The notes under the pieces: generated by a model
What the model was told of the DNA's origin: nothing
Seen by the model: the letters and a program-made list of their open reading frames with translations, nothing else
Database searches by the model: none
Assembly (NCBI RefSeq): GCF_020037015.1
Contig: NZ_JAIQDE010000012.1
Span: 186,001-250,000 of the forward strand
Length of the DNA stretch: 64,000 nt
Reading direction: 5' to 3'
DNA from: Corallococcus sp. AS-1-6
Lineage (GTDB): Bacteria > Myxococcota > Myxococcia > Myxococcales > Myxococcaceae
Made by a program: the position numbers and the translations under genes
Shown here: in pieces, positions 1-64,000 of the stretch
How positions within the stretch are numbered: the stretch's first letter is position 1
How the letters are laid out: the number at the start of each line of letters is the position of its first letter

Positions 1-852
1 GCGCGCGACGTCGAAGGGGCGCTGGCCGTAGAGCGCGGCGTACAGCGCGGCGCAGAAGCTGAACTGGTCCGTGCTCGCGTCCGGGACCGCGCCCAGCACC
101 TGCTCCGGGGACATGTAGTTCGGCGTGCCCATCACCGCGCCGGTGACGGTGATGGGCGCATCCAGCATGCGCCGCGACGCCGCCAGGTCGGCCACCTCCC
201 GCGCGGCGAGGTCCGCGTCGTCGCCAGAGGGCAGCCCCACCTGGCGCGCGAGCCCGAAGTCCGTCACGCAGACGCGGCCCCGGCGGTCCCTCAGCACGTT
301 GGCGGGCTTGAAGTCGCGGTGCACCAGCCCCACCGCGTGCGCGGCCACCAGCCCCCGGCCCGCGCCCAGGTACGCCTCCAGCACCTCGCGCCACGAGCGG
401 GGGGCCTCCTTCAGCCACTGCCCCAGCGTGCCTCCCTCCAGCAGCTCCATCGCCAGGAAGACCTGGGCGCCCCAGATGCCCACGTCGAACACCGGGATGA
501 CGTTCGGATGCGAGATGCGCGCCATCGCCTGCGCCTCGCGCAGCAGCCGCGCCCGTCCCTGCTCTGGATCCGCGTGCCCATCCGGGCGCAGCAGCTTCAG
601 CGCGACCTTCCGGTCCAGGTCCGGGTCATAGGCCGCGTACACCACGCCCATGCCTCCCGCGCCCAACGGCCGCAGGAGCAGGTAGCGCCCCACCTGGATG
701 GGCGAGGACGCGCTGGCCCGGGGTTGCCGGTCCGAATCGCTCGTCGCGGACACGGGCTCCGCCGACTTCCGCGGCAGCAGGCGCGTCGCCTCGCCCTCGG
801 GGTTGCGCGCGGGGAGCGTGTCGTCGCGCTCATGTCCGGCCGGGGTCTTCAT
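1..852 (-). CDS. Serine/threonine protein kinase, C-terminus beyond window
   Basis: N-terminal 284 residues of a Hanks-type Ser/Thr kinase; the reading frame is open to base 1, so the rest lies outside. After a disordered tail of about 50 residues come the glycine loop (GAGGMG, 64-69), the ATP lysine in VALK (K86), the catalytic loop HRDFKPAN (D180), DFG (D198) and an activation segment ending GTPNYMSPEQ. All catalytic residues are present, so an active kinase is expected. The start is ATG at 852. It lies divergent to the C39-like protease gene at 968, and an FHA-domain activator (2950-4341) sits nearby. FHA domains bind phosphothreonine, so a kinase/FHA link is plausible but inferred. Confidence 0.93.
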   Translation of the reverse strand, partial: MKTPAGHERDDTLPARNPEGEATRLLPRKSAEPVSATSDSDRQPRASASSPIQVGRYLLLRPLGAGGMGVVYAAYDPDLDRKVALKLLRPDGHADPEQGRARLLREAQAMARISHPNVIPVFDVGIWGAQVFLAMELLEGGTLGQWLKEAPRSWREVLEAYLGAGRGLVAAHAVGLVHRDFKPANVLRDRRGRVCVTDFGLARQVGLPSGDDADLAAREVADLAASRRMLDAPITVTGAVMGTPNYMSPEQVLGAVPDASTDQFSFCAALYAALYGQRPFDVAR

Positions 853-967
853 GGTGGGGACATCCTAGAGGCGCTGGCGCGGCCATCACCATGCCCCCAC
901 AACCGGGCTATCCTCCCCTTCGATAATAGGGGGCCGTGGTCTCTTCCCCCGAGCACAAGGGCTGATC

Positions 968-1876
968 ATGAACGTCACCCGTCCCCAGTACCACCCTGTC
1001 TCCCTGCCCACCGAGCAACCAGCCGCGCCGCAAGGCAACGCGCAGGTCCAGGGCCAACGCGCGCCGGAGCCGGTGCACGAGGCGCGTCAGTCCACCCACC
1101 TGCCGCAGGACCGCTTCGAGGAGTCCCCCGAGGTCGCGGGGCAATGGGCCGCGCAGGCCGCGCAGGCCGGGCAGCCCCAGGGCGCGCGGCCCCTGGAGCT
1201 GTCCCAGATGGAGCAGGTGCCCTCGCTCACGGACGCGAAGTCCCCGGACGCGAAGGGCTGGGCCCAGCCGACGCCGGTCCTCCGGCAGACGGACGACATC
1301 AATTGCGGTGCGACGGCCGCCGCGATGCTGGTGCGCGCCAGCGGCGGGGGGCAGGGGCAGACGGACGCCCAGCTCGTGCAGTCGCTGCAAGCAGGCTACT
1401 CCGACAGCAAGGGCACGACGCCCAAGCAGATGAGCGACATGCTCGCGGGCCAGGGCTTCGAGGTGACGCGCGGCGCCTCCAACTTCGACCGCGACGCGCT
1501 GAACGCCGCGCTCGACTCGGGCAAGAAGGCGCTGGCCCTGGTGGACTCCAACCTCATCCAGCCCGGCGCCTCCGGCACCACGCCCGCGGGCAGCGCGCAC
1601 TGGGTGGAGATCGACGGCAAGGATGCCCAGGGCCAGTACCGCATCCACGATCCGGCCACCGGCTCCAGCCATGACGTGAGCCTCCAGCACCTCACCCAGG
1701 CGATGAACTCCGGCTGGGATTCGTTCCAGGGCGGCGGGATGCTCATCGTCAATCCCAAGGGCGGTGACACGTCCACCCTCGCCGCGTCGAACGTGAACCA
1801 CGCCACCCCGCTGGGGGACTCCTCCGGCATCGGCTCCAAGAACAACTCGTTCGGCTCGCGCGAGTCCGGCTCGTAG
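968..1876 (+). CDS. C39-like (papain-fold) cysteine peptidase, leaderless
   Basis: A 302-residue protein with no signal peptide or membrane segment. Residues 1-100 are Gln/Ala/Pro-rich and probably disordered. The C-terminal half looks like a C39_2/papain-like domain: Q followed by the Cys of NCGAT (C113), the His of AHWV (H211) and the Asp of HDPATG (D228), in the right order and spacing. It could cleave peptides or act as a secreted toxin; the substrate is unknown. A short D-R-F-E motif at 48-51 has a counterpart (D-S-F-Q, 47-50) in the neighbouring 1953-2774 product, perhaps an export feature shared by the two leaderless proteins. It ends in a convergent terminator with that gene. Confidence 0.7.
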   Translation: MNVTRPQYHPVSLPTEQPAAPQGNAQVQGQRAPEPVHEARQSTHLPQDRFEESPEVAGQWAAQAAQAGQPQGARPLELSQMEQVPSLTDAKSPDAKGWAQPTPVLRQTDDINCGATAAAMLVRASGGGQGQTDAQLVQSLQAGYSDSKGTTPKQMSDMLAGQGFEVTRGASNFDRDALNAALDSGKKALALVDSNLIQPGASGTTPAGSAHWVEIDGKDAQGQYRIHDPATGSSHDVSLQHLTQAMNSGWDSFQGGGMLIVNPKGGDTSTLAASNVNHATPLGDSSGIGSKNNSFGSRESGS

Positions 1877-1900
1877 CGCCCCGGCGTGGGGACGCGAAGA

Positions 1901-1927
1901 GGCCCCGCGTGCATCGCACGCGGGGCC
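1901..1927. terminator. Bidirectional hairpin terminator
   Basis: A perfect 12-bp stem with a 3-nt loop (ATC), very GC-rich, lies between the convergent genes ending at 1876 (+) and 1953 (-). It can serve both strands. No strong T-run follows, which is normal at this base composition. Confidence 0.75.
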
Positions 1928-1952
1928 CCGTCCTCCACGCCCGACCGTCTCC

Positions 1953-2774
1953 TCAGATGTTCGGGATGTCGGAGGCGAAGCGCTGGTTGCTGGTCAGCGC
2001 GGACGGGTTGGCCTGGATGGACTCCAGGAAGAGGCGCGCGTTGTTGGAGATGCTGCGCTCGAAGGCGAACGCGTCATCGGCCTTCACGTTCGGGTTGTTG
2101 CTGATGCGCTGCTCGGGGTGCTCGAAGTTGGTGCGGCCGCCGCGCACGTGGTGCAGGTAGTTGTTGGCCCCCATCGCGCGCATCGCGTCCAGCGCGTTGG
2201 TCACGTTGAGCTTGATGGCCTCCGGGGTCTCCTTGTTGAGGTCCTGGAGGTTGGCTGGCAGGTGCTTGCCGTAGTTCTTGAGCAGGTCCTCGTTCAGGTT
2301 GAAGGGGCCGTAGTTCGTCGAGTCGCCCTTCTTGGCGTAGTCCGTGCCGCCCTCCTGCATCGCCTGCGCGACGAGCACCGCGGCCTCCTCGGGCGTGGCG
2401 CCCGCCTGGGTGGCGGTGTCCCAGATCTCCTTCTTCCAGAAGCCCAGCGACTTGTTGTTGTACAGCTTGTCCTCCGAGTACGAGACCGCCGGGTAGTCCC
2501 TGGACGCGTCATGCGAGCTCTTCGAGACGAGCGTGCTCGCGCTCACCGGGTCGGAGCCCGCGCCCGCGGGCCGCGCCGAGGGCGTGGTGGACTGCACCGC
2601 CTGCGTGCCCGTCGCGGGCTGGGCCTGGAAGCTGTCCGTGTGGAAGAGCTTGTTGCGCAGGGCCGCCGCGGCGCTGTCCTGGGCCGCCTGCGACGGCTGC
2701 GAAGGCTCGGTCTGCTGGAGCCGGGACGTGAAGAGCGAGGACGGGTTGGAGCGGGAGGAGATGGAGGAGATCAT
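1953..2774 (-). CDS. Lysozyme-like leaderless protein of unknown function
   Basis: A 273-residue protein without signal peptide. Residues 1-95 are Ser/Gln/Ala-rich and probably disordered. From about residue 100 there is a globular helical part containing QAMQEGGT, then NYGPFNLN and a terminal helical segment. A Glu in such a helix followed by a short N-x-G-x-F motif recalls lysozyme/transglycosylase folds, but I cannot assign a family. It is the only gene directly behind a strong sigma-54 promoter and two palindromic activator sites (separate entries), so its expression is probably switched on by the FHA activator encoded just upstream. A role as a secreted wall-active or effector protein is speculation. 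Confidence 0.6.
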   Translation of the reverse strand: MISSISSRSNPSSLFTSRLQQTEPSQPSQAAQDSAAAALRNKLFHTDSFQAQPATGTQAVQSTTPSARPAGAGSDPVSASTLVSKSSHDASRDYPAVSYSEDKLYNNKSLGFWKKEIWDTATQAGATPEEAAVLVAQAMQEGGTDYAKKGDSTNYGPFNLNEDLLKNYGKHLPANLQDLNKETPEAIKLNVTNALDAMRAMGANNYLHHVRGGRTNFEHPEQRISNNPNVKADDAFAFERSISNNARLFLESIQANPSALTSNQRFASDIPNI

Positions 2775-2823
2775 GGGTTGCTCGGGGTCGTTGTGGCCGT
2801 CAGTGGCCGGTGCTCATCCCCAA

Positions 2824-2839
2824 AGCAGGAGCGATGCCA
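2824..2839 (-). promoter_or_regulatory. Sigma-54 (-24/-12) promoter of the 1953-2774 gene
   Basis: Read on the minus strand the element is TGGCATCGCTCCTGCT. It matches the sigma-54 consensus TGGCAYR-N4-TTGCW at 14 of 16 positions, with invariant GG and GC at the correct 12-nt spacing. Predicted transcription start is near 2813, giving a leader of about 39 nt to the ATG at 2774. Confidence 0.75.
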
Positions 2840-2904
2840 ACGCCCCGGTCCCCCTGTCGCGCCGGGCTCCCCGAGGGAGCGCCCCCCGGAGCGGGCTCGC
2901 GGGT

Positions 2905-2922
2905 GGGTGACTCGAGTCACCC
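2905..2922. promoter_or_regulatory. Palindromic activator site 1 (candidate UAS)
   Basis: A perfect 18-bp palindrome, GGGTGACTCGAGTCACCC, centred about 100 bp upstream of the predicted sigma-54 start. It differs from the second palindrome only in the two central bases. Position and pairing fit an enhancer site for a dimeric Fis-type HTH activator, most simply the 2950-4341 product. Confidence 0.7.
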
Positions 2923-2937
2923 GGTGGCGGTCCCAGG

Positions 2938-2949
2938 GGGTGACTGCAG

Positions 2950-2955
<6 letters not shown>
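2938..2955. promoter_or_regulatory. Palindromic activator site 2 (candidate UAS)
   Basis: A perfect 18-bp palindrome, GGGTGACTGCAGTCACCC, with its centre 33 bp (about three helical turns) from site 1, at about -133. It contains the stop codon of the activator gene (2950-2952), so the regulatory region overlaps the activator's own 3' end. Confidence 0.7.
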
Positions 2956-4341
<1,386 letters not shown>

Positions 4342-4404
4342 CGCGCCGACGCTAGCACGCAGGCGGAGGGCGGGACGCCCCGGGGGGCGGAGGCCGCACC
4401 GTGC

Positions 4405-5922
4405 CTACCGGTAGGTGTCCAGGTAGGCGCGGTGGCTGCTGGAGAACTCGTGGTTCGTGAAGGCGTCCCAGTTGATGGACCAGGTCATCAGCCCCTTGAA
4501 GCCCGGGTAGCCGCCGGCCTGGCGCAGCACGTAGGTGCCTCCGAAGGACTGGCCCTTCATCAGGTAGTCCAGCGCCTTCTGCACGTTGGCGGGCGTGGTG
4601 TAGCCGCCGCCCGCGGCCTGCGGCGAGGACGGCAGGCCGATGACGACCTGCTCCGGCCGGAGCGCGGGGAAGACGGCGCTCGCGTTGCCGCCCACGGGGA
4701 AGCCCTGGAGCAGCATCTCCGCCATGGCCACGTGGAAGTCCGGCGTGGACTGCGCGTAGGCGCGGCCGTCCAGGGCCATCACCGTGCCGGTGTTGTAGTG
4801 CTGCACGTGCAGGTACGTCAGCCGGTCGCGCAGCGCGTGGATGACGGGGAGGTAGGCGCCCCACGGGCCGCCATACGCCGCGTAGCCGCCCTGCACGTAG
4901 GCGGTCTCCGGCGCCATGGTGAGCAGGAAGCCCGCGCCGTTGTCGTTGAGCAACTGGCGCGTGCCGGCGATGAGGTTCTGGATGCGCGGCGTGGTGGGGT
5001 TGCGGAAGTCGGTGTCCCCGCCGTTGAGTGACAGCGACGCGCCCTCCAGGTCCAGGTCCAGGCCGTCAAAGCCATACGTGTTGATGAGCCCCTGCATGCT
5101 GGTGACGAAGGCCTGCCGCGCCGCCGCGTCGTCCAGGTGGATGGTGCCGTTGGCGCCGCCCAGGGAGATGAGCACCTTGCGGCCCTGCGCCTTCAGCGTG
5201 GCGATGTCCGCCTTGAACTCGGCCACGGTGGCGTTGTACGGCGTGAAGCCCATGGTGCCCGACGGCGCGCCCACCACCGGCTCCGCGAAGGCCACCTGGA
5301 TGACATTGAACATGGACGACACGTCGCGCAGCCGGATGTTGGTGGAGCCGTTGTCGAAGTTGTGCCAGTAGCCGACCAGCACCTTGCTGCCCGCCGGAGC
5401 CGTGTTGCCCGTCGTCACGGCGACGCTGTTGCTCGCGACGGAGCGGTTGCCGGCCGCGTCGCGCGCCTTCGCGGTGAACGTATAGGTCGTGTTGGCGGCG
5501 AGCCCCGTCACGGTGGCGCTGGGGGTGGTGCTGGTGGCCGCCGCGCTGGTGCCGCCGTTGACGAAGATTTCGTAGCCGGTGACGCCCACGTTGTCGCTGG
5601 ACGCGTTGAACGCCAGGGACACGCTGGAGGCCGTCACGCCCGTGGAGCGCAGGGAGCCGGGCGCGGTGGGGGCCTGCGTGTCCGAGGGAGGCGTGCCGGT
5701 GCGCTCCAGCCACAGGGCGAGCACGTTGGGCGGCTCCCAGCCCACCAGGGACGTGTGGGCCTGCCGGCAGTCATATCCCTTGCCGCCATAGGACGCGATG
5801 TCGCCCACGGCGTACGCGACGCCCGGGGCCCAGGCGCCCCGGTCCGCCGCCAGGGCCAGGGTGGGCAATAGCAACAGGAGCGCGGCGAGCGCCGCGCGGG
5901 ACGACGAACGAGGGGGATGCAT
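4405..5922 (-). CDS. Secreted GH18 chitinase with CBM5/12 and FnIII domains
   Basis: A 505-residue secreted enzyme expected to cleave beta-1,4-linked N-acetylglucosamine polymers. In order: a signal peptide (about 1-26), a chitin-binding CBM5/12-type module with the typical W, Y and final W-L-E residues, a fibronectin type III linker, and a GH18 barrel. The catalytic DxxDxDxE motif reads DGLDLDLE with D286, D289, D291 and the acid E293, so it should be active. I chose the ATG at 5922 because GGGAGG lies about 10 nt upstream and the signal peptide begins there; an in-frame start at 5958 would add 12 residues. The domain order matches secreted bacterial chitinases used on fungal or arthropod chitin. 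Confidence 0.93.
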   Translation of the reverse strand: MHPPRSSSRAALAALLLLLPTLALAADRGAWAPGVAYAVGDIASYGGKGYDCRQAHTSLVGWEPPNVLALWLERTGTPPSDTQAPTAPGSLRSTGVTASSVSLAFNASSDNVGVTGYEIFVNGGTSAAATSTTPSATVTGLAANTTYTFTAKARDAAGNRSVASNSVAVTTGNTAPAGSKVLVGYWHNFDNGSTNIRLRDVSSMFNVIQVAFAEPVVGAPSGTMGFTPYNATVAEFKADIATLKAQGRKVLISLGGANGTIHLDDAAARQAFVTSMQGLINTYGFDGLDLDLEGASLSLNGGDTDFRNPTTPRIQNLIAGTRQLLNDNGAGFLLTMAPETAYVQGGYAAYGGPWGAYLPVIHALRDRLTYLHVQHYNTGTVMALDGRAYAQSTPDFHVAMAEMLLQGFPVGGNASAVFPALRPEQVVIGLPSSPQAAGGGYTTPANVQKALDYLMKGQSFGGTYVLRQAGGYPGFKGLMTWSINWDAFTNHEFSSSHRAYLDTYR

Positions 5923-6094
5923 GGGGGAAAAGCCTCCCGGAAAAGGGGTCCGGGACACAGGGAGGGCGGGCCCCGGCGATTCGGGTCAACCGCGTGGACT
6001 CCATTCCTCGCGGTGAGCCTGGAGCACGCCTTGCGCTATCCTCTTCCCATAGCTGTTCCCTCTGGAGGTGGAGGGGGGATTGGAGCTGGGCCCC

Positions 6095-6901
6095 ATGAAA
6101 GACCGTTCCATTCCGGAGTTGATTGCCCTCGCATTGCAGGGGGACGAGGAGGATGAAACAGCCTGGGAGGCCATCAGCGAGTTGCACTTCCGAGGCAGCG
6201 ACGAGGTGTTCGAGGCCGCCGTGAAGCTGCTGCGCTCCACGTCTTCACGTGAGCGCGGACGTGGCGCGGACATCCTGGGTCAGTTGGGCGGACGGAACCG
6301 TAGCGATGCGCTCGTCACGAAGTGCGCGGATGAAATCCTGTCCGCGCTGGCCTCGGAGCAGGATGCCGCCGTCCTGAACTCCATGGCCGTGGCCCTGGGG
6401 CACCTCCGGGATGTCCGGGCGGTTGCCGCCCTTCAGCCCCTGAAGGCTCACCCGGACGAGGACGTCCGGATGGGCGTGGTCATGGGGATGATGCCGCACC
6501 GGGATCCGGTCGCGATCCAGACCTTGATGGTGCTCTCCCGCGACAGCGACCCGGACGTCCGCAACTGGGCGACCTTCAGCCTGGGCAGCCAGGCGGAGGA
6601 AGTGGACACGCCCGAGCTTCGGGATGCGTTGTTCGACCGGCTCATGGAGACCGACATGGAGCTTCGCGGCGAGGCCCTGGTCGGACTGGCGCTGCGCAAG
6701 GACCCGCGCGTCCTGGAGCCGCTGCGCCGCGAGCTGGAGGGAAGCGAGGTCGGCGTCCTGGCCGTCGAGGCAGCCCAGAAGCTGGAGGATGTCTCGCTCC
6801 TGACGCTGCTTCACCACATCCGGGACCGTTCCGGCAACGCGAACAGCTACTTCCGCAGCGTCCTCGCCGAGGCCATCGCTCACCTGGAATCGCTCGGCTG
6901 A
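6095..6901 (+). CDS. HEAT-repeat protein
   Basis: A 268-residue cytoplasmic protein built of paired helices of about 30 residues with the HEAT/PBS-lyase pattern (D-x-x-V-R-x-x-A/G with alternating hydrophobics) from residue 30 to the end, for example around DVRMGVVMGM and DVRNWATFSLG. Such scaffolds mediate protein contacts, and no enzymatic residues are seen. The ATG at 6095 has GGAG about 9 nt upstream; a GTG at 6068 is a possible alternative adding nine Gly-rich residues. It stands alone, divergent from the chitinase gene, and a specific role cannot be given. Confidence 0.8.
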   Translation: MKDRSIPELIALALQGDEEDETAWEAISELHFRGSDEVFEAAVKLLRSTSSRERGRGADILGQLGGRNRSDALVTKCADEILSALASEQDAAVLNSMAVALGHLRDVRAVAALQPLKAHPDEDVRMGVVMGMMPHRDPVAIQTLMVLSRDSDPDVRNWATFSLGSQAEEVDTPELRDALFDRLMETDMELRGEALVGLALRKDPRVLEPLRRELEGSEVGVLAVEAAQKLEDVSLLTLLHHIRDRSGNANSYFRSVLAEAIAHLESLG

Positions 6902-7082
6902 GCCATGACGGTACGGGCCGCTCCCGTGGAAATCCCAGGGCTTCCTCCCGTCCAGCGGTCTCCGGGCGACAGGAAGCGTGCGGGCCCCCCACGTGTGCCT
7001 TGCAGCGCGGCGGTGGGTGCACTAGCCATCAGGGGACGAGGGCCGACGGCGCCGACCGCTCGGGTCCTCCGAGGATGACTTT

Positions 7083-8516
7083 ATGGCCCAGCGCCGCCCG
7101 ACCCGACCTTCCGCCTCCTCTGATTCGTCCAAGTCCCGCGGTGCCGCTGGCAAGGCCGCCTCGAAGCCCGGGGGCCGTCCTGCCGGGGGCAGGGCCCCAG
7201 CCCCGGCGAAGAAGGCCGCGGTCGCGAAGCCGAAGCAGCCCGCGAAGGCGGTGAAGGGTGCGGCGGCAAAGGCCCCGGCCTCCAAGGCAAAGCCTGTCGT
7301 GAAGGCGGCTCAGGCTCCGAAGACCTCCGCTTCGAAGGGAGCGAAGACTCCGAAGGCTTCCGCGGCGAAGTCGGGTGCACACGCTTCGAAGGCGCCTGCA
7401 TCGAAGTCCGCGGCGCAAGCGCCGAAGGCCTCCACCGTGAAGGCAGGCGGTGCGAAGGCGCTGAAGACGCCGGCCGCGCAGACCTCAAAGACAGCCGCCG
7501 TGAAGTCCTCCCCGGCCAAGGAGAGCCCCAAGACTTCCGCATCGAAGGCATCCGGAAGTGCGGCTCTGGCAGCCGTAGCGCCGTCTGCTTCAACCAAGAA
7601 GGCCCCGAAGGCCTCCGCGTCAAAGCCTGCCTCGACCCAGGAGAACCCGAAGGGCGATGCATCGAAGACCGCTGAAGTCGTCGCGGAGCCCGCATCAACC
7701 GAGGAGGCCCCGAAGGCCTCCGCGTCGGTCCACTCCGAACAGCCGCCCCAAGCTCCCGAGCCGGCCACCGCGGCTGCGGAGACGGCCGAACTGAAGACGG
7801 ATGCCAGCGCGGCTCCTTCGAAGCGCGCGGGGAAGACGCCGAAGGGGTCCTCCGCGAAGAAGACCCCCGCCGAAGGAACTCCCGCCGCCACGCCTTCGGA
7901 GAGCCCCACGGAGTCCGCCGCTCCCACGCAACAGGCGGAGACCGGCGCCACCGACGCCGCTCCCGCGAGCACCGTGGAAGGGACTCCCGCCACGGAGGCA
8001 ACGGCCGCCGAGGAAGCCCCCTCGCGCAAGGGCACGGGCCGCGCCGCGAAGCGGAAGACCTCCGAAGCCGAAGCCGCTCCCACCGAAGCACCTGAGGAGC
8101 CCGCCGCCGCCCCCAGCGAGGAGCCCGCATCGAAGTCGAAGCGCGGCGCCAAGGGCGCGGCCCGCCCCTCCGAGGAGCCCACCCCGGCCCCCTCCGCCCC
8201 GGCGAAGCCCGCGCGCACCGCCGACCCACAGTACCTCATCCTGACCGGCGGCTCGCCCTTCCTGCGCGCCATCGGCTCCGTGCGCCGCCCGGACGGTGAG
8301 ACCCTTCCGGGCTTCGCCAACCTGGCCGTGACCAAGATGTCCGCCGCCCCGCTGCCCACCGAACCGGGCGCGTACGAGTTCCGCTTCCAGGCCAGCAACG
8401 GCACCGGCGACTTCAAGCTCGCGCAGCGCAGCGAGACCGGCGCCCCGCGCAACGTGCGCGACTTCGAGATGGCCTCCTCGGGCGGCTTCCAGCTCTACCG
8501 CTTCACCATCTCCTGA
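7083..8516 (+). CDS. Lys/Ala/Pro-rich histone-H1-like protein with conserved C-terminal domain
   Basis: A 477-residue protein in two parts. Residues 1 to about 375 are low complexity (Ala, Lys, Ser, Pro, Thr), with irregular repeats of the type APKASASK and TEEAPKASAS. The first half is strongly basic like eukaryotic H1 tails, and the charge shifts to acidic (Glu-rich) between about 220 and 360. The last 100 residues form a compact, non-repetitive domain that starts near DPQYLILTGG and ends YRFTIS, with no family I recognise. A DNA- or polyanion-binding role for the tail is inference. It is convergent with the following gene, with only 7 bp between. Confidence 0.75.
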   Translation: MAQRRPTRPSASSDSSKSRGAAGKAASKPGGRPAGGRAPAPAKKAAVAKPKQPAKAVKGAAAKAPASKAKPVVKAAQAPKTSASKGAKTPKASAAKSGAHASKAPASKSAAQAPKASTVKAGGAKALKTPAAQTSKTAAVKSSPAKESPKTSASKASGSAALAAVAPSASTKKAPKASASKPASTQENPKGDASKTAEVVAEPASTEEAPKASASVHSEQPPQAPEPATAAAETAELKTDASAAPSKRAGKTPKGSSAKKTPAEGTPAATPSESPTESAAPTQQAETGATDAAPASTVEGTPATEATAAEEAPSRKGTGRAAKRKTSEAEAAPTEAPEEPAAAPSEEPASKSKRGAKGAARPSEEPTPAPSAPAKPARTADPQYLILTGGSPFLRAIGSVRRPDGETLPGFANLAVTKMSAAPLPTEPGAYEFRFQASNGTGDFKLAQRSETGAPRNVRDFEMASSGGFQLYRFTIS

Positions 8517-8523
8517 AGCCCCG

Positions 8524-9552
8524 TCACGGCGGCAGGAACCGCGACAGCAGCGCGAGCCCCGGCGCCTCCAGGGGCACGCGCCCCCGCAGCGCGGCGAACA
8601 GCGACCAGCCGTGGTCCGCGAGGAGGACCACGGCCGCGTCCGCCGCGACGCTGAGCCCCATGAAGCCCACGTAGCCCCCCATCACCGACGAACGCCACAC
8701 CACGTCCTTCCCTCGCACCTGGGACACGTTCCATCCCAGGCCGCGCTGGAAGGACCCCGCCTTCACCCGGCGCGCCTGCATCCGGTACAGGGCCTTCGTG
8801 AAGGATGTCTCTCCGCGCCCCAGGTTCGTCTCCAGGAAGCGCATCACGTCCCCCACCGTGGAGTGCATCGCGCCGCCGCCCGGGAGCGCCGGGAAGGTCC
8901 ACGGCGGCACGGGCTTTCCTCGCGCGGTGTGGCCCTGCAACAGCCGCGGGGCCAGCTCCTCCGTCACGCGCGCCGTGGTGTCCATGAGCCCCATGGGCTT
9001 GCAGAGCAGGTCCCGCATCAGGTGCCCGTAGTTCAGCGCCATGCGCCGGGAGAGCGCGTGGCCGAGCACCCCCATGCCCAGGAAGGACTCGGAGGACGGG
9101 TGCGGCGGCGGCCGGCGGGGGTGGTAGTTGCGCAGGAACTCGCCGAACAGGCTCGCGGAGTAGTGGCCGAACGGGTCGTCCGGGTTCGAGGGCGCCGCGT
9201 CCAGGTTCGGCGGCAGGTGCGGCAGCCCGGAGGTGTGCGTCGCCAACTGCTCCAGCGTGATGCTCCGCGCGACCTCGTCGTTGAGCAGCGACGCGGGGAT
9301 GAGGTTCCCCAGGGGCTCGTCGAGCCGCACGTCCCCCCGCTCCACCATCACCGACAAGAGCGCCGCAGTGAAGACCTCCGTGAGCGCCCCCAGGGAGAAG
9401 AGGGCGTCCGTGGCCGGAGGCGTCCCCTTGCGCCGGAGCCCCTCCACGTGCAGCGCGCCCCGCCACGTCATCGCCGCGCACACGGAGGCCGTCGGGTAGC
9501 CGCGCAGGTAGGGCTGCAGCTCCGCGTGGAGGAGGTCGGAAGGGTTCGACAT
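8524..9552 (-). CDS. Beta-lactamase-fold protein with lost catalytic residues (pseudoenzyme)
   Basis: A 342-residue protein of the class C beta-lactamase/esterase family without signal peptide. The fold markers are clear, including LATHTSGLPHLPP and KPMGLMDTT. The active-site motif S-x-x-K is replaced: where family members read F-x-I-G-S-M-T-K-x-F, this protein has F-S-L-G-A-L-T-E-V-F, so Ser becomes Ala56 and Lys becomes Glu59. The Y-x-N motif is not recognisable either (ESF at the corresponding place). Hydrolysis by the family mechanism is therefore not expected, and a binding or regulatory role is likely. The gene at 45656 encodes an intact relative. Confidence 0.85.
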   Translation of the reverse strand: MSNPSDLLHAELQPYLRGYPTASVCAAMTWRGALHVEGLRRKGTPPATDALFSLGALTEVFTAALLSVMVERGDVRLDEPLGNLIPASLLNDEVARSITLEQLATHTSGLPHLPPNLDAAPSNPDDPFGHYSASLFGEFLRNYHPRRPPPHPSSESFLGMGVLGHALSRRMALNYGHLMRDLLCKPMGLMDTTARVTEELAPRLLQGHTARGKPVPPWTFPALPGGGAMHSTVGDVMRFLETNLGRGETSFTKALYRMQARRVKAGSFQRGLGWNVSQVRGKDVVWRSSVMGGYVGFMGLSVAADAAVVLLADHGWSLFAALRGRVPLEAPGLALLSRFLPP

Positions 9553-9765
9553 GGAGTGGCGCTTTACGGGCCCGCCACCCGGTGAGCAAGCCCTCCGGAA
9601 GCGGCTCTGTCAGGCCCCACCGTGCGAGGCCGTCCGCCAAACGGAAGGCCCCTTTCGTCCCGACATGCCGCCCGCGTCCGCGCCCGCCAGCGCCCGCCGT
9701 GGCCGTGTCAGGCCCCGCGTGTGCTCGCGTCCACGGGGGCCCTTCCCCTGACGAAAGGCCACCGG

Positions 9766-10638
9766 ATGCCCGCTTCCCCCGCCGTGAAGGCAATCCTCTT
9801 CGGTCGCAACCCGCACCAGCCGGATCCGTTCGACGTGGAGGCCGACGCGGCCGAAGCGCTGGGCGTGGACACGTACCAGGCGGACCTCTCCGCCCTGCTG
9901 TCGGGCGACGCGGCCAGGGCGCTCACGGGCGTGCCGGAGCGCGGCCACCTCCGGATGCTGTACCGGGGCTGGATGCTCACGGAGGAGGAGTACGCGGAGC
10001 TCGACGAGGCCGTGCGCGCGCTGGGACACCGGCTGGTGACGACGCCGGAGCAGTACGCCGCCGCGCACTACCTGCCCCACTGGTACCCGCGGCTGGCCGG
10101 CTACACCGCGCGCTCGGTCTGGACGGAGGGGCCGGACGTGGCGGAGGCGTGGAGGGCGGCGCGGAAGCTGGGGCCTCCGCCGTACATCCTCAAGGACCAC
10201 GTGAAGTCCGCGAAGGAGCGCTGGGCGGAGGCGTGCTTCGTGCCGTCGGACGCCACGCGCGAGGACTTCGAGCGCACCTGCCAGAGCCTGCTCGACGAGC
10301 GCGGCGACCGCTTCGAGCGGGGCTTCGTGGTGCGCCGCTACCTGCCGCTCAAGGTGTACGGGCGGACGCCCGCGGGCCCCGCGCACCTGGAGTTCCGGCT
10401 GTTCTTCGGCGGAGGCCGGCTGCTGGCCGCGGAGCCGTACCACGAGTTCGACGTGGAGGTGCCCGACTTCACCGCCTTCGAGCCGCTGGGCCGCCGCATC
10501 CCCTCCCCGTTCTTCACCATGGACGTGGCGATGCTGGAGGACGGCGGCTGGGCGGTGGTGGAGGTGAATGACGGCGGCGTCTCCGGACTGCCGCCCGGGT
10601 TGGATCCGCGCGACCTCTTCGCCGCGCTGCTCGGATGA
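9766..10638 (+). CDS. ATP-grasp domain protein
   Basis: A 290-residue cytoplasmic protein with ATP-grasp features. A nucleotide-binding strand carries the lysine in PPYILKDHVKSAKERW. A second strand ERGFVVRRYLPL supplies the hinge residues. The Mg-binding C-terminal part reads FFTMDVAMLEDG and VVEVNDGGVSGLP, with the E and N typical of the second metal site. ATP-grasp enzymes join a carboxylate to an amine or thiol through an acylphosphate; the substrate here is unknown. The ATG at 9766 is the first Met before the conserved region, with no strong Shine-Dalgarno. The next gene overlaps its stop codon (ATGA), so the two are probably co-transcribed. Confidence 0.82.
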   Translation: MPASPAVKAILFGRNPHQPDPFDVEADAAEALGVDTYQADLSALLSGDAARALTGVPERGHLRMLYRGWMLTEEEYAELDEAVRALGHRLVTTPEQYAAAHYLPHWYPRLAGYTARSVWTEGPDVAEAWRAARKLGPPPYILKDHVKSAKERWAEACFVPSDATREDFERTCQSLLDERGDRFERGFVVRRYLPLKVYGRTPAGPAHLEFRLFFGGGRLLAAEPYHEFDVEVPDFTAFEPLGRRIPSPFFTMDVAMLEDGGWAVVEVNDGGVSGLPPGLDPRDLFAALLG

Positions 10639-11975
10639 TACCGTGCGCGGACATGAAGGACTCCGTCCGCGCGCACCGGGGGCTGCGCCACCGCATCGCC
10701 GCCCTCCTCCTCGTTGGACTCACCGCGTGCGGCGGCTGCCAGAAGACAGACGCCGAGCGCGCCGCGAAGGAACGCGCGGAAATCGACCAACGCCTCCGGG
10801 ACTCCGTCGCGCTCGTGCCCTACCGCGCCCTCAAGCTCTCCGTGCGCGCGGGCGACGACCCCAGGGCTCCGGAGGAGGTGGCCCTGCTCTGGAAGGCCGT
10901 GGCCGAAACGCGCGCGTTGCCGGACAAGCCCCTCACCGACGAGGCGACGCGCGCGGCGGCCCGCACGTACCTGGACCTGGGCATCGCCCTCTACAAGGCG
11001 CGCAAGACGCTCCAGACGCGCGACGAGGACGAGTTCCCCCTGCTGTGGACCCGGTGGGCCGAGGGCGCGCCCCTGCCCCTGGCGACCTACGACGCGGGCC
11101 AGGAGCACGCCTTCCTCGCCGCGGTCCTGCTGGCGCTGGACACCGCGGAGAAGTCCGACCGCATCCCCGCCACGGAGCTCGTCTTCTACGAGCTGTCGCG
11201 CGCCACGCCCTCCCCCACCTGGCCCGCGGCCCTGCGCGCCGCGGTGCAGGCGAGCCGGGGCGTCGCCTTCTGCCAGGCGGGCTACCACTACGCCGCCGAG
11301 GAGGAGCTGACCGGCTTCATCACCGAGACGGAGCGCCTGCCACCAGAGGGCTTCCCCGCCATCCAGCAGGGCACGCCCGCGCAGTCGCGGGAGGCGGTGC
11401 TCGCGGCCGGGCACTTCCTGCGCGCCTGGAACCGCATGGGCCTCAAGCGCGAGCGCGCCGCCGAGGACGACATCGAGCAGGGGCTGCGCTCGCTCCAGAC
11501 GCTGGGCGTGGAGAACGAGCTGACGTGGTGGGGCTGGGCCTTCATCCACACGCGGCGCGGACGCTACGAAGAGGCGGCGGCGGCGCTCGACAAGCTCGCG
11601 GCCAGCCCCTACCTGGAGGAGGCGGAGCGGCGCGAGGTGCACGACAGCGCGCAGGCCCTGCGCAAGCACGGGGACAGCCTGCCGCTGTTCCAGCAGACCC
11701 GCGCGACGCTGCTCCTGGGCCGGACGCTGCTCGCGCGCGCGGGAGGCCTGGAGCACGTGCTCGCCGTGCTGCTGGGGCCGGAGCGGGCCAGAGAGCTCCA
11801 TGCCCCGCTCATCTGGATGGACCGGGTGCGCCAGCGCACGGCCCAGCTCTCCCCGGAGCAGGTGGCGCAGGGCGCGGGCGAGACGCTCGACCGCGCGCGT
11901 GAAGTGGGCAACCGCGGCTGGAAGGCCCTCCAGGAGCGCCTGGACCAGAGCACCGCCCAGGACACCCCGCCGTGA
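10635..11975 (+). CDS. Helical (TPR-like) lipoprotein of unknown function
   Basis: A 446-residue putative lipoprotein. A basic N-terminus and hydrophobic stretch end in the lipobox LTAC, so the mature protein begins at a Cys near residue 32. The remainder is almost all helix with TPR/SEL-like alternation (many Ala, Leu, Glu, Arg) and no catalytic motif. The start at 10635 overlaps the preceding ATP-grasp stop; a second ATG at 10653 gives a signal peptide of more usual length and could be the true start. Co-translation with the ATP-grasp gene suggests a shared pathway, but nothing shows which. Confidence 0.75.
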   Translation: MIPCADMKDSVRAHRGLRHRIAALLLVGLTACGGCQKTDAERAAKERAEIDQRLRDSVALVPYRALKLSVRAGDDPRAPEEVALLWKAVAETRALPDKPLTDEATRAAARTYLDLGIALYKARKTLQTRDEDEFPLLWTRWAEGAPLPLATYDAGQEHAFLAAVLLALDTAEKSDRIPATELVFYELSRATPSPTWPAALRAAVQASRGVAFCQAGYHYAAEEELTGFITETERLPPEGFPAIQQGTPAQSREAVLAAGHFLRAWNRMGLKRERAAEDDIEQGLRSLQTLGVENELTWWGWAFIHTRRGRYEEAAAALDKLAASPYLEEAERREVHDSAQALRKHGDSLPLFQQTRATLLLGRTLLARAGGLEHVLAVLLGPERARELHAPLIWMDRVRQRTAQLSPEQVAQGAGETLDRAREVGNRGWKALQERLDQSTAQDTPP

Positions 11976-11982
11976 ACCGCCG

Positions 11983-13209
11983 TCACGGCGCCGCCGCTTC
12001 GCCCAGCGCCTTCACGGGGTAGTGCCCCGGGGAGGCGCGGAAGCGGCGCTCCAGCCCGCCCGGCTCGAGCACGCCCCGCTCGAACAGGCCCAGCAGGAAG
12101 GACTCGTACGTCCCCGCGCGGGAAGGGCCCGCGCGCTTCAGCTCCTCGTAGAGCACGAAGGCCAGCACGTGCATGCCGTCGTCGTGGTCGCGGAAGAACT
12201 CCGCCCCCGTGAGCGGCCGGCCCTCCCGGTCGCGCAGCAGGCCCTCGCGCTCGCTGACGTAGACGTCGATGGCCTCCGCGCAGTCCTCCTCCGTCAGGCC
12301 GCGCGCCGTGGTGTAGCCGAACGCGGGGTCATGCTCGCGCACCAGCCGCTGGAAGTAGGGGTCCGCCTCCAGCGCGGACAGCTTCGCGTCCAGTTCGCCC
12401 TCGCGCGTGAACGGCGGATGCAGCAGCTCATGCACCGCCGTCTTCACGGTCACGTCCGCCGGATAGGTCGCGTCCGTGAGGAAGTTCCACCCCGTCACCC
12501 GGATGCCGTGCGGCTTCGCGAACTTCAGCACGTGCGCGCTCAGCGCCGCCACCGGCAGCTCCCTGCCCAGCACGGCTTCGTCCCAGCCCACCACGTCGTG
12601 CGGCGCCACCTTCGCGGCCAGCCCGGAGAGGGCCTGCTCCACCTGCGGCAGGTACTCCGCCCGCCAGACGCGGGGGAACTCCACGCGCTCGAGGAACGCC
12701 AGCAGGACGCCCAGGTCCCCTCGCACGTCCTCCATCTCCGCGAAGCCGTCCTCCCGCCCGTAGGACGTGGCCAGGAAGTCCGCGCGCATGCGGCTCCACG
12801 CGGCGTCGTCCGCCACCGTCGCCGCCAGGTCCTCCACCGTGGTGGGCCCCGTGACGGAGAAGACCAGCGTCAGGAACGGCCCCACCATCTTGCCGCCCTG
12901 CTTCGCCATCCGCTCGGTGAGGTGCGCGAGCGCGGCCTGCTCCCGCGGCTCCAGGAGCGCGGAGAAGCGCTGGAACTCCGCCGGGTAGAAGCGCGTGTAG
13001 AACGCGTCGCCTCGCAGCAGGTTCAACAGGCACAGCGCGTCGTACGCCTCCGACGGGCGCAGCACCCACCGCGTGCGTCCGGAGTCCACGCGGCGCAAGG
13101 CCGGCTCCGGCGCCGCCGGGACGGGCCGGGAACCCGCGCAGGCGGTCCACATCAGCGCCGCGCCCAGGAGCGCCACGGCGCGGCGGAAGGAATGCGATGG
13201 CAGGGTCAT
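11983..13209 (-). CDS. Putative zinc metallopeptidase lipoprotein (HELLH)
   Basis: A 408-residue lipoprotein with a signal ending in WTAC (Cys24). The middle contains HELLH (260-264), the HExxH zinc signature, followed some 50 residues later by an acidic helix (TEEDCAEAID) that could provide the third ligand of a gluzincin. I do not recognise the family, so the peptidase call rests on this motif. The ATG at 13209 begins a good signal peptide; an upstream in-frame start (13236) would add nine unlikely residues. The gene is convergent with 10635-11975, with only 7 bp between. Confidence 0.65.
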   Translation of the reverse strand: MTLPSHSFRRAVALLGAALMWTACAGSRPVPAAPEPALRRVDSGRTRWVLRPSEAYDALCLLNLLRGDAFYTRFYPAEFQRFSALLEPREQAALAHLTERMAKQGGKMVGPFLTLVFSVTGPTTVEDLAATVADDAAWSRMRADFLATSYGREDGFAEMEDVRGDLGVLLAFLERVEFPRVWRAEYLPQVEQALSGLAAKVAPHDVVGWDEAVLGRELPVAALSAHVLKFAKPHGIRVTGWNFLTDATYPADVTVKTAVHELLHPPFTREGELDAKLSALEADPYFQRLVREHDPAFGYTTARGLTEEDCAEAIDVYVSEREGLLRDREGRPLTGAEFFRDHDDGMHVLAFVLYEELKRAGPSRAGTYESFLLGLFERGVLEPGGLERRFRASPGHYPVKALGEAAAP

Positions 13210-13254
13210 GGCCGGGAGATAGGACCGCCCGCCCACCGCCGTCTTGGACGAAAC

Positions 13255-14100
13255 CTACCGCGTGGAACCGGATGCACGCCCCACCAGCCGCCGGTACTCC
13301 GCCGGGGTGAGGTGCAGGCGGCGGCGGAACTCGCGCGTCAGGTGGCTCTGGTCGCAATAGCCCGCGTCGAGCGCGATGTCGCCCAGGGGACGCTGCGTCT
13401 CGCGCAGCGCCCGGCCCGCGCGCTCCAGCCGGACCTGGCGCAGGTACTCCGCCGGGCTGCACCGCCAGGCCTGACGGAAGGCCCGCCCCAACCGCTGCGG
13501 GCTCACCCCCGCCTCCCGCGCCAGCGCCGCGAGCGTGGGCGGCGGTCCGCGCGCCGCGTCCAGCAGCTCCCGGACGCGCCCCAGCCACGCCGGAGGGCCC
13601 CCCGCCTCCCGCACCGGCGCTGACGCGCGCACCGCCTCCGCCAGCAGCTCCAGCGTCAGCCCTTCGATGGCCAGCGCCGCCACGTCATCCGCGCTCCGGA
13701 ACTCCTGGTACACGCGCGCCGCCAGCGCCACCAGCCGCGCCGACGACAGGTCCACCCGCGGATCCAACCGCCCGGCGAGCGCGCTCCGCGACCGCCAGCA
13801 CGCCTCCGAGAAGTCGATGTTGAAGGTGCGCGTGCGCACGTCCCGGATGCGCTGCGCGTGCTCCAGCCCGGGCGCCTGGAAGGCGACCGAGCGGGCCGTG
13901 CACTCTCGCGCGCGGCCCTCCACCACGTCCGTGAAGCCTCCCTCCAACGTGAGCCGGAAGCCCGCGTGCCGGTGCCCGTGGGATGGCAACCGGACACCCG
14001 GTGCGTACGTACTCTCCGTGAGCACGAGCCCCGCCACCTCCACGCGCTGGAGGGGCGTGCCCAGGTAGCGGCCGAAGTCGAGGACGGGGGCGGAGGTCAC
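13255..14100 (-). CDS. AraC-family transcriptional regulator
   Basis: A 281-residue regulator with a GTG start at 14100. The N-terminal half is a cupin-like sensor (HGHRHAGFRLTLEGGF, then APGLEHAQRI). The C-terminal 100 residues carry two helix-turn-helix motifs: TLAALAREAGVSPQRLGRAFRQ, and the signature GDIALDAGYCDQSHLTREFRRR with PAEYRR. It lies divergent to the zinc alcohol dehydrogenase at 14276 across a 175-bp gap, which makes that gene a possible target, although no operator is obvious. Confidence 0.92.
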   Translation of the reverse strand: MTSAPVLDFGRYLGTPLQRVEVAGLVLTESTYAPGVRLPSHGHRHAGFRLTLEGGFTDVVEGRARECTARSVAFQAPGLEHAQRIRDVRTRTFNIDFSEACWRSRSALAGRLDPRVDLSSARLVALAARVYQEFRSADDVAALAIEGLTLELLAEAVRASAPVREAGGPPAWLGRVRELLDAARGPPPTLAALAREAGVSPQRLGRAFRQAWRCSPAEYLRQVRLERAGRALRETQRPLGDIALDAGYCDQSHLTREFRRRLHLTPAEYRRLVGRASGSTR

Positions 14101-14275
14101 GCCTCACTTTCGCATCCGCCAGGGGTCCCATTGCATCCCCGGGCGTCGATTCCGCCCTTCCTCTTCCGAGCGCCAGTCGGCCAGGCGGCCGCGGCCCGCC
14201 CACGTTGGCCGTGCACGCCCCGAGTCCCCAGCTTTGCCCAAAGCCTCTTCCAACCCCTCCTAAGGAGCCGCACTG

Positions 14276-15448
14276 ATGAAAGCCATCTGCTGGCATGGCC
14301 ACGGCGACGTCCGTTACGAGTCCGCCCCCGACCCGAAGATTGAGGACCCTCGCGACGCCATCATCCGCGTCACCCGCACCGCCATCTGCGGCTCCGACCT
14401 GCACCTGCTGGACGGCTACATGCCGACCATGAAGAGCGGTGACGTCCTGGGCCACGAGTTCATGGGCGAGGTGATGGAGACGGGCTCCGGCGTCACCAAA
14501 CTCAAGAAGGGCGACCGGGTCATCGTCCCCTTCAACATCGCGTGCGGCGAGTGCTTCTTCTGCCAGAAGACCCTCTTCTCCCTCTGTGACCGCTCCAACC
14601 GCAACGCGGAGATGGCCGCGAAGGTGATGGGCTATTCGCCCTCCGGCCTCTTCGGCTACTCGCACATGCTGGGCGGCTTCTCCGGCGGCCAGGCCGAGTA
14701 CGTGCGCGTGCCGTACGCGGACGTGGGCCCCCTCAAGATTCCGGACGGCCTCACCGAGGACCAGGTCCTCTTCCTCACCGACATCTTCCCCACCGGCTAC
14801 ATGGCGGCGGAGAACTGCGAGATGGAGAAGGGAGACACCGTGGCCGTGTGGGGCTGCGGCCCCGTGGGCCAGTTCGCCATCCAGAGCGCGTGGATGTTCG
14901 GCGCGGGCCGGGTCATCGCCATCGACCACGTGCCGGAGCGCCTGGCGCTCGCGAAGTCCTGGGGCAAGGCGGAGACCATCGACTTCACGAAGCAGGACGT
15001 CTTCGACACCCTCAACGAGATGACCCGCGGCCGCGGGCCGGACCGCTGCATCGACGCCGTGGGCGCCGAGGCCCACGGCACCGGCAGCCTGGACGCCGTC
15101 ATCGACAAGGCGAAGGCCGCGGTGAAGCTGGCCACGGACCGGCCGCACGCGCTGCGCCAGGCCATCCACTGCTGCCGCAAGGGCGGCACCCTCTCCGTGC
15201 CCGGCGTCTACGTGGGCTTCCTGGACAAGGTCCCCTTCGGCTCCTTCGTCAACAAGGGCCTGACCATGAAGACGGGCCAGACGCACACGCACCGCTACAC
15301 CCGGCCCCTGCTGGAGAAGATCCAAGCCGGCGCCATCGACCCGACGCGGCTCATCACCCACCGCGCCCGCCTGTCCGACGCCCCCGCCCTCTACAAGAAG
15401 TTCCGCGACAAGGAGGACGGCTGCATCAAGGTCGTGATGACGCCGTAG
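14276..15448 (+). CDS. Zinc-dependent alcohol/formaldehyde dehydrogenase family
   Basis: A 390-residue MDR-family oxidoreductase. The catalytic zinc site is shown by CGSD near residue 40 and GHEFMGEV, and the structural zinc by the cysteine cluster [15 protein letters not shown]. The Rossmann motif reads [15 protein letters not shown], followed by [11 protein letters not shown], whose Asp indicates NAD preference. Length and the insert after the NAD domain resemble glutathione-independent formaldehyde dehydrogenases. AAGGAG stands about 8 nt before the ATG. It is divergent from an AraC regulator. The substrate is not determinable here. Confidence 0.92.
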
Positions 15449-15455
15449 CCCGCGC

Positions 15456-16322
15456 TCAGGCCTGCCCCGTCAGCCGGTAGTACGCGTTCGGGCGGCGCCA
15501 GCGGATGAAGGCGCGCGCCAGCGGGTTCATGCCCCAGTGGATGGGCACCGGATCCACGACGAAGCCCAGCTCGTCCTTGAACTGTTCGAGCTGGGCCGCC
15601 TCGCGCGCATGCAGCCCGCCCACCAGGGTCCGGGCCCCCAGCCGGCGGCACACCTGCGCGAACTCGTAGATGAGGCCCGTGGAGATGTTCGTCGGCAGCG
15701 CCCACGTCGCGTAGTAGGCGCTGAAGCCATACGCGACGCCGTCCACGATGTAGCCGTCCAGGTAGCCGCCCAGCTTGTCGTCCACCATCCCCGCCAGCAC
15801 GCACCAGTGGTCGGAGGCGAAGTACTGCCGCAGGCCCTTGAGGTACTCGTCCAGCGTGGGGATCTTCTTGTGCTGCGTGCGCGTCAGCGCGTCCCGCACC
15901 ACGGGATAGCCCTGCTCCAGCAGCAGCGACGGCCCCGTGAGCTGGACGATGCGCACCGTGCGCTGGCACTTGCGCAGCTTGCTGCGCCGGTTCGAGTTCA
16001 GCCGGCTCATGTCATAGGTGTCCAGGTCCTTCAGCCGCACCACGGGCACCTTGCCGGTGGCGGCGTTCGCCGTCTCCGGCGTCAGCGCCGCGCGGTAGCC
16101 CCAGGCCAGCGGCGTGGGCGGCGTGGCCTCATCCGGCGTCAGCCGCGCCAGCAGGTGCACCGGCTGGAAGAAGCCGGGCGCCCCCGACTGCTCCCAGTAA
16201 TGCCCCCGGTGGGAGATGACGCGAACGCCCTCTTCGCGCCGGCGCTCGGCCAGCTCCCGCTCCGTGAGACATGTGAAGCGGGCCTCCGCGACATCGCGGA
16301 GCTGGGGAAGTGACAGGACCAT
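15456..16322 (-). CDS. GNAT/FemAB-like acyltransferase
   Basis: A 288-residue cytoplasmic protein. The C-terminal half has a GNAT-type pattern: a strand with WCVLAGMVDDKLGGYLDGYIV, a central strand and helix ending GARTLVGG, and a closing FKDELGFVVDPVPIHW as in N-acetyltransferases. The basic stretch NSNRRSKLRKCQR precedes the domain. It is the first of three predicted acyltransferases bordering the polysaccharide cluster and is followed 30 bp away by another on the same strand, so acylation of an amino-sugar precursor is a reasonable inference. The donor and acceptor are unknown. Confidence 0.7.
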   Translation of the reverse strand: MVLSLPQLRDVAEARFTCLTERELAERRREEGVRVISHRGHYWEQSGAPGFFQPVHLLARLTPDEATPPTPLAWGYRAALTPETANAATGKVPVVRLKDLDTYDMSRLNSNRRSKLRKCQRTVRIVQLTGPSLLLEQGYPVVRDALTRTQHKKIPTLDEYLKGLRQYFASDHWCVLAGMVDDKLGGYLDGYIVDGVAYGFSAYYATWALPTNISTGLIYEFAQVCRRLGARTLVGGLHAREAAQLEQFKDELGFVVDPVPIHWGMNPLARAFIRWRRPNAYYRLTGQA

Positions 16323-16352
16323 GGGAACCCCTCCACCAACGACACGGGAACG

Positions 16353-17297
16353 TCAGGAACGGGGCGCGCGGTAGGCGGGGAAGAAGTCCTCGCCCGCGTG
16401 CCCCTGGGACAACTGCGCGTACGCTTCCGGGTCGCAGATGATGTCGTGCGTGTAGAACCGGGACATCGCGTTGGCGAAGCCGCGCTTGAACCGCTCGACG
16501 CCGTCGCCCGGCCGGACGCCGCCGCCCAGGTGGACGCAGGCCTCCAGCTTCTCCGCCAGCTCCACCATCACCGGGAACTCGTTCTTCGCCGGTGAATGCA
16601 TCCGGTACGCGTCCGCCGTGCCGTCAATGAAGTCGTGCAGCAGCCCGTCGCTCAGCACCACCAGCGCGGAGGAGGCCACCGCCCCGTCCGGCGCGCGCGT
16701 CGTCACCAGCCACGCGAAGGGACAGGTGAAGACCTCCTCGAACCAGGCGTCGGAGAAGGAGTACCGCACCCCGTCCTGCTGCCGGGCCAGGGTCTGCCGG
16801 TGGATGGCCTTGAGCGCCTGGCGCTGCTCCTGCGTGGAGTCCTTCACCGGAACGACGGAGCTGACGTAGCCGAGCCGGGCGTTGCGCCGGATGTCCGCCC
16901 CGTGGTCGCCGCGGAACTTCAGCGGCAGCTTCGGGTCGATGAGGCACACCTCCCCGCGCAGCCGGCCGCCCGCGAAGCAGTACGGCCCGCCAATGCGGTC
17001 GCGCAGGAAGATGCTGACCAGCTCCGTGCCCCGCCAATCAATGGCATCCACCGGCACCTCGGAGAGCCCGTTCAGCTCCGCCCCGGGAAACCCATACGGA
17101 GAGACCGCGTCCCGGTAGCCCGTGCCTTCAATGGGCCGCACGATGAGCGGCACCCGGAGCGCCCGCCCCGCCCCGTCCTCCACGATGAGGCTGTGCGTCA
17201 CGCCCTCCGCGCGCAGGTGCTGCTCGGAGCGGAAGTAGTCAGCCGAAACGGCGCGCTGGCCTCCGTCAGGGACGAGGACGGCTCTCCACGGTGCCAT
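16353..17297 (-). CDS. GNAT/FemAB-like N-acyltransferase, paralogue of 28332-29288
   Basis: A 314-residue protein of the FemAB/GNAT superfamily. It shares long identical blocks with the 28332-29288 product over its whole length, including AVSPYGFPGAELNGLSEVP, RGTELVSIF, the donor-site region HLGGGVRPGDGVERFKRGF and the C-terminus FFPAYR. The pair flank the polysaccharide operon. In Myxococcus xanthus the spore-coat exo locus also encodes two such acyltransferases with an aminotransferase, which suggests acylation of an aminosugar; orthology is not shown. I chose the ATG at 17297, where the similarity begins; a GTG at 17306 is close by. It is divergent from the Wza gene. Confidence 0.8.
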   Translation of the reverse strand: MAPWRAVLVPDGGQRAVSADYFRSEQHLRAEGVTHSLIVEDGAGRALRVPLIVRPIEGTGYRDAVSPYGFPGAELNGLSEVPVDAIDWRGTELVSIFLRDRIGGPYCFAGGRLRGEVCLIDPKLPLKFRGDHGADIRRNARLGYVSSVVPVKDSTQEQRQALKAIHRQTLARQQDGVRYSFSDAWFEEVFTCPFAWLVTTRAPDGAVASSALVVLSDGLLHDFIDGTADAYRMHSPAKNEFPVMVELAEKLEACVHLGGGVRPGDGVERFKRGFANAMSRFYTHDIICDPEAYAQLSQGHAGEDFFPAYRAPRS

Positions 17298-17504
17298 TGG
17301 ATTCACGGGTGCGCCCCCCGGGCGGAAACAGCGGGCCTGACAGTGCCCGGAACAGCCAGAGGGTATGTGGATGGGACCCAGGTCCGTCACCGCCCCCCGG
17401 GGTGCAGCGCGGATGTCCTGATTCCAGCGCTTCGCGCCCCCCTCAGCCCCCCAGGGCAGGACATGTGTCACCTCACCAGCGGGGCATAACGGCTTCCAGA
17501 CATT

Positions 17505-17520
17505 TGGAATTGTTCGGGCT
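17505..17520 (+). promoter_or_regulatory. Weak sigma-54-like element upstream of the Wza operon
   Basis: TGGAATTGTTCGGGCT lies 37 bp before the Wza start. It keeps GG and GC at the 12-nt spacing but matches only 12 of 16 consensus positions, and no palindromic activator site is evident. The surrounding 60 bp are AT-rich for this genome and surely hold the operon promoter; the sigma factor is uncertain. Confidence 0.25.
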
Positions 17521-17556
17521 TACGCTCGCAAGCTTCATCCGGAAGATTGCCCGCCC

Positions 17557-18678
17557 ATGAAACACGTCCTGTTATTGGCCGCGGTGTCTTGCCTGAGCGC
17601 ATGCGCCTGGGGCCCGGGAATGCATATGGACGAGGACGCCTTCCGGGAGCGTTACGAGGGAAAGGCAGACGCTGGCGCGGACGGCGCCTACGACATCATC
17701 CCCATCGACGCGTCCCTCATCAGCCACCAACTGGAGGAGCGCAGGCAGGCGCGGCCCGCGCCCCTGGTGGATCCGCTGGCGCAGGTGGCCACCGACTATG
17801 ACTACCGGGTGACGCCGCACGACGTGCTGAGCGTCATCGTCTGGGACCACCCGGAGCTCACCATCCCCGCTGGCGAGTTCCGCCCCGCAGAGACCGTGGG
17901 CAACCCCGTGGCGGCGGACGGCACCATGTTCTACCCCCACGTGGGCCTCATCCCCGTCGCGGGCAAGACGCTGCGGGAGATCCGCGAGCTGCTCACGCAG
18001 CGGCTGGCGAGCGTCATCGAGAAGCCCCAACTGGACGTGCGCGTGGTGGGCTTCCGCGGCCAGAAGGTCCAGGTGACGGGCGAGGTGGTGGCCCCCGGCA
18101 CCCTGCCCGTCACCGACGTGCCCCTGCGCGTGCAGGACGCCATCGCCCAGGCGAAGGGCTTCGGCCCGGAGGCGGACCTGCGCACCGTCACCCTCAGCCG
18201 GGGCGGCACCACCTTCACGCTCGACCTGCAGGCCCTCTACGAACAGGGGGACGTGAGCCAGAACTGGCTGCTCCAGGACGGCGACATCCTCAACGTGGCG
18301 GACCGCAGCCGCAACAAGGTCTTCGTGCTGGGAGAAGTCCGCAGGCCCTCCTCGCGCGTGATGGTGAAGGGCCGGATGACGCTGGCGGAGGCCATTGGCG
18401 ACAGCGAGGGCTTCGACCCGCTCACGTCCAACCCGGGCCGCGTCTATGTCATCCGCGGCAGCTTCGAGCGGCCCTACATCTTCAAGCTGGACGCGAAGTC
18501 GCCGGACGCGCTGCTCCTGGCGACACATTTCCAATTGCAACCGCGCGACGTCATCTTCGTCTCCGCGCACGACCTGACACGTTGGAATCGCATCATCCAG
18601 CAAATCCAGCCAACAGTTCAGCTGCTCTGGCAGGCAGTGGATATCGGAGACAGAACCATCATCATCAACAACCCATGA
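17557..18678 (+). CDS. Wza-family outer-membrane polysaccharide export lipoprotein
   Basis: A 373-residue lipoprotein (lipobox LSAC, Cys16), close to the 379 residues of E. coli Wza. A poly_export domain begins at DYDYRVTPHDVLSVIVW, followed by SLBB domains (VQVTGEVVAPGTLPVTDVPLRVQDAI and VFVLGEVRRPSSRVMVKGRMTLAEAI). A C-terminal amphipathic segment with Trp and Gln (IIQQIQPTVQLLWQAVD) should form the outer-membrane helical barrel. It forms the export channel of a Wzx/Wzy system and opens the operon. Its stop codon overlaps the Wzc start (ATGA). The long intergenic region before it, shared with a divergent acyltransferase gene, carries the promoter. Confidence 0.95.
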   Translation: MKHVLLLAAVSCLSACAWGPGMHMDEDAFRERYEGKADAGADGAYDIIPIDASLISHQLEERRQARPAPLVDPLAQVATDYDYRVTPHDVLSVIVWDHPELTIPAGEFRPAETVGNPVAADGTMFYPHVGLIPVAGKTLREIRELLTQRLASVIEKPQLDVRVVGFRGQKVQVTGEVVAPGTLPVTDVPLRVQDAIAQAKGFGPEADLRTVTLSRGGTTFTLDLQALYEQGDVSQNWLLQDGDILNVADRSRNKVFVLGEVRRPSSRVMVKGRMTLAEAIGDSEGFDPLTSNPGRVYVIRGSFERPYIFKLDAKSPDALLLATHFQLQPRDVIFVSAHDLTRWNRIIQQIQPTVQLLWQAVDIGDRTIIINNP

Positions 18679-20879
18679 CGAGCCCCCCTGAACGCGTGAC
18701 GCCGCCCCGCCCCGGCCCCGGCACGCAGGACGATGAGCTGGGATTGGGTCGATACCTGGCCATCCTGGGGGAGCGCCGCGGCACCATCGCGGCGTGCGTC
18801 GCCCTTGCCCTGGCCGTGGGCGGGCTGTACTTCCTCACCGCGGCGCCGGTGTACCGGGCCAACGCCATCCTGCGCATCGAGCAGAAGGGCAGCAGCCTGG
18901 GCCAGTTGGACGCGCTGATTCCAGACGCGCCCAGCCTGGCGGCCCCGGAGATGGAGGTCCTGGGCTCCAGGGCGCTGCTGGGGCGCGTGGCGGACGCGCT
19001 GAACCTGGGCGTGAGCGTGCGGCCCCGCTACTTCCCGCTGGTGGGCGCGGCCCGCGCCCGGGCGCACGCGGGGCCGGACCTGGCGCCGGTGCCGTGGTGG
19101 GGCGGGGCCTCCTTCGCCTGGGGCGGAGAGAAGCTCCAGGTGGAGCGGCTGAACGTGCCCACGGAGTGGGAGGACCTGCCGCTCACGCTCGTGGCGGACG
19201 CGGACGGCGCGTACACGCTGCGGGGCCCCGAGGGGGGCGTGGTGCTCCACGGCGCCGTGGGCACCGACGCCCGGACGGAGGCTGGCGCGGCCCATGAGGT
19301 GGAGCTGCTCGTCACCGCGCTGCACGCCCGGCCGGGGACGCGCTTCCAGGTGACGCGCCGCTCGAAGCTCGCGGTGGTGGAGGAGCTGCAGCGCGCGCTG
19401 CGCATGGGGGAGAAGGGCGCCGGCACGGGCGTGCTCAACCTGACCCTGGACGCGCCCGACCCGGTGCTGGCCACCACCCTGCTCCAGAACATCGCGGACA
19501 CGTACGTGCGCTCCAACGTGGAGCGCCGCAGCGACGAGGCGGGCCGCACGCTGTCGTTCCTGGACAGCCAGCTCCCCGGGCTGCGCCAGAGCCTGGAGCA
19601 GGCGGAGGCCGCGCTGCGCGACTACCGCGCCGGCAAGGGCGGCGTGGACCTGGGGCTGGAGGCGCAGGCCGTGCTCAACCGGAGCGTGGACCTGGACAAG
19701 GACCTCTCCACGCTCGCGCTGGAGCGCTCGGAGCTCCGGCAGCGCTTCACCGAGCACCACCCGCTGCTCGTGGCCATGGAGCGCAAGCTGGCCCGCCTGC
19801 GCACGGAGCGCAGCGCGCTGGACACCCGGCTCAAGGGGCTGCCGGACGCGGAGCGGGTGTCCGCCCAGCTCACGCGCGACGTGAAGGTGGCCAACGAGCT
19901 GTACCTCCAACTGAACAACAAGGCCCAGGAGTACCGGGTGCTCAAGTCGAGCACCATCACCAACGCGCGCATCATCGACGCGCCCGTGGTGACGCGCCTG
20001 CCCGTGCGCCCCGCGAAGCAGGACGTGTTCGCGGTCAGCCTGGTGCTGGGGCTGGTGTCCGGCGTCGCGCTGGCCTTCGCGCGGCGGTCGCTGCAACCGG
20101 GCGTCACCGACCCCGCGGCCCTGGAGTCCGCGCTCGCGGTGCCCGTCCTCGCCAGCATCCCCACCGGCCCCCGCCGCGCGGCGTCCCCGCGCGGCCCCTC
20201 CATCGTCCTGGCGCGCAGCGTCCCCCGGGACGTCACCATCGAATGCGTGCGCGGCCTGCGGACCCGGCTCCAGCGGGCCATGAAGGAGGCGGGCAGCCAC
20301 GTCGTCACCCTCACCGGCACGGGCCCCGGCGCCGGGACGTCCTTCATCACCCTCAACCTGGCGTGGCTGCTGGCGGAGACCGGCCAGCGCGTGCTGCTGG
20401 TGGACGCGAACCTGCGCGGCGGCTGGCTGCACCGGTGCTTCCGCGAGGCGCGTGTCCCCGGCCTCCACGAGGTGCTGCGGGGCACCGCGACGCTGGAGCA
20501 GGCCCTGCTCCAGGAGGCCGCGCCCGGCCTGTCGTTCCTGGGCGCGGGCGCGCTCCCGCCGGACCCGGCGGAGCTGCTGGCCGGCGCGGCGTTCGACACG
20601 TTCGTGGCGCGCGTGGCGGCCGAGTACGACGTCGTCCTCTTCGACACGCCCTGCATCCTCGCGGTGACGGACGCGGCGCTGGTGGGCCGGCACGCGGGCG
20701 TGCGGCTGGCCGTGGTGCGCGCGGCGACCCAGTCCCTGCGCGAGGTGGCCACCGCGCTGCACCAACTGGAGCAGAGCGGCGTCCCGGCCCGGGGCGTGGT
20801 CCTCAACGGCGTGCCGCGCTCCCGGACGGGCCGCGCGGTGAGCGGCGTCTACCAATACGAATACCCGTCCGCGGGCTGA
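18675..20879 (+). CDS. Wzc-like polysaccharide copolymerase with degenerate tyrosine-kinase domain
   Basis: A 734-residue inner-membrane protein. A Wzz domain has its first membrane helix at about 38-58, then a long periplasmic coiled region and a second helix near 450-470 (VFAVSLVLGLVSGVALAFA). The cytoplasmic part is a BY-kinase fold. Walker A reads GTGPGAGTSF, so the essential Lys is Thr555. Walker A' has DANLR instead of DxDxR (D577, N579). Walker B is intact (VVLFDTP, D657). The tail carries Tyr726, Tyr728 and Tyr730. The copolymerase function is clear, but kinase activity is doubtful. Translation is coupled to Wza. Confidence 0.92.
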   Translation: MTSPPERVTPPRPGPGTQDDELGLGRYLAILGERRGTIAACVALALAVGGLYFLTAAPVYRANAILRIEQKGSSLGQLDALIPDAPSLAAPEMEVLGSRALLGRVADALNLGVSVRPRYFPLVGAARARAHAGPDLAPVPWWGGASFAWGGEKLQVERLNVPTEWEDLPLTLVADADGAYTLRGPEGGVVLHGAVGTDARTEAGAAHEVELLVTALHARPGTRFQVTRRSKLAVVEELQRALRMGEKGAGTGVLNLTLDAPDPVLATTLLQNIADTYVRSNVERRSDEAGRTLSFLDSQLPGLRQSLEQAEAALRDYRAGKGGVDLGLEAQAVLNRSVDLDKDLSTLALERSELRQRFTEHHPLLVAMERKLARLRTERSALDTRLKGLPDAERVSAQLTRDVKVANELYLQLNNKAQEYRVLKSSTITNARIIDAPVVTRLPVRPAKQDVFAVSLVLGLVSGVALAFARRSLQPGVTDPAALESALAVPVLASIPTGPRRAASPRGPSIVLARSVPRDVTIECVRGLRTRLQRAMKEAGSHVVTLTGTGPGAGTSFITLNLAWLLAETGQRVLLVDANLRGGWLHRCFREARVPGLHEVLRGTATLEQALLQEAAPGLSFLGAGALPPDPAELLAGAAFDTFVARVAAEYDVVLFDTPCILAVTDAALVGRHAGVRLAVVRAATQSLREVATALHQLEQSGVPARGVVLNGVPRSRTGRAVSGVYQYEYPSAG

Positions 20880-20902
20880 AGCCCTGCCGGGAGGACGACG
20901 CC

Positions 20903-22183
20903 GTGAGCTGGCTGAGCTGCACAGGACTGGGCTTCATCGCGGCGCTCTACGTGCTCGCGGGCCGCTGGGGCTTCCACCGGCTGGGCCTCGCCGTCAACGA
21001 GGAGGTGGACACGAACCTCATCCTGGAGCTGCGGCTGTGGATCGTCCTGTGCGGGACGCTGCTCGCCTCCGTGGGGCTTTTGCACCGCGCCCGCCGCGAC
21101 GCGCGCCCCGGCGAGGCGCGGTTCGACCCGCCGCTCATCGCCGCCCTGCTGGGCTTCCTGGGCTACATGTGCGCCAGCACCGCCTGGTCGCCCGACCCGC
21201 TCTTCTCCCTGACCAAGGTCTGCGACCTCCTGCTGGTGGGGATGATGTGCGTGGGCTTCGCGCTGGCCTGCTTGCGCCAGCCCGCGCCCCGGGTGCTGGA
21301 CGCGTTCTGGGCCGCCGTCGTCGCGGCCACGGCGCTGCTCGCGCTCACCGGCGTCAAGCAACTGCTGGGGGGCGGCGCGGGCGCGCGGCTCGCGGTGATG
21401 GGCGGCGGGCCCAACATCTTCGCGCGGCTCATGGGGCTGCTCGCCATCGGGGCGCTCTACTTCTGGTACTGGAAGGGCCAGGCGTGGTTCTGGATTCCGG
21501 TGGCCGCCACCGGCGTCGTGCTGGCGCTGCTCACGGGGTCGCGCGGCGGCTCCGCCGCCATCACCGCGGGCATCATCACCTGCCTCGTGGTGGGGCGCGT
21601 GCCGCTGCGCCGGCTGCTGCTGCTGCTGCTGCTGGCGACCGCCGCCATCACCGCGGTGGCCATGTTCTCCCCGCTGGGGGAGGCGCTGAGCAACTCCGTG
21701 CAGGAGCGCTTCCTGCGCCTCACCCTCAACTACGAGGCGGGCGCGGGCGGCGCCAGCAGCAACGACGGCAAGGTGTACCTGTCCGGGCGGGAGATCCTCT
21801 ACGCGAGGGCGCTCCAGTTGGGCGAGGACTACCCGGTGGCGGGGGCGGGGCTCGCGGCGTTCCCCGCGCTGCGCCTGGGCGTCTACCCGCACAACCTCTT
21901 CCTGGAGGTCTTCTGCGAGGGCGGCGTCGTGGGGCTGCTGCTGCTCGCGACCGTGCTCGCCACCTTCGCGCGCTCGGCGCTCCTGCGGCGCCAGGGCCTG
22001 GACGGCGCCACCGTGGGCGCGGCGGTGCTGGTGCTCCTGGGCAGCCAGGCCAGCGGCGACCTCTACGACAGCCGCGCCCTCTTCCTCTTGATGGTGATGG
22101 CCTCCGCGACCGCGGTCCCCGGACGCCAGCCCGCGCAGTCGGGCACGCCCCTTCCCCAACCTTCATTCACAGGAGCCGTCTGA
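20903..22183 (+). CDS. Wzy/O-antigen-ligase family polysaccharide polymerase
   Basis: A 426-residue membrane protein with about eleven hydrophobic helices and a large periplasmic loop near residues 260-320 (after SNSVQERFLRLTLNY, containing SGREILYARALQLGEDYPVAGAG and YPHNLFLEVF). This loop is the signature of the Wzy_C/O-antigen ligase family, with the conserved HN-x-x-L/F. It should polymerise lipid-linked repeat units in the periplasm. The start is GTG at 20903, preceded by GGGAGG at a spacing of about 8 nt. It lies 23 bp after Wzc in the same operon. Confidence 0.9.
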   Translation: MSWLSCTGLGFIAALYVLAGRWGFHRLGLAVNEEVDTNLILELRLWIVLCGTLLASVGLLHRARRDARPGEARFDPPLIAALLGFLGYMCASTAWSPDPLFSLTKVCDLLLVGMMCVGFALACLRQPAPRVLDAFWAAVVAATALLALTGVKQLLGGGAGARLAVMGGGPNIFARLMGLLAIGALYFWYWKGQAWFWIPVAATGVVLALLTGSRGGSAAITAGIITCLVVGRVPLRRLLLLLLLATAAITAVAMFSPLGEALSNSVQERFLRLTLNYEAGAGGASSNDGKVYLSGREILYARALQLGEDYPVAGAGLAAFPALRLGVYPHNLFLEVFCEGGVVGLLLLATVLATFARSALLRRQGLDGATVGAAVLVLLGSQASGDLYDSRALFLLMVMASATAVPGRQPAQSGTPLPQPSFTGAV

Positions 22184-22184
22184 C

Positions 22185-23408
22185 ATGCGCATCGTCTACC
22201 TGCATCAGTACTTCAACACCCCCACCATGCACGGGGGGACGCGCTCCTATGAGCTCGCGCGGCGCCTGGTCTCCATGGGCCACGAGGTCCACATGGTGAC
22301 GTCCGACACCCGCACGGACGTCCGCCCGGGCAAGGGCTGGCGCGAGTCCAACGAGAGCGGCATCCAGGTGCACTGGCTGCCGGTGCCCTACAGCAACGCC
22401 ATGAGCTACCCGGACCGCATCCGGGCCTTCAGCCACTTCGCGGTCAACTCCACGCGGCGCGCCGCGCAACTGCCCGCGGACGTCTTCTTCGCCACCAGCA
22501 CGCCGCTCACCATCGCGGTGCCGGGCATCGCCGCGTCGCGGTGGAACAAGCGGCCCATGGTCTTCGAGGTGCGCGACCTGTGGCCCGCCATCCCCATCGC
22601 GGTGGGCGCGCTCAAGAGCCGCTCCGCCATCCTGGCCGCGCAGCTCCTGGAGAAGGCCGCGTACGCGGGCGCGGAGCACATCGTCGCGCTGTCGCCGGGC
22701 ATGAAGGCGGGCGTGGAGGCGGCGGGCGTGCCGCCGGAGAAGATCACCATCATCCCCAACCTCTGCGACCCGGAGCGCTTCCAGGTGCCGGCGTCCGCGG
22801 GCCAGGCGTTCCGCCAGAAGTACGCGTGGCTGGGGGACAGGCCCCTGGTGCTGTACGCGGGCACGCTGGGGCTGGTGAACGGCGTGGAGTACCTGGTGCG
22901 GGTGGCCGCGGAGATGCGGAAGCTGGACCCGGAGGTCCGCTTCGTCATCATGGGCAAGGGCCGTGAAGAGGCCATGCTGCACTCGCTGGCGGAGCGGCTG
23001 GGGGTGAAGGACCAGAACCTCTTCTTCCTGCCCAGCGTGCCCAAGGAGCAGGTGCCCGCGGTGCTGAACGCCGCCACCATCGCCACGTCGCTGTTCACGG
23101 ACGTGCCGGGCATGCAGGACAACTCCGCCAACAAGTTCTTCGACGCGCTCGCCGCGGGCCGTCCGCTGGCGCTCAACTACGGCGGCTGGCAGGCGGAGCT
23201 GCTGGACCGGGAGGCCTTCGGCCTCAGGCTGCCGCCCAGGGACATCCCCGCCGCGGCGGCCATGCTGGCCAGACGGCTGCGCGACCCGCGCTGGCTGGCG
23301 GAGGCCGGCGCGCTGGCCGGGAAGCTGGGCCGGGAGCGCTACTCCGCGGACATCGCGGCCCGGCGGCTGTCAGAGGTCCTGCAGCGCGCGGCGGCGGCAC
23401 GGTCATGA
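22185..23408 (+). CDS. GT4-family glycosyltransferase
   Basis: A 407-residue GT-B enzyme. The N-terminal domain opens with MRIVYLHQYFNTP and a glycine-rich GGTRSYELARRL. The C-terminal domain has the GT4 pattern VLYAGTLGLVNGVEYLVRVA, VRFVIMGKGREE, and the donor loop PGMQDNSANKFFDALAAGRPLALN with the E-x7-E positions partly altered. It should transfer a sugar to the growing repeat unit on the cytoplasmic face. It is the only glycosyltransferase in the operon besides the initiating enzyme, so further transferases are probably encoded elsewhere. Its stop overlaps the flippase start by four bases. Confidence 0.92.
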   Translation: MRIVYLHQYFNTPTMHGGTRSYELARRLVSMGHEVHMVTSDTRTDVRPGKGWRESNESGIQVHWLPVPYSNAMSYPDRIRAFSHFAVNSTRRAAQLPADVFFATSTPLTIAVPGIAASRWNKRPMVFEVRDLWPAIPIAVGALKSRSAILAAQLLEKAAYAGAEHIVALSPGMKAGVEAAGVPPEKITIIPNLCDPERFQVPASAGQAFRQKYAWLGDRPLVLYAGTLGLVNGVEYLVRVAAEMRKLDPEVRFVIMGKGREEAMLHSLAERLGVKDQNLFFLPSVPKEQVPAVLNAATIATSLFTDVPGMQDNSANKFFDALAAGRPLALNYGGWQAELLDREAFGLRLPPRDIPAAAAMLARRLRDPRWLAEAGALAGKLGRERYSADIAARRLSEVLQRAAAARS

Positions 23409-24730
23409 CCGCGCGCTCGGTGGGGAGCAACTTCATCTGGTCGCTCTCCGCCGGGCTCGTCTACGCCCTCGCGCAGTGGGGCGTCCTGGTGGCCTTCGCG
23501 CGGCTGGCCACCATGGAAGAGGTGGGCCAGTTCGCGCTCGCCCTGGCCATCACCGCCCCGGTGCTGCTGATGGCCCGCATGCAACTGCGCACGCTCCAGG
23601 CCACGGACGCCAGGAGCACCTTCGGCTTCGAGCACTACCTGGGCCTGATGGTGCTCAACGTCGTGGCGGGCGTGGCGGTGTGCTGCGCCATCGCCACGGC
23701 GATGGCGGACTCCCTCCACGCGGCCTGGGTCATCGCGCTGGTGGCGCTGGCCAAGGGCTTCGAGGCGGTAAGCGAGGTCTTCTACGGCGCGCTCCAGAAG
23801 GCGGAGCGGCTGGGGCTCATCGCCCGGTCCACCATCGCCAAGAGCGTGCTGTCCGTGGTGCTGGTGCCGCTGGCGCTGTGGCTCACGCACAGCCCCATCG
23901 CCGGCGCGGCGGCCCTGGCCTTCGCCTGGGCCATCGTCCTCTTCTTCTTCGACGCCAGGGCGCTCCAGCGCGAGTTCCCCGGCATGCGCTCCTGGAGCAC
24001 CCTCTGGCGCACGCCGTGGCGCACGGAGGGAAGGCGGCTCAAGGCCCTCTTCCTGCTGTGCTGGGTGCTGGGCCTCACTGCCCTGCTGGCGGCGCTGAGG
24101 CCCAACATCCCCCGCTACCTCCTGGAGGCGCACGCGGGCCAGGCGGAGCTGGGCATGTACGCCGCGCTCGCGTACTTCGCCGCGCTGGGCGGCCGGGTGG
24201 TGCACTCGCTGGGGCAGGCCGTCAGCCCCCGGCTGGGCCGCTACCACGCGGCGAGGGACGCGCGCCGCTACGGCAGGGCGCTGGCGGGCTTCACGGCGGC
24301 GTCCGCGGTGGTGGGCCTGTGCGCCATCGCCGGCGCGGCGCTGCTCGGCCGGTGGGCGCTGACGCTCTTCTACGGGGCCGCCTACGCCAGGAACCTCACG
24401 CTGTTCGTCTGGCTGATGGGGGCCGCGGCGCTGGAGTACGTCTGCTTGAGCCTGGCGGTGGGCCTCACCGCGGCGCGCGAGCTCAAGGGACAGGTGGTGC
24501 TGCTCGTCGTCTCCGTGGCCGTGGTCGCCCTGGGCAGCGCGGTGTGGGTGCCGCGCGTGGGCCCGGTGGGGGCCGCCTGGGCCCTGGGGCTGGGGTGGGT
24601 GTCGGAGCTGACATGCAGCGTCTGGCTGACGACGCGCGTCTGGCGGCGGCTGACCGCCCCGGAGCCCGCGCAGGCGCTCCAGGCCGTCCCACCGGGCCCC
24701 GTGGATGCACGGGAGCCGACAGCGGGCTGA
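23405..24730 (+). CDS. Wzx-family flippase (oligosaccharide repeat-unit translocase)
   Basis: A 441-residue membrane protein with about twelve hydrophobic helices and the MATE/MOP layout. The first helices are NFIWSLSAGLVYALAQWGVLV and VGQFALALAITAPVLL, and a repeated half starts near residue 215. It should flip undecaprenyl-linked repeat units to the periplasm for the Wzy polymerase. ATGA overlap with the glycosyltransferase couples translation. The gene ends 68 bp before the sugar-transferase gene. Confidence 0.9.
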   Translation: MTARSVGSNFIWSLSAGLVYALAQWGVLVAFARLATMEEVGQFALALAITAPVLLMARMQLRTLQATDARSTFGFEHYLGLMVLNVVAGVAVCCAIATAMADSLHAAWVIALVALAKGFEAVSEVFYGALQKAERLGLIARSTIAKSVLSVVLVPLALWLTHSPIAGAAALAFAWAIVLFFFDARALQREFPGMRSWSTLWRTPWRTEGRRLKALFLLCWVLGLTALLAALRPNIPRYLLEAHAGQAELGMYAALAYFAALGGRVVHSLGQAVSPRLGRYHAARDARRYGRALAGFTAASAVVGLCAIAGAALLGRWALTLFYGAAYARNLTLFVWLMGAAALEYVCLSLAVGLTAARELKGQVVLLVVSVAVVALGSAVWVPRVGPVGAAWALGLGWVSELTCSVWLTTRVWRRLTAPEPAQALQAVPPGPVDAREPTAG

Positions 24731-24798
24731 GTCCCAGGGGTCGTGGTGGCGGGCCGGGAGGACTTCTAGCGTCTTTGGCTTCAAGGAGCGGCGTCCCC

Positions 24799-25545
24799 AT
24801 GCAAAGACAGGCAGGAACCGGGTTGTTCCTCAAGCGGTGCATCGACGTGGTGGCGGCGGGTCTGGGATTGCTATGCCTTTCCCCGGTGATGGCCGCCACG
24901 GGACTGTTCGTCCGCCTGACCCTGGGGGGCCCCGTCCTCTTCCGGCAGCGGCGCCCGGGGAAGCACGGCCAGCTCTTCACCGTCCTCAAGTTCCGCACGA
25001 TGCTGGAGGCCACGGACGCGAACGGCCAGGCGCTGCCGGACGAGCAGCGCCTCACCTGGGCCGGGCGGCTCTTGCGCTCCACCAGCCTGGACGAGCTGCC
25101 GCAGTTGTGGAACGTGCTCCGGGGCGACATGAGCCTCGTGGGGCCCCGCCCGCTGCTCGTGGAGTACCTGCCGCGCTACTCCGCGGAGCAGGCGCGGCGC
25201 CACGACGTGCTGCCCGGCATCACCGGCTGGGCGCAGGTCAACGGCCGCAACGCGCTCTCCTGGGAGGAGCGCTTCCGCCAGGACGTCTGGTACGTGGACC
25301 ACTGGAGCCTGGCGCTGGACCTGAAGGTGCTGCTGCTCACGGTGGTGCGCGTGCTGCAGCGCCAGGGCATCTCCTTCGCGAGCGAGGCCACCATGCACAA
25401 GTTCATGGGCACCCCGCAGCCGGAGGCCAGGGTCATGGCGCTCCGGCAGCAGGAGCAGGCCCCCGTCAGCCCGCCGTCCGCAGCCCCTGTCGCCGGGGAA
25501 CGGCGCGGACCACCTCCACCACCCGCTCGAGCTCCCGGCGCGTGA
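24799..25545 (+). CDS. Initiating polyprenyl-phosphate sugar-1-phosphate transferase (short PHPT)
   Basis: A 248-residue monotopic membrane enzyme that should link the first sugar-1-phosphate to undecaprenyl phosphate. A basic N-terminus (FLKRCIDVVAAGLG) leads into one membrane hairpin, then the signature DELPQLWNVLRGDMSLVGPRP with the catalytic Asp-Glu pair, and PGITGWAQVNGRN. It lacks the N-terminal four-helix domain of WbaP, so it is of the PglC type. The Pro-rich tail (about 220-248) is odd: the last 80 bp overlap the 3' end of the convergent aminotransferase gene, so the tail may be an evolved extension. GGAG stands about 10 nt before the ATG. Confidence 0.93.
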   Translation: MQRQAGTGLFLKRCIDVVAAGLGLLCLSPVMAATGLFVRLTLGGPVLFRQRRPGKHGQLFTVLKFRTMLEATDANGQALPDEQRLTWAGRLLRSTSLDELPQLWNVLRGDMSLVGPRPLLVEYLPRYSAEQARRHDVLPGITGWAQVNGRNALSWEERFRQDVWYVDHWSLALDLKVLLLTVVRVLQRQGISFASEATMHKFMGTPQPEARVMALRQQEQAPVSPPSAAPVAGERRGPPPPPARAPGA

Positions 25546-26617
25546 GGTTGGAGCCGGACGGCAGGCACAGGCCGTGGCGGAACAGGTCCTCCGCCACGCT
25601 GCCCCGCCGCCGCGCGAAGCCCGCGAAGACGGGCTGCAGGTGCATGGGCTTCCACACCGGCCGCGCCTCGATGTCCTCCCGCTCCAGCGCGGTGCGCACC
25701 GCCTCCCGGTCCGCGCCGAACGCCTCCGGGTCGATGGTGAGCGTCGTCAGCCAGCGCGTGTGTCGGCCCCACGGGGCCTCCGGCATGAAGTCGATGCCCG
25801 GCAGGTCCCGGAAGGCCTCCGCGTAGAAGGCGTGGTTCGCGCGGCGCGCGGCCACCCGGTCCTCCAGCACGTGCAACTGCCCCCGCCCGATGGCGGCCAG
25901 CACGTTGCTCATCCGGTAGTTGTAGCCAATCTCCGAGTGCTGGTAGTGCGGCGCCGCGTCGCGCGCCTGCGTGGCCAGCTTGAGGGCGTGCCGCACCAGC
26001 TCCCCGTCCGCGGACACCAGCATCCCGCCGCCGGACGTGGTGAGGATCTTGTTGCCGTTGAACGAATAGATGCCCACGCGGCCCACCGTGCCGGGGGCCC
26101 GCCCCTTGTAGGTGCTGCCCAGGGCCTCCGCCGCGTCCTCCACCACCGGCACGCCGTAGCGGTCGCAGGCGGCCATCAGCGGCTCCAGGTCCGCGCTCTG
26201 GCCGTACAGGTGCACCACCACCACGGCGCGGGGCAGCCGGCCCAGGCGGGCCCGCATCGCCAGCTCCTCCTCCAGCAGCGCGGGGTCCATGTTCCAGGAC
26301 GTGCGCTCGCTGTCGATGAAGACGGGGCTGGCGCCCAGGTAGCGGATGGGGTTCACCGACGCGGAGAAGGTGAGCGTGCTCACCAGCACGTCGTCGCCGG
26401 GCCCCACGCCCACCAGTTGGAGCGCCAGGTGGAGCGCGGCCGTCCCGGAGCTCAGCGCCAGCGCGTGCGGCGTGCCCACGCACCGGGCGAACTCCTCCTG
26501 GAAGGCATCGACATGGGGCCCCAGGGGGGCAATCCAGTTGCTCGCGAACGCGTCATCGACGTAGCCGCGCTCGAGCGTGCCCAGGTGGGGCGAGGACAGG
26601 TAGATGCGGGAGGACAT
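25466..26617 (-). CDS. DegT/DnrJ/EryC1 sugar aminotransferase
   Basis: A 383-residue PLP enzyme. The N-terminus IYLSSPHLGTLERGYVDDAF is typical of the family. The PLP site has SGTAALHLAL, VVEDAAEALGSTYKGR and the Schiff-base lysine in SFNGNKILTTSGGGM. It should aminate a 4-keto (or 3-keto) NDP-sugar, which fits with the membrane dehydratase at 29367 supplying the keto sugar and the acyltransferases modifying the new amine. The ATG at 26617 has GGAG 7 nt upstream. The 3' end overlaps the convergent PHPT gene by 80 bp, and no terminator separates them. Confidence 0.93.
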   Translation of the reverse strand: MSSRIYLSSPHLGTLERGYVDDAFASNWIAPLGPHVDAFQEEFARCVGTPHALALSSGTAALHLALQLVGVGPGDDVLVSTLTFSASVNPIRYLGASPVFIDSERTSWNMDPALLEEELAMRARLGRLPRAVVVVHLYGQSADLEPLMAACDRYGVPVVEDAAEALGSTYKGRAPGTVGRVGIYSFNGNKILTTSGGGMLVSADGELVRHALKLATQARDAAPHYQHSEIGYNYRMSNVLAAIGRGQLHVLEDRVAARRANHAFYAEAFRDLPGIDFMPEAPWGRHTRWLTTLTIDPEAFGADREAVRTALEREDIEARPVWKPMHLQPVFAGFARRRGSVAEDLFRHGLCLPSGSNLTRRELERVVEVVRAVPRRQGLRTAG

Positions 26618-26680
26618 GCGAAGACTCCAGGCAGGACCGGGCATACGCAACCCCGGCATTGCCTGGAGCGTTCGCACACT

Positions 26681-26712
26681 CCCTCCTCCCGCGCGCTCGG
26701 GCGGGAGGAGGG
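26681..26712 (-). terminator. Hairpin terminator behind the 26742-28109 gene
   Basis: A perfect 12-bp stem (CCCTCCTCCCGC and its complement) with an 8-nt loop, about 30-60 bp downstream of the lipoprotein stop on the minus strand and upstream of the aminotransferase start. It probably separates the two minus-strand units. Confidence 0.65.
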
Positions 26713-26741
26713 GGTGTCTGTTCCGCATCGTGGAATTCGGA

Positions 26742-28109
26742 CTAGAGCGCCGAACCCGCGCCCAGCAGCTTCGCGTTGAGCGCGCCGTTGCCGTAGTACT
26801 GCGTGTTGTTGCCCACGGTGTGGGTCTCCAGACGCTGCTGGAGGGTGGCGTTGTAGCGGCCCAGCTTCATCAGGCCGTCATTGAACCAGCCCGTGCCGCT
26901 GCCCGTGCCGTCCACGTAGTTGGCGTACTTCTTGGCGGACGGCCAGATGACGTTGTTCAGGGTGACCACGAACTTGCGCATGTCCGCGTCCGTCCACTCC
27001 ATGCCCGCGTCGTGGGCTTCCACGAGGTAGGCCATCACGCCGTTGCCGTGCGCCACGTCCTGGCCCGGACGCTTCTTGGAGCCCCACTCGGCGGCCCAGA
27101 AGTACGCGTTGGCGTTCACCGGGCTGGTCATCAACTGACCGCGCAGCGACGAGGTGTTGTTCGGCATGTCACGGTTGATGTTGTTGAAGACGGTCAGGTA
27201 CTGCGCCTTCTTCGTGGCGTCCGTCGTCATCATGGACAGGTCCATGGAGATGTACGCCCAGTGCGACGCCATGTGCGTGTTGACGCGGTAGATGTAGCTG
27301 TTCGCGCCGCGCTTGAGCCACTTCTCGAACATGTTCCGCTCGGTGAACGCCAGCAGCTTGTCGTACTGCGCCTTGTACGTGGCGTTGCCGTAGAGCGCGG
27401 GCGTCTCACGGATGGTGCGCAGCATGCGCGTCACGTAGCGCCAGCAGTAGCTCTCGAACAGGGGGACCTCCTGGCCCAGCGTGTCCGAGCGGGCGGACGC
27501 CCAGCCCATGTAGCTGTCCTTGAACTGGCTGCGGGGCAGCGAAGAGGACACCTTCGCGTTGTTGACCACGTTGTTCACATACAGCAGCGCCCGGTCCATG
27601 TACTGCGTCTTGCCCGTGGCGCGATACATCGCGGTGTTGCCGTCGATGCCGTAGGCCAGGTTGTAGAACTGCCAGCTATCCAGCGACTTGCTCATGGGCA
27701 GGAAGCTGGAGGTGTGCTCCGAATTCCAGCGGTTCAGGAAGAGCGTCTCCCAACCCGCGACGGTGCGCAGGCTGACGGCGGCCTGGGCGTTCGAGCCGAG
27801 CCCCTCCTCTCCAGTGGAGGGCGCGGGCACTTCCGCGGAGGCAGGGGCGTCCGCCTCCGGGGTGGAGGGAGCAGCCTCGCTCCCCGGCTCGGAGGGGGCC
27901 GCCGCGATCTCCTCGGGGGAAGAGGGAGCGAGCGTCTCCTCCTCGCCAGGGGCGGGGATGTCGGTGCTGTCCGGGGTGTTGTCTCCGTTGGGACTGGCCG
28001 TGCTGGCCGCGTCCTGCTCGGGGTTGGGGCCGCAGGCACCACCCACCAGCAGGGCAAGCGACAACAGGGACGACAGGGCACGACCAGAGTTGCGACGAGG
28101 TTCCAACAT
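26742..28109 (-). CDS. Lipoprotein, possible alpha/alpha-toroid lyase or hydrolase
   Basis: A 455-residue lipoprotein with lipobox VGGAC, then about 90 residues of Ala/Pro/Ser/Glu-rich linker, then a compact helical domain rich in Trp, Tyr and Asn (SLDSWQFYNLAYGIDGNTAMYRATGK, THMASHWAYISMD, NGVMAYLVEAHDAGMEW). The repeated helix pairs and conserved aromatic, His and Asn residues recall alpha/alpha-toroid polysaccharide lyases and hydrolases such as the AlgL group, but I cannot name a family. Periplasmic or surface lyases are common in Wzx/Wzy loci, where they trim or clear polymer. The ATG at 28109 starts the signal; the upstream region is AT-rich. Confidence 0.7.
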   Translation of the reverse strand: MLEPRRNSGRALSSLLSLALLVGGACGPNPEQDAASTASPNGDNTPDSTDIPAPGEEETLAPSSPEEIAAAPSEPGSEAAPSTPEADAPASAEVPAPSTGEEGLGSNAQAAVSLRTVAGWETLFLNRWNSEHTSSFLPMSKSLDSWQFYNLAYGIDGNTAMYRATGKTQYMDRALLYVNNVVNNAKVSSSLPRSQFKDSYMGWASARSDTLGQEVPLFESYCWRYVTRMLRTIRETPALYGNATYKAQYDKLLAFTERNMFEKWLKRGANSYIYRVNTHMASHWAYISMDLSMMTTDATKKAQYLTVFNNINRDMPNNTSSLRGQLMTSPVNANAYFWAAEWGSKKRPGQDVAHGNGVMAYLVEAHDAGMEWTDADMRKFVVTLNNVIWPSAKKYANYVDGTGSGTGWFNDGLMKLGRYNATLQQRLETHTVGNNTQYYGNGALNAKLLGAGSAL

Positions 28110-28190
28110 CAGGGGGGTCCTGTGGGGTAGCTCCAGCCGGCAGGCCGTTGGGCTACCCTGTTGTGGGAACGCCGGAGTGCGTTCACAGGA

Positions 28191-28208
28191 CGCCAAAAGC
28201 ATTTGGCG
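28191..28208. promoter_or_regulatory. Inverted repeat in a divergent AT-rich promoter region
   Basis: CGCCAAA-AGCA-TTTGGCG, a perfect 7-bp inverted repeat with a 4-nt spacer, lies in the 222-bp gap between the divergent lipoprotein (28109, -) and acyltransferase (28332, +) genes, just before an unusually AT-rich stretch (about 28200-28260) likely to hold promoters. It could be an operator controlling either gene. Confidence 0.4.
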
Positions 28209-28331
28209 GCACACGTAATTCCTTTGTGATTAGACAAAAAGAAAATGATGACTGTCCGTGAGTCTTCAGACCGGCGCCCCGTGGGCCTGTCCGCCTGAGC
28301 CGGCATGTGTGTCATCAGGGGTGGGGGATGT

Positions 28332-29288
28332 ATGACGAGGGCAGGGCAGGCGAGCGCCATGCTGGTTCCCGACGCGGGAGCCTCGGCGCTCTCCGGGCAG
28401 TACTTCCGCTCCGGGCATCACCTACGCGCCGAGCAGGTCACCCATACGCTGGTCGTCAAAAACGATACAGGCGGGATGTTACACGTGCCACTCATCGTGC
28501 GAGCGATTGAGGGGACTCCGTATCGCGACGCCATCTCTCCCTATGGCTTTCCGGGCGGTGAGCTGAACGGGTTGAGCGAGGTGCCTGCACCTGCCGTGGA
28601 TTGGCGGAGCACGGAGCTGGTCAGCATCTTCGTGAGGGAGCGGGTTCAGGGACCGCACTGTTTCACGGGAGGCACGGCGCGCAACGAGGTCTTCTTCGTG
28701 GACCCTTGCCGCCTGCTCACACCCCGGGAGATGCACCGCCGGCACATGCGGCGAAACGTCCGGCTGGGGTTCGTGAGCACGGTGTGCGCGGCCCGGGACG
28801 CGCCCCCCGAGGAGCGCGCGGGGTTTCGCGACGTGTACCGGCAGACCATGGTGCGGGACCAGGCGTGCCACCGGTACTTCTTCTCCGACACGTACTTCGA
28901 GGAGCTGTTCGCGTCCCCGGAGGCCTGGCTCGCGACGGCGCGCGCGCCGGACGGGACGGTCGCGTCCGCGGCCCTGGTGGTCCGCAGTGACGGGCTCCTG
29001 CACTACTACCTGGGCGGCACGGCGGACGCGCACCTGGGGCGCTCCCCGGCGAAGAACGTCTTCGGGGAGATGATCTCCCTGAGCCAGCGGCTGGGGCTCC
29101 CGCTCCACCTGGGGGGCGGGCTCACGCCGGGGGACGGCCTGGAGGACTTCAAGCGCGGCTTCTCCAACGCCAGCGGGCGCATCCACACGCACGAAATCGT
29201 CTGCGACGCGGCGGTGTACGCCACGCTGTCGGAGGGCCGCGCCGCCAGCGGCTTCTTTCCGGCCTACCGCTCGCCTCTCCGCCCCTGA
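28332..29288 (+). CDS. GNAT/FemAB-like N-acyltransferase, paralogue of 16353-17297
   Basis: A 318-residue protein with the same organisation as the 16353-17297 product. Shared blocks include AISPYGFPGGELNGLSEVP, RSTELVSIFVRERV, HLGGGLTPGDGLEDFKRGF and the terminal FFPAYRSP. A GNAT-like acyl transfer to an amino sugar or its precursor is the likely job, in keeping with the aminotransferase next door. Start ATG 28332 follows a GGGGG run at about 5 nt; the upstream ATG at 28305 would add nine residues outside the conserved region. The gene is transcribed toward the convergent sugar dehydratase. Confidence 0.8.
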   Translation: MTRAGQASAMLVPDAGASALSGQYFRSGHHLRAEQVTHTLVVKNDTGGMLHVPLIVRAIEGTPYRDAISPYGFPGGELNGLSEVPAPAVDWRSTELVSIFVRERVQGPHCFTGGTARNEVFFVDPCRLLTPREMHRRHMRRNVRLGFVSTVCAARDAPPEERAGFRDVYRQTMVRDQACHRYFFSDTYFEELFASPEAWLATARAPDGTVASAALVVRSDGLLHYYLGGTADAHLGRSPAKNVFGEMISLSQRLGLPLHLGGGLTPGDGLEDFKRGFSNASGRIHTHEIVCDAAVYATLSEGRAASGFFPAYRSPLRP

Positions 29289-29340
29289 CGAAGGGCCCCG
29301 GCCTCCCGCCCGGAAGGGGGCACGGGAGACCGGGGCTTCG
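29289..29340. terminator. Nested hairpin terminator between convergent genes
   Basis: Immediately after the acyltransferase stop, CGAAGggCCCCGG pairs with CCGGGGCTTCG, and an inner CTCCCG/CGGGAG stem lies within. It sits between convergent genes and may serve both. Confidence 0.6.
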
Positions 29341-29366
29341 CGTGGACGGCCGGGGCCGCGTGGGGT

Positions 29367-31349
29367 TCAGGCGCTGACGTTCTGCTCCGCCGCGGACGGC
29401 TTCACGGGGGCGAAGACGGGCAGCACCTTCGCCACCGTCGCCGGCATCTTCGACGGGGTGTACGCGGGGATGAGCTCCTGGAGGGCGCGCTTCACGTCGT
29501 GGGAGTCACCGGCGCGGGCCGCGCGGTCCAGGCGCTTGAGCTGGATCTGGAAGTCCGCGGGCGGCGCGGGGCTCTTCGCCACCTTGATGCGGTTGCGCAC
29601 CTGCTGGGTGAGCTCCTCCTCCTCGGACATGAGCACCTCCTCCAGCTTCTCCCCGGGGCGCAGCCCCGTGTAGACGATGGCGATGTCCTTGTCCGGCACC
29701 AGGCCCGTCATGGTGATCATGTTCGCGGCCAGCTCCGCGATGCGGACCGGCGCGCCCATGTCCAGGATGCACAGCTCGCCGTAGCCGCCCAGGCCGGCCA
29801 GCACCACCAGGCCCACCGCCTCCGGGATGATCATGAAGTAGCGGGTGCAGTCCGGGTGGGTGACCGTGACGGGGCCGCCCGCTTGGATCTGCTGCTTGAA
29901 GAGCGGCACCACGCTGCCCGCGGACCCCAGCACGTTGCCGAAGCGGACGGCGCAGAAGGTGGTGCGCGACGTCACGGCGATGTCCCGGATGACCATCTCC
30001 GCCAGCCGCTTGGAGGCCCCCATCACCGACGAGGGCTTCACCGCCTTGTCGGTGGAGATGAGGATGAAGCGCTCCGCGCCGCACGCGTCCGCCATGCGCG
30101 CCACGTTCTGCGTGCCAAAGACGTTGTTCTTGATGGCCTCCTCCGGCGCGTCCTCCATCAGGGGCACGTGCTTGTGCGCGGCCGCGTGGAAGACGTACTG
30201 CGGCGCGAACTCCTGGCCAATGCGCAACATCCGGTCCAGGTCGCGGATGTCCGCCACCACGGAGTGCACCGGCACGTGCGGGTAGCGCGCCTGGAGCTGG
30301 CGCACCAGCAGGTAGAGTTCGTTCTCGTTGATGTCCACCACCACCAGCGACGCGGGCGAGTGCCCCGCGACCTGTCGGACGATTTCACTGCCGATGGAGC
30401 CCGCGCCGCCGGTGACGAGGATGCGGCGGCCCGTCACCAGCCGGTGCACCTCCTGATGGTCGAACGAGATGGCGTCCCGGGGCAGCAGGTGCTCCGGGGC
30501 CAGGTCGTGCAGCATGGCGGCGGTGATCTTCTGGTCCAGGTAGGCGAACGAGGCCGGGATGATCTTGAAGCTGACGCTCTGGTGCCGGCACAGGCTCAAG
30601 AGGTGCCGGGTGCGCTCCGGGGACAGCCGGGGGATGGCGATGAGCACCTGCGTCACCCGGTGCTTGCGCATCAACTCCGGCAGCGCGTCCAGCACGCCGA
30701 GCACCGGCTTGCCGTTGAGGAAGGTGCCCTGCTTGCCCGGGTCGTCATCCACCAGCCCGATGACGTGCCACGGGCTCTTGCGGTCCCTCAGCAGGTCGCG
30801 CAGGAGCAGGTCCCCGGCGCTGCCCGCGCCCACGATGAGCGTGCGCTGGGAGCCCTGCGCCTTCGCGCGCTGCCGGTCCAGGTACCACTGCCGGGCCATG
30901 CGCGGCGCGAAGCGGTGAAAGCCCAGGAGCGTGGTGGTGATGAAGAACTCCAGCGCGACCACCTGCCCCGGCAGCGACTCCATGAAGAAGATGGCGCGCA
31001 GCAGCTCGAACACGATGGTGCCCGCGAGGCTGGCCAGCTCCAGCCGGACCGCCTCGTGGATGCCGGAGCGGTGGAAGGACCAGCGGTGCAGCCCCAACCA
31101 GACGAGCGTCACCAGGCGCACCGCGACCAGGAGCGCCACGGCCCGGGGCAGGACAGCCCTGCAGGCCGGCGACAGCCCGTCCGCGAAGTGCAGCATCGTG
31201 GCGGCGACCAGCGAGCCGGCGATGAGGACCGCGTCCACGCCCAGCATCCGCAGCCAGCCGAAGCGGTGGGTCCTCCGCGGCGCATGCTCCGGGGTTTCCC
31301 GAACCCCCAACTCCAGGCTCATCGCTTCCAGACCCTGACCGTGTTTCAT
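29367..31349 (-). CDS. Membrane-bound NDP-sugar dehydratase/epimerase (WbpM/CapD/FlaA1 family)
   Basis: A 660-residue inner-membrane enzyme. Four hydrophobic helices (about 30-155) precede a first Rossmann domain (LIVGAGSAGDLLLRDLL) and a second SDR domain (ILVTGGAGSIGSEIVRQV). The catalytic motif STDKAVKPSSVMGASKR has Met in place of the usual Tyr, as known for the WbpM/FlaA1 dehydratases. It should convert a UDP-GlcNAc-type donor into a 4-keto-6-deoxy sugar for the DegT aminotransferase. I chose ATG 31349 because GGGGGTGAG stands just upstream; ATG 31322 is an alternative. Sequence upstream of 31349 in the same frame looks non-coding. Confidence 0.92.
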   Translation of the reverse strand: MKHGQGLEAMSLELGVRETPEHAPRRTHRFGWLRMLGVDAVLIAGSLVAATMLHFADGLSPACRAVLPRAVALLVAVRLVTLVWLGLHRWSFHRSGIHEAVRLELASLAGTIVFELLRAIFFMESLPGQVVALEFFITTTLLGFHRFAPRMARQWYLDRQRAKAQGSQRTLIVGAGSAGDLLLRDLLRDRKSPWHVIGLVDDDPGKQGTFLNGKPVLGVLDALPELMRKHRVTQVLIAIPRLSPERTRHLLSLCRHQSVSFKIIPASFAYLDQKITAAMLHDLAPEHLLPRDAISFDHQEVHRLVTGRRILVTGGAGSIGSEIVRQVAGHSPASLVVVDINENELYLLVRQLQARYPHVPVHSVVADIRDLDRMLRIGQEFAPQYVFHAAAHKHVPLMEDAPEEAIKNNVFGTQNVARMADACGAERFILISTDKAVKPSSVMGASKRLAEMVIRDIAVTSRTTFCAVRFGNVLGSAGSVVPLFKQQIQAGGPVTVTHPDCTRYFMIIPEAVGLVVLAGLGGYGELCILDMGAPVRIAELAANMITMTGLVPDKDIAIVYTGLRPGEKLEEVLMSEEEELTQQVRNRIKVAKSPAPPADFQIQLKRLDRAARAGDSHDVKRALQELIPAYTPSKMPATVAKVLPVFAPVKPSAAEQNVSA

Positions 31350-31746
31350 CTCACTCACCCCCTGAAGCCCGGCGTGCACGGGAGATCCGCCGTCCCCCCG
31401 CATACGCAGTGCGAAGGGCACGCCCAGACTCGAAGCCCTGAACAAAGTGGACGCGCGTCCAGTGAGGCTGAAGCTGTCCGAGAGTGCTGTAGAACCAGGA
31501 TTCTGGGGAAGCGTGGGCCACCGGGCGAACACCCCGTCCCCCGGGGCCGACGTCCAGACAGGTCCCCGCCGCCCCCCGCCACGGAGTGCGCGCGGCCCCT
31601 CACGCCGGACGGGGTATTGTTTCAACGCCGTGACACCCCTCCCGCGCATGAGGGGCATAGCCGGCCCCTTCAGGCAGGGGGCCGCGGCGCCGGGCTGACA
31701 CTTCGCGCGCCTTGCTCCGCCCAGGTCCGCCCGCCACGCTGGGGCC
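31350..31746. other. 397-bp gap between divergent genes
   Basis: This gap separates the dehydratase gene (-) from the phosphatase gene (+). It holds a 12-bp palindrome GGACGCGCGTCC (31449-31460) and a 7-bp stem (CGGCCCC, 31662-31668, with GGGGCCG, 31678-31684; 9-nt loop) in front of the phosphatase gene. I see no gene and no clear promoter motif. Confidence 0.5.
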
Positions 31747-32376
31747 ATGACGACCGAATTCATCCTGCTCCGGCACGGGGAGACGGAGTGGAACGCCCTG
31801 GGGCGGTTGCAGGGGCACCTGAACAGCATGCTCAGCCGTGAGGGGCTGCGGCAGGCGGAGGCGCTCGCGGCGCGGCTGGCCGCCCATCCCTTCCAGGCCC
31901 TCTACAGCAGCGACCTGGACCGCGCGGTGCAGACGGCCTCCCGCATCGCGGCCCGGACGGGCCACGACGTCCAGCGGGACGCGCGCCTGCGGGAGCGCGC
32001 GCTGGGCGTGCTCGAAGGGCTGACGCGCGCGGAGGCCGGCCAGCGCCACCCGGACGTCTTCGCCGCGTACTCGGAGGGCCACGCCGACTACGTGGTACCC
32101 GAAGGGGAGAGCGCCTCCCAGCGCCTGCGGCTGGCGCTGCACTGCCTGGAGGAGCTGGGCGCGCGCCACCCGGGGGCCCGCGTCGTGGTGGTCACCCATG
32201 GCGGCCTGCTCAGCGCCCTGTTGCGCCACTGCCTGGGCATCCCGCCCTCGGCGCCGCGCGCCTTCTCCGTCCTCAACGCGGGCTGGAACCAGTTCGACCT
32301 CCACGAGGGGGCCCTGCGCATGGTGACCTGGGGAGACGTCAGCCACCTGCGCGCGCTCAGCCTGGACGACACCTGA
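31747..32376 (+). CDS. Histidine phosphatase (phosphoglycerate-mutase-like)
   Basis: A 209-residue cytoplasmic enzyme of the branch 1 histidine phosphatase superfamily. The phospho-accepting RHGETEWN (His about 10) is followed by LQGHLNSMLSREGLRQAEALA, the acid E in the region of RERALGVLEGL, and the second catalytic His in VVTHGGLLSAL. It could act on a sugar phosphate, cobalamin precursor or phosphoglycerate; nothing narrows this. It is followed 48 bp later by the STAND-like regulator on the same strand. Confidence 0.92.
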   Translation: MTTEFILLRHGETEWNALGRLQGHLNSMLSREGLRQAEALAARLAAHPFQALYSSDLDRAVQTASRIAARTGHDVQRDARLRERALGVLEGLTRAEAGQRHPDVFAAYSEGHADYVVPEGESASQRLRLALHCLEELGARHPGARVVVVTHGGLLSALLRHCLGIPPSAPRAFSVLNAGWNQFDLHEGALRMVTWGDVSHLRALSLDDT

Positions 32377-32424
32377 GGCACCCGTGACGGACGGGGCCTG
32401 GATGGTCGTACACTGCTGCGCGCC

Positions 32425-35067
32425 ATGCGCACGCCATCCGCTCCGGGACTGGGACCGCCGGCGGTCTTCGTGGGCCGAGCCCACGAGGTACGCCGGCTGG
32501 GGGACATGCTGAAGCGCGTGCGCACGGGCGTCGTCTACGGGCTGCCCGGCGCGGGCAAGTCCGCGCTGGTGGCGGCGGTGGCCGCGAAGCACCGGGGCCC
32601 CGTCGTGCACCGGCGCGTGCGCCCCGGGGACACGCTGGACACGGTGGTGGACGACGTGCGCCGCCTGCTGAGCGAAGCGCCCGTGGCCCAGGCCCTGTCG
32701 GACGCGTCCCGGCTGGAGGCGCTGGCGGCGGAGCTGGAGGCGCGCCGCGCCCTGTGCGTGCTGGACGACCTGCACGTGCTCGGGCCGCCGGAGCGCGCCG
32801 CGCTGGTGGAGGACCTGGGCGGGCGGCTGCGGCAGGGCACGCTGCTGGCCACCTCGCGCGAGTCGGTGCCCCGGCACGCGGCCAGCCCGGACCGGGTGGA
32901 GCTGCGGCTGGAGGGCCTGTCGGAGGAGGCCGCGAAGGAGCTGTGGCGGGAGCTGGACGCGCTCTACGGCGAGCGCGACGGCTTCGACGCGGCGTGGGGC
33001 CGCTCGCGGGGCCTGCCCTTCCTCCTGCGCCGCGCCCACGCGGGCGACACGGGCGGGGACGAACCCGTGCGAGCGGCGCTCGCGGCGCTGCCCGCGGACG
33101 AGCGGCGGCTGTGCGCGATGCTGGCCTTGAGCCAACTGCCGCTCACCGCGAGCGCGCTGGGGCCGGTGCTGTCCGGCGACGCGGCGGACCCGGCGCCGCG
33201 CCGGTTGGGCGCGAAGCTGCTGGTGGAGACGGACTCGCGGGGCCGGCACGGCGTGCACGACCTGGTGCGCGAGGCGATGGTGTCCCTGCTGTCGCCGGAC
33301 GAGGCGCGCGCCGGCCACGAGGCGCTGCTGGAGGTCCTGGAGCGGGAGCCCCTGCCCGCCGTGGTCCGGGTGCGCGCGGTGTGCCGCCACCTCCAGGCGC
33401 TCGGCCGGCACGAAGCGCGCGCGGCCTTCATCGTCGCCCAGGCGGAAGCCCTGGTGCGCCACGGCGCCGCGGACGAGCTGCTGGGCCTGCTGGACTCGCT
33501 GCCCGCCGGGCTGCGCACGCCCCAGGTGAAGCTGGCCCATGCGCGCGCGCGGGTGCGGCTGCTGGATTTGCGCCGGGCCTACCCGGAGCTGCTCGCCCTG
33601 CGCGCCTCGCTGGAGGCCGCCGCCGGCGCGCCGGAGCCGGAGTCGAACGAGGCCCTGCGCGAGGGCGTGGGCGCCGTGCTGGTGCGGGTGGCCCTCTTCG
33701 CGCTGGAGCCGGAGGCCTGCGAGCGCACGCTGGAGGCCATGCCGGTGCCGAGCAGCGCGGAGGTCTTCCTCCAGCAACTGCTGGCCTGGACCGCGCTGCG
33801 CTTCTTCCAGGGGCGGCTGGATGAGTCCCTGGCCATGCTGGACAACGCCGCCGCCGCGACCGGGGACCGGCGCGTGCTGGGCTGGTGCGCCTACGCCCGC
33901 GCGCTGATGCTCTGGATTGAAGGCCGCGACAGCGAGCTGGCGGAGCCCCTGGCCCAGTGCGTGTCATTGCTGGAGGACGCGCCGCTCGACTCGCGAGGCC
34001 CCCTGGTGGCCGCCATGTCCGCGGGCATCCTCAGCCGGCTGGGCCGCTTCACGGAGGCGGACGCCGCGCTCGCCAGCGCCCGGGAGCGCCTGGGCCAGTT
34101 GGGCGCCCCCCGCCTCGCGCTGGAGCTGGACTGCATCGCGGCGTGGGTGCGCGCGGAGTCAGGGCAGCGCGGCGCGGCGCTCGCGGCGCTGCGGGAGACG
34201 GAGGGCCGCGCGGAGAGGGCGGGCTACCTCTTCGTCCGGCTGCTGTGCCGCGTGGGCGCGGGCCGCATGCTGCTGGAGCTGGGCCGGCGCGCGGAAGGAA
34301 GGGCCCAACTGGACGCGGTGGAGGAGGAGGTCCGCTCGCGCGGCGTGGTGGGGCTGATGCGGGCCGCCCGGGTGGCGCGCACGCTGGACGTGCCGGGGCC
34401 GGACGCACCGCCCATCACCGTGGAGCCCCGGGAGGTGCGCCCTGGCATCGCCGCCCGCCAGCGCGCCCTCGCCGCCCTCGCCGCCGCCCGGAGCGGGGAC
34501 GCCCCGCGCGCCACGGCGCTGCTCACCGCGCTGGAGCCCCTGGCCCGAGGTGACGACTTCGCGCTGGAGCACACGCTGGGGCACCTGGCCCGCGCCACGC
34601 TCCACCGGCACGCGGGCCGCGCCCGCGAGGCCGCGCAGGCCCTGGAGGACGCCACCCACGCGGCGACCGCGGGCGGGCTGGACCCCGAGCTGATGGCGGA
34701 GCTGACCCGGCCGCTCGCATCCGCCGCGAAGGCAGACTCCCTCCCGGAAGCGCCGGAGGCGGTGGTGCTGGACGCCCGCCGTCATGAGCTGCGAGCCCCG
34801 GGGAAGACCGTCTCCCTGGAGCGGCGCGCCCTGCCGCGGAGGCTGCTCTACGCGCTGGCACGCCAGCCAGGGAGCATCCTGTCGAAGGAGGACTGCGTGC
34901 GCGCCATGTGGAACGCGGCCTACGACCCGCGCCTGCACGACAACGCCTTGCGCGTCCACGTCAGCCACGTGCGGGACATGCTGGAGGGCACCGGCACCCG
35001 GGTGGTCTTCGAGGACCCCGGCTACCGCCTGGAGGTGTCCTCGGGCTTCACCTTCGTCGCCGGATAG
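32425..35067 (+). CDS. STAND-type ATPase regulator with C-terminal OmpR-like winged helix
   Basis: An 880-residue regulator. An N-terminal AAA/STAND domain has Walker A GLPGAGKS (39-46) and a Walker B of the type LCVLDDLH. A winged-helix part of the STAND module follows (LVREAMVSL), then a long TPR-like helical array (about 330-770). The last 100 residues are a winged helix of the Trans_reg_C (OmpR/PhoB) type, recognisable in PGSILSKEDCVRAMW and YDPRLHDNALRVHVSHVRD. It should be an ATP-driven, ligand-gated DNA-binding switch. SARP/AfsR-type regulators usually carry this DNA-binding domain at the N-terminus, so the order here is reversed. The target is not evident. Confidence 0.88.
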   Translation: MRTPSAPGLGPPAVFVGRAHEVRRLGDMLKRVRTGVVYGLPGAGKSALVAAVAAKHRGPVVHRRVRPGDTLDTVVDDVRRLLSEAPVAQALSDASRLEALAAELEARRALCVLDDLHVLGPPERAALVEDLGGRLRQGTLLATSRESVPRHAASPDRVELRLEGLSEEAAKELWRELDALYGERDGFDAAWGRSRGLPFLLRRAHAGDTGGDEPVRAALAALPADERRLCAMLALSQLPLTASALGPVLSGDAADPAPRRLGAKLLVETDSRGRHGVHDLVREAMVSLLSPDEARAGHEALLEVLEREPLPAVVRVRAVCRHLQALGRHEARAAFIVAQAEALVRHGAADELLGLLDSLPAGLRTPQVKLAHARARVRLLDLRRAYPELLALRASLEAAAGAPEPESNEALREGVGAVLVRVALFALEPEACERTLEAMPVPSSAEVFLQQLLAWTALRFFQGRLDESLAMLDNAAAATGDRRVLGWCAYARALMLWIEGRDSELAEPLAQCVSLLEDAPLDSRGPLVAAMSAGILSRLGRFTEADAALASARERLGQLGAPRLALELDCIAAWVRAESGQRGAALAALRETEGRAERAGYLFVRLLCRVGAGRMLLELGRRAEGRAQLDAVEEEVRSRGVVGLMRAARVARTLDVPGPDAPPITVEPREVRPGIAARQRALAALAAARSGDAPRATALLTALEPLARGDDFALEHTLGHLARATLHRHAGRAREAAQALEDATHAATAGGLDPELMAELTRPLASAAKADSLPEAPEAVVLDARRHELRAPGKTVSLERRALPRRLLYALARQPGSILSKEDCVRAMWNAAYDPRLHDNALRVHVSHVRDMLEGTGTRVVFEDPGYRLEVSSGFTFVAG

Positions 35068-35133
35068 CCGCGTCACGCCAACTCCATCACAGTAGTCATC
35101 CAGTTACAACAAATCGCAGGCGGGGTATTTACA

Positions 35134-35150
35134 AAGAGTCCTGGACTCCT
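35134..35150. promoter_or_regulatory. Inverted repeat in the leader of the trypsin-like protease gene
   Basis: GAGTCC-T-GGACTC (perfect 6-bp arms at 35136-35148, eight with one mismatch) lies in an AT-rich 128-bp gap before the protease start, a likely operator or promoter region. A TTTACA hexamer just before it may be part of the promoter. Confidence 0.35.
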
Positions 35151-35195
35151 CAAGAATCCCGTCGCTTCATATTTACCAATCAAAACGGGTTTCAC

Positions 35196-36368
35196 ATGAT
35201 TTCGGCTCAGATGGTGCGTCGCTGGACCGCCGCCAGCGCGGTGTCGCTGCTGGTCGTCGGTTGCGGTCCCCAGACCACGGAGGAGAAGCAGGCCCAGCCG
35301 GAGACGCCGGCTCCCGCCGCCACCACCCAGGAGATCGTCGGCGGCACGGCGACCACCATCGAGGCGAACCCCTGGCAGGTGTCGCTGCAGAGCAGCGGCG
35401 GCAGCCACTTCTGCGGCGGCTCCGTCATCAACGAGAACTGGATCCTCACCGCGCAGCACTGCGTGAACTCGGGCGGCTCCATCTCCAAGCCGGGCCGCAT
35501 CGTGGCGGGCGTCACCAACCGCACCACCACCACCGGCGGGCAGGTCCGCACCGTGTCCCAGGTGGTCGTGTACCCGGGCTACGTGGACGCCAACTACGGC
35601 AAGGACGCGGCGCTCCTCAAGCTGTCCTCGCCGCTGGACCTGAGCGGCGCGAACGTGAAGGCCATCCCCATCGTCACCGCGGCGGACGAGGCGGCGGGCG
35701 TGGGCGGCGTCGGCGCCGTGGCGCGCGTCACGGGCTGGGGCACGCTGTCCAGCGGCTCCTCCTCGCTGCCCACCACGCTCCAGACGGTGGACGTGAACGT
35801 CATCAGCAACGCCGACGCGCAGGCGGACTACCAGGGCCAGGAGACCATCACCGCGGACCAGTTGGGCGCCACGGCCCCGGGCAAGGACTCCTGCCAGGGT
35901 GACAGCGGCGGTCCCCTCACCGTCCTCAAGGGCAGCACCCGCGTGCTCGCGGGCATCGTGAGCTGGGGCTACGGCTGCGCCGACCCGGCGTACGCGGGCA
36001 TGTACGGCCGCGTGTCGTCCTTCGCCAGTTGGATCGACAGCACCATCAACGCCCCGCAGCAGCCGACGCAGACGCTGCTGAGCCAGACCAACCTCTCCGG
36101 CTCCTCCGGCACCTGGAAGCACTACGCCATCACCGTCCCCGCGGGCTCCACGACCCTGACGGTGGAGCAGTCCGGCGGCACGGGTGACGCGGACCTCTAC
36201 GTGCGCCAGGGCTCGCAGCCCACCACCACCGCGTACAACTGCCGCCCGTACCTCAGCGGCAACGCGGAGACCTGCACCATCACCGCCCCGGCGTCCGGCA
36301 CCTGGTACGTCTCCGTGCGCGGCTACTCCGCGTACTCGGGCGTCTCCGTGAAGGCCACGGTGCCGTAG
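35196..36368 (+). CDS. Secreted trypsin-like serine protease with PPC domain
   Basis: A 390-residue lipoprotein (lipobox VVGC) with a short propeptide ending at EIVGG, the usual trypsin activation site. The catalytic triad is visible: His in TAQHC, Asp in KDAALLKL, Ser in DSCQGDSGGPL, with the substrate-pocket Asp six residues before the Ser, predicting cleavage after Lys or Arg. A C-terminal pre-peptidase PPC domain (YAITVPAGSTTLTV to VSVRGYSAYSGVSV) is often removed on secretion. An extracellular digestive protease suits a predatory bacterium. The ATG at 35196 begins a normal signal; the sequence just before it is AT-rich and non-coding. Confidence 0.94.
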   Translation: MISAQMVRRWTAASAVSLLVVGCGPQTTEEKQAQPETPAPAATTQEIVGGTATTIEANPWQVSLQSSGGSHFCGGSVINENWILTAQHCVNSGGSISKPGRIVAGVTNRTTTTGGQVRTVSQVVVYPGYVDANYGKDAALLKLSSPLDLSGANVKAIPIVTAADEAAGVGGVGAVARVTGWGTLSSGSSSLPTTLQTVDVNVISNADAQADYQGQETITADQLGATAPGKDSCQGDSGGPLTVLKGSTRVLAGIVSWGYGCADPAYAGMYGRVSSFASWIDSTINAPQQPTQTLLSQTNLSGSSGTWKHYAITVPAGSTTLTVEQSGGTGDADLYVRQGSQPTTTAYNCRPYLSGNAETCTITAPASGTWYVSVRGYSAYSGVSVKATVP

Positions 36369-36479
36369 CCGTCGCCTGACACCGGCGTGAGCGCGCAAGC
36401 CCTCTTCCTCCCCTCGCGGGAAGGAAGGGGGCTTTCGTGTTTCAACCCCTCGCGCGCGCGGGGTGCTACACCCGGAGTC

Positions 36480-37802
36480 ATGGCCCGGCCCGTCCCCAGA
36501 GCTTCGCGCTGTCCCCACTGCAACGCGCCCTTCACGCCCCAGGCCGCGAAGACGCACTACGTCTGCGGCTACTGCGGCCACGCCTTCGACCTGGACGGCC
36601 CACACCCGGCGCGGCCTGGCCCGCCGCCCCCCGCCCAGGCGAACCGGCAGGCCCTGATGGTGGTGGCGGGCGTCGCGGCGATGGTCGTCATGGGCGGCGT
36701 GGGCGCGGCGGTCGCCCTCCTCAAGGGGGGCCCGGATGAACCCAGGCCCCGTCCCACCCCACCTCCCGCCGCCGTCCCCCGCTCCGTCGCGCCACCGGTC
36801 GTCCCCGGGCCTCCACCCGAGCCCCCCAAGCCCGGACCCGAGCGCCTCCAGTGGGCGGAGCGGGGCGCGCCCGCGTTCGTGGACGTCAACGGCGACGGGA
36901 CGGAGGACATCGTCGGCCACGTGAGCCGGCACGAGGGCGCCTCCGGCGTCCAGCACTTCATCGCCGCGTTCGACGGCCGGACGTTCCAGAAGCTCTGGGA
37001 GTCGTCGCCCTCGGAGGGGCCGGACGCCTCCCGCCACACGAAGGTCATCGCCCAGAACGGCCACCTGGTGATGAGCGAGCAGCGCACGGTGAACCTGCTG
37101 GAGCTGGAGACCGGCAAGCGGCTGGGGCGCGTGCCGCTGACGGACTCGCCGCGCCGGCTGTGCATCCCGCCCGGGGACACGACGTCCGTCTGGGTGGAGG
37201 TGGTGGACCACCAGCACCTGCTCTTCGACACGCGCACCGCCACGGCGAAGCCCGCGCCCCGGGCGCCGAAGGGCTGCGCCACGCCGCCCCTGAGCCCGCA
37301 GACGTGCAACATGAGCCGGCCGGCGGAGCACCCCACCTCCTGCGAGCGCTCCAGCTACCCGCCCTCCGACATCCGGGGCTTCTCCACCAAGTACCTCTTC
37401 CGCACGGGCGGCTACACGCTGGCGCTGGGCACGCGCTGGCCGGGGACGCAGGTGCCCCTGGTGGCGCTGTACGCGCCGGGCAACCGCAAGCCGCTGTGGC
37501 ACGACACCGTGTCGGAGAAGGACCCGCTCCTCCTGCGGGACACCGCGCCGGAGGTGGGGGAGATCACCCAGGACGCCGTGTACGTCGTCTATGAGCTGGA
37601 GAAGGGCGGCGCGTACCTCATCCGGCGCGACCTGCGCACCGGCGCCGTGGTCTGGGACGTGCCCATGCCCGAGACCCGCTCCCTCACCATGATGACGGCC
37701 CTCTGGGTCCGGGGCGGCAGGGTGTACGTGCCGATGTGGGGCGCCCTGCACGTCCTGGACGCCGCGACGGGTGAGCGCATCGGCGGCATCGGGACGGAGT
37801 GA
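36480..37802 (+). CDS. Zinc-ribbon, membrane-anchored beta-propeller protein
   Basis: A 440-residue protein. Residues about 10-35 form a zinc ribbon (CPHC and CGYC). A Pro-rich spacer and one membrane helix (LMVVAGVAAMVVMGGVGAAVALL) follow, then a Pro-rich linker and a domain with beta-propeller/PQQ-like strands (VDVNGDGTEDIVGH, FIAAFDGRTFQKLW, AVVWDVPMPETR, LHVLDAATGERI). The layout suggests an anchored sensor or scaffold with the ribbon in the cytoplasm and the propeller outside. I cannot name a function. It converges on the TonB-like gene with a 1-bp gap. Confidence 0.75.
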   Translation: MARPVPRASRCPHCNAPFTPQAAKTHYVCGYCGHAFDLDGPHPARPGPPPPAQANRQALMVVAGVAAMVVMGGVGAAVALLKGGPDEPRPRPTPPPAAVPRSVAPPVVPGPPPEPPKPGPERLQWAERGAPAFVDVNGDGTEDIVGHVSRHEGASGVQHFIAAFDGRTFQKLWESSPSEGPDASRHTKVIAQNGHLVMSEQRTVNLLELETGKRLGRVPLTDSPRRLCIPPGDTTSVWVEVVDHQHLLFDTRTATAKPAPRAPKGCATPPLSPQTCNMSRPAEHPTSCERSSYPPSDIRGFSTKYLFRTGGYTLALGTRWPGTQVPLVALYAPGNRKPLWHDTVSEKDPLLLRDTAPEVGEITQDAVYVVYELEKGGAYLIRRDLRTGAVVWDVPMPETRSLTMMTALWVRGGRVYVPMWGALHVLDAATGERIGGIGTE

Positions 37803-37803
37803 G

Positions 37804-38886
37804 TCAGTAGATGGAGATGAGGTGGACCCGCACGCGGGGGTTGCCGAGGTACTCCTCCAACCGCCAGCGGGTCCGCATCCCGTCCTCGCGGATGCCCACG
37901 CCGCCGTCCGTGGGAGGCTCCGCGCTGGCGAGCGCATCCCGGAGCTGGGACACCGCCCAGCGGTCGAACTTCGGGTCCCCGGAACCCTCCAGCACCTGGA
38001 GGTCGATGAGGCTGCCGTCGCGCGCCTGCCGCACCTCCACGATGGCGACGAGCGCCAGGATGGGGGTGGTGACGTCCATCATGTAGACGTTCGCCGCGCG
38101 CCCGGCCTCCACCGCCGCGCGCATCCGGTCGGACGTCTCCCGGCGGACGTCGCGCTCCTGGGGCGCGAAGGGAGTGCCCGTCTTGCCGAACCGCTCGATG
38201 GCCTCCAGTTGCTCGCGCTTCAGCCGGCGGGCGAGCACCTCGGTGTCGGGAGGCGGCGGGTTCACGAGCTGCTCGGAGAAGCCCTGGCGCAGCTTCGCGA
38301 AGTACGGAGGCGTCGCGCCCGTGGCCCGCGCGGACGCGGTCGCGTCGTGGGCCCAGCCATCCACCCGCTGGCGCGCCTCCTCCGCCTCTCGGGCCGCCAG
38401 GGCCTTGGGGTCCGGCTCCGAGCCGGGGACGTTGCGAAGCGTCCGCCCCGTCGACGGAGGGCCCTTCAGGAGCCCACCGCCCAGGAGCCCGGGGGGCTCC
38501 AACTGGAGCGGGACGTCCCGGAGCGGAGGTGACGGGCGCTCGGCGGGAGCTTCCGCGAGCGGCTCGGGAGCGGCCTTCCCGGGGGTGGCGGGAGCTGGCG
38601 CTTCGTCCTTCTTCCGCTCGCGCTCCGCCAGCGGCGTCGGCGCTCCACCCTTCCGCTCGCGAGTGGGGGGTTCGCGCTCCGCCGGACGCGCGGGCGGGCG
38701 CGGAGGGCTCGGCGCCGCTTCGGGGGTGGGGCGTGCGTCCCGGGTGACGATCTCCAGCTCGATTGCCCGCGGCGGCTCGTGACGCCGGACGTTCGCGGCC
38801 GGGCTCCGCCACAGCGCGAAGAGGAGCGCCGCGTGCAGGAGCCCGGACACGACGAGCAGGAGGAGGAGCTGTGAGCGCCGGGACAC
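37804..38886 (-). CDS. TonB-like envelope protein
   Basis: A 360-residue protein with one N-terminal membrane helix (LLLLLVVSGLLHAALLFAL), a long Pro/Glu/Arg-rich periplasmic spacer (about 35-190) and a C-terminal TonB-type domain (VAIVEVRQARDGSLIDLQVLEGSGDPKFDRWAV). Family members transmit energy from ExbB/ExbD-like motors to outer-membrane proteins. No ExbB/ExbD or receptor gene lies in the window. The length of the spacer fits a span across the periplasm. The gene is convergent with 36480-37802. Confidence 0.8.
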   Translation of the reverse strand: MSRRSQLLLLLVVSGLLHAALLFALWRSPAANVRRHEPPRAIELEIVTRDARPTPEAAPSPPRPPARPAEREPPTRERKGGAPTPLAERERKKDEAPAPATPGKAAPEPLAEAPAERPSPPLRDVPLQLEPPGLLGGGLLKGPPSTGRTLRNVPGSEPDPKALAAREAEEARQRVDGWAHDATASARATGATPPYFAKLRQGFSEQLVNPPPPDTEVLARRLKREQLEAIERFGKTGTPFAPQERDVRRETSDRMRAAVEAGRAANVYMMDVTTPILALVAIVEVRQARDGSLIDLQVLEGSGDPKFDRWAVSQLRDALASAEPPTDGGVGIREDGMRTRWRLEEYLGNPRVRVHLISIY

Positions 38887-38987
38887 GAAGCACAGCTTGC
38901 TCCGTCCCGCCGCGCGGGAGAAGTGGCGTGGAGCGTGGGTGTCGGACCTCCACGCTCCCCTGCCCTCCTACGGCGTGGGTCGGGCCG

Positions 38988-39413
38988 TCACTCCGCCCAG
39001 TGGACCTTGCCCAGCCCCGCCGGGATGAGGTCGCAGACGTAGACGATGTCGTCGTACGGGTAGTTGTCGTAGACGCCCCGCGCGGGGATGCAGCGCGCCT
39101 GGCTGGGGTTCGGCGCGTTGTAGTCCGCGGCGAGCTGCTGGCAGTAGGCGTTGTCGGACGGGCCACCGCACTCCTCGGTGCACTGGTCCGCGCGGATCCA
39201 ATACGGGTTGTAGAGCGGGTACGAGTCCGCCTCCGTCCAGCACAGGCCCGTCGCGCAGTCGGTGTCCGCCGAACAGCCCTCGCCCACGGCGTTGAGGCCC
39301 TGCTCCTGCTGCGTCGGGGTGGAGGGCTGCGGCTCGCCGGCGGGGCTGCCGCCACAGGCGAGCAGCGCCAACGAGAAGAGCGTCACGGGAACGGCGAAGC
39401 GCTTGCGCATCAT
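38988..39413 (-). CDS. Small Cys-rich lipoprotein
   Basis: A 141-residue protein with lipobox LLAC and a mature part rich in Cys (about nine), Tyr and Pro, with spaced motifs such as GEGCSADTDCATGLCW, which resembles the short Cys-rich repeats common in myxobacterial outer-membrane lipoproteins. Disulfide-stabilised surface protein is the safest description. GGAAAGG lies upstream of the paired ATGs at 39413 and 39410. It is divergent from the DUF2277 gene. Confidence 0.75.
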   Translation of the reverse strand: MMRKRFAVPVTLFSLALLACGGSPAGEPQPSTPTQQEQGLNAVGEGCSADTDCATGLCWTEADSYPLYNPYWIRADQCTEECGGPSDNAYCQQLAADYNAPNPSQARCIPARGVYDNYPYDDIVYVCDLIPAGLGKVHWAE

Positions 39414-39540
39414 TGGAAGAAACCTTTCCAGGAGAAGGGGGAGTCCTGAGAAAACCATCTTGGCTCCCATGGGCCAAGTCACATTCTCGCGGCAATGGAT
39501 TGGGGTACGCTGGCGGCACTTCACGCGGAGGGCCCCGTCC

Positions 39541-39813
39541 ATGTGCCGGAGCATCAAGACGCTGTTCAACTTCGAGCCTCCCGCGTCGGACGCGGAGGTC
39601 CGGGCGGCGGCCCTGCAGTTCGTGCGGAAGCTGAGCGGCACCAGCGCCCCGTCCAAGGCGAACGAGGAGGCCTTCCACCGCGCCGTCGAGGACGTCACCG
39701 AGGCCGCGCGCCGGCTGGTGGACTCCCTGGTGACCACTGCCCCGCCGCGCAACCGCGACATGGAGGCCATGAAGGCGAAGCTGCGGTCCGCGAAGCGCTT
39801 CGCGCCGCGCTGA
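39541..39813 (+). CDS. DUF2277 family small protein
   Basis: A 90-residue cytoplasmic protein that matches DUF2277 along its whole length: an N-terminal MCRSIKTLFNFEPPAS motif, then AAALQFVRKLSG and PSKANEEAF, ending in a basic helix. The family is common in actinobacteria and myxobacteria and is of unknown biochemical role. It starts at ATG 39541. Confidence 0.88.
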   Translation: MCRSIKTLFNFEPPASDAEVRAAALQFVRKLSGTSAPSKANEEAFHRAVEDVTEAARRLVDSLVTTAPPRNRDMEAMKAKLRSAKRFAPR

Positions 39814-39861
39814 CGGACGCCGCGCGCTGGAGACAGCGTCCGTCCGGAGGCAGGCCGCGGC

Positions 39862-41451
39862 TCAGGGGATGTTGATGCGCGAGTGCAGGGCCCGCCCGTC
39901 GTACGCGGCGGCGCCGCAGCGCGCATGGGCCCAGTCTCCGTTCACCGCGGAGCAGACGCGGAAGGCCTGGATGTTGGAGTACGGCACGTTGATGCCCGGC
40001 GTGTCGCAGCGCCCCTGGTAGGTCCAGGACAGGCTCTTGTTCACGGCGCCCACGCCGATGCACGGGCCAATCCACGCGCCCGTGTCCCGCCGCTGCACGT
40101 CGATGGAGTACTGCGCCAGCGTCTCCTCCTCGCTCCACTCCAGATCCACGAAGGGCGTGACGCCGCCGGGCAGTTCCAGGGACACGTCGTCGGAGATGCC
40201 GTCGTAGGCCTTCTCCACGAAGGGCCCCCAGACGTTGTTGTTGGAATAGAAGAGGCGGAACGCGGCGATCTCCCCCTTCGTCACCACGCGGTCCCCGGCG
40301 CTGCGGCACACGCCGTCGAACACCGTCTTGTGGGCCTGCCCCAGCAGCACCACGGACGTGCACGGCCCCACCACCGAGCCATTCTTCAACACGACGTCCA
40401 GCGAGTAGCTGTACCCCGCAAGCCGGTTCCAGCGCACGCTCACCTGGTTGAGCGACGTCATCGCCCCGTCCGGCTTGAACGCGACGCGCTGCTTGTACGT
40501 GCTGCGCGAGGTGAGGTTGCCCGCGCTGTCGAAGGCGCCCTGGTGGAAGACGTTGAAGTACTCGCCCCGCCGCTCGACGATGACGTTGTGGCCGTGGGAC
40601 TGCACCAGCCGGCCCGCGGAGTTCTTCGACGGCAGGGACAGCCGCCGCACCGCCCGCGCCCGCGTGAGCTCCGGGATGGAGTCCGCCATCACGTAATACA
40701 TGGCGTATTGGCTGTTGTACCAACCGCCGCTGAAGACCAGATAGTAGCGCCCGTCGCGCTTGAAGAGCTCCGGCGCCTCGTTGATGCCCTCCTCGTAGGC
40801 CGGCGTCGCGAACACCGCCGGGCCCGCGTGGTTGTAGACGGTGCCGGGCGCGGCCAGCTTGAACGAGGAGATGTTGTTGCCGTTCTGGAACCAGACATAG
40901 AAGAGCCAGCGGTCCACGCCGTCATCGAACGTCGCCGAGTCGATGCGGATGTTCCGGTTGCACCCCTGCGGCAGGCACGCCGTGCCGGTGGTGGTGCGCG
41001 GCCACGGGGTGTTGGCGTTGATGGGCTGGGGCGCGCCGAAGACCAGGTTCAAGTCCGGCGCCGTGGCGACGAAGGTCGTCATCTCCTGCCCCGCCGGAGG
41101 ACACGCCGCGCCGTTGGGCACCCGGTGGCCGGAGAAGTGGAGCTGGTAGACGCTGCCCACCCTGCTCAGGTCCGGCGCCCACAGGAAACAGTAGTCGTAG
41201 GTCGGATCCGCCGCGGACGGGTTGTAGTCACGCTTGAAGCGGAACGCCGTCAGGTCGTTCGACTCATACAGCGGAATCACCACCCCGTTGCCCGTGCCGG
41301 TGAGGAAGAACAGGTCGTCGTTCTCCTTGTAGACGTCTGGATCCGCCAGCCACTGCATGAGCAGCGTGCGTGAGGGGTCCTGCGCGAGGGCGCTCCCGGC
41401 GAAGGTCGTGGTGAGGAGGGAGCACAGCAGGGCGGCTCGGACGGGCTTCAT
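39862..41451 (-). CDS. Secreted GH43-like five-bladed propeller glycosidase with duplicated C-terminal module
   Basis: A 529-residue secreted protein (signal about 1-23). The N-terminal 300 residues show a GH43/GH62-type propeller with the three acidic positions: Asp in LADPDVY, Asp in RIDSATFDD and Glu in NEAPELFKRDGRYYLVFSG. The C-terminal 200 residues hold two copies of a beta module: each has a G-x-x-x-GPC core and ends with AFR-x-x-x-S-x-N-x-x-W and then AYDG. They may be carbohydrate-binding. Hydrolysis of arabinose- or xylose-containing polymers is inferred from the family. GAGAGG stands before ATG 41451, and a 13-bp palindrome (41471-41483) lies just upstream. Confidence 0.82.
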   Translation of the reverse strand: MKPVRAALLCSLLTTTFAGSALAQDPSRTLLMQWLADPDVYKENDDLFFLTGTGNGVVIPLYESNDLTAFRFKRDYNPSAADPTYDYCFLWAPDLSRVGSVYQLHFSGHRVPNGAACPPAGQEMTTFVATAPDLNLVFGAPQPINANTPWPRTTTGTACLPQGCNRNIRIDSATFDDGVDRWLFYVWFQNGNNISSFKLAAPGTVYNHAGPAVFATPAYEEGINEAPELFKRDGRYYLVFSGGWYNSQYAMYYVMADSIPELTRARAVRRLSLPSKNSAGRLVQSHGHNVIVERRGEYFNVFHQGAFDSAGNLTSRSTYKQRVAFKPDGAMTSLNQVSVRWNRLAGYSYSLDVVLKNGSVVGPCTSVVLLGQAHKTVFDGVCRSAGDRVVTKGEIAAFRLFYSNNNVWGPFVEKAYDGISDDVSLELPGGVTPFVDLEWSEEETLAQYSIDVQRRDTGAWIGPCIGVGAVNKSLSWTYQGRCDTPGINVPYSNIQAFRVCSAVNGDWAHARCGAAAYDGRALHSRINIP

Positions 41452-41524
41452 GAGACCTCTCCATGAAAGTCTTGAAATTCAAGCTTACAATGAAGAGTAC
41501 GGGCGCGGGGCGGACGCGGCCCCG

Positions 41525-42448
41525 TCACCGCGCGCGCTTCTTCCGGGACCTGGCCGGAGGCTTCGCGAGCGCCTCCGCCTGCTTCCCGATGGTCTCCGCC
41601 AGGAAGTCCACCACCGCGCGCACCCGCGCGTTGTGGGCCAGGTCCTCGTGGAACACCAGCCACACGGTCCGCTCCAGCTCCGGCAGGGCGTCACGCAGGG
41701 GCACCAGCTCCGGATGCAGGTGGCCGAAGAACGCCGGCAGGAGCGCCACGCCCAGGCCCTCGCGCGCGGCCTGGAGCAGCCCCAGGATGGACGTCAGCCG
41801 CAGCGCCACGGTGGCCTTCGCCGCGTGCACGTCCAGCCACTTCGACTCCGGCCAGCGCCGCGAGTCCTGCGCGTACCCCACCACCGAGTGCCCCTGGAGC
41901 CCCGTGTCGAAGCGCACCGGCCCCCGGCGGGAGAGATAGGCCTTCGACGCGAAGGGCACGACCCCAATGGCAGCCACCTTCCGGGCCCGCAGCGACGCCT
42001 CCCGTGGCCGGACCAGCCGGATGGCCACGTCCGCCTCGCGCCGCACCAGGGAGAGCGCCTCGTAACCGGAGAGCAGTTGCAACTCGATCTCCGGATGGCG
42101 CTCCTGGAACGCGGCCAGCCAGGGCATCACGTTGTGGACCAGGAAGGAGTCCGTCGCGGTGACCGTCACCGGCCCGGAGGGGCGCAGGTCCTCACCGCTG
42201 GCGAGCCGCTCCACCCGCAGCGCCTCCGCCTCCACCGCCTCCGCGGCCGGGAGGATGCGCAGCGCCACCGCCGTGGGCTTGAGGCTCGTGGGGGTCCGGT
42301 CGAAGAGGCGCGCCCCCAGCTCCTTCTCCAGCACGGCCAGGCGCCGGCCCACCGTGGTGGGGTCCACCTTCAACCGCCGCGCCGCCGCGGAGAGGTTCCC
42401 CTCCCTCGCGATGGCCAGGAAGTGCCGCAGGTCGCTCCATTCGGGCAT
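41525..42448 (-). CDS. LysR-family transcriptional regulator
   Basis: A 307-residue regulator. The N-terminal winged helix-turn-helix reads EWSDLRHFLAIAREGNLSAAARRLKVDPTTVGRRLAVLEKELG. A periplasmic-binding-like effector domain begins near PVTVTATDSF. A basic, Lys-rich tail follows. It lies divergent to the cupin gene at 42551 with 102 bp between, so that gene is its most likely target. The start is ATG 42448; an ATG at 42458 is not in frame. Confidence 0.93.
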   Translation of the reverse strand: MPEWSDLRHFLAIAREGNLSAAARRLKVDPTTVGRRLAVLEKELGARLFDRTPTSLKPTAVALRILPAAEAVEAEALRVERLASGEDLRPSGPVTVTATDSFLVHNVMPWLAAFQERHPEIELQLLSGYEALSLVRREADVAIRLVRPREASLRARKVAAIGVVPFASKAYLSRRGPVRFDTGLQGHSVVGYAQDSRRWPESKWLDVHAAKATVALRLTSILGLLQAAREGLGVALLPAFFGHLHPELVPLRDALPELERTVWLVFHEDLAHNARVRAVVDFLAETIGKQAEALAKPPARSRKKRAR

Positions 42449-42550
42449 GGCCTGCATTCTCGCAGAGGGCCCCTGCGGAAACGGGCATTTTCGCAGCCCC
42501 CGTCCGCCGCCATCCTCCCCGGCGTTTCCTTCCACCGAGGAGTGCCTCCC

Positions 42551-42994
42551 GTGAAGACCCTGCCCAAGCTCGTCGCCGCCGTCGCCGTCCTCTCCGCGTT
42601 CACCTTCGCCGCCGCCAGGGGCAAGGAGTCCGCCGCGTTCCAGCAGACCGCCTATGACAAGCTCGCCTGGACGGAGATGATGCCCGGCGGCCCGTCCGTG
42701 CACGTGCTCTGGGGCGACATGAAGAAGGGCCCGTACGCGCTGTTGATGAAGTTCCCCGCCGGGTTCGACTCCGGGCCGCACACCCACTCCGCCAGCTACC
42801 ACGGCGTGCTGGTGAAGGGCCGCATGACGAACACCAGCGAGGGCGCCGCCGAAGCGGGCGCCGTGGAGGCCGGCAGCACCTGGGACCAGCCCGGCAAGGT
42901 GGTGCACCGCAACCAGTGCTCGCCGGACGCCGAGTGCGTGCTGCTCATCGCCCAGGACAAGCCCTTCGACTTCGCGCCCGCGAAGGCGAAGTAG
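42551..42994 (+). CDS. Secreted cupin-like protein
   Basis: A 147-residue protein with a signal peptide (about 1-21, ending AAARG). The mature part is a single cupin-like domain with a His-rich site (FDSGPHTHSASYHGVLVKGRM and a later KVVHRNQC), of the DUF4437/ChrR-cupin kind. It may bind metal. The start is GTG at 42551 with GAGGAG about 8 nt upstream; no ATG fits. It is divergent from the LysR regulator and convergent with the dioxygenase gene, 5 bp away. Confidence 0.78.
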   Translation: MKTLPKLVAAVAVLSAFTFAAARGKESAAFQQTAYDKLAWTEMMPGGPSVHVLWGDMKKGPYALLMKFPAGFDSGPHTHSASYHGVLVKGRMTNTSEGAAEAGAVEAGSTWDQPGKVVHRNQCSPDAECVLLIAQDKPFDFAPAKAK

Positions 42995-42999
42995 CCGCG

Positions 43000-43800
43000 T
43001 CAGACCTGGATGGGCACCACCAGGGACGCGGCGTAGCCGTCCGTGGTGTTGCCCGTCACCGTCGCCAACTGCGTGGACGCGCCGTCGCTGAACACGTTGT
43101 CGCTGGAGAGCGAGACCTGGCTGAGGTTGCGGACGCTCTGCGAATACCCGGACGTCGCATAGACGGTGTCGCAGACGTCCTCCGGCAGGGCCAACTGGGA
43201 CGTGGCCACCTTGTTGCGCGAGGAGGAGGTCGCCTCCACCGAGGGGTAGATTTCGAAGTGGATGTGCGGCCACCGCCCGCTGTAGCAGGCGGGGAAGACG
43301 CTGGTGAAGGTCACCCTGCCCTCCTCATCCGTCACCTGCACCCCGCGCAGGTAGTTCTCCTGGGTGACGCCCGACGAGTACATGGAGTAGCGCCCCGCCT
43401 GGTCGCAGTGCCACAGGTAGATGGCGTAGCCCCGGAGCGGCGTGCAACTGTCATTGCTGGCCACCAGCGTGAGGGTGACGGTGAGCGGGATGCCCGCCGC
43501 GACGCCGCTCGCGCCCGCGATGCTGGAGCGGATGTCGCTCCGGACGATGCCCGACAGCACCAGGGCGTTGGCTCCGTTGGACCCGTCGCCGGGATAGGGG
43601 CCGGCCGTCTCCTCCGGAATCCTCGCGCAGCCGGACGCGTCGTCGTTGCCGCCGCTGGAGTCCGTCCCCCCGCAGCCGATGATGGGAATGAGGCTGGTGA
43701 AGGCCATCCAGCGCAGCAGCTCCCGCCGGTCCGTGCGCTTCGCCAGCACCCGCAGGTCCTGCTGGAGTCCGTCGTGGTGGTTCTGTTCGTGGTCACTCAT
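43000..43800 (-). CDS. Tat-exported lipoprotein intradiol ring-cleavage dioxygenase
   Basis: A 266-residue protein. The N-terminus has a twin-arginine segment (RRELLRWMAFTSLIPI) followed by a lipobox-like IIGC, so export of a folded iron protein as a lipoprotein is likely. The dioxygenase core has the first Tyr ligand in LWHCDQAGRYSMY and the second set in CYSGRWPHIHFEIY (Tyr, Arg, His, His). It should cleave catechol-type or hydroxyquinol-type rings between the hydroxyls with non-haem Fe(III). Such extracytoplasmic members exist but substrates are poorly known. GGGG lies upstream of ATG 43800. Confidence 0.9.
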   Translation of the reverse strand: MSDHEQNHHDGLQQDLRVLAKRTDRRELLRWMAFTSLIPIIGCGGTDSSGGNDDASGCARIPEETAGPYPGDGSNGANALVLSGIVRSDIRSSIAGASGVAAGIPLTVTLTLVASNDSCTPLRGYAIYLWHCDQAGRYSMYSSGVTQENYLRGVQVTDEEGRVTFTSVFPACYSGRWPHIHFEIYPSVEATSSSRNKVATSQLALPEDVCDTVYATSGYSQSVRNLSQVSLSSDNVFSDGASTQLATVTGNTTDGYAASLVVPIQV

Positions 43801-43943
43801 GCGCCCTGCCCCCTTGGAGTGACCGTGACGGTAGGGCAAAGGTCTTAAGCGAGTCCTAAGGCGCCGGGCGTGATGCGTTTTTGCAATCCAGGCGCGGGCT
43901 CCTGGCGTATCTGTCCGGCCATCTGGCAAGGGAGCAGGCACCC

Positions 43944-44351
43944 ATGACGAAGCGCGCGAGTGGTCCTTTCGACGTCAAGCTCACCCCCATGGCCCCGGAG
44001 GCGGGCGCGGTGGAGGCGGCCCCGGGCCGGATGACGCTCGACAAACGCTTTCACGGCGGACTGGACGCCACGAGCCAGGGACAGATGCTCGCGGTGCGGA
44101 CGCCGGTGGAGGGGTCCGCGGGGTACGTGGCCATGGAGCGCGTCAGCGGAACGCTGGACGGCCGCGCCGGCACCTTCGCGCTCCAGCACTCCGGGACCCT
44201 GACGCGCGGGGCGCCCCAGCTCGTCATCACGGTGGTGCCGGACTCCGGAACCGGCGAGCTCACGGGGCTCGCCGGTTCCATGACCATCGACATCGCGCCG
44301 GGCGGGAAGCACTCCTACGACTTCCAGTACACCCTGCCGGACGCGCCATGA
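43944..44351 (+). CDS. DUF3224 family protein
   Basis: A 135-residue cytoplasmic beta-barrel protein of the DUF3224 family, seen in the pattern ASGPFDVKLTP, GRMTLDKRFHGGLDATSQGQML, GSAGYVAMERVSGTL, FALQHSGTL and GELTGLAGSMTIDI. The family resembles lipocalin/calycin folds and has no known enzyme activity. GGGAG lies about 9 nt before ATG 43944. It is a separate unit divergent from the dioxygenase gene. Confidence 0.85.
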   Translation: MTKRASGPFDVKLTPMAPEAGAVEAAPGRMTLDKRFHGGLDATSQGQMLAVRTPVEGSAGYVAMERVSGTLDGRAGTFALQHSGTLTRGAPQLVITVVPDSGTGELTGLAGSMTIDIAPGGKHSYDFQYTLPDAP

Positions 44352-44505
44352 CCCACCCAGGCGGACGTCCCGCGGTCGATGGCTCCGGGTGGGCGAGCGG
44401 GCCCAGCGCGGGGCGCTGACGCCTTCGCGGGCCTGTTCGGGAAGATTGGCGCCGGAGCGCGTAGAAGCAGGTGACGGGAGCCTCCATCCCTCCCGGCACC
44501 CCATC

Positions 44506-45561
44506 ATGGCCCGTCCCAAGAGCCCCCTCGTCTGGATCCTCCTCGCGGTCGGAGGCGCCTGCGCGTTCTGCTGCACCGGCACCCTGGGGCTCATGGCCCT
44601 GGGGCTCTTCGCGGGAGGCGACAGCGCCACGCCCGGCGCCCCCGGCGCGGTGAGCAGGGCCCAAGGCGGCAGCCCCGGGGAGCCCGGAGGCTTCGCGTTC
44701 GACGCGCCTCCGGGCTGGAAGACCCAGCAGGACGGGCGCTTCCTCCTCGAGTGGGAAGATCGGGGCGACACCCTGGGGGTGGAGGCGCTCCGGCTGCCAG
44801 CCCTGCCCGGGCTGGATGACGCCGAGGGCCGGCTCGCGAAGCTGTGGCAGGAGCGCATTGGCGCGGACTGGAACGACGTGAAGCCGAACCCGCTGGTGAT
44901 GCGGCGCTTCGTGGCCAACGGGGCCCGCGCCTTCTTCACCGCCGCGGCGGTGCGCGCGAAGAACAACGACCGGACCTTCCGGGTGAGCCTCTACCTGGTG
45001 GAGGCGGGAGACCGCCTGGAGCCGCTGGTGTTCATCCAGAGCTTCATGACGCCCGGGGGCCTGGGCGAGGCCATGTCGGCCTCGTTCTCCTGGAACACGT
45101 CCTACGTCCGGGTGGAGGAGGCGCTGAAGGGCGTGCGTGGGAGCCCCGTGGGCCTGCCGCTCGTGGACGACGCGGAGGTGGTGGGCCACTTCGTCTACGG
45201 CAGCAGCTCCGCGACCCAGTGGGTCAACACCTATACCGGCGGCACCAGCATGACGGCGGTCTCCTACAGCGTCGACTACACCTTCGGCGCCGATCGCGAG
45301 TTCCAGTACAAGTTCGCGGGCGCGTCCGGACAGGTGGGCGCGATGAAGTTCGGCTCCGACGACGACCAGGGCACCTGGAGCGTGAAGCACGACGTGCTGA
45401 CGCTCACCGGAGCGAAGCGGACACGCCGGTACCTGCTCATCGGGGCCGCGCGCTCTCCTGAAGGCAAGCGCACGCTCTACCTCATGCCGGAACACCCAGG
45501 ATGGTCGCTGGCTCCGGGCGCCATCGGGCAGAACGGCGAGCTGTATGTGGCGGTGGACTGA
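44506..45561 (+). CDS. Membrane-anchored hypothetical protein
   Basis: A 351-residue protein with a single N-terminal membrane helix (LVWILLAVGGACAFCCTGTLGLMALGLF) and a Gly/Pro-rich linker, then a mixed alpha/beta domain starting FAFDAPPGWKTQQDGRFLLEW and ending near LYVAVD. No motif points to an activity. The first third (about 60-180) resembles the beta-strand/helix alternation of PsbP/SRPBCC-like domains, but this is not firm. It lies upstream of the beta-lactamase-fold gene, in the same direction, 94 bp apart. Confidence 0.7.
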   Translation: MARPKSPLVWILLAVGGACAFCCTGTLGLMALGLFAGGDSATPGAPGAVSRAQGGSPGEPGGFAFDAPPGWKTQQDGRFLLEWEDRGDTLGVEALRLPALPGLDDAEGRLAKLWQERIGADWNDVKPNPLVMRRFVANGARAFFTAAAVRAKNNDRTFRVSLYLVEAGDRLEPLVFIQSFMTPGGLGEAMSASFSWNTSYVRVEEALKGVRGSPVGLPLVDDAEVVGHFVYGSSSATQWVNTYTGGTSMTAVSYSVDYTFGADREFQYKFAGASGQVGAMKFGSDDDQGTWSVKHDVLTLTGAKRTRRYLLIGAARSPEGKRTLYLMPEHPGWSLAPGAIGQNGELYVAVD

Positions 45562-45655
45562 AGCGCCCCCATCCGGTGACACCGCCAGGGGTCCCCGGTG
45601 TTCCATCCGCCAGCCGGCACGAATGCACCGGCCCTTCCCTCACAGGAGATGGAAC

Positions 45656-46888
45656 ATGGCGGTCCTGCACCGTGGAGTGCGGCTGGGTATGGCATTGCTC
45701 GCGAGCTTCACGGCCCCCGCCTGCGGGCCGGAGGCACCGGCCGGTGTCGCGCTGGAGTTGGGCGAACAGGAGCTGGAGGCGGCGAAGTCGCCCCTGCCGC
45801 CCCTGGACCGCGAGGCGCTGCGGCAGGCCATCGCGGGGCTGCCGAACGCGGAGGTGACGGGCGCGCTGGTCCGGGTGAGCGGCGCGGACGGGCGCTGGCT
45901 GGGCACGTCCGGCGTGGCGGACGTCCGCACCGGCGCCCCGGTGCCCGCGGACGCGCACTTCCGCATTGGCAGCATGACGAAGGCGTTCACGGCCACCGTC
46001 GTGCTCCAGCTCGCCGCCGAGGGGCGCGTGGACCTGGACCGGCCCGTCCAGGACTACCTGCCGCGCCTGCTGCCCGCGGGCGTCTACGCGCCCATCACCG
46101 TGCGCCAGTTGCTCAACTTCACCCACGGCCTGCCCGGCGTGCCGGTGCCGCAGAAGGACCCCGGCTGGTTCTTCGAGAACCGCTTCCGGCGCTTCAGCCC
46201 CCGGGAGCTGGTCTCCCTGGCGCTCCCCCAGGGCCCCCGCTTCGCGCCGGGCACGCGGCAGGAGTACGGCAACATCGGCTACCTCGTCGCGGGGCTGCTC
46301 ATCGAACAGGTGACGGGCCGGCCCTACGGGGACGCGGTGCGCGAGCGCATCCTGCGGCCGCTGCACCTGCGGGACACCTTCGTGCCCGGCAACGACGTGA
46401 CCCTTCCCGGGCGCCACGCGCGTGGCTACGAGGAGGTCGCGCCGGAAGAGACCGGCTGTCCGGCGGGGGCCATCACCTACGGCACGCGCTGCCTGGTGGA
46501 CGTCACCGAAGCGAGCCAGTCCGTGCCCTGGGCCGCCGGAGAGATGATCTCCACGGCCGAGGACCTGGACCGCTTCCTCGTCGCGCTCTTCCAGGGGCGG
46601 CTGCTGCCGCGCAAGCAGCAGGAGGAGCTGTTCACCGTCCCGGACCTGCCCGCCGCGGGAGGAGGCCGCGCCACCTACAGCGCGGGCCTCTCCCGCTACG
46701 ACCTGGGCGGCGTCATCTTCTGGGGCAAGAGCGGCGACCGGCACGGCTACAACAGCGGGATGGGCGCCACGAGGGACCTGCGCCGGCGCCTCATCTATTC
46801 GGTCAACACGCTCCACATGGGAGGAGAGCCGCCGGACATCGCCGCGCGGATCATCCAGGCGGCCCTGACGGGGCCTTCACAGCCGTAG
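45656..46888 (+). CDS. Beta-lactamase-family serine hydrolase, lipoprotein
   Basis: A 410-residue lipoprotein (lipobox TAPAC, Cys23) of the class C beta-lactamase/DD-peptidase/esterase family. The catalytic motifs are intact: S-M-T-K at 106-109, and Y-G-N in QEYGNIGYLVAGLLIE. The late H-x-G position fits DRHGYNSGM. It should be an exported esterase or peptidase acting on wall or antibiotic-like substrates. AGGAG stands 7 nt before ATG 45656. The window also encodes a catalytically dead relative at 8524-9552. Confidence 0.92.
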   Translation: MAVLHRGVRLGMALLASFTAPACGPEAPAGVALELGEQELEAAKSPLPPLDREALRQAIAGLPNAEVTGALVRVSGADGRWLGTSGVADVRTGAPVPADAHFRIGSMTKAFTATVVLQLAAEGRVDLDRPVQDYLPRLLPAGVYAPITVRQLLNFTHGLPGVPVPQKDPGWFFENRFRRFSPRELVSLALPQGPRFAPGTRQEYGNIGYLVAGLLIEQVTGRPYGDAVRERILRPLHLRDTFVPGNDVTLPGRHARGYEEVAPEETGCPAGAITYGTRCLVDVTEASQSVPWAAGEMISTAEDLDRFLVALFQGRLLPRKQQEELFTVPDLPAAGGGRATYSAGLSRYDLGGVIFWGKSGDRHGYNSGMGATRDLRRRLIYSVNTLHMGGEPPDIAARIIQAALTGPSQP

Positions 46889-46942
46889 AGGGTGGGGGCG
46901 AGATGGGGTTAGCCTGCCACGCCACATTGACTGGAGGCTCCC

Positions 46943-47575
46943 ATGTCCACGCTCGACACGCCTGTCATCATCGGCCGTTCAAGCTCGCATTTCACGCGCA
47001 TCGCCCGGCTCTTCGCCGCGGAGCTGGGCGTTGATCACTCCTTCCAGGTGGTGCGGGACCTGCTGTCCACGAACCCGGAGGACTACGGCGGCAACCCCGC
47101 GCTCCGGATTCCCGTCCTGAAGACATCGCAAGGGGTCTGGTTCGGCGCGCTCAATGCCTCCCGTGAGCTGTGGCGGCGGTCGAACCCCAGACCCCGGGTG
47201 GTGTGGCCGGAGGATCTGGACGTGCCCCTGCTGGCGAACCTGCAGGAGCTCACCCTGCAGGCCATGGCGACGGAGGTGACGCTGGTCATGGAGAAGATGG
47301 CCGGCGCCGGTGAGGGGACGACCCATGCGCGCAAGCTGCGGGAGTCCCTGCTCAACATGATGGCGTGGCTGGAGTCGAACGCGAGCGCCGCGCTGGCCGC
47401 GCTCCCGCCCGACCGGGACCTGAGCTACCTGGAGGTCACGCTCTTCTGCCTCGTGACCCATCTGGAGTTCCGGGACGTCCTACCCACGGCCCCCTATGAA
47501 ACGCTGAACCGCTTCTGTCAGCAGTTCGCACAGCGCCCATCCGCCAGCGCCACCCAGTTCCGCTTTGATGTCTGA
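46943..47575 (+). CDS. Glutathione S-transferase-fold protein
   Basis: A 210-residue cytoplasmic protein. The N-terminal 80 residues are a thioredoxin-like GST domain (IIGRSSSHFTRIARLFAAELGVD, then NPALRIPVLKTSQGVWFGA with the cis-Pro), and the rest is the all-helical GST C-terminal domain (GTTHARKLRESLLNMMAWLE). The expected catalytic Ser is in the SSSHF segment. Function could be glutathione conjugation or a binding role. GGAGG lies 6 nt before ATG 46943. The frame of its stop codon continues into the toxin remnant downstream, apparently by chance. Confidence 0.85.
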   Translation: MSTLDTPVIIGRSSSHFTRIARLFAAELGVDHSFQVVRDLLSTNPEDYGGNPALRIPVLKTSQGVWFGALNASRELWRRSNPRPRVVWPEDLDVPLLANLQELTLQAMATEVTLVMEKMAGAGEGTTHARKLRESLLNMMAWLESNASAALAALPPDRDLSYLEVTLFCLVTHLEFRDVLPTAPYETLNRFCQQFAQRPSASATQFRFDV

Positions 47576-47713
47576 GTACACCCGGGCTTCGCGGGACGAG
47601 CGCGGCTTGTAACGACCCTCCAGGTCATCCGCCAATGGAAGGATGGCTGGGCTGAGGTCTCCACGCGTCATGGACAAACGGGCTTCGTTGCCTCCGAGTA
47701 CATCTGGACCCAT
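47576..47713 (+). pseudogene. SH3-domain remnant without start codon, in frame with the toxin
   Basis: The frame from 47576 to the toxin ORF is open and encodes an SH3b-like half domain (TTLQVIRQWKDGWAEVSTR and GQTGFVASEYIW). No ATG, GTG or TTG precedes it after the GST stop at 47573, and the first part of an SH3 domain (the L-N-V-R strand) is missing. The toxin gene has therefore lost its 5' end, or is intact only from a later start. Confidence 0.65.
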
Positions 47714-49123
47714 TTGCCCGAACCCAGCGCAAGACTGCATCGGGTTGAAGCGGGCGTGTCCGGCACCGCCATTGCCATCGCGGAAACCTATTACGGCGAT
47801 CTGGCCACCCAGTGGGGGCAGGACCTGCGCTTCTTCGTCAACGTCCTCGCGAACGTGAACCGCCTGGCCGTGCCTTTGGGGACAACGGGGTGGCGTGAAG
47901 TGCACTTTCGCAGCGACACCTTGATCTGGATTCCAGGCCGTGGCTTTGCCCAATCCCTATCGGATGTCGTCAACTCCGGTTCCCGCTCCTACAACCTCGC
48001 CACGACGGTGGGCTCCACCGTCGCGCGCGTCACCCAACTCTGGGATGACTTCCATCGCGCGGTCGCCCTCTCCACACGCTATCTCAGCGGGTCCGTCACG
48101 CGGCACGCGGAAAAGGTCCTCCAAGACATCGTCATGGCACTGGCCGAGATGGTGCTGGGAGGGATCGCGGTGCTCGCGGTCTCAACCGCGATAGGAGCGG
48201 GAATCGGTGCGCTGGCCGGCGGGATCGGCGCAGCACCGGGTGCAGCCGCCGGATTCGAGATCGGGCTCATTGTCCTTGAGTGGTTGGGGCTGGCCATGTT
48301 GCTGAACTGGCTCGTGGAGTCCCTCTGGAAGGTGGCCAAGGCATTCCACAAGTTCATCATCACGGTGTGGGATGCGAAGGGGAACGCGAACGCGATCGAT
48401 CGCGCCGCACGCGAATTCGCAGAGGCCATCGCGACGCTGGTCAGCGCCATCCTGGAAGGGGTGATCATGCTGGCGATGTCTCGCGGGGTGTCCTGGATGG
48501 TACGCGCGCTGCGCGGGACAGCCCTCTCGCGCAAGCTGGGAGAGGCCCAGTTGGCGAAGTGGCTTCACAAGCGCCTCGACCTCTTTCGAGAGAAACATGG
48601 AGCGCGCCCGCGGGAAGTCCTGGGGAAGTTGGCTCAAACTGTGATGGAAGCCCGCTTCTTTCGGGGAGTGGAGCTCGTCCAACGAACGCCGAAGGGAAAT
48701 CACCAGTCCCTCGGAGAGTTCGATGGGGTCGACATGCACCAGAGGCTCCTCATCGAATACAAGACGGCGCGGGAGCTTCATCTGTCAAACCCACCGACAA
48801 GCCCAGTGAAATGGGCCGAAAAACACATCTTCAAGAGCACCGTCGCCCGCATCAAGGCACTCACAGGGACCGCGACCGGAACACGGCCAACTCCGGAGGG
48901 CTCGGCGGAGGTTCCCGCTCTCGTGGAGCTTCAGGGCTTCCGTCGCTTGCAGTTCCGCATTGACGCGGACACTCCGGGACTGCGTGCAGGAGTGGAAGCT
49001 GCACTGCAAATGCTCCGTTCGGCCCATCCTGGCTGGACGTTCGAGGTGCGCTGGGGCATTGACCTTCGATTGCCGCCCCTACCCGACTGGGCCACCGTGG
49101 GCCACCATCAAGAGAGCCGCTGA
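47714..49123 (+). CDS. Polymorphic toxin-like protein: LysM, hydrophobic domain, PD-(D/E)xK-like nuclease
   Basis: Up to 469 residues from a TTG at 47714 (the true start is uncertain). Residues about 8-82 resemble a LysM module (LHRVEAGVSGTAIAIAETYYGD) closing with LIWIPGRGFAQSL. Residues 130-215 form a Gly/Ala-rich hydrophobic block that could insert into a membrane. The C-terminal 170 residues look like a restriction-endonuclease fold: D337 and D340 in GEFDGVD and E348-x-K350 in LLIEYKTA. This order is typical of interbacterial toxins with a delivery part and a nuclease tip. A small gene overlaps its stop, as in immunity pairs. GC content falls here, and the 5' end seems to be lost. Confidence 0.68.
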   Translation: MPEPSARLHRVEAGVSGTAIAIAETYYGDLATQWGQDLRFFVNVLANVNRLAVPLGTTGWREVHFRSDTLIWIPGRGFAQSLSDVVNSGSRSYNLATTVGSTVARVTQLWDDFHRAVALSTRYLSGSVTRHAEKVLQDIVMALAEMVLGGIAVLAVSTAIGAGIGALAGGIGAAPGAAAGFEIGLIVLEWLGLAMLLNWLVESLWKVAKAFHKFIITVWDAKGNANAIDRAAREFAEAIATLVSAILEGVIMLAMSRGVSWMVRALRGTALSRKLGEAQLAKWLHKRLDLFREKHGARPREVLGKLAQTVMEARFFRGVELVQRTPKGNHQSLGEFDGVDMHQRLLIEYKTARELHLSNPPTSPVKWAEKHIFKSTVARIKALTGTATGTRPTPEGSAEVPALVELQGFRRLQFRIDADTPGLRAGVEAALQMLRSAHPGWTFEVRWGIDLRLPPLPDWATVGHHQESR

Positions 49124-49440
49124 TGTCTGTCGCAATTCTCGTCACCTTCAAAGCGAAAGACAGGGACTCACTCTACATTCCAGTGGCCACCCAAGGGGCG
49201 TACCACGCCTTGTGGCTTCCTGCGGCGGAGAAGCTTGGGCTCAAGTGGGTGCCCCTGTTCGAGAATGGTCCCATCATCGGCGTGGGAGACCTGCCGGCAG
49301 TGATGGATGAGTTCCGGAAGCTGCGGGAAGCGCTGGCAGGCAACCCGAAGAATGATTCTCTTCTCGAACGCATCGATTCGATTCTGGAGGGACTCAGCGG
49401 CTTGGATCTCAACGAAGTCTCCGAGATCGTCATTGGTTGA
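49123..49440 (+). CDS. Probable immunity protein of the adjacent toxin
   Basis: A 105-residue, mainly acidic soluble protein without signal peptide. It starts at an ATG that overlaps the toxin stop by one base (TGATG). Sequence: a beta-strand start (VAILVTFKAKDRDSLYI), then mixed strands and helices, ending in acidic helices (DSLLERIDSILEGLSG). No family is recognised. Its size, position, tight coupling and lower GC fit an immunity protein neutralising the PD-(D/E)xK-like nuclease. This role is inferred only from context. Confidence 0.6.
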   Translation: MSVAILVTFKAKDRDSLYIPVATQGAYHALWLPAAEKLGLKWVPLFENGPIIGVGDLPAVMDEFRKLREALAGNPKNDSLLERIDSILEGLSGLDLNEVSEIVIG

Positions 49441-49460
49441 CGACCGAGCCCGTCCTGGCG

Positions 49461-49892
49461 CTACGGCCGCCGCGGAGTCTGCTTCCTTCGCGTGCCCATC
49501 GCGCCGGACGCGGCGCCTTTGAGGATGCGGCGGAAGGTGGGGCAGTCCAGGTGGCTCGGATGCGGGCAGGCAGCGGCGTGCCGCAGGCCGTCGCGCATCG
49601 CGCTCAGCTCGCGGATCGTCCTGTCCAGCTTCTCCGCCTGGGCCGTGAGCATCTTCCGGTCGATTCTTGGCCGTCCGTCCGGCGCGAACATGCGCCCCAC
49701 CTCATCGAGCGAAAAGCCCGCTGCGCGCCCCATCGCGATCAGCGCCAGCCGCTCCAGCACCTCGGGACCGAACAGGCGGCGCAGCCCCCGCCTGCCGATG
49801 GAGGCAATCAGGCCCCGCTCCTCATAGAAGCGCAGTGTCGAGGCGGGAACGCCGGAGCGCTTCGCCACCTCCGTGATGTCCAGTGCGGTCAT
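49461..49892 (-). CDS. MerR-family regulator with CxHxxHxxC C-terminus
   Basis: A 143-residue regulator with the MerR winged helix (ITEVAKRSGVPASTLRFYEERGLI) and coiled dimerisation helix (KMLTAQAEKLDRTIRELSAMRDGL). Near the C-terminus C109, H111, H114 and C117 make a compact possible metal or redox site (CPHPSHLDC) before FRRILKG. It lacks the four-cysteine cluster of SoxR. The divergent operator (49897-49927) nevertheless resembles a SoxR box, so a redox or metal signal is plausible. It likely controls both itself and the methyltransferase at 49968. Confidence 0.88.
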   Translation of the reverse strand: MTALDITEVAKRSGVPASTLRFYEERGLIASIGRRGLRRLFGPEVLERLALIAMGRAAGFSLDEVGRMFAPDGRPRIDRKMLTAQAEKLDRTIRELSAMRDGLRHAAACPHPSHLDCPTFRRILKGAASGAMGTRRKQTPRRP

Positions 49893-49896
49893 TCGC

Positions 49897-49927
49897 TTGA
49901 CCTCAAGTCGGCTTGAAGTGGCACCCT
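49897..49927 (+). promoter_or_regulatory. MerR-type promoter/operator (SoxR-box-like)
   Basis: TTGACC (-35, 49897-49902) is separated by 19 bp from CACCCT (-10, 49922-49927), the long spacer characteristic of MerR-activated promoters. In the spacer the near-palindrome ACCTCAAG-TCGG-CTTGAAGT (49900-49919, one mismatch) resembles the known SoxR box CCTCAAGTTAACTTGAGG. It should drive the methyltransferase gene. Confidence 0.65.
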
Positions 49928-49967
49928 GCGGCTTCAGGTTCTTGAAGGCAAGCAGGAGGAGACATCC

Positions 49968-50822
49968 ATGGATGACACGCGCCAACCCGAGGACGAGCAG
50001 ACGAACCTGTGGAACGGCCCCGCCGGACACGCCTGGGTAGAAAACCAGGCGGTGATCGACGCGATGTTCAAGCCGCTCGAAGACCTGCTCGTCGAGGCAG
50101 CCGCCGAGGGCTCCGCGCGCCGGGTGCTCGACGTCGGCTGCGGTACAGGCAGCACGACGCTCGCCGTCGCGCGGCGGCTGGGCGCGGAGGGCCTCTGCAC
50201 CGGTATTGACATCTCGGAGCCGATGCTCGCCGCCGCCCGGGCCCGGGCCGAGCAGGAGGGCACCCCGGCCCGCTTCATCCGCGCCAACGCGCAGCTCCAC
50301 ACCTTCGAGCCCGCGAGCTTCGACATGATCATCTCGCGCTTCGGCGTCATGTTCTTCGAAGACCCCGTCCAGGCCTTCGCGAACCTGCGACACGCCGCCA
50401 GGAGTGGCGCCCGACTCCTGGCCATCGCGTGGCGGAGCCCTTCGGAGAACCCGTTCATGACGACGGCCGAGCGCGCCGCCGCGCCGCTCCTGCCGAACCT
50501 CCCCGCCCGCAAGCCGGACGCGCCAGGACAGTTCGCCTTCGCGGATTCGAACCGGGTCCACCGCATCCTGGAGGCGAGCGGCTGGGCCGGAATCGACATC
50601 CAGCCCATCGACGTCACCTGCACCCTGCCCGAGAAGGAGCTGGTCCGTTACCTGTCCCGGTTCGGGCTCCTCGGGAGGGTCCTCCAGGAGGTGGACGAGA
50701 AGACCCGCGCCCAGGTCATCCAGACGGTCCGCGCCGCGTTCGAACCGTTCGTGCACGGAGCGGAGGTCCGCTACACCGCGGCCTGCTGGAAGGTGGAGGC
50801 CAGGTCGTCAGCGAGCGCCTGA
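49968..50822 (+). CDS. SAM-dependent methyltransferase
   Basis: A 284-residue class I methyltransferase. Motif I is RVLDVGCGTGSTTLAV, the acidic residue of motif II is in GIDISEPM, and motif IV lies in SFDMIISRFGVMFFEDP. The C-terminal part is a substrate cap with no known substrate. The AGGAGGAG Shine-Dalgarno is strong (about 7 nt before ATG). It is preceded by the divergent MerR gene and its operator, so expression is probably induced by that regulator's signal. The stop abuts the convergent delta-60 gene. Confidence 0.9.
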   Translation: MDDTRQPEDEQTNLWNGPAGHAWVENQAVIDAMFKPLEDLLVEAAAEGSARRVLDVGCGTGSTTLAVARRLGAEGLCTGIDISEPMLAAARARAEQEGTPARFIRANAQLHTFEPASFDMIISRFGVMFFEDPVQAFANLRHAARSGARLLAIAWRSPSENPFMTTAERAAAPLLPNLPARKPDAPGQFAFADSNRVHRILEASGWAGIDIQPIDVTCTLPEKELVRYLSRFGLLGRVLQEVDEKTRAQVIQTVRAAFEPFVHGAEVRYTAACWKVEARSSASA

Positions 50823-52520
50823 TCACGGCTCGCGGGAGCCGCGGCCGCGCACGTCCAGCGGATCCTGCTTCGTCTCCACGCAGGTGGCTCCCTGGGCCTG
50901 GGCCCTGCGGATCCTCGCGTCGCAGTGCTGCCACGCCCCCGCGGGCGTGGCCACGCTCCCGCCAAGGTGGAGCGCGCACGAGGGGTTGTGTCCCCAACTG
51001 TCCTCCTGCATCCAGTAGAGGAACGTCTCCGTCATGGCGCCCGGCCGGGTGCACTCGACGAAGTGCGACTTGCCGTCCGCCTTGAAGAACGCGCTCGTCG
51101 TCGCGTTGGGGACCTGCTTCTTCGGCGGAAGGACCGTCTCGAAGCGCGCCTGGAAGCCCTGCACCCGGGTGCCGTCCGCCGCCAGCCGGAGAGGAGAGGT
51201 CACCGGCTGGCCCGCCAGCTCGTCGAAGAGCCCATCCACCACCACCGACCCGTCCGGCATCGCCGCCACCATCCGGAGGAAGCCCGCGACCTCTGGGTTC
51301 CGCTTCGCTTCCGCCGCCGCCTTCCGGTAGCGCAGCCCCGCACCAAGCCCCTGCTGGAACCGCGCATCCACCGAGCCGTCCGCCTTCAAGCGCACGAGCC
51401 CCGGACCCCGCCAGGGGCCCTCCGGCGGATCCACGGCGGGGATGTTGTTCTGGGCCAGCACGAGCGTCCCGTTCGGTCCCAGCCCCATCTGCGGCACGCG
51501 CATGAAGCGGCCCTGGGGGAACTCCCCTTCCTGTTGGAAGGTCTTGTAGGCGGGGTCGAGCCTCCCGTTGGGCGTCAGGCGCACCACGTGCGCGCGCTTC
51601 CCGCCCTGGCCCACCTCCCCCACCCCGATGACCGAGCCGTCTGGACGCGGGGCGATGAGGCTCAACTCCATGCCGTCCTCGCCCTTCATCAGCCAGGACA
51701 GGAGGGGCGTGTTGAAGCGCGCATCGGGCTTCCACCGCGCGTCGAGGGCGAGGATGGGAACCTCGGCCCGCTCCCCTTCCGGCTCGAACCGGCCGCTCAG
51801 GAAGAGGCCTCCATCGGCCCGCGCGCGGACCTGGTTCAACTCGAACCAGCCCAGCCCGAGCCCCTTCAAGACCGAGTCGAAGCGCACGGCGCGGTCGATG
51901 GCGCCATCGGGCGTGAAGCGCAGCAGCCACAGCGGCACCTGCTTCAGGTAGCTCTCGTCTGGCGTTGACGCCGCGACGATGAGCCGCGACTTCGCATCCA
52001 CCTCCGCGGTGATGATGAACGACGAGGCGCCCACCTTTTCGAGCAGCGCCTCCCGCACCTTGCGGTTGAAGGCGTCCGCCTGCGCCCCCGCCGCCGTGTG
52101 GCGGACGAGCACATGGGCAATGCTCGCGGGCCCGCTCTCGCCTTGAGCGGCCTTCGCGTCGCGGGAGTGATACGTCGCGATGTAGCCCCCGGAAGGCACG
52201 GCGAGCAGTTGCACCAGCTCCTTCATGCGGTCCCGGTCGGACGCGGCCTCGAGCGCCACGGAGGCCGGTGACGTGTCGCGCTGGCCCAGGGCATCGATGA
52301 CCACGACGCTGCCCACGGGCTCGCCGTTCAACCGGTTGCAGGTGTGCCCCACCACGCCCCAGGCACCCTTGGGCGCGGGGAGGACGGCCACGAGCTCGCA
52401 ATCGCCATTCGGCTCGTGGAACTGGTCATGGGGCGACCAGATTCCGTCCTCCTCCGCGAAGGCCCCACCGCCCAGTGCCAGGGCGAGCAACACCGTGCCC
52501 GCGTTCCTCAAAGCCTGCAT
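50823..52520 (-). CDS. Secreted delta-60-repeat beta-propeller protein
   Basis: A 565-residue exported protein with a signal peptide (about 1-22, ALGGGAFA) and repeats of the delta-60 type, each a strand with a D-G-x-x-D or N-G-x-L-D motif (for example PDGAIDRAVRFDSVL, PNGRLDPAYKTF, KADGSVDARFQQGL). These build a propeller of about seven blades, known from many myxobacterial secreted proteins of unknown role. Cysteines near the C-terminus may form disulfides. No enzymatic residues are evident. Confidence 0.8.
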   Translation of the reverse strand: MQALRNAGTVLLALALGGGAFAEEDGIWSPHDQFHEPNGDCELVAVLPAPKGAWGVVGHTCNRLNGEPVGSVVVIDALGQRDTSPASVALEAASDRDRMKELVQLLAVPSGGYIATYHSRDAKAAQGESGPASIAHVLVRHTAAGAQADAFNRKVREALLEKVGASSFIITAEVDAKSRLIVAASTPDESYLKQVPLWLLRFTPDGAIDRAVRFDSVLKGLGLGWFELNQVRARADGGLFLSGRFEPEGERAEVPILALDARWKPDARFNTPLLSWLMKGEDGMELSLIAPRPDGSVIGVGEVGQGGKRAHVVRLTPNGRLDPAYKTFQQEGEFPQGRFMRVPQMGLGPNGTLVLAQNNIPAVDPPEGPWRGPGLVRLKADGSVDARFQQGLGAGLRYRKAAAEAKRNPEVAGFLRMVAAMPDGSVVVDGLFDELAGQPVTSPLRLAADGTRVQGFQARFETVLPPKKQVPNATTSAFFKADGKSHFVECTRPGAMTETFLYWMQEDSWGHNPSCALHLGGSVATPAGAWQHCDARIRRAQAQGATCVETKQDPLDVRGRGSREP

Positions 52521-52601
52521 CGTGCGCTCCCGTTTGACTCAAGGTCGCACCATGGTGTCACGCCGCGTGCCCCTTCTGGAACCCACGCGCGGGTGGACGC
52601 C

Positions 52602-54110
52602 TCAGTCAGGCCAGTTGCCTTCCATGGGATGCGGGCCGTCCGTGAAGGCACGCACCAGGTGGACGCCGCCGACGAAGGCGCCCGCCCATGAGCCGCCCTT
52701 GCCGCCGAAGGACTCCTCGCGGTCGCCCCGCGAGCGCAGCGCGTTGATGCCCACCTTGAAGGCATGGAGCCGCGCGGCGATGCGTTGGGCGAGCCCCGGG
52801 TCGTCCGTCGCCACCGAGGCGACGAGCGCGCCCTGGGAGACGTTGGCCTCCCGCAGCAGCTCCTCCTCGGAGTCCACCGACACCAGGACGTCCACGGGGC
52901 CGAAGGGCTCGCGCAGGTAGAGCTCACTGTCTCGCGGGACGCCGAAGAGCAGGACGGGCGGCAGGTACGCGCCCCGCTCCTGCCGCGCGGTGAAGGCGTC
53001 CTCCGCGAGCATCCCCTCATGCAGCACCTGCGTGCCCTGCTCCCGCGCCCGGGCGATGAGGCCGCGGAGCTCCTCCACCTTGCTGGGGGAGATGAGCGGC
53101 CCGAAGTCCACGTGCGCGCCCAGGACCGGGTTGCCGACGCGCAGCGTGGAGACCGCATCGACATACGTCCGGACGAACTTCGGGACGAGTGACTTCTCGA
53201 CGACCCAGCGGGTGTAGGCGGTGCAGCGCTGCTTGCCGAAGTCGAAGCCCGCGCGAATCTGTTCGCCGAGCCCGTCCCAATCCGTGAAGTGCGTGATGGC
53301 GTAGGCGTTCACGCCCTCCATCTCCAACGCGTAGCGCTTGTCCGTGTCACGCAGGCGGCGGTGGACCTCGCCACCGTTGGCGCGGCCGCCAATGAAGGCG
53401 ACGCCCGCGATGAGCGGATGGCCGACGAGCGCCTCGGAGAGGTCCCTCCCGCGCCCGCCGACGAGCGACACAGGAAGCCCCGCGCGGCGCAGCAACGCGA
53501 ACGCGAGGGTCAGCGAGACGCCGCCGCCCTGGGTCGGAATCTTCGCGATGACCGAGTTGCCCGCGAGCGACTGCACGAGCACGTTGAGCAGGAGGACGGA
53601 GAAGGGATAGTTCCAGGAGGCGATGTTCGAGATCAGGCCCAATGGCTTGCGGCCATCGATCATCCGGCCCATCTGCTCCAGGTACCACGCGATGCCCGCG
53701 AGACACCGGTCCACGTCGTTGGAGGCCGTGGGCAGCGTCTTGCCAATGTCCCACGCGAGGATGCGGACGAGCAGGTCCCGGTGCGAATGGAGCAGCACCA
53801 CCGCCTCCGTGACCGCACGGGCGCGCTCATCGAGCGGACGGGCCGCCCAGGGCCCGAACTCCGCCGCTGCCTGCTCGACGCCCGCGGCGACCTGGGAGGC
53901 GCCGAGCAGCGGCAGCTCCGCGAGGACGCTGCCATCGATGGGCGAGACAGCGTTGAACCAGGCAGGCGGCTGGACCCACCTCCCCGCGATGGGCGAGAGC
54001 AGACGCCCCTGGGAGTCGAAGGCCTCCGGCACGGCCCTGCGCGCCTCGGCCAGCAGGAGGCGACTTTCAAGATGACGAAGGGGCTCGCCAACACGTTCGG
54101 TATCCAGCAT
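52602..54110 (-). CDS. Aldehyde dehydrogenase family protein
   Basis: A 502-residue ALDH-superfamily enzyme. The catalytic Cys is in FGKQRCTAYTRW, the general base Glu in ALEMEGVNAY, and the Asn of the oxyanion site in SNIASWNYPF; an FGPV motif lies in the C-terminal third. It should oxidise an aldehyde with NAD(P). The sequence is divergent from the common betaine/aldehyde groups and may favour a specialised substrate. AGGAG lies 5 nt before ATG 54110. It is divergent from a hydroxyacyl-CoA dehydrogenase/JAB operon across 300 bp. Confidence 0.92.
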   Translation of the reverse strand: MLDTERVGEPLRHLESRLLLAEARRAVPEAFDSQGRLLSPIAGRWVQPPAWFNAVSPIDGSVLAELPLLGASQVAAGVEQAAAEFGPWAARPLDERARAVTEAVVLLHSHRDLLVRILAWDIGKTLPTASNDVDRCLAGIAWYLEQMGRMIDGRKPLGLISNIASWNYPFSVLLLNVLVQSLAGNSVIAKIPTQGGGVSLTLAFALLRRAGLPVSLVGGRGRDLSEALVGHPLIAGVAFIGGRANGGEVHRRLRDTDKRYALEMEGVNAYAITHFTDWDGLGEQIRAGFDFGKQRCTAYTRWVVEKSLVPKFVRTYVDAVSTLRVGNPVLGAHVDFGPLISPSKVEELRGLIARAREQGTQVLHEGMLAEDAFTARQERGAYLPPVLLFGVPRDSELYLREPFGPVDVLVSVDSEEELLREANVSQGALVASVATDDPGLAQRIAARLHAFKVGINALRSRGDREESFGGKGGSWAGAFVGGVHLVRAFTDGPHPMEGNWPD

Positions 54111-54410
54111 GGGTGCTCCTCCTCGCGCGTCGACCGCGCTGATTCCAATGAAGCCCCGGCCCATGACGAGCTGCGGCATGAGTGCAATATCGTCATGCAC
54201 GCCGCGTCTGTCTGGGGAGGCAGGCAGGGGCCCGCCGGGCGGTGTGTGCGCCCCCTGAAGGCGAGCCGCACGGGCGCGTCGTGAATCCGAGACGCCGAGG
54301 AAGGCCCGGCGCGTCACGCATGCGCCCTGGACAATTGCAGCCACCATTCAAGGGATTGCCACGCGAGCGGCGGGCAGCCACGCTCGCGCCGCATGGGACA
54401 CAAGCGGCTG

Positions 54411-55352
54411 ATGAGGATTGGCGTTGTCGGCGGCGGGGCCATGGGGTGCGGCATCGCAATCGAGCTCGCCCTTGCCGGCAGGCAGGTGGTGCTCTTCAAC
54501 AGGCAGTCGGAGAGCAGCGAGGCGGCGCGCGTGAAGCTGGAGCGCGACGCCGCGCTGCTGGTGGACACGGGACTGCTCCGCGCGGAGCAACGCACCGCCG
54601 CGCTCGCGCGCATCCGTCGCACCACGGTGCTCGCGGAGGCCGCCGTGGACCAGGACCTGGTCATCGAATCCATCCCCGAGGACCTGGCGCTCAAACAGCA
54701 ACTCTTCAAGGAATTGGACCGGCTCGCGTCACCGGACACCCTGCTCGCCACCAACACCACCGCGCTGAGCGTGACTGCCATTGCCCGCGACTGCGCGCAC
54801 CCCGAGCGGGTCCTCTCCGCGCACTACTACCTGCCCGCGCACCTGGTGCCGCTGGTGGACGTCATCCCCGGTGAGAAGACGTCCCCCGACGCGGTGGAGA
54901 CGGTGCGGCGCTTCCTCGAGGAGCTGGGCAAGTCGCCCGTGGTCTTCGCGAGGGACGTGCCGGGCTCGGTGGGCCCGCGACTGCAGCAGGCGCTCATCGG
55001 CGAAGCCTTTCGAATCGTGCAGGAGGGCGTGGCCACGCCGGAGATGGTGGACCGCGTGCTCACCCAGGGCATCGGGAGGCGCCTGGGCGCCTCGGGCATC
55101 TTCGACCGGCTGGACCTCGTGGGGCTGGACTTCATCACCGGCGTCCTGCGCGGCTCGGGGCGCCCGGTGCCGCCGGTGCTCGCCCAGAAGGTGGACCAGG
55201 GCGAGCTGGGCTTGAAGACGGGCCAGGGCTTCTATCCATGGACGCCGGACAGCGCCGCCGCCTTCGAGGAGCGCATGGCCCGCCACCTCATCACGCAACT
55301 GCGCGAGGACCGGGCCGCGGGCCGCCTCCCCCCGCCGGAGTCCGGCGAATGA
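54411..55352 (+). CDS. 3-hydroxyacyl-CoA dehydrogenase family protein
   Basis: A 313-residue enzyme. The N-terminal Rossmann domain has IGVVGGGAMGCGIAIELALAG and the catalytic-helix region VLSAHYYLPAHLVPLVDVIPG (His of the Glu-His pair). The C-terminal helical domain is in GVATPEMVDRVLTQGIGRRLGASG. It should oxidise an L-3-hydroxyacyl (or related hydroxy acid) substrate with NAD. ATG 54411 begins directly at the Rossmann strand; ATG 54393 is a near alternative. It overlaps the next gene (ATGA), coupling it to a JAB-domain protein. Confidence 0.9.
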   Translation: MRIGVVGGGAMGCGIAIELALAGRQVVLFNRQSESSEAARVKLERDAALLVDTGLLRAEQRTAALARIRRTTVLAEAAVDQDLVIESIPEDLALKQQLFKELDRLASPDTLLATNTTALSVTAIARDCAHPERVLSAHYYLPAHLVPLVDVIPGEKTSPDAVETVRRFLEELGKSPVVFARDVPGSVGPRLQQALIGEAFRIVQEGVATPEMVDRVLTQGIGRRLGASGIFDRLDLVGLDFITGVLRGSGRPVPPVLAQKVDQGELGLKTGQGFYPWTPDSAAAFEERMARHLITQLREDRAAGRLPPPESGE

Positions 55353-55948
55353 GCGCCGACGTCGTGCTCGTGGACCCCGCGGCGCTGTCGGACTTCGTCG
55401 CGGACGCCATCCGGGAGTACACGGCGTGCACGCCGGAGCTCCCGCCGCGAAGCTGGGCGGTGCTGCTGGGGCGCTTCACGGACGACGCGATGCACGTGGA
55501 GCGCGTGGGCTTCGCCACCAACATCCGCGAGACGGACGACACCGTGCTCCAGGAGTTCGAAGCGGCCATCATCCCCCGCTTCGGCGCCTGCTACGCCAAC
55601 GGCAGGCGCGGCTTCTGGTGTGAGCCCCGCGAGCTGCTGCGCATCACCGCCGAGGCCGAGGCCGAAGGGCTGGAGGTGCTCGGCTCCATCCACCTGCACC
55701 CGGACTGGCACCGCATCGGTCCGCCGCACGAGCGCGGCCTGCGCGTCAGCCAGGAGCCCACGCCCATGGACCAGCACCTGTTCCAGGGCAGCGGCTGGCC
55801 GCTCAACATGATCCTCTACCTGGAGCGGAGAGAGGGCAGGCTCTACCACTCGCTCGGAGCGTGGGCCCCGCCGTCCGACGCGGAGTCCGGCGCGGGCTGC
55901 CGCGCGCTCGCCATCCGGATGCGCACTCCGGAAGCAGGCGTGGCGTAG
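55349..55948 (+). CDS. JAB/MPN-domain (JAMM-like) protein
   Basis: A 199-residue protein with MPN-type features: Glu in HVERVGFATN, then a metal-binding H-L-H-P (SIHLHPDWHR) and, after an insert of about 14 residues longer than usual, P-T-P-M-D in place of the classical S-x-x-D. Enough of the JAMM pattern remains to predict zinc binding and peptidase or deconjugase activity, though the Thr and the insertion make this less certain. JAB proteins in bacteria often process sulfur-carrier or small conjugating proteins. Translational coupling to a hydroxyacyl-CoA dehydrogenase is unusual, and no small carrier gene is visible nearby. Confidence 0.75.
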   Translation: MSADVVLVDPAALSDFVADAIREYTACTPELPPRSWAVLLGRFTDDAMHVERVGFATNIRETDDTVLQEFEAAIIPRFGACYANGRRGFWCEPRELLRITAEAEAEGLEVLGSIHLHPDWHRIGPPHERGLRVSQEPTPMDQHLFQGSGWPLNMILYLERREGRLYHSLGAWAPPSDAESGAGCRALAIRMRTPEAGVA

Positions 55949-56016
55949 CCACGCCCATCGGCGCCGAGGAGTCCCACCACGACCCTCCCCGGCGCTCTGG
56001 CCCCGCCCGCCGGCGC

Positions 56017-59000
56017 CTACGCCGCGGCGTCAGGCGCCCGCTGGAGCTCCGGGGCTTCGCTGGCGGCCACGGTGCGCGTCTTGGCGATGAGCAGGTAGAT
56101 GGCCGGCACGAAGTAGAGGGTGAAGAGCGTGCCCAGCGCCATGCCCGTCACCAGCACGAGCCCGATGCTGTTGCGCGCCGCCGCGCCCGGCCCCGACACC
56201 AGGACGAGCGGGAAGTGCCCCGCCACCGTGGCCACCGTCGTCATCAGGATGGGACGCAGCCGCTCCGCCGCCGCCTCCTTCACCGCCTCCAGCTTCGAGC
56301 GGCCCTCCTCCTGGAGGCGGTTGGCGAAGTCCACGATGAGGATGCCGTTCTTCGCGATGAGCCCCACCAGCGTCACCAGCCCCACCTGCGAGTAGATGTT
56401 GAGCGTGGTGGTGAAGCTGTCCGTGAAGTACGGCATCATCGGGTTCGGCATCCGCAGGAACGTGGTCACCAGCGCGCCGAAGAGCGCCAGCGGCACCGAC
56501 CCGGCGAGGATGATGAGCGGATCCCGGAAGCTGTTGAACTGGGCCGCGAGCACCAGGAAGATCAACACCACTGCCAGCCCGAACGCCGGGGCGAACGAGT
56601 CGCCCTCCAGGCGGAGCTGCCGGGACTCGCCCGTGTAGTCGATGCGGTAGCCCGCGGGCAGGATGCGCGCGGCCTCGGTCTCCAGGAAGGTGAGCGCCTC
56701 GTCCAGCGGACGGATGGCCACGCCGCTGAGCTTCACGGCGTTGAGCTGCTGGAAGCGGTTGAGCGACCGGGGCGCCACCTTGTCCTGGAGGGACGCGATG
56801 GCCGACAGGGCCACGAGCTTGCCGTCCGGACCGGTGACGTGGAGGTCCTTGAGCTGCTCCGGCGTGAGACGCGAGGTCCGCAGCACCTGCGGGATGACCT
56901 TGTAGCTGCGGCCCGCGATGTTGAACCGGTTGACGTAGTTGCCGCCCACGGCGGACCCCAGGTCCTGTCCCACGGTCCCCAGGTTCAAGCCCAACTGCGC
57001 CACCTTCTCGCGGTCCACCTCCAGCTCCGACTGGGGCTGGTCCAGCTTCACGTCGATGATGGGCGGGAAGGCGAACATCCCGCTCTGCGTCGCCTTCTCC
57101 TGGAGCTGCTGCGCGAAGCCCAGCAGCTCGTCCGCCTCCGCCGTGGAGGCGATGACGAACTCCACCGGGAAGTTGCCGCCGCCCGGCAGCGCGGGAGGCT
57201 GGAGCGTGAACGTCTGGACCGCCGGGAGCGTGCTCACCCGAGCCTGCGCCTCCGCCAGTACCTGCGCTGTCGTCCGCTTGCGCTCCTTGAACGGCTTCAG
57301 CACCAGGCCCCAGAAGCCGTTGCTCGGCTGCACGATCTGGAAGTTGAAGCGGGACTCCGGCATCTCCATCAACAGCTCGCTCGTCCGCGTCACGGACGGC
57401 TTGAGCTGATCCAGGGTCGAGTTGGACGGCGTGCTGACGATGCCGATGACGAAGTCCTGGTCCTCCACGGGCGCCAGCTCCCGGGGTGACTGGCTGAACA
57501 TCATCAGGGCGAGCACGCTGAGGAAGATCCACGCCGCGTAGACGGGACCGCGCACGAGCAGCGAGCTGTCCAGGGAGCGGGCATACGCGGCCCGCAGGCG
57601 CTCGAAGCCGCGGTTGATGACGCCCGCGAGCCCCTTGTCCTCGTGGCCCGCCTTCAGGAGCACGGAGGACATCATCGGGGAGAGCGTCAGCGCCACCACG
57701 CCGGACAGGGCCACCGCTCCGGCCAGCGTCAGCGCGAACTCACGGAACAGCGAGCCCGTGAGCCCGCCCTGGAAGGCGATGGGCGCGTACACCGCGGCGA
57801 GCGTGAGCGTCATCGCGATGATGGGCCCCACCAGCTCGCGCGCGCTCCGGAGGGCGGCCTCCACCGGGCGCAGTCCGTTGCGCAGGTGGCGCTCCACGTT
57901 CTCCACCACGACGATGGCGTCGTCCACCACCAGGCCCACCGACAGCACCACCGCGAGAAGGGTGAGCAGGTTCACCGTGAAGCCGAACACCTGCATCAGG
58001 AACACCGTGCCGATGAGCGACACCGGGATGGCCACCACCGGCACCAGGATGGAGCGCACGGAGCCCAGGAACAGGAAGATGACCACGACCACGATGAGCA
58101 GCGTCTCACCCAGCGTGCTCACCACCTCGTCGATGGCGTTCTGGATGTAGTCCGTGCCGTCGAAGGCGACGCCGCCGTGGATCTGCTCGGGCAGGTCCTT
58201 CTGGAGCGAGTCCATCTCCTTGCGGATGCGCTGCATGACGTCCAGCGAGTTGGCGTTGGGCAGCGACCAGATGCCGACGAACACCGCCGTCTTCCCGTTG
58301 AGCGTCACGTCCGTGTCGTAGTCCTCGGCGCCGAGCACCACGTCCGCCACGTCCGACAGCCGCACCACCGCGCCGCCATCCTTGCGGACGATGAGCTGCT
58401 TGAACTCCTCCACCGAGCGCAGGCCCGTGTTCGCCGTGAGGTTCACCTGGACGAGCGAGCCCTTCGTCTGGCCCACGGCGGCGAGCGTGTTGTTGGTGGC
58501 GAGCGCCTGACGGACCTGGATGGGGCTCACGTTGAGCGCGGCCATCTGGTCCGGCTTCATCCACACCCGCATGGCGAACGTCCGCGCCCCGAGGATGTCC
58601 GCGCGCTGCACGCCCTCCACCGAGGACAGCCGGGGCTGCACCACGCGCACCAGGTAGTCGGACAGCTCGTTCTGCTCGAGGAAGTCCGAGGTGAAGTTGA
58701 GGTACGCGACGGCGAACTGGCTGTCCGCCGACTCGATGCTCAACACGGGGACCTGGGACTCCGGCGGCAGGTCTCCGCGCACCTGGTCGACCTTGGCGCT
58801 GATTTCACTCAAGGCGCGGTTGGCGTCGTAGTTGAGCTTGAGCCGGGCGCGGATGATGGAGATGTTCTGCAAGCTCGTGGACTCGACGTAGTCGATGCCG
58901 TCCGCCGCGGCGATGACGCGCTCCAGCGGCGTGGTGATGAAGCCACGGACGAGCTCCGCGTTGGCGCCGACGTAGACCGTGGTGACGGTGATGTCGGCGT

Positions 59001-59124
59001 TCTCGCTGCGCGGGTACTGCCGCACGTTGAGCGAGCGCAGGGCCTGCAGGCCCGCGATGATGATGATGAGGTTGACGACCAGCGCCACGACGGGCCGCCG
59101 GATGAACAGGTCGGTGAATTTCAT
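56017..59124 (-). CDS. RND-family (HAE1) efflux pump inner-membrane subunit
   Basis: A 1035-residue pump protein of the AcrB/MexB type with twelve membrane helices in two repeats. It begins LFIRRPVVALVVNLIII. The proton-relay Asp pair is in VGLVVDDAIVVVEN (TM4) and the Lys in GLIAKNGILIVDFANRL (TM10). It exports small hydrophobic compounds with the adaptor encoded upstream, driven by protons. An outer-membrane TolC-like partner is not in the window. It follows the adaptor gene on the same strand by 21 bp. Confidence 0.94.
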   Translation of the reverse strand: MKFTDLFIRRPVVALVVNLIIIIAGLQALRSLNVRQYPRSENADITVTTVYVGANAELVRGFITTPLERVIAAADGIDYVESTSLQNISIIRARLKLNYDANRALSEISAKVDQVRGDLPPESQVPVLSIESADSQFAVAYLNFTSDFLEQNELSDYLVRVVQPRLSSVEGVQRADILGARTFAMRVWMKPDQMAALNVSPIQVRQALATNNTLAAVGQTKGSLVQVNLTANTGLRSVEEFKQLIVRKDGGAVVRLSDVADVVLGAEDYDTDVTLNGKTAVFVGIWSLPNANSLDVMQRIRKEMDSLQKDLPEQIHGGVAFDGTDYIQNAIDEVVSTLGETLLIVVVVIFLFLGSVRSILVPVVAIPVSLIGTVFLMQVFGFTVNLLTLLAVVLSVGLVVDDAIVVVENVERHLRNGLRPVEAALRSARELVGPIIAMTLTLAAVYAPIAFQGGLTGSLFREFALTLAGAVALSGVVALTLSPMMSSVLLKAGHEDKGLAGVINRGFERLRAAYARSLDSSLLVRGPVYAAWIFLSVLALMMFSQSPRELAPVEDQDFVIGIVSTPSNSTLDQLKPSVTRTSELLMEMPESRFNFQIVQPSNGFWGLVLKPFKERKRTTAQVLAEAQARVSTLPAVQTFTLQPPALPGGGNFPVEFVIASTAEADELLGFAQQLQEKATQSGMFAFPPIIDVKLDQPQSELEVDREKVAQLGLNLGTVGQDLGSAVGGNYVNRFNIAGRSYKVIPQVLRTSRLTPEQLKDLHVTGPDGKLVALSAIASLQDKVAPRSLNRFQQLNAVKLSGVAIRPLDEALTFLETEAARILPAGYRIDYTGESRQLRLEGDSFAPAFGLAVVLIFLVLAAQFNSFRDPLIILAGSVPLALFGALVTTFLRMPNPMMPYFTDSFTTTLNIYSQVGLVTLVGLIAKNGILIVDFANRLQEEGRSKLEAVKEAAAERLRPILMTTVATVAGHFPLVLVSGPGAAARNSIGLVLVTGMALGTLFTLYFVPAIYLLIAKTRTVAASEAPELQRAPDAAA

Positions 59125-59145
59125 GGGTTCGCCTTCCTGCGTCCC

Positions 59146-60333
59146 TTACGGGTTCACCGGCTGGGGAGCGACCTCGGTGGGCGGCGCCAGCGCGTTGTTC
59201 ACGACGACCGCCGCGCCGTTCTTCAGCTTGAAGACGCCGCTGCTCACCACGGTCTGCCCGGGCTTCAGGCCGGACGTCACCGCGACGTAGTCCCCCCGGC
59301 GCTCTCCCAGCCGCACGAACTGCTGCCGCGCCAGCAGGGCCGTCTTGCCCGCCGCGTCCTTGCCCTCGGACAGGGTGAACACCGAGTCACCGTAGGGGGC
59401 GAAGAGCACGGCGGTGGCGGGGATGGCCACCACCTGCTCGCTGGCGTCGGAGAGCACCTCCACGCTGGCGAACATGCCCGGCAGGAGCCGGCCGTCCGCG
59501 TTGGGCACGGTGGCGCGCATGCGCACGTTGCGGGAGGACAGCTCCACCTCCGGGTTGATGGTGGTGAGGTCCCCCTCCCAGGACTCGCCCGGGAAGACGT
59601 CGACGCGCAGGCGCACCTTCTGGCCCTGCTTCACCTGGGCCAGCGCCTGCTGGGGCAGTTGGAACTCCACGATGGCCGGGGTGGAGGACTGGAGGGACGC
59701 GATGGGGTTGCCCGGGGAGACGAGCTGCCCCAGCTCCACCTGGCGGATGCCGATGCGGCCATCGAAGGGCGCGCGGATGGTCTTCTTGGCGATGAGGGAC
59801 TTCAGGTGGGCCACCGCCGCGGCGGACTGGAGCGCCCGCGCGCGGACGGCGTCCAGGTCCGACTGGGTGTTGGCGCCCTGGGCATGGAGCTTCTCGGCGC
59901 GCTCGCGGGTCAGCCGCGCGAGCTCCGCGTCGGCCTCGGCGCCGGCCAACTGGGCCTGCTCGCTGGAGGTGTCGAGCTGGACGAGCACCTGGCCCTTCTT
60001 CACCGAGGCGCCGTTCTCGAAGCGGATGTCGGTGACGACGCCCGGCAGCTCCGCGCTCAGGGTCACGCCCCGGAGCGCCATCACGGTGCCGACGGCGCTG
60101 CGCGTCCCCTGCCAGCCGAGGGACTGCGCCTGGGCGGACGTCACGGACTCGGGAGGCGGCACGAAGGTCTCACCGGCGCTGATCATCGACATGATCTGGC
60201 CCGCCTTGACGGCGGCGAGCCCCGCGAAGACCCCGAGCAGCAGCAGCACGCCGAGGATCCACCGCTTGAGGCGGCTGGCGCGGGGCGGTGAGGAGAGAGG
60301 CACTTCGGGAGCATTCGCATGCATCGTGGGCAC
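59146..60333 (-). CDS. RND efflux periplasmic adaptor (HlyD family)
   Basis: A 395-residue membrane-fusion protein. An N-terminal membrane helix (WILGVLLLLGVFAGLAAVKAG) anchors it. A biotinyl-lipoyl-like domain (GVVTDIRFENGASVKKGQVLVQLDT) is split by a helical hairpin (about 110-185), followed by a beta-barrel region and the membrane-proximal domain (VAIPATAVLFAPYGDSVFTL). It bridges the RND pump and an outer-membrane channel. The start may be ATG 60333 or ATG 60324. No local regulator gene adjoins, and the 436-bp upstream gap should hold the promoter. Confidence 0.93.
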   Translation of the reverse strand: MPTMHANAPEVPLSSPPRASRLKRWILGVLLLLGVFAGLAAVKAGQIMSMISAGETFVPPPESVTSAQAQSLGWQGTRSAVGTVMALRGVTLSAELPGVVTDIRFENGASVKKGQVLVQLDTSSEQAQLAGAEADAELARLTRERAEKLHAQGANTQSDLDAVRARALQSAAAVAHLKSLIAKKTIRAPFDGRIGIRQVELGQLVSPGNPIASLQSSTPAIVEFQLPQQALAQVKQGQKVRLRVDVFPGESWEGDLTTINPEVELSSRNVRMRATVPNADGRLLPGMFASVEVLSDASEQVVAIPATAVLFAPYGDSVFTLSEGKDAAGKTALLARQQFVRLGERRGDYVAVTSGLKPGQTVVSSGVFKLKNGAAVVVNNALAPPTEVAPQPVNP

Positions 60334-60769
60334 CCACGGGCTGCCGGCAGCAGCCGTGTCAGGGAATGCGCCGCCCTCTAGCCGAACCGCTGTGCGTTTG
60401 CGCCCTTGAAAATCTGTTCAGGTTGTGACCACTCCCTGGGTTGGCTTCGCGCGCGAAAAAGTCGGGCGAGGATGTGACCCGGCCGTTAATGGCGCGCGCT
60501 GGCGCAGCCGCGGCGCTCGGAGCCACGGGGCATCGTACATGCGCCCAGCCCCCCAGGCCCGATGCCGACCCGGAGCAGCAGCGGTGAGACACACCCCGTC
60601 TCACCCGGGCGCGCTATTCCCTGGCTGTCTTCGTGAAGCGCGTCCGCCATTCCGCCTGCTCCACGACCAGCGCCTGCCGCCCTCACGGCAGGACATGGCT
60701 GATTGCATCGCTTCATGTGCAGTCGTTCAACGGCACACATGAGCCAATCACGTCAGGGGAGGTTGCGAC
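60334..60769. other. 436-bp gap between divergent genes
   Basis: This gap lies between the adaptor gene (-) and the YqjD-like operon (+). A 7-bp stem CCTGCCG/CGGCAGG (60673-60692, 6-nt loop) is the only clear structure. I see no gene; short open frames here lack codon bias. Confidence 0.5.
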
Positions 60770-61033
60770 ATGGGCAGCATCATCGAGGAAGAACGCCTCA
60801 ACGGCTTCGCGAAGCAGCTCGAGTCCATCTCCGGCCAGGGGGACACGCAGTTGCCCCAGCAGCTCATCGGCGGCGCCGTGGGCTTCGTGCGCAAGGCGTC
60901 CGACACGCTGGAGCAGAACTCGACGGAGGAGCTGCTGCGGCAGGCGCAGACGCGGATGCGCGAGCGCCCGGGGGTGGCGCTGGCGGGGTGCGCGCTGCTC
61001 GGCTTCGTCGCCGCTCGATTCCTGAAGGCGTGA
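60770..61033 (+). CDS. Small membrane protein, DUF883/YqjD-like
   Basis: An 87-residue protein: a helical, charged region followed by a C-terminal hydrophobic segment with Gly (RERPGVALAGCALLGFVAARFL), the layout of DUF883/ElaB/YqjD proteins that dock ribosomes to the inner membrane in E. coli. GGGGAGG stands before ATG 60770. It is the first gene of a three-gene unit with a holin-superfamily protein and a DUF3618-like protein, as in the yqjD-yqjE arrangement of enterobacteria. Confidence 0.75.
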   Translation: MGSIIEEERLNGFAKQLESISGQGDTQLPQQLIGGAVGFVRKASDTLEQNSTEELLRQAQTRMRERPGVALAGCALLGFVAARFLKA

Positions 61034-61044
61034 GGGAGATGGAC

Positions 61045-61554
61045 ATGGATCCCTCATCCTCACGCGCTCGTGGTCAATACATGGGGCTGGACGCGGACGA
61101 CGTGCGGGCCCGCCCCCGGTCGGAAGGCTTCCGTGACACGGACGGACTGGGCGAGCAGTCGCTTGGGACCATCGTGTCCGAGTTCCTCGAGCAGGGCCGG
61201 CACCTGCTTCGAGCGGAGTTCAGGCTCGCGCGCACGGAGATGCGCTCCGAGGCGAAGAAGGCGGCGGCGGGTGGCGGCATGCTCGCGGCGGGAGGCGTGG
61301 TGCTCCTCCTGGGCGCCATGGCGCTGGTGGCCTTCCTGGTCATCGCGTTCGCGCAGGTGATGCCGCTGTGGGCCAGCGCGCTGCTGGTGACCGTGCTGCT
61401 CATCGCCTCGGGGGCGGGCATCGCCGCCGTGGGAGCGAAACGACTCAAGGCGGTCCACGCACCGCGCAAGACCATCCAGACCCTCAAGGAGGACAGCCAA
61501 TGGGCGAGCACGACGATGCGCTCCGCGAAATCGCAGATGCACGGGCACGCATGA
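61045..61554 (+). CDS. Phage holin superfamily / YqjE-like membrane protein
   Basis: A 169-residue protein with an N-terminal soluble tail, the segment EQSLGTIVSEFLEQGRHLLRAEFRLARTEMRSEAKKAA characteristic of Actinobacterial holin-X/YqjE proteins, and two closely spaced membrane helices (GGMLAAGGVVLLLGAMALVAFLV and LWASALLVTVLLIASGAGIAAVG). Despite the name it is not phage-borne here. GGGAG lies 6 nt before the ATG at 61045; an ATG at 61039 is too close to it. It overlaps the next gene by 55 bp. Confidence 0.8.
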   Translation: MDPSSSRARGQYMGLDADDVRARPRSEGFRDTDGLGEQSLGTIVSEFLEQGRHLLRAEFRLARTEMRSEAKKAAAGGGMLAAGGVVLLLGAMALVAFLVIAFAQVMPLWASALLVTVLLIASGAGIAAVGAKRLKAVHAPRKTIQTLKEDSQWASTTMRSAKSQMHGHA

Positions 61555-62450
61555 GCGTGCTGGCGGATGAGCTCGGCCGCCGCGCGAACCCCGAGCTGCT
61601 GAAGGCCCGCGCGAAGGAGTTCGCGCTTGAGAAGAAGGAAGAGGTGACGGAGCACGCGAAGCAGCTCGCCGCGGAGAAGCGCGAGGAGCTGAAACAGCAG
61701 GCCCGCGAGAAGGTGCTCGACTGGAAATCCCACGCCAAGGAGAAGGCGATGCGCAAGACGTATGAATGGACGGATGAGGCCACCCACACGCCAAGGGGGC
61801 TGGGGCTGCTGGGCGCGCTTCTGGGGGCCGGGGTCGGCTCCATGTTGATGAAGCGGGCGTTCCGCTCGCGCATCGAGGAGCGCGAATACCGGGTCCGCGA
61901 GTATGAGCGGATTCCGGTGGGCCCTGGCCGAGAGCGCGTCCCCCTGTACGAGGCCGAGCGCGAGTACTACGGCGCCTACGAAGCCGGCCGGGTCATCCCC
62001 GTCCCTGGATACACCACGCGCGAGGAGTCCAGCGGAGGCGAGGGCATGCACCTCAAGGACCGCGCGAGCGAGGCGCTGCACACGGCGAGGGAGACCGTGG
62101 GGAGCACCACGGAGAACGTGAAGGACCGGGTGAGCAGCGCCGCGGACACCGTGCGCGGCCGGGTCCACGACGCGGCGGACGCCATGCGAAGCCAGGCCTC
62201 GCACCTGCGTGAGCGCGTGCCGTCGCCCCAGGCGCTCCGGGGACGCACCTCGCAGTGGTACGACCGGGCGCTCGAGGAGCAGCCCCTGGCGCTCGCGCTC
62301 GGCGCGGTGGCCCTGGGCATGCTGGCCGCGAGCCTGCTGCCGGTGACGGACAAGGAGCGCCAGCTCCCTCCCGGGCCCGAACCTTCGGGCCCGGGAGACA
62401 GGCACCCTGAAACATTGTCGCGTATCAGCGGACCTTTCCACACTCGCTAG
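61500..62450 (+). CDS. DUF3618-like/LEA-repeat membrane protein
   Basis: A 316-residue protein. The N-terminus (about 1-45) fits DUF3618. A long Lys/Glu/Ala coiled helix follows (AKQLAAEKREELKQQAREKV), then a Gly-rich membrane segment (GLGLLGALLGAGVGSMLM), a Tyr/Arg-rich stretch and LEA-like 11-residue repeats (TVGSTTENVKDRVSSAADTV) before a last hydrophobic helix (PLALALGAVALGMLAASLL). LEA-like repeats protect membranes in desiccation. Its translation is coupled to the holin-like gene (55-bp overlap, GGAGG before ATG 61500). A stress-related envelope role is inferred. Confidence 0.75.
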   Translation: MGEHDDALREIADARARMSVLADELGRRANPELLKARAKEFALEKKEEVTEHAKQLAAEKREELKQQAREKVLDWKSHAKEKAMRKTYEWTDEATHTPRGLGLLGALLGAGVGSMLMKRAFRSRIEEREYRVREYERIPVGPGRERVPLYEAEREYYGAYEAGRVIPVPGYTTREESSGGEGMHLKDRASEALHTARETVGSTTENVKDRVSSAADTVRGRVHDAADAMRSQASHLRERVPSPQALRGRTSQWYDRALEEQPLALALGAVALGMLAASLLPVTDKERQLPPGPEPSGPGDRHPETLSRISGPFHTR

Positions 62451-62482
62451 CTAGGTTCACTTAGCGATAATTTCTCGTTTTG

Positions 62483-62511
62483 TTGGATTGTACGATTCAA
62501 ACCCTCTAAAA
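62483..62511 (+). promoter_or_regulatory. Candidate housekeeping promoter of the M57 protease gene
   Basis: TTGGAT (62483-62488), a 17-bp spacer and CTAAAA (62506-62511) lie in an AT-rich island between the stress operon and the protease gene, 75 bp before its start. The match is fair, not strong. Confidence 0.4.
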
Positions 62512-62585
62512 CAGCGACAGTCCACCCGGTGGTCCCGCGGTGGGACCGGGAGCTGGGCTGATCCACGCCAAGAGGGGCGACGAAC

Positions 62586-63353
62586 ATGTTCAAGAAGGCT
62601 GCTGTCGTCGTGGTGAGCTGTGGTGCGTTGCTGACGGCCTGCGGTGGCGCTCCGCAGAGCGAGAACGAGGAGATTGTCTCCAACCTCGTCGAGGCGGGCT
62701 TCCCGGCCAACGACATCATGGTCGTCGACAACGCGGTGTACGTGGGGCGTGACGCGCACGTGAGCCTGGAGGCCTCGCGGGAGATGCTCCAGGCCGACGC
62801 GCGGACCGCGGAGCAGTACCGGACGACGAACCTCATCGGCACCAGCGTGACGAAGATCTGCGTCGTTCCCACCAGCCAGTTCAACAGCTACAGCCGGCTC
62901 AGCGAGGGGCTCGACCTGGCCATCGAGAACTACAACAGCCAGGGGCTGCGCATCACCTTCGCGCGCGGGTCGGCGTCCGACTGCACCGCGACCATCTCCG
63001 CGAAGACCACGAGCGGCACCGGCGGCTCGGCCGGGTTCCCCAAGGGCGGCAAGCCCTACGGCACCATCAACATCGGCACCGGTCTGCAGAGCTACAGCGT
63101 GGACGTGAACGAGCACGTCATCACCCACGAACTGGGCCACACCATCGGCTTCCGCCACTCGGACTACTACGACCGCTCCATCAGTTGCGGCAGCGGTGGT
63201 GACGAGGGCGCGTCCAACGTGGGCGCCATCCACATCCCGGGAACGCCGACCACGGCCACGCGGGGCGGCTCGGTGATGAACTCCTGCTTCAGCTCGAACG
63301 AAAGCGGCGAGTGGAGCAGCTCCGACCGCACGGCGCTGGACTACCTCTACTGA
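62586..63353 (+). CDS. M57-type zinc metalloprotease lipoprotein
   Basis: A 255-residue secreted protein (lipobox LTAC, Cys19) with a propeptide-like region (about 20-80) and a metzincin-like zinc site HELGHTIGFRHSD (HExxHxxGxxH). A later VMNSCF resembles the Met-turn. Length, propeptide and this motif match the myxobacterial M57 peptidase family (PrtB-like). It should be an extracellular protease contributing to predation. The AT-rich promoter region upstream and the hairpin downstream make it a single-gene unit. Confidence 0.9.
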   Translation: MFKKAAVVVVSCGALLTACGGAPQSENEEIVSNLVEAGFPANDIMVVDNAVYVGRDAHVSLEASREMLQADARTAEQYRTTNLIGTSVTKICVVPTSQFNSYSRLSEGLDLAIENYNSQGLRITFARGSASDCTATISAKTTSGTGGSAGFPKGGKPYGTINIGTGLQSYSVDVNEHVITHELGHTIGFRHSDYYDRSISCGSGGDEGASNVGAIHIPGTPTTATRGGSVMNSCFSSNESGEWSSSDRTALDYLY

Positions 63354-63425
63354 GCGTCGGCTCGCCGCGGGAACTTCACCCCGCGCGCGAGTGCATCGCG
63401 GCCCCAATCCAGGGATGCCTCCACG

Positions 63426-63450
63426 CGTCCGCCCCGCCCCGGGGCGGACG
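63426..63450 (+). terminator. Hairpin terminator behind the M57 gene
   Basis: An 11-bp perfect stem (CGTCCGCCCCG and its complement) with a 3-nt CCC loop, about 75 bp after the protease stop. It lies just before the gene remnant, which therefore has no promoter of its own between it and the hairpin. Confidence 0.65.
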
Positions 63451-63632
63451 CCTGGAAATCGGCGTCGGAGCACACGCTGCTGGGCAAGGCGCGTGAGTGC
63501 AACAGCAACCCGGGCTACCACATGGGCATCATCGAAGCAGGGCTGGCCCGGGCCGGCGCGAAGAACATCCGCGTGGAGCCGTTCGACTTCAACGGCTACG
63601 CGTGCTCCTACCGCGTGCGCTGGGACTCGTGA
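63450..63632 (+). pseudogene. Fragment of an unidentified coding sequence
   Basis: From just after the hairpin to the stop at 63630 the frame reads like coding sequence: ECNSNPGYHMGIIEAGLARAG and FDFNGYACSYRVRWDS. There is no start codon at its head; only an internal ATG (63513) could give a 39-residue peptide. It appears to be the C-terminal end of a truncated gene. I recognise no family. Confidence 0.45.
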
Positions 63633-63788
63633 CCGCAAGATAAGACATCCCAGTCACACCAACAGGAGGATGTGAGGGATTGGGAAAGGCTCTCAACAAA
63701 GCCTCCCTGACGAGTATCGCCGCCTCATCTTCGACGCGGACCGCTGACGCCGGATGTCAGACCGCGTCTGTAGAAGGTCATCCCGACG
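63633..63788. other. Non-coding stretch before the ABC gene
   Basis: Between the remnant and the ABC ATPase. A short frame ending at 63748 reads DEYRRLIFDADR before its stop and may be another small remnant. The part just upstream of 63789 is relatively AT-rich and could hold the ABC gene promoter. Confidence 0.35.
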
Positions 63789-64000
63789 ATGACCGACAAA
63801 ATCACCTTTCCTGAACAAGCAGTATTTCAGGATCCGATCAAAACACCTGGGCGTCTTCGTCAGTCCATGGGGTCCGCGAAAGGAACCGCCCTGCTCTCCG
63901 CGGAGCGGCTTTCCTTCGCCTTCCCCCAGGGGGCGCCCGTGCTCCGCGAGGTCTCCCTTCACTTGAAGGGGGGCGCGTCCGTGGGGCTGCTCGGCGCCAA
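63789..64000 (+). CDS. ABC transporter ATP-binding protein, 5' part only
   Basis: The first 70 residues of an ABC ATPase, cut by the window end. LSAERLSFAFPQGAPVLREVSLHLKGGASVGLLGA is the A-loop region and the strand leading into Walker A, whose GxxGxGK lies outside. The start may be ATG 63789 or the in-frame ATG 63867, nearer the conserved region. The partner subunits lie downstream of the window. Confidence 0.8.
   Translation, partial: MTDKITFPEQAVFQDPIKTPGRLRQSMGSAKGTALLSAERLSFAFPQGAPVLREVSLHLKGGASVGLLGA

Follow-up and report, generated by a model that had tools for sequence, protein, structure and literature searches.

A candidate clamped co-polymerase with a fused tyrosine pseudokinase in Corallococcus

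Does a Wzc-type co-polymerase that has lost catalytic residues of its tyrosine kinase still do a job, or is it a broken enzyme? The question is raised by a gene of the soil bacterium Corallococcus sp. AS-1-6, lying in a stretch of 64,000 nucleotides (hereafter the window; contig NZ_JAIQDE010000012.1, positions 186,001 to 250,000). Judged from sequence, the product of 18675-20879 looks like a working scaffold rather than a broken enzyme, as the close relatives carrying the gene share its losses. Its neighbourhood is the following:

17557..18678, + strand, wza-type outer-membrane export protein (Poly_export, SLBB, Wza_C), with a 4-base overlap with the wzc start
18675..20879, + strand, wzc-like co-polymerase (PCP-2a type) with a fused BY-pseudokinase domain, 734 aa (WZC_N, GNVR, Wzz domains)
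20903..22183, + strand, wzy polymerase candidate (Wzy_C)
22185..23408, + strand, glycosyltransferase, family 4 type
23405..24730, + strand, wzx flippase candidate (Polysacc_synt)
24799..25545, + strand, initiating sugar-1-phosphate transferase, short form of 248 aa (Bac_transf)
25466..26728, - strand, DegT-family sugar aminotransferase (best NCBIfam match the LegC family, under its cut-off)

The gene thus has wza, wzy, wzx and a sugar-phosphate transferase gene as neighbours, the context of a PCP-2a protein. Each of the 17 clade stretches inspected, which represent 16 distinct clusters, has the order wza-wzc-wzy-glycosyltransferase, and from wza to wzx the window has no space for a separate kinase gene. 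A scan for Sigma-70 promoters gave no match.

The product aligns with the solved Wzc from residue 19 to 728 (E about 1e-126) and has the PCP-2a (Wzc) architecture, in which a periplasmic Wzz/WZC_N/GNVR part continues into a cytoplasmic domain of BY-kinase fold, about residues 445-734. It scores 503 bits with the NCBIfam Wzc equivalog, under the cut-off of 1068. With the curated model 'polysaccharide biosynthesis tyrosine autokinase' it reaches 126.7 bits, above the cut-off of 108.05 despite the missing catalytic residues, which is a warning for annotation. We describe it as a BY-pseudokinase fused to a co-polymerase: a kinase fold, assigned by sequence homology alone, that lacks catalytic residues and belongs to the same polypeptide as the PCP part. 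An AlphaFold model of the protein, built from a 9-row alignment, had a mean pLDDT of 41 and was discarded.

Residue equivalents come from an alignment with K30 Wzc of E. coli that has no gap between residue 519 and the end of the motifs; the offset, counted by hand, is +15, so that T555 corresponds to K540, N579 to D564 and D657 to D642. The register of the tail rests on an equal-length match to K-12 Wzc, in which Y730 aligns with Y715, and is less sure than that of the motifs. The linker alignment (residues 715-717, C-terminal) is uncertain, and the E33-R715 ion pair was therefore left unused as evidence. The active-site and structural residues, all on the + strand, are:

20241..20261, + strand, intact ExxRxxR oligomerisation motif (E523, R526, R529), invariant in 27/27 clade genes and 29/29 canonical Wzc
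20322..20342, + strand, Walker A loop GPGAGTS, with Lys replaced by Thr555 (20337-20339) and G552, G554 and Ser556 kept
20403..20417, + strand, Walker A' DANLR (577-581), second Asp replaced by Asn579 (codon AAC, 20409-20411)
20643..20654, + strand, Walker B DTPC, with Asp657 kept (LFDTPC) and the second Pro of DTPP replaced by Cys660
20742..20744, + strand, Glu690, at the position of E675, the Tyr-pocket Glu in K30 Wzc, Glu in 27/27
20850..20864, + strand, tyrosine tail YQYEY (Y726 and Y728 in 27/27, Y730 in 25/27)

Thr555, Asn579, Asp657 and the tyrosines 726, 728 and 730, as named in the original prediction, were all found in the open reading frame 18675-20879; the codon of residue 555, inside GPGAGTSF, is ACG. 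Of the hallmarks of an active BY-kinase, the protein therefore keeps the Walker B Asp and the C-terminal tyrosine cluster, and lacks the Walker A Lys and the DxD of Walker A'. Cys660, and the presence of Asn579 in relatives that retain the lysine, were absent from that prediction.

The comparison with orthologues gives the losses an order. The kinase half is readable in 14 Corallococcus orthologues, and the Walker A Lys is missing from every one; 12 have Thr in its place and two have Ala. In the wider orthologous clade (n=27) the lysine is gone in 19 genes and retained in 8, including Pyxidicoccus, while Asn579 is present in 27/27, members with the lysine included; the canonical, more distant Wzc retain both Lys and the DxD Asp in 29/29. 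From these sequences we read that the Asp-to-Asn change preceded the loss of Lys. The tree has one D/N change at Walker A', and the nearest outgroup to the Asn579 clade is Asp/Lys. Lys was probably lost one to three times in the clade, the range being our reading of unresolved forks: parsimony gives 2 changes, and a single Lys-less clade is not rejected (AU p 0.302). The Asn clade holds 21% of the tree length, and by branch length alone the excess of Lys losses in it is not strong evidence.

Left out of the counts of 27 and 29 were L001, a duplicate of P0001, the entry under which the window's gene is counted; L002 and L003, two further kinases from the genome, the first of them aligned but uncounted; L004, L005 and L045-L056 (weak or other-family matches, or repeat places); L019, L020 and L029 (half genes or fragments); L044 (the same gene as L058); and L021-L028 (the same genes as L008, L012, L015, L035, L033, L036, L037 and L013).

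No variation is seen across the 27 clade genes at G554, Ser556 of the Mg site, Asp657 of Walker B, the ExxRxxR residues, the Tyr-pocket Glu, Y726 or Y728. The tail has three tyrosines in 25/27 clade genes (two in the other two), against at least four in 25/29 canonical ones; Y730 is missing in 2/19 Lys-less genes and in none of the 8 that keep Lys.

In the Lys-less Corallococcus genes the kinase domain is under purifying selection, with omega of 0.22-0.35 over the domain, 0.13-0.23 in the active-site stretch and 0.11-0.17 in the tail. These values come from a bias-corrected count of codons differing at one base only, in pairs that are not independent; at this GC content, most omega values from NG86 dN/dS are higher. 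Relative to the Lys-keeping g19 relatives, the kinase domain is constrained about 1.6 times less, and seven canonical genes from another family (0.15-0.26) are likewise under stronger constraint. The tail of g6+g3 shows little constraint, based on 19 changes. None of the 14 readable Corallococcus genes has a stop inside the match, and the orthologue is missing from 1 of 16 Corallococcus genomes. To call the active site broken is right insofar as the catalytic Lys and Asp are gone; the word misleads for a domain conserved in the 14 readable Corallococcus genes and under purifying selection.

Elsewhere in the same genome, a search for separate BY-kinases found two, on contigs C82 and C21, whose motifs are intact; one has a co-polymerase part of its own in the same polypeptide and the other adjoins a Wzz-domain protein. 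A strong Wzb-like phosphatase match (E <= 1e-22) is absent from the genome, as is any CpsB/CapC-type phosphatase at E <= 0.01. Wzb-type matches at E about 1e-31 or better occur in 16/18 genomes with canonical Wzc and in 0/27 clade genomes; they lie within 5 kb of canonical wzc for 12/29 genes and within 25 kb for 14/29. Yet a match at E <= 1e-22 is missing in 95 of 96 Myxococcaceae genomes, whatever their Wzc type, so that the absence of Wzb is one confounded event, and we rejected it as independent support for a pseudokinase. A Fisher p-value on Wzb presence was likewise discarded, because it treats related genomes as independent. The phosphatase Pfam family is over its cut-off in 45/45 genomes compared, many with weaker members only. 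The genome studied here has two such members (E 1.6e-16 and 4.9e-12), which we provisionally take to be arsenate-reductase-like proteins and which may include a tyrosine phosphatase.

With a probability of roughly 60%, we propose that the protein is a Wzx/Wzy-pathway co-polymerase whose fused tyrosine pseudokinase is kept as a structural ring, naturally clamped and independent of phosphorylation, as suggested by its sequence and by analogy with Wzc and VpsO mutants. The fused kinase domain would not autophosphorylate; that this activity is lost, as predicted, is well supported by sequence, with Lys gone, Asn579 fixed in the clade and no conserved substitute Lys. The tyrosine tail would serve as the clamp, its hydroxyls docking into the dead active site of the adjacent subunit, where Asn579, although uncharged, could still receive the hydrogen bond that Tyr makes with D564 of Wzc. 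The subunits would remain octameric, perhaps nucleotide-bound, keeping Wzy active and holding the Wza channel; cycling of the ring, if any, would be driven by something besides tyrosine phosphorylation.

Among known systems, E. coli Wzc shares a near full-length alignment, ExxRxxR, the Walker B Asp, the Tyr-pocket Glu, the tyrosine tail and wza/wzx/wzy. In the Corallococcus protein Thr takes the place of K540, Asn that of D564 and Cys that of P645, the tail has 3 tyrosines, and the genome has no strong Wzb-like match. Another likeness is to K551A, a laboratory mutant of VpsO, the VPS co-polymerase of Vibrio, whose Walker A' Asp is presumably intact. Octamers of Wzc K540M are reportedly stable, both apo and with ADP-Mg (PMC8285477), and the mutant reportedly stabilises the Wza-Wzc channel (PMC12881504). 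VpsO K551A, as described, has a small residue for the Walker A Lys with the tyrosine tail and ExxRxxR intact, and is inactive, unphosphorylated and highly oligomeric, with polymer over-produced (PMC7485978); on this account the predicted loss of polymer-length control appears overstated. VpsO K551A is engineered and its parent has the phosphatase VpsU, whereas the Corallococcus state is natural and common to its genus relatives. In the same report, polymer is lost in most tail-tyrosine mutants of VpsO and in its ExxRxxR mutant.

Co-polymerases with a fused pseudokinase are known from earlier work (PMC12004946), and the variant here lies in the retained tyrosine tail and the graded losses. SMc01795, BCETI_6000729, Mlr8439 and VV1_2305 (Cuthbertson et al.) also join a PCP-2 part to an inactive kinase domain (PMC12004946); likened by description only, they may be closer to the Corallococcus protein. 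PssP2 shares this fusion and lacks Walker A, A', B and the tyrosine cluster (PMC4182512). In EcpK/EpsV of M. xanthus and HfsB/HfsA of Caulobacter a co-polymerase is likewise partnered with a BY-pseudokinase, EcpK being without all three Walker motifs and HfsB without catalytic residues (PMC12004946). Those pseudokinases are separate proteins without a tyrosine tail, a type to which the Corallococcus one, fused, point-substituted and with its tail kept, does not belong. S. aureus CapB1 has a BY-kinase fold with bound nucleotide and no detectable activity, as a separate polypeptide within a Gram-positive co-polymerase pair (PMC3795738).

Sequencing or assembly error is refuted, as Thr or Ala recurs in 14/14 readable Corallococcus genes, which come from separate assemblies; three of these genomes (G003, G013, G014) are single contigs. 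Functionless decay of the whole gene or of the kinase half is very improbable: the somewhat weaker constraint and the one genome lacking the orthologue would fit, yet there are no internal stops, omega is well under 1 and lowest around the active site and tail, and the pathway cluster is kept in the stretches inspected. We consider it improbable, if less so, that the protein is a slow or atypical nucleotide enzyme whose Lys-less P-loop binds ATP while another basic residue substitutes. The invariant G554, Ser556 and Asp657 would suit such an enzyme, as would the ADP-Mg reported in crystals of CapA1B2 K55M (PMC3795738), but the active-site Asp is also replaced, mutation of K540 is reported to abolish phosphorylation of Wzc (PMC8285477), and VpsO K551A is inactive (PMC7485978). 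No substitute Lys is conserved either: K537 is common but missing in several Lys-less genes, so we rejected it as a relocated catalytic Lys, and the Lys-less L009 contains not a single Lys between residues 515 and 734, which makes relocation impossible in at least one orthologue.

Unlikely, though less so than these, is phosphorylation of the tail in trans by another of the cell's BY-kinases (BtkA-like or BtkB-like), which would outsource phospho-control. The two intact-motif kinases, the conserved tail and two weaker phosphatase-family proteins that could reverse the modification speak for it. Against the idea that another kinase has taken over, both candidates have a fused or adjoining co-polymerase of their own; nor does the genome have a strong Wzb-like match. 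Tail conservation is also explained by hydroxyl contacts needed for oligomerisation, and trans-phosphorylation of an inactive subunit was not seen in the in vitro work reported (PMC7485978). The absence of Y730 from two Lys-less genes also stands against it; the same absence, of the counterpart of K-12 Y715, moved our odds slightly, down for the clamp and for the stepwise conversion described below and up for phosphorylation in trans.

Returning to the clamped ring, we tentatively suggest, at somewhat under even odds, how it arose: a Wzc lineage converted stepwise from a phospho-cycled autokinase to a permanent clamp, its tail serving unphosphorylated as a clamp only. The D564 equivalent would have become Asn first, which could keep the Tyr hydrogen bond while dropping the charge that repels phosphotyrosine; the Walker A Lys would have become Thr or Ala second. 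Y715 of K-12 Wzc is said to bond D564 (PMC7485978), and the two Lys-less genes without Y730 indicate that a Y730-N579 bond is not essential in all. In favour of the clamp, K30 Wzc octamers reportedly dissociate only after a fourth phosphorylation (PMC11986026), against three tyrosines in most tails of the clade. Against it, cycling of K30 Wzc between phosphorylated and unphosphorylated forms is held to be required for the capsule (PMC11986026), so that a permanent clamp would need another mode of action.

Whether Wzc needs phospho-cycling or just the right oligomer has been addressed with engineered mutants. Within a single orthologous pathway the clade offers three natural states (Asn/Lys, Asn/Thr and Asn/Ala), to which the nearest outgroup adds Asp/Lys, and this series could separate the two roles of the tail, phospho-acceptor and clamp. 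If the stepwise conversion is true, these bacteria would export polymer without any tyrosine phosphorylation despite an intact tail.

The frame 18675-20879 (+) encodes 734 residues with WZC_N, GNVR and Wzz domains, and a solved Wzc aligns over residues 19-728 (E about 1e-126). Thr555, Asn579, D657 and the tail tyrosines Y726, Y728 and Y730 were all read from the sequence exactly as the original prediction had placed them. From residue 519 through the motifs, K30 Wzc of E. coli aligns without gaps, at an offset of 15 counted on the alignment.

Equivalent residues, K30 Wzc to window protein
K540: T555
D562: D577
D564: N579
D642: D657
E675: E690

By alignment, Y730 corresponds to Y715 of K-12 Wzc. 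The PDB matches include 7NHR, which is K540M Wzc, an engineered Lys-less form (PMC8285477).

An orthologue occurs in 15/16 Corallococcus genomes, none being found in G004; that of G008 covers residues 17-500 only. When aligned, as the original prediction had proposed for Thr555, the 14 remaining genes all lack the Walker A lysine (12 Thr, 2 Ala). Across the family, 29/96 genomes give a match at E <= 1e-60, leaving 27 orthologues with the Walker A' sequence DANLR once half genes and duplicates are dropped. They were compared with 29 canonical genes of 18 genomes: two come from G016, of the same family, and the others, from further families of the order, are all the further matches listed in a 179-genome search at E <= 1e-100. 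Asn579 is present in 27/27 clade genes versus 0/29 canonical ones, and the lysine is lost in 19/27 (16 Thr, 3 Ala) versus 0/29. The eight clade genes that combine Lys with Asn579 belong to two genera (g7 and g19), to which, judged by identical C-terminal sequence, Hyalangium versicolor, Pyxidicoccus species and Myxococcus sp. RHSTA-1-4 belong. The second proline of Walker B is replaced by Cys or Ser in 14/14 Corallococcus genes and, within the clade, only there.

E523, R526 and R529 (the ExxRxxR motif), P551, G554, S556, D577, R581, D657, E690, Y726 and Y728 are invariant in 27/27 clade genes, and G552 is present in all 19 Lys-less ones. Y730 is kept in 25/27, its absence being limited to L014 and L042, both Lys-less. 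Three tail tyrosines are found in 25/27 clade genes and two in the other two, versus at least four in 25/29 canonical genes. Since 71/232 kinase-region columns are invariant among the 27 genes, and most of the listed residues vary little or not at all in canonical genes as well, invariance by itself is no proof for any one residue. Judged by its sequence, the window protein is a Wzc whose kinase half has become a pseudokinase, a form conserved in relatives. The original prediction of a broken kinase is confirmed in its residues and right only in part in its interpretation.

In a maximum-likelihood tree built with columns 555, 579 and 659 blanked, the 27 Asn genes form a single clade (support 100/98) with one D/N change. 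Lys loss takes two changes, but a topology that groups the Lys-less genes in one clade is not rejected either (AU p 0.302). The change from Asp to Asn therefore preceded the loss of Lys, which probably happened one to three times. As the Asn clade holds 21% of the tree length, branch lengths give only mild support to losses being favoured in an Asn background.

Selection was estimated as omega from a mutation-bias-corrected count, with ranges spanning the assumed mutational GC. Corallococcus genes give 0.22-0.35 for the kinase domain, 0.13-0.23 for the active-site stretch, 0.11-0.17 for the tail and 0.20-0.35 for the periplasmic part. Kinase values are lower in Lys-keeping g19 (0.13-0.22) and in seven canonical genes (0.15-0.26), so constraint on the Corallococcus kinase is somewhat relaxed. 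The tail of g6 and g3 is an exception, at 0.50-0.87 on 19 changes. NG86 values, without the bias correction, are mostly higher.

In the window, wza, wzc, wzy, a glycosyltransferase gene, wzx and the gene of an initiating sugar-phosphate transferase of short form lie in succession on the + strand, with a convergent aminotransferase gene beyond them. The first two overlap by 4 bases, and there is no space for a separate kinase gene between wza and wzx.

Features in and around the cluster
17557-26728: cluster of this Wzc; its patchy distribution in the family outside Corallococcus suggests repeated loss or transfer
25466-25545: 80-base 3'-end overlap of the sugar-phosphate transferase and convergent aminotransferase genes
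16353-17471 (-) and 28305-29288 (+): related gene pair on either side of the cluster, one GNAT-like (Acetyltransf_6); in relatives each matches the region of the other
26742-28214 (-): adjoining 490-aa protein, without a match in Pfam or NCBIfam; present in 13/17 clade stretches, the other 4 stopping short of its position
29367-31829 (-): 820-aa frame, nucleotide-sugar dehydratase-like (Polysacc_synt_2 with CoA_binding_3), which may serve the same pathway; the beginning of the frame runs into the gene at 31747 and seems to be extended too far

In genus g2, two canonical relatives, L095 (G016:C6) and L099 (G016:C4), were seen, one of them in a partly similar cluster.

What such a protein may do is indicated by studied homologues. 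In E. coli Wzc, taken as the K-12 structure, Y715 reportedly forms a hydrogen bond with D564 that is lost on phosphorylation via charge repulsion (PMC7485978), while in K30 Wzc the active site holds Y717, and Y715 bonds E675 (PMC8285477). The term clamp is used for the YxY motif, and the octamer dissociates on the fourth phosphorylation (PMC11986026). K540M Wzc forms a stable octamer (PMC8285477) and a stable Wza-Wzc channel (PMC12881504). In VpsO, changing the Walker A lysine to alanine abolishes phosphorylation, with high oligomerisation and polymer over-production, whereas mutating ExxRxxR or most tail tyrosines, one pair excepted, lowers production (PMC7485978). Loss of the catalytic chemistry, retention of the clamp parts and Asn in place of D564 would be the pattern expected of a naturally clamped co-polymerase: the window Wzc would not autophosphorylate, would be octameric and would function independently of phosphorylation. 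Most likely, its pseudokinase half is a structural clamp.

Against a clamp stand the two Lys-less genes without Y730 and, for a permanent one, the view that K30 capsule needs phosphorylation cycling (PMC11986026). The tail tyrosines could also be phosphorylated by another kinase, and the purifying selection on them fits an acceptor as well as a clamp. A search of the genome (9.50 Mb, 82 contigs; the window is C3:186001-250000) for the separate BY-kinase envisaged originally did find two further loci over the family cut-off, both with Lys and DxD retained. That on C82 is fused to a co-polymerase part of its own; that on C21 is stand-alone, adjoined by a Wzz-domain protein and a sugar transferase. 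Their layouts are similar to those described for M. xanthus BtkB and BtkA in PMC12004946. A strong match to the phosphatase Wzb (E about 1e-31 or better) occurs in 16/18 genomes with canonical Wzc versus 0/27 clade genomes, which fits a clamp but is confounded, as 95/96 Myxococcaceae lack one at E <= 1e-22 anyway; weaker members of the phosphatase family do occur in the genome. The sole match at E <= 1e-22 among the 96 family genomes lies in genus g2.

The kind of protein is already known. EcpK is a stand-alone BY-pseudokinase; the paper describing it also cites HfsB, puts forward a subfamily of co-polymerases that work independently of phosphorylation, and lists proteins, taken from a previous survey, in which co-polymerase and pseudokinase are fused (PMC12004946). 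CapB1 is inactive (PMC3795738). Unlike EcpK, the window pseudokinase is fused to its co-polymerase; PssP2, also fused, has neither Walker motifs nor Tyr cluster (PMC4182512), whereas here the motifs are point-substituted and the Tyr tail remains. No prior description of the Corallococcus protein or of a graded Asn/Lys series was found among the open-licence literature matches listed. The variant is fused and point-substituted, keeps its Tyr tail, and has its intermediates alive in sister genera, a natural Asn/Lys series that makes the question of oligomer versus phosphorylation directly testable.
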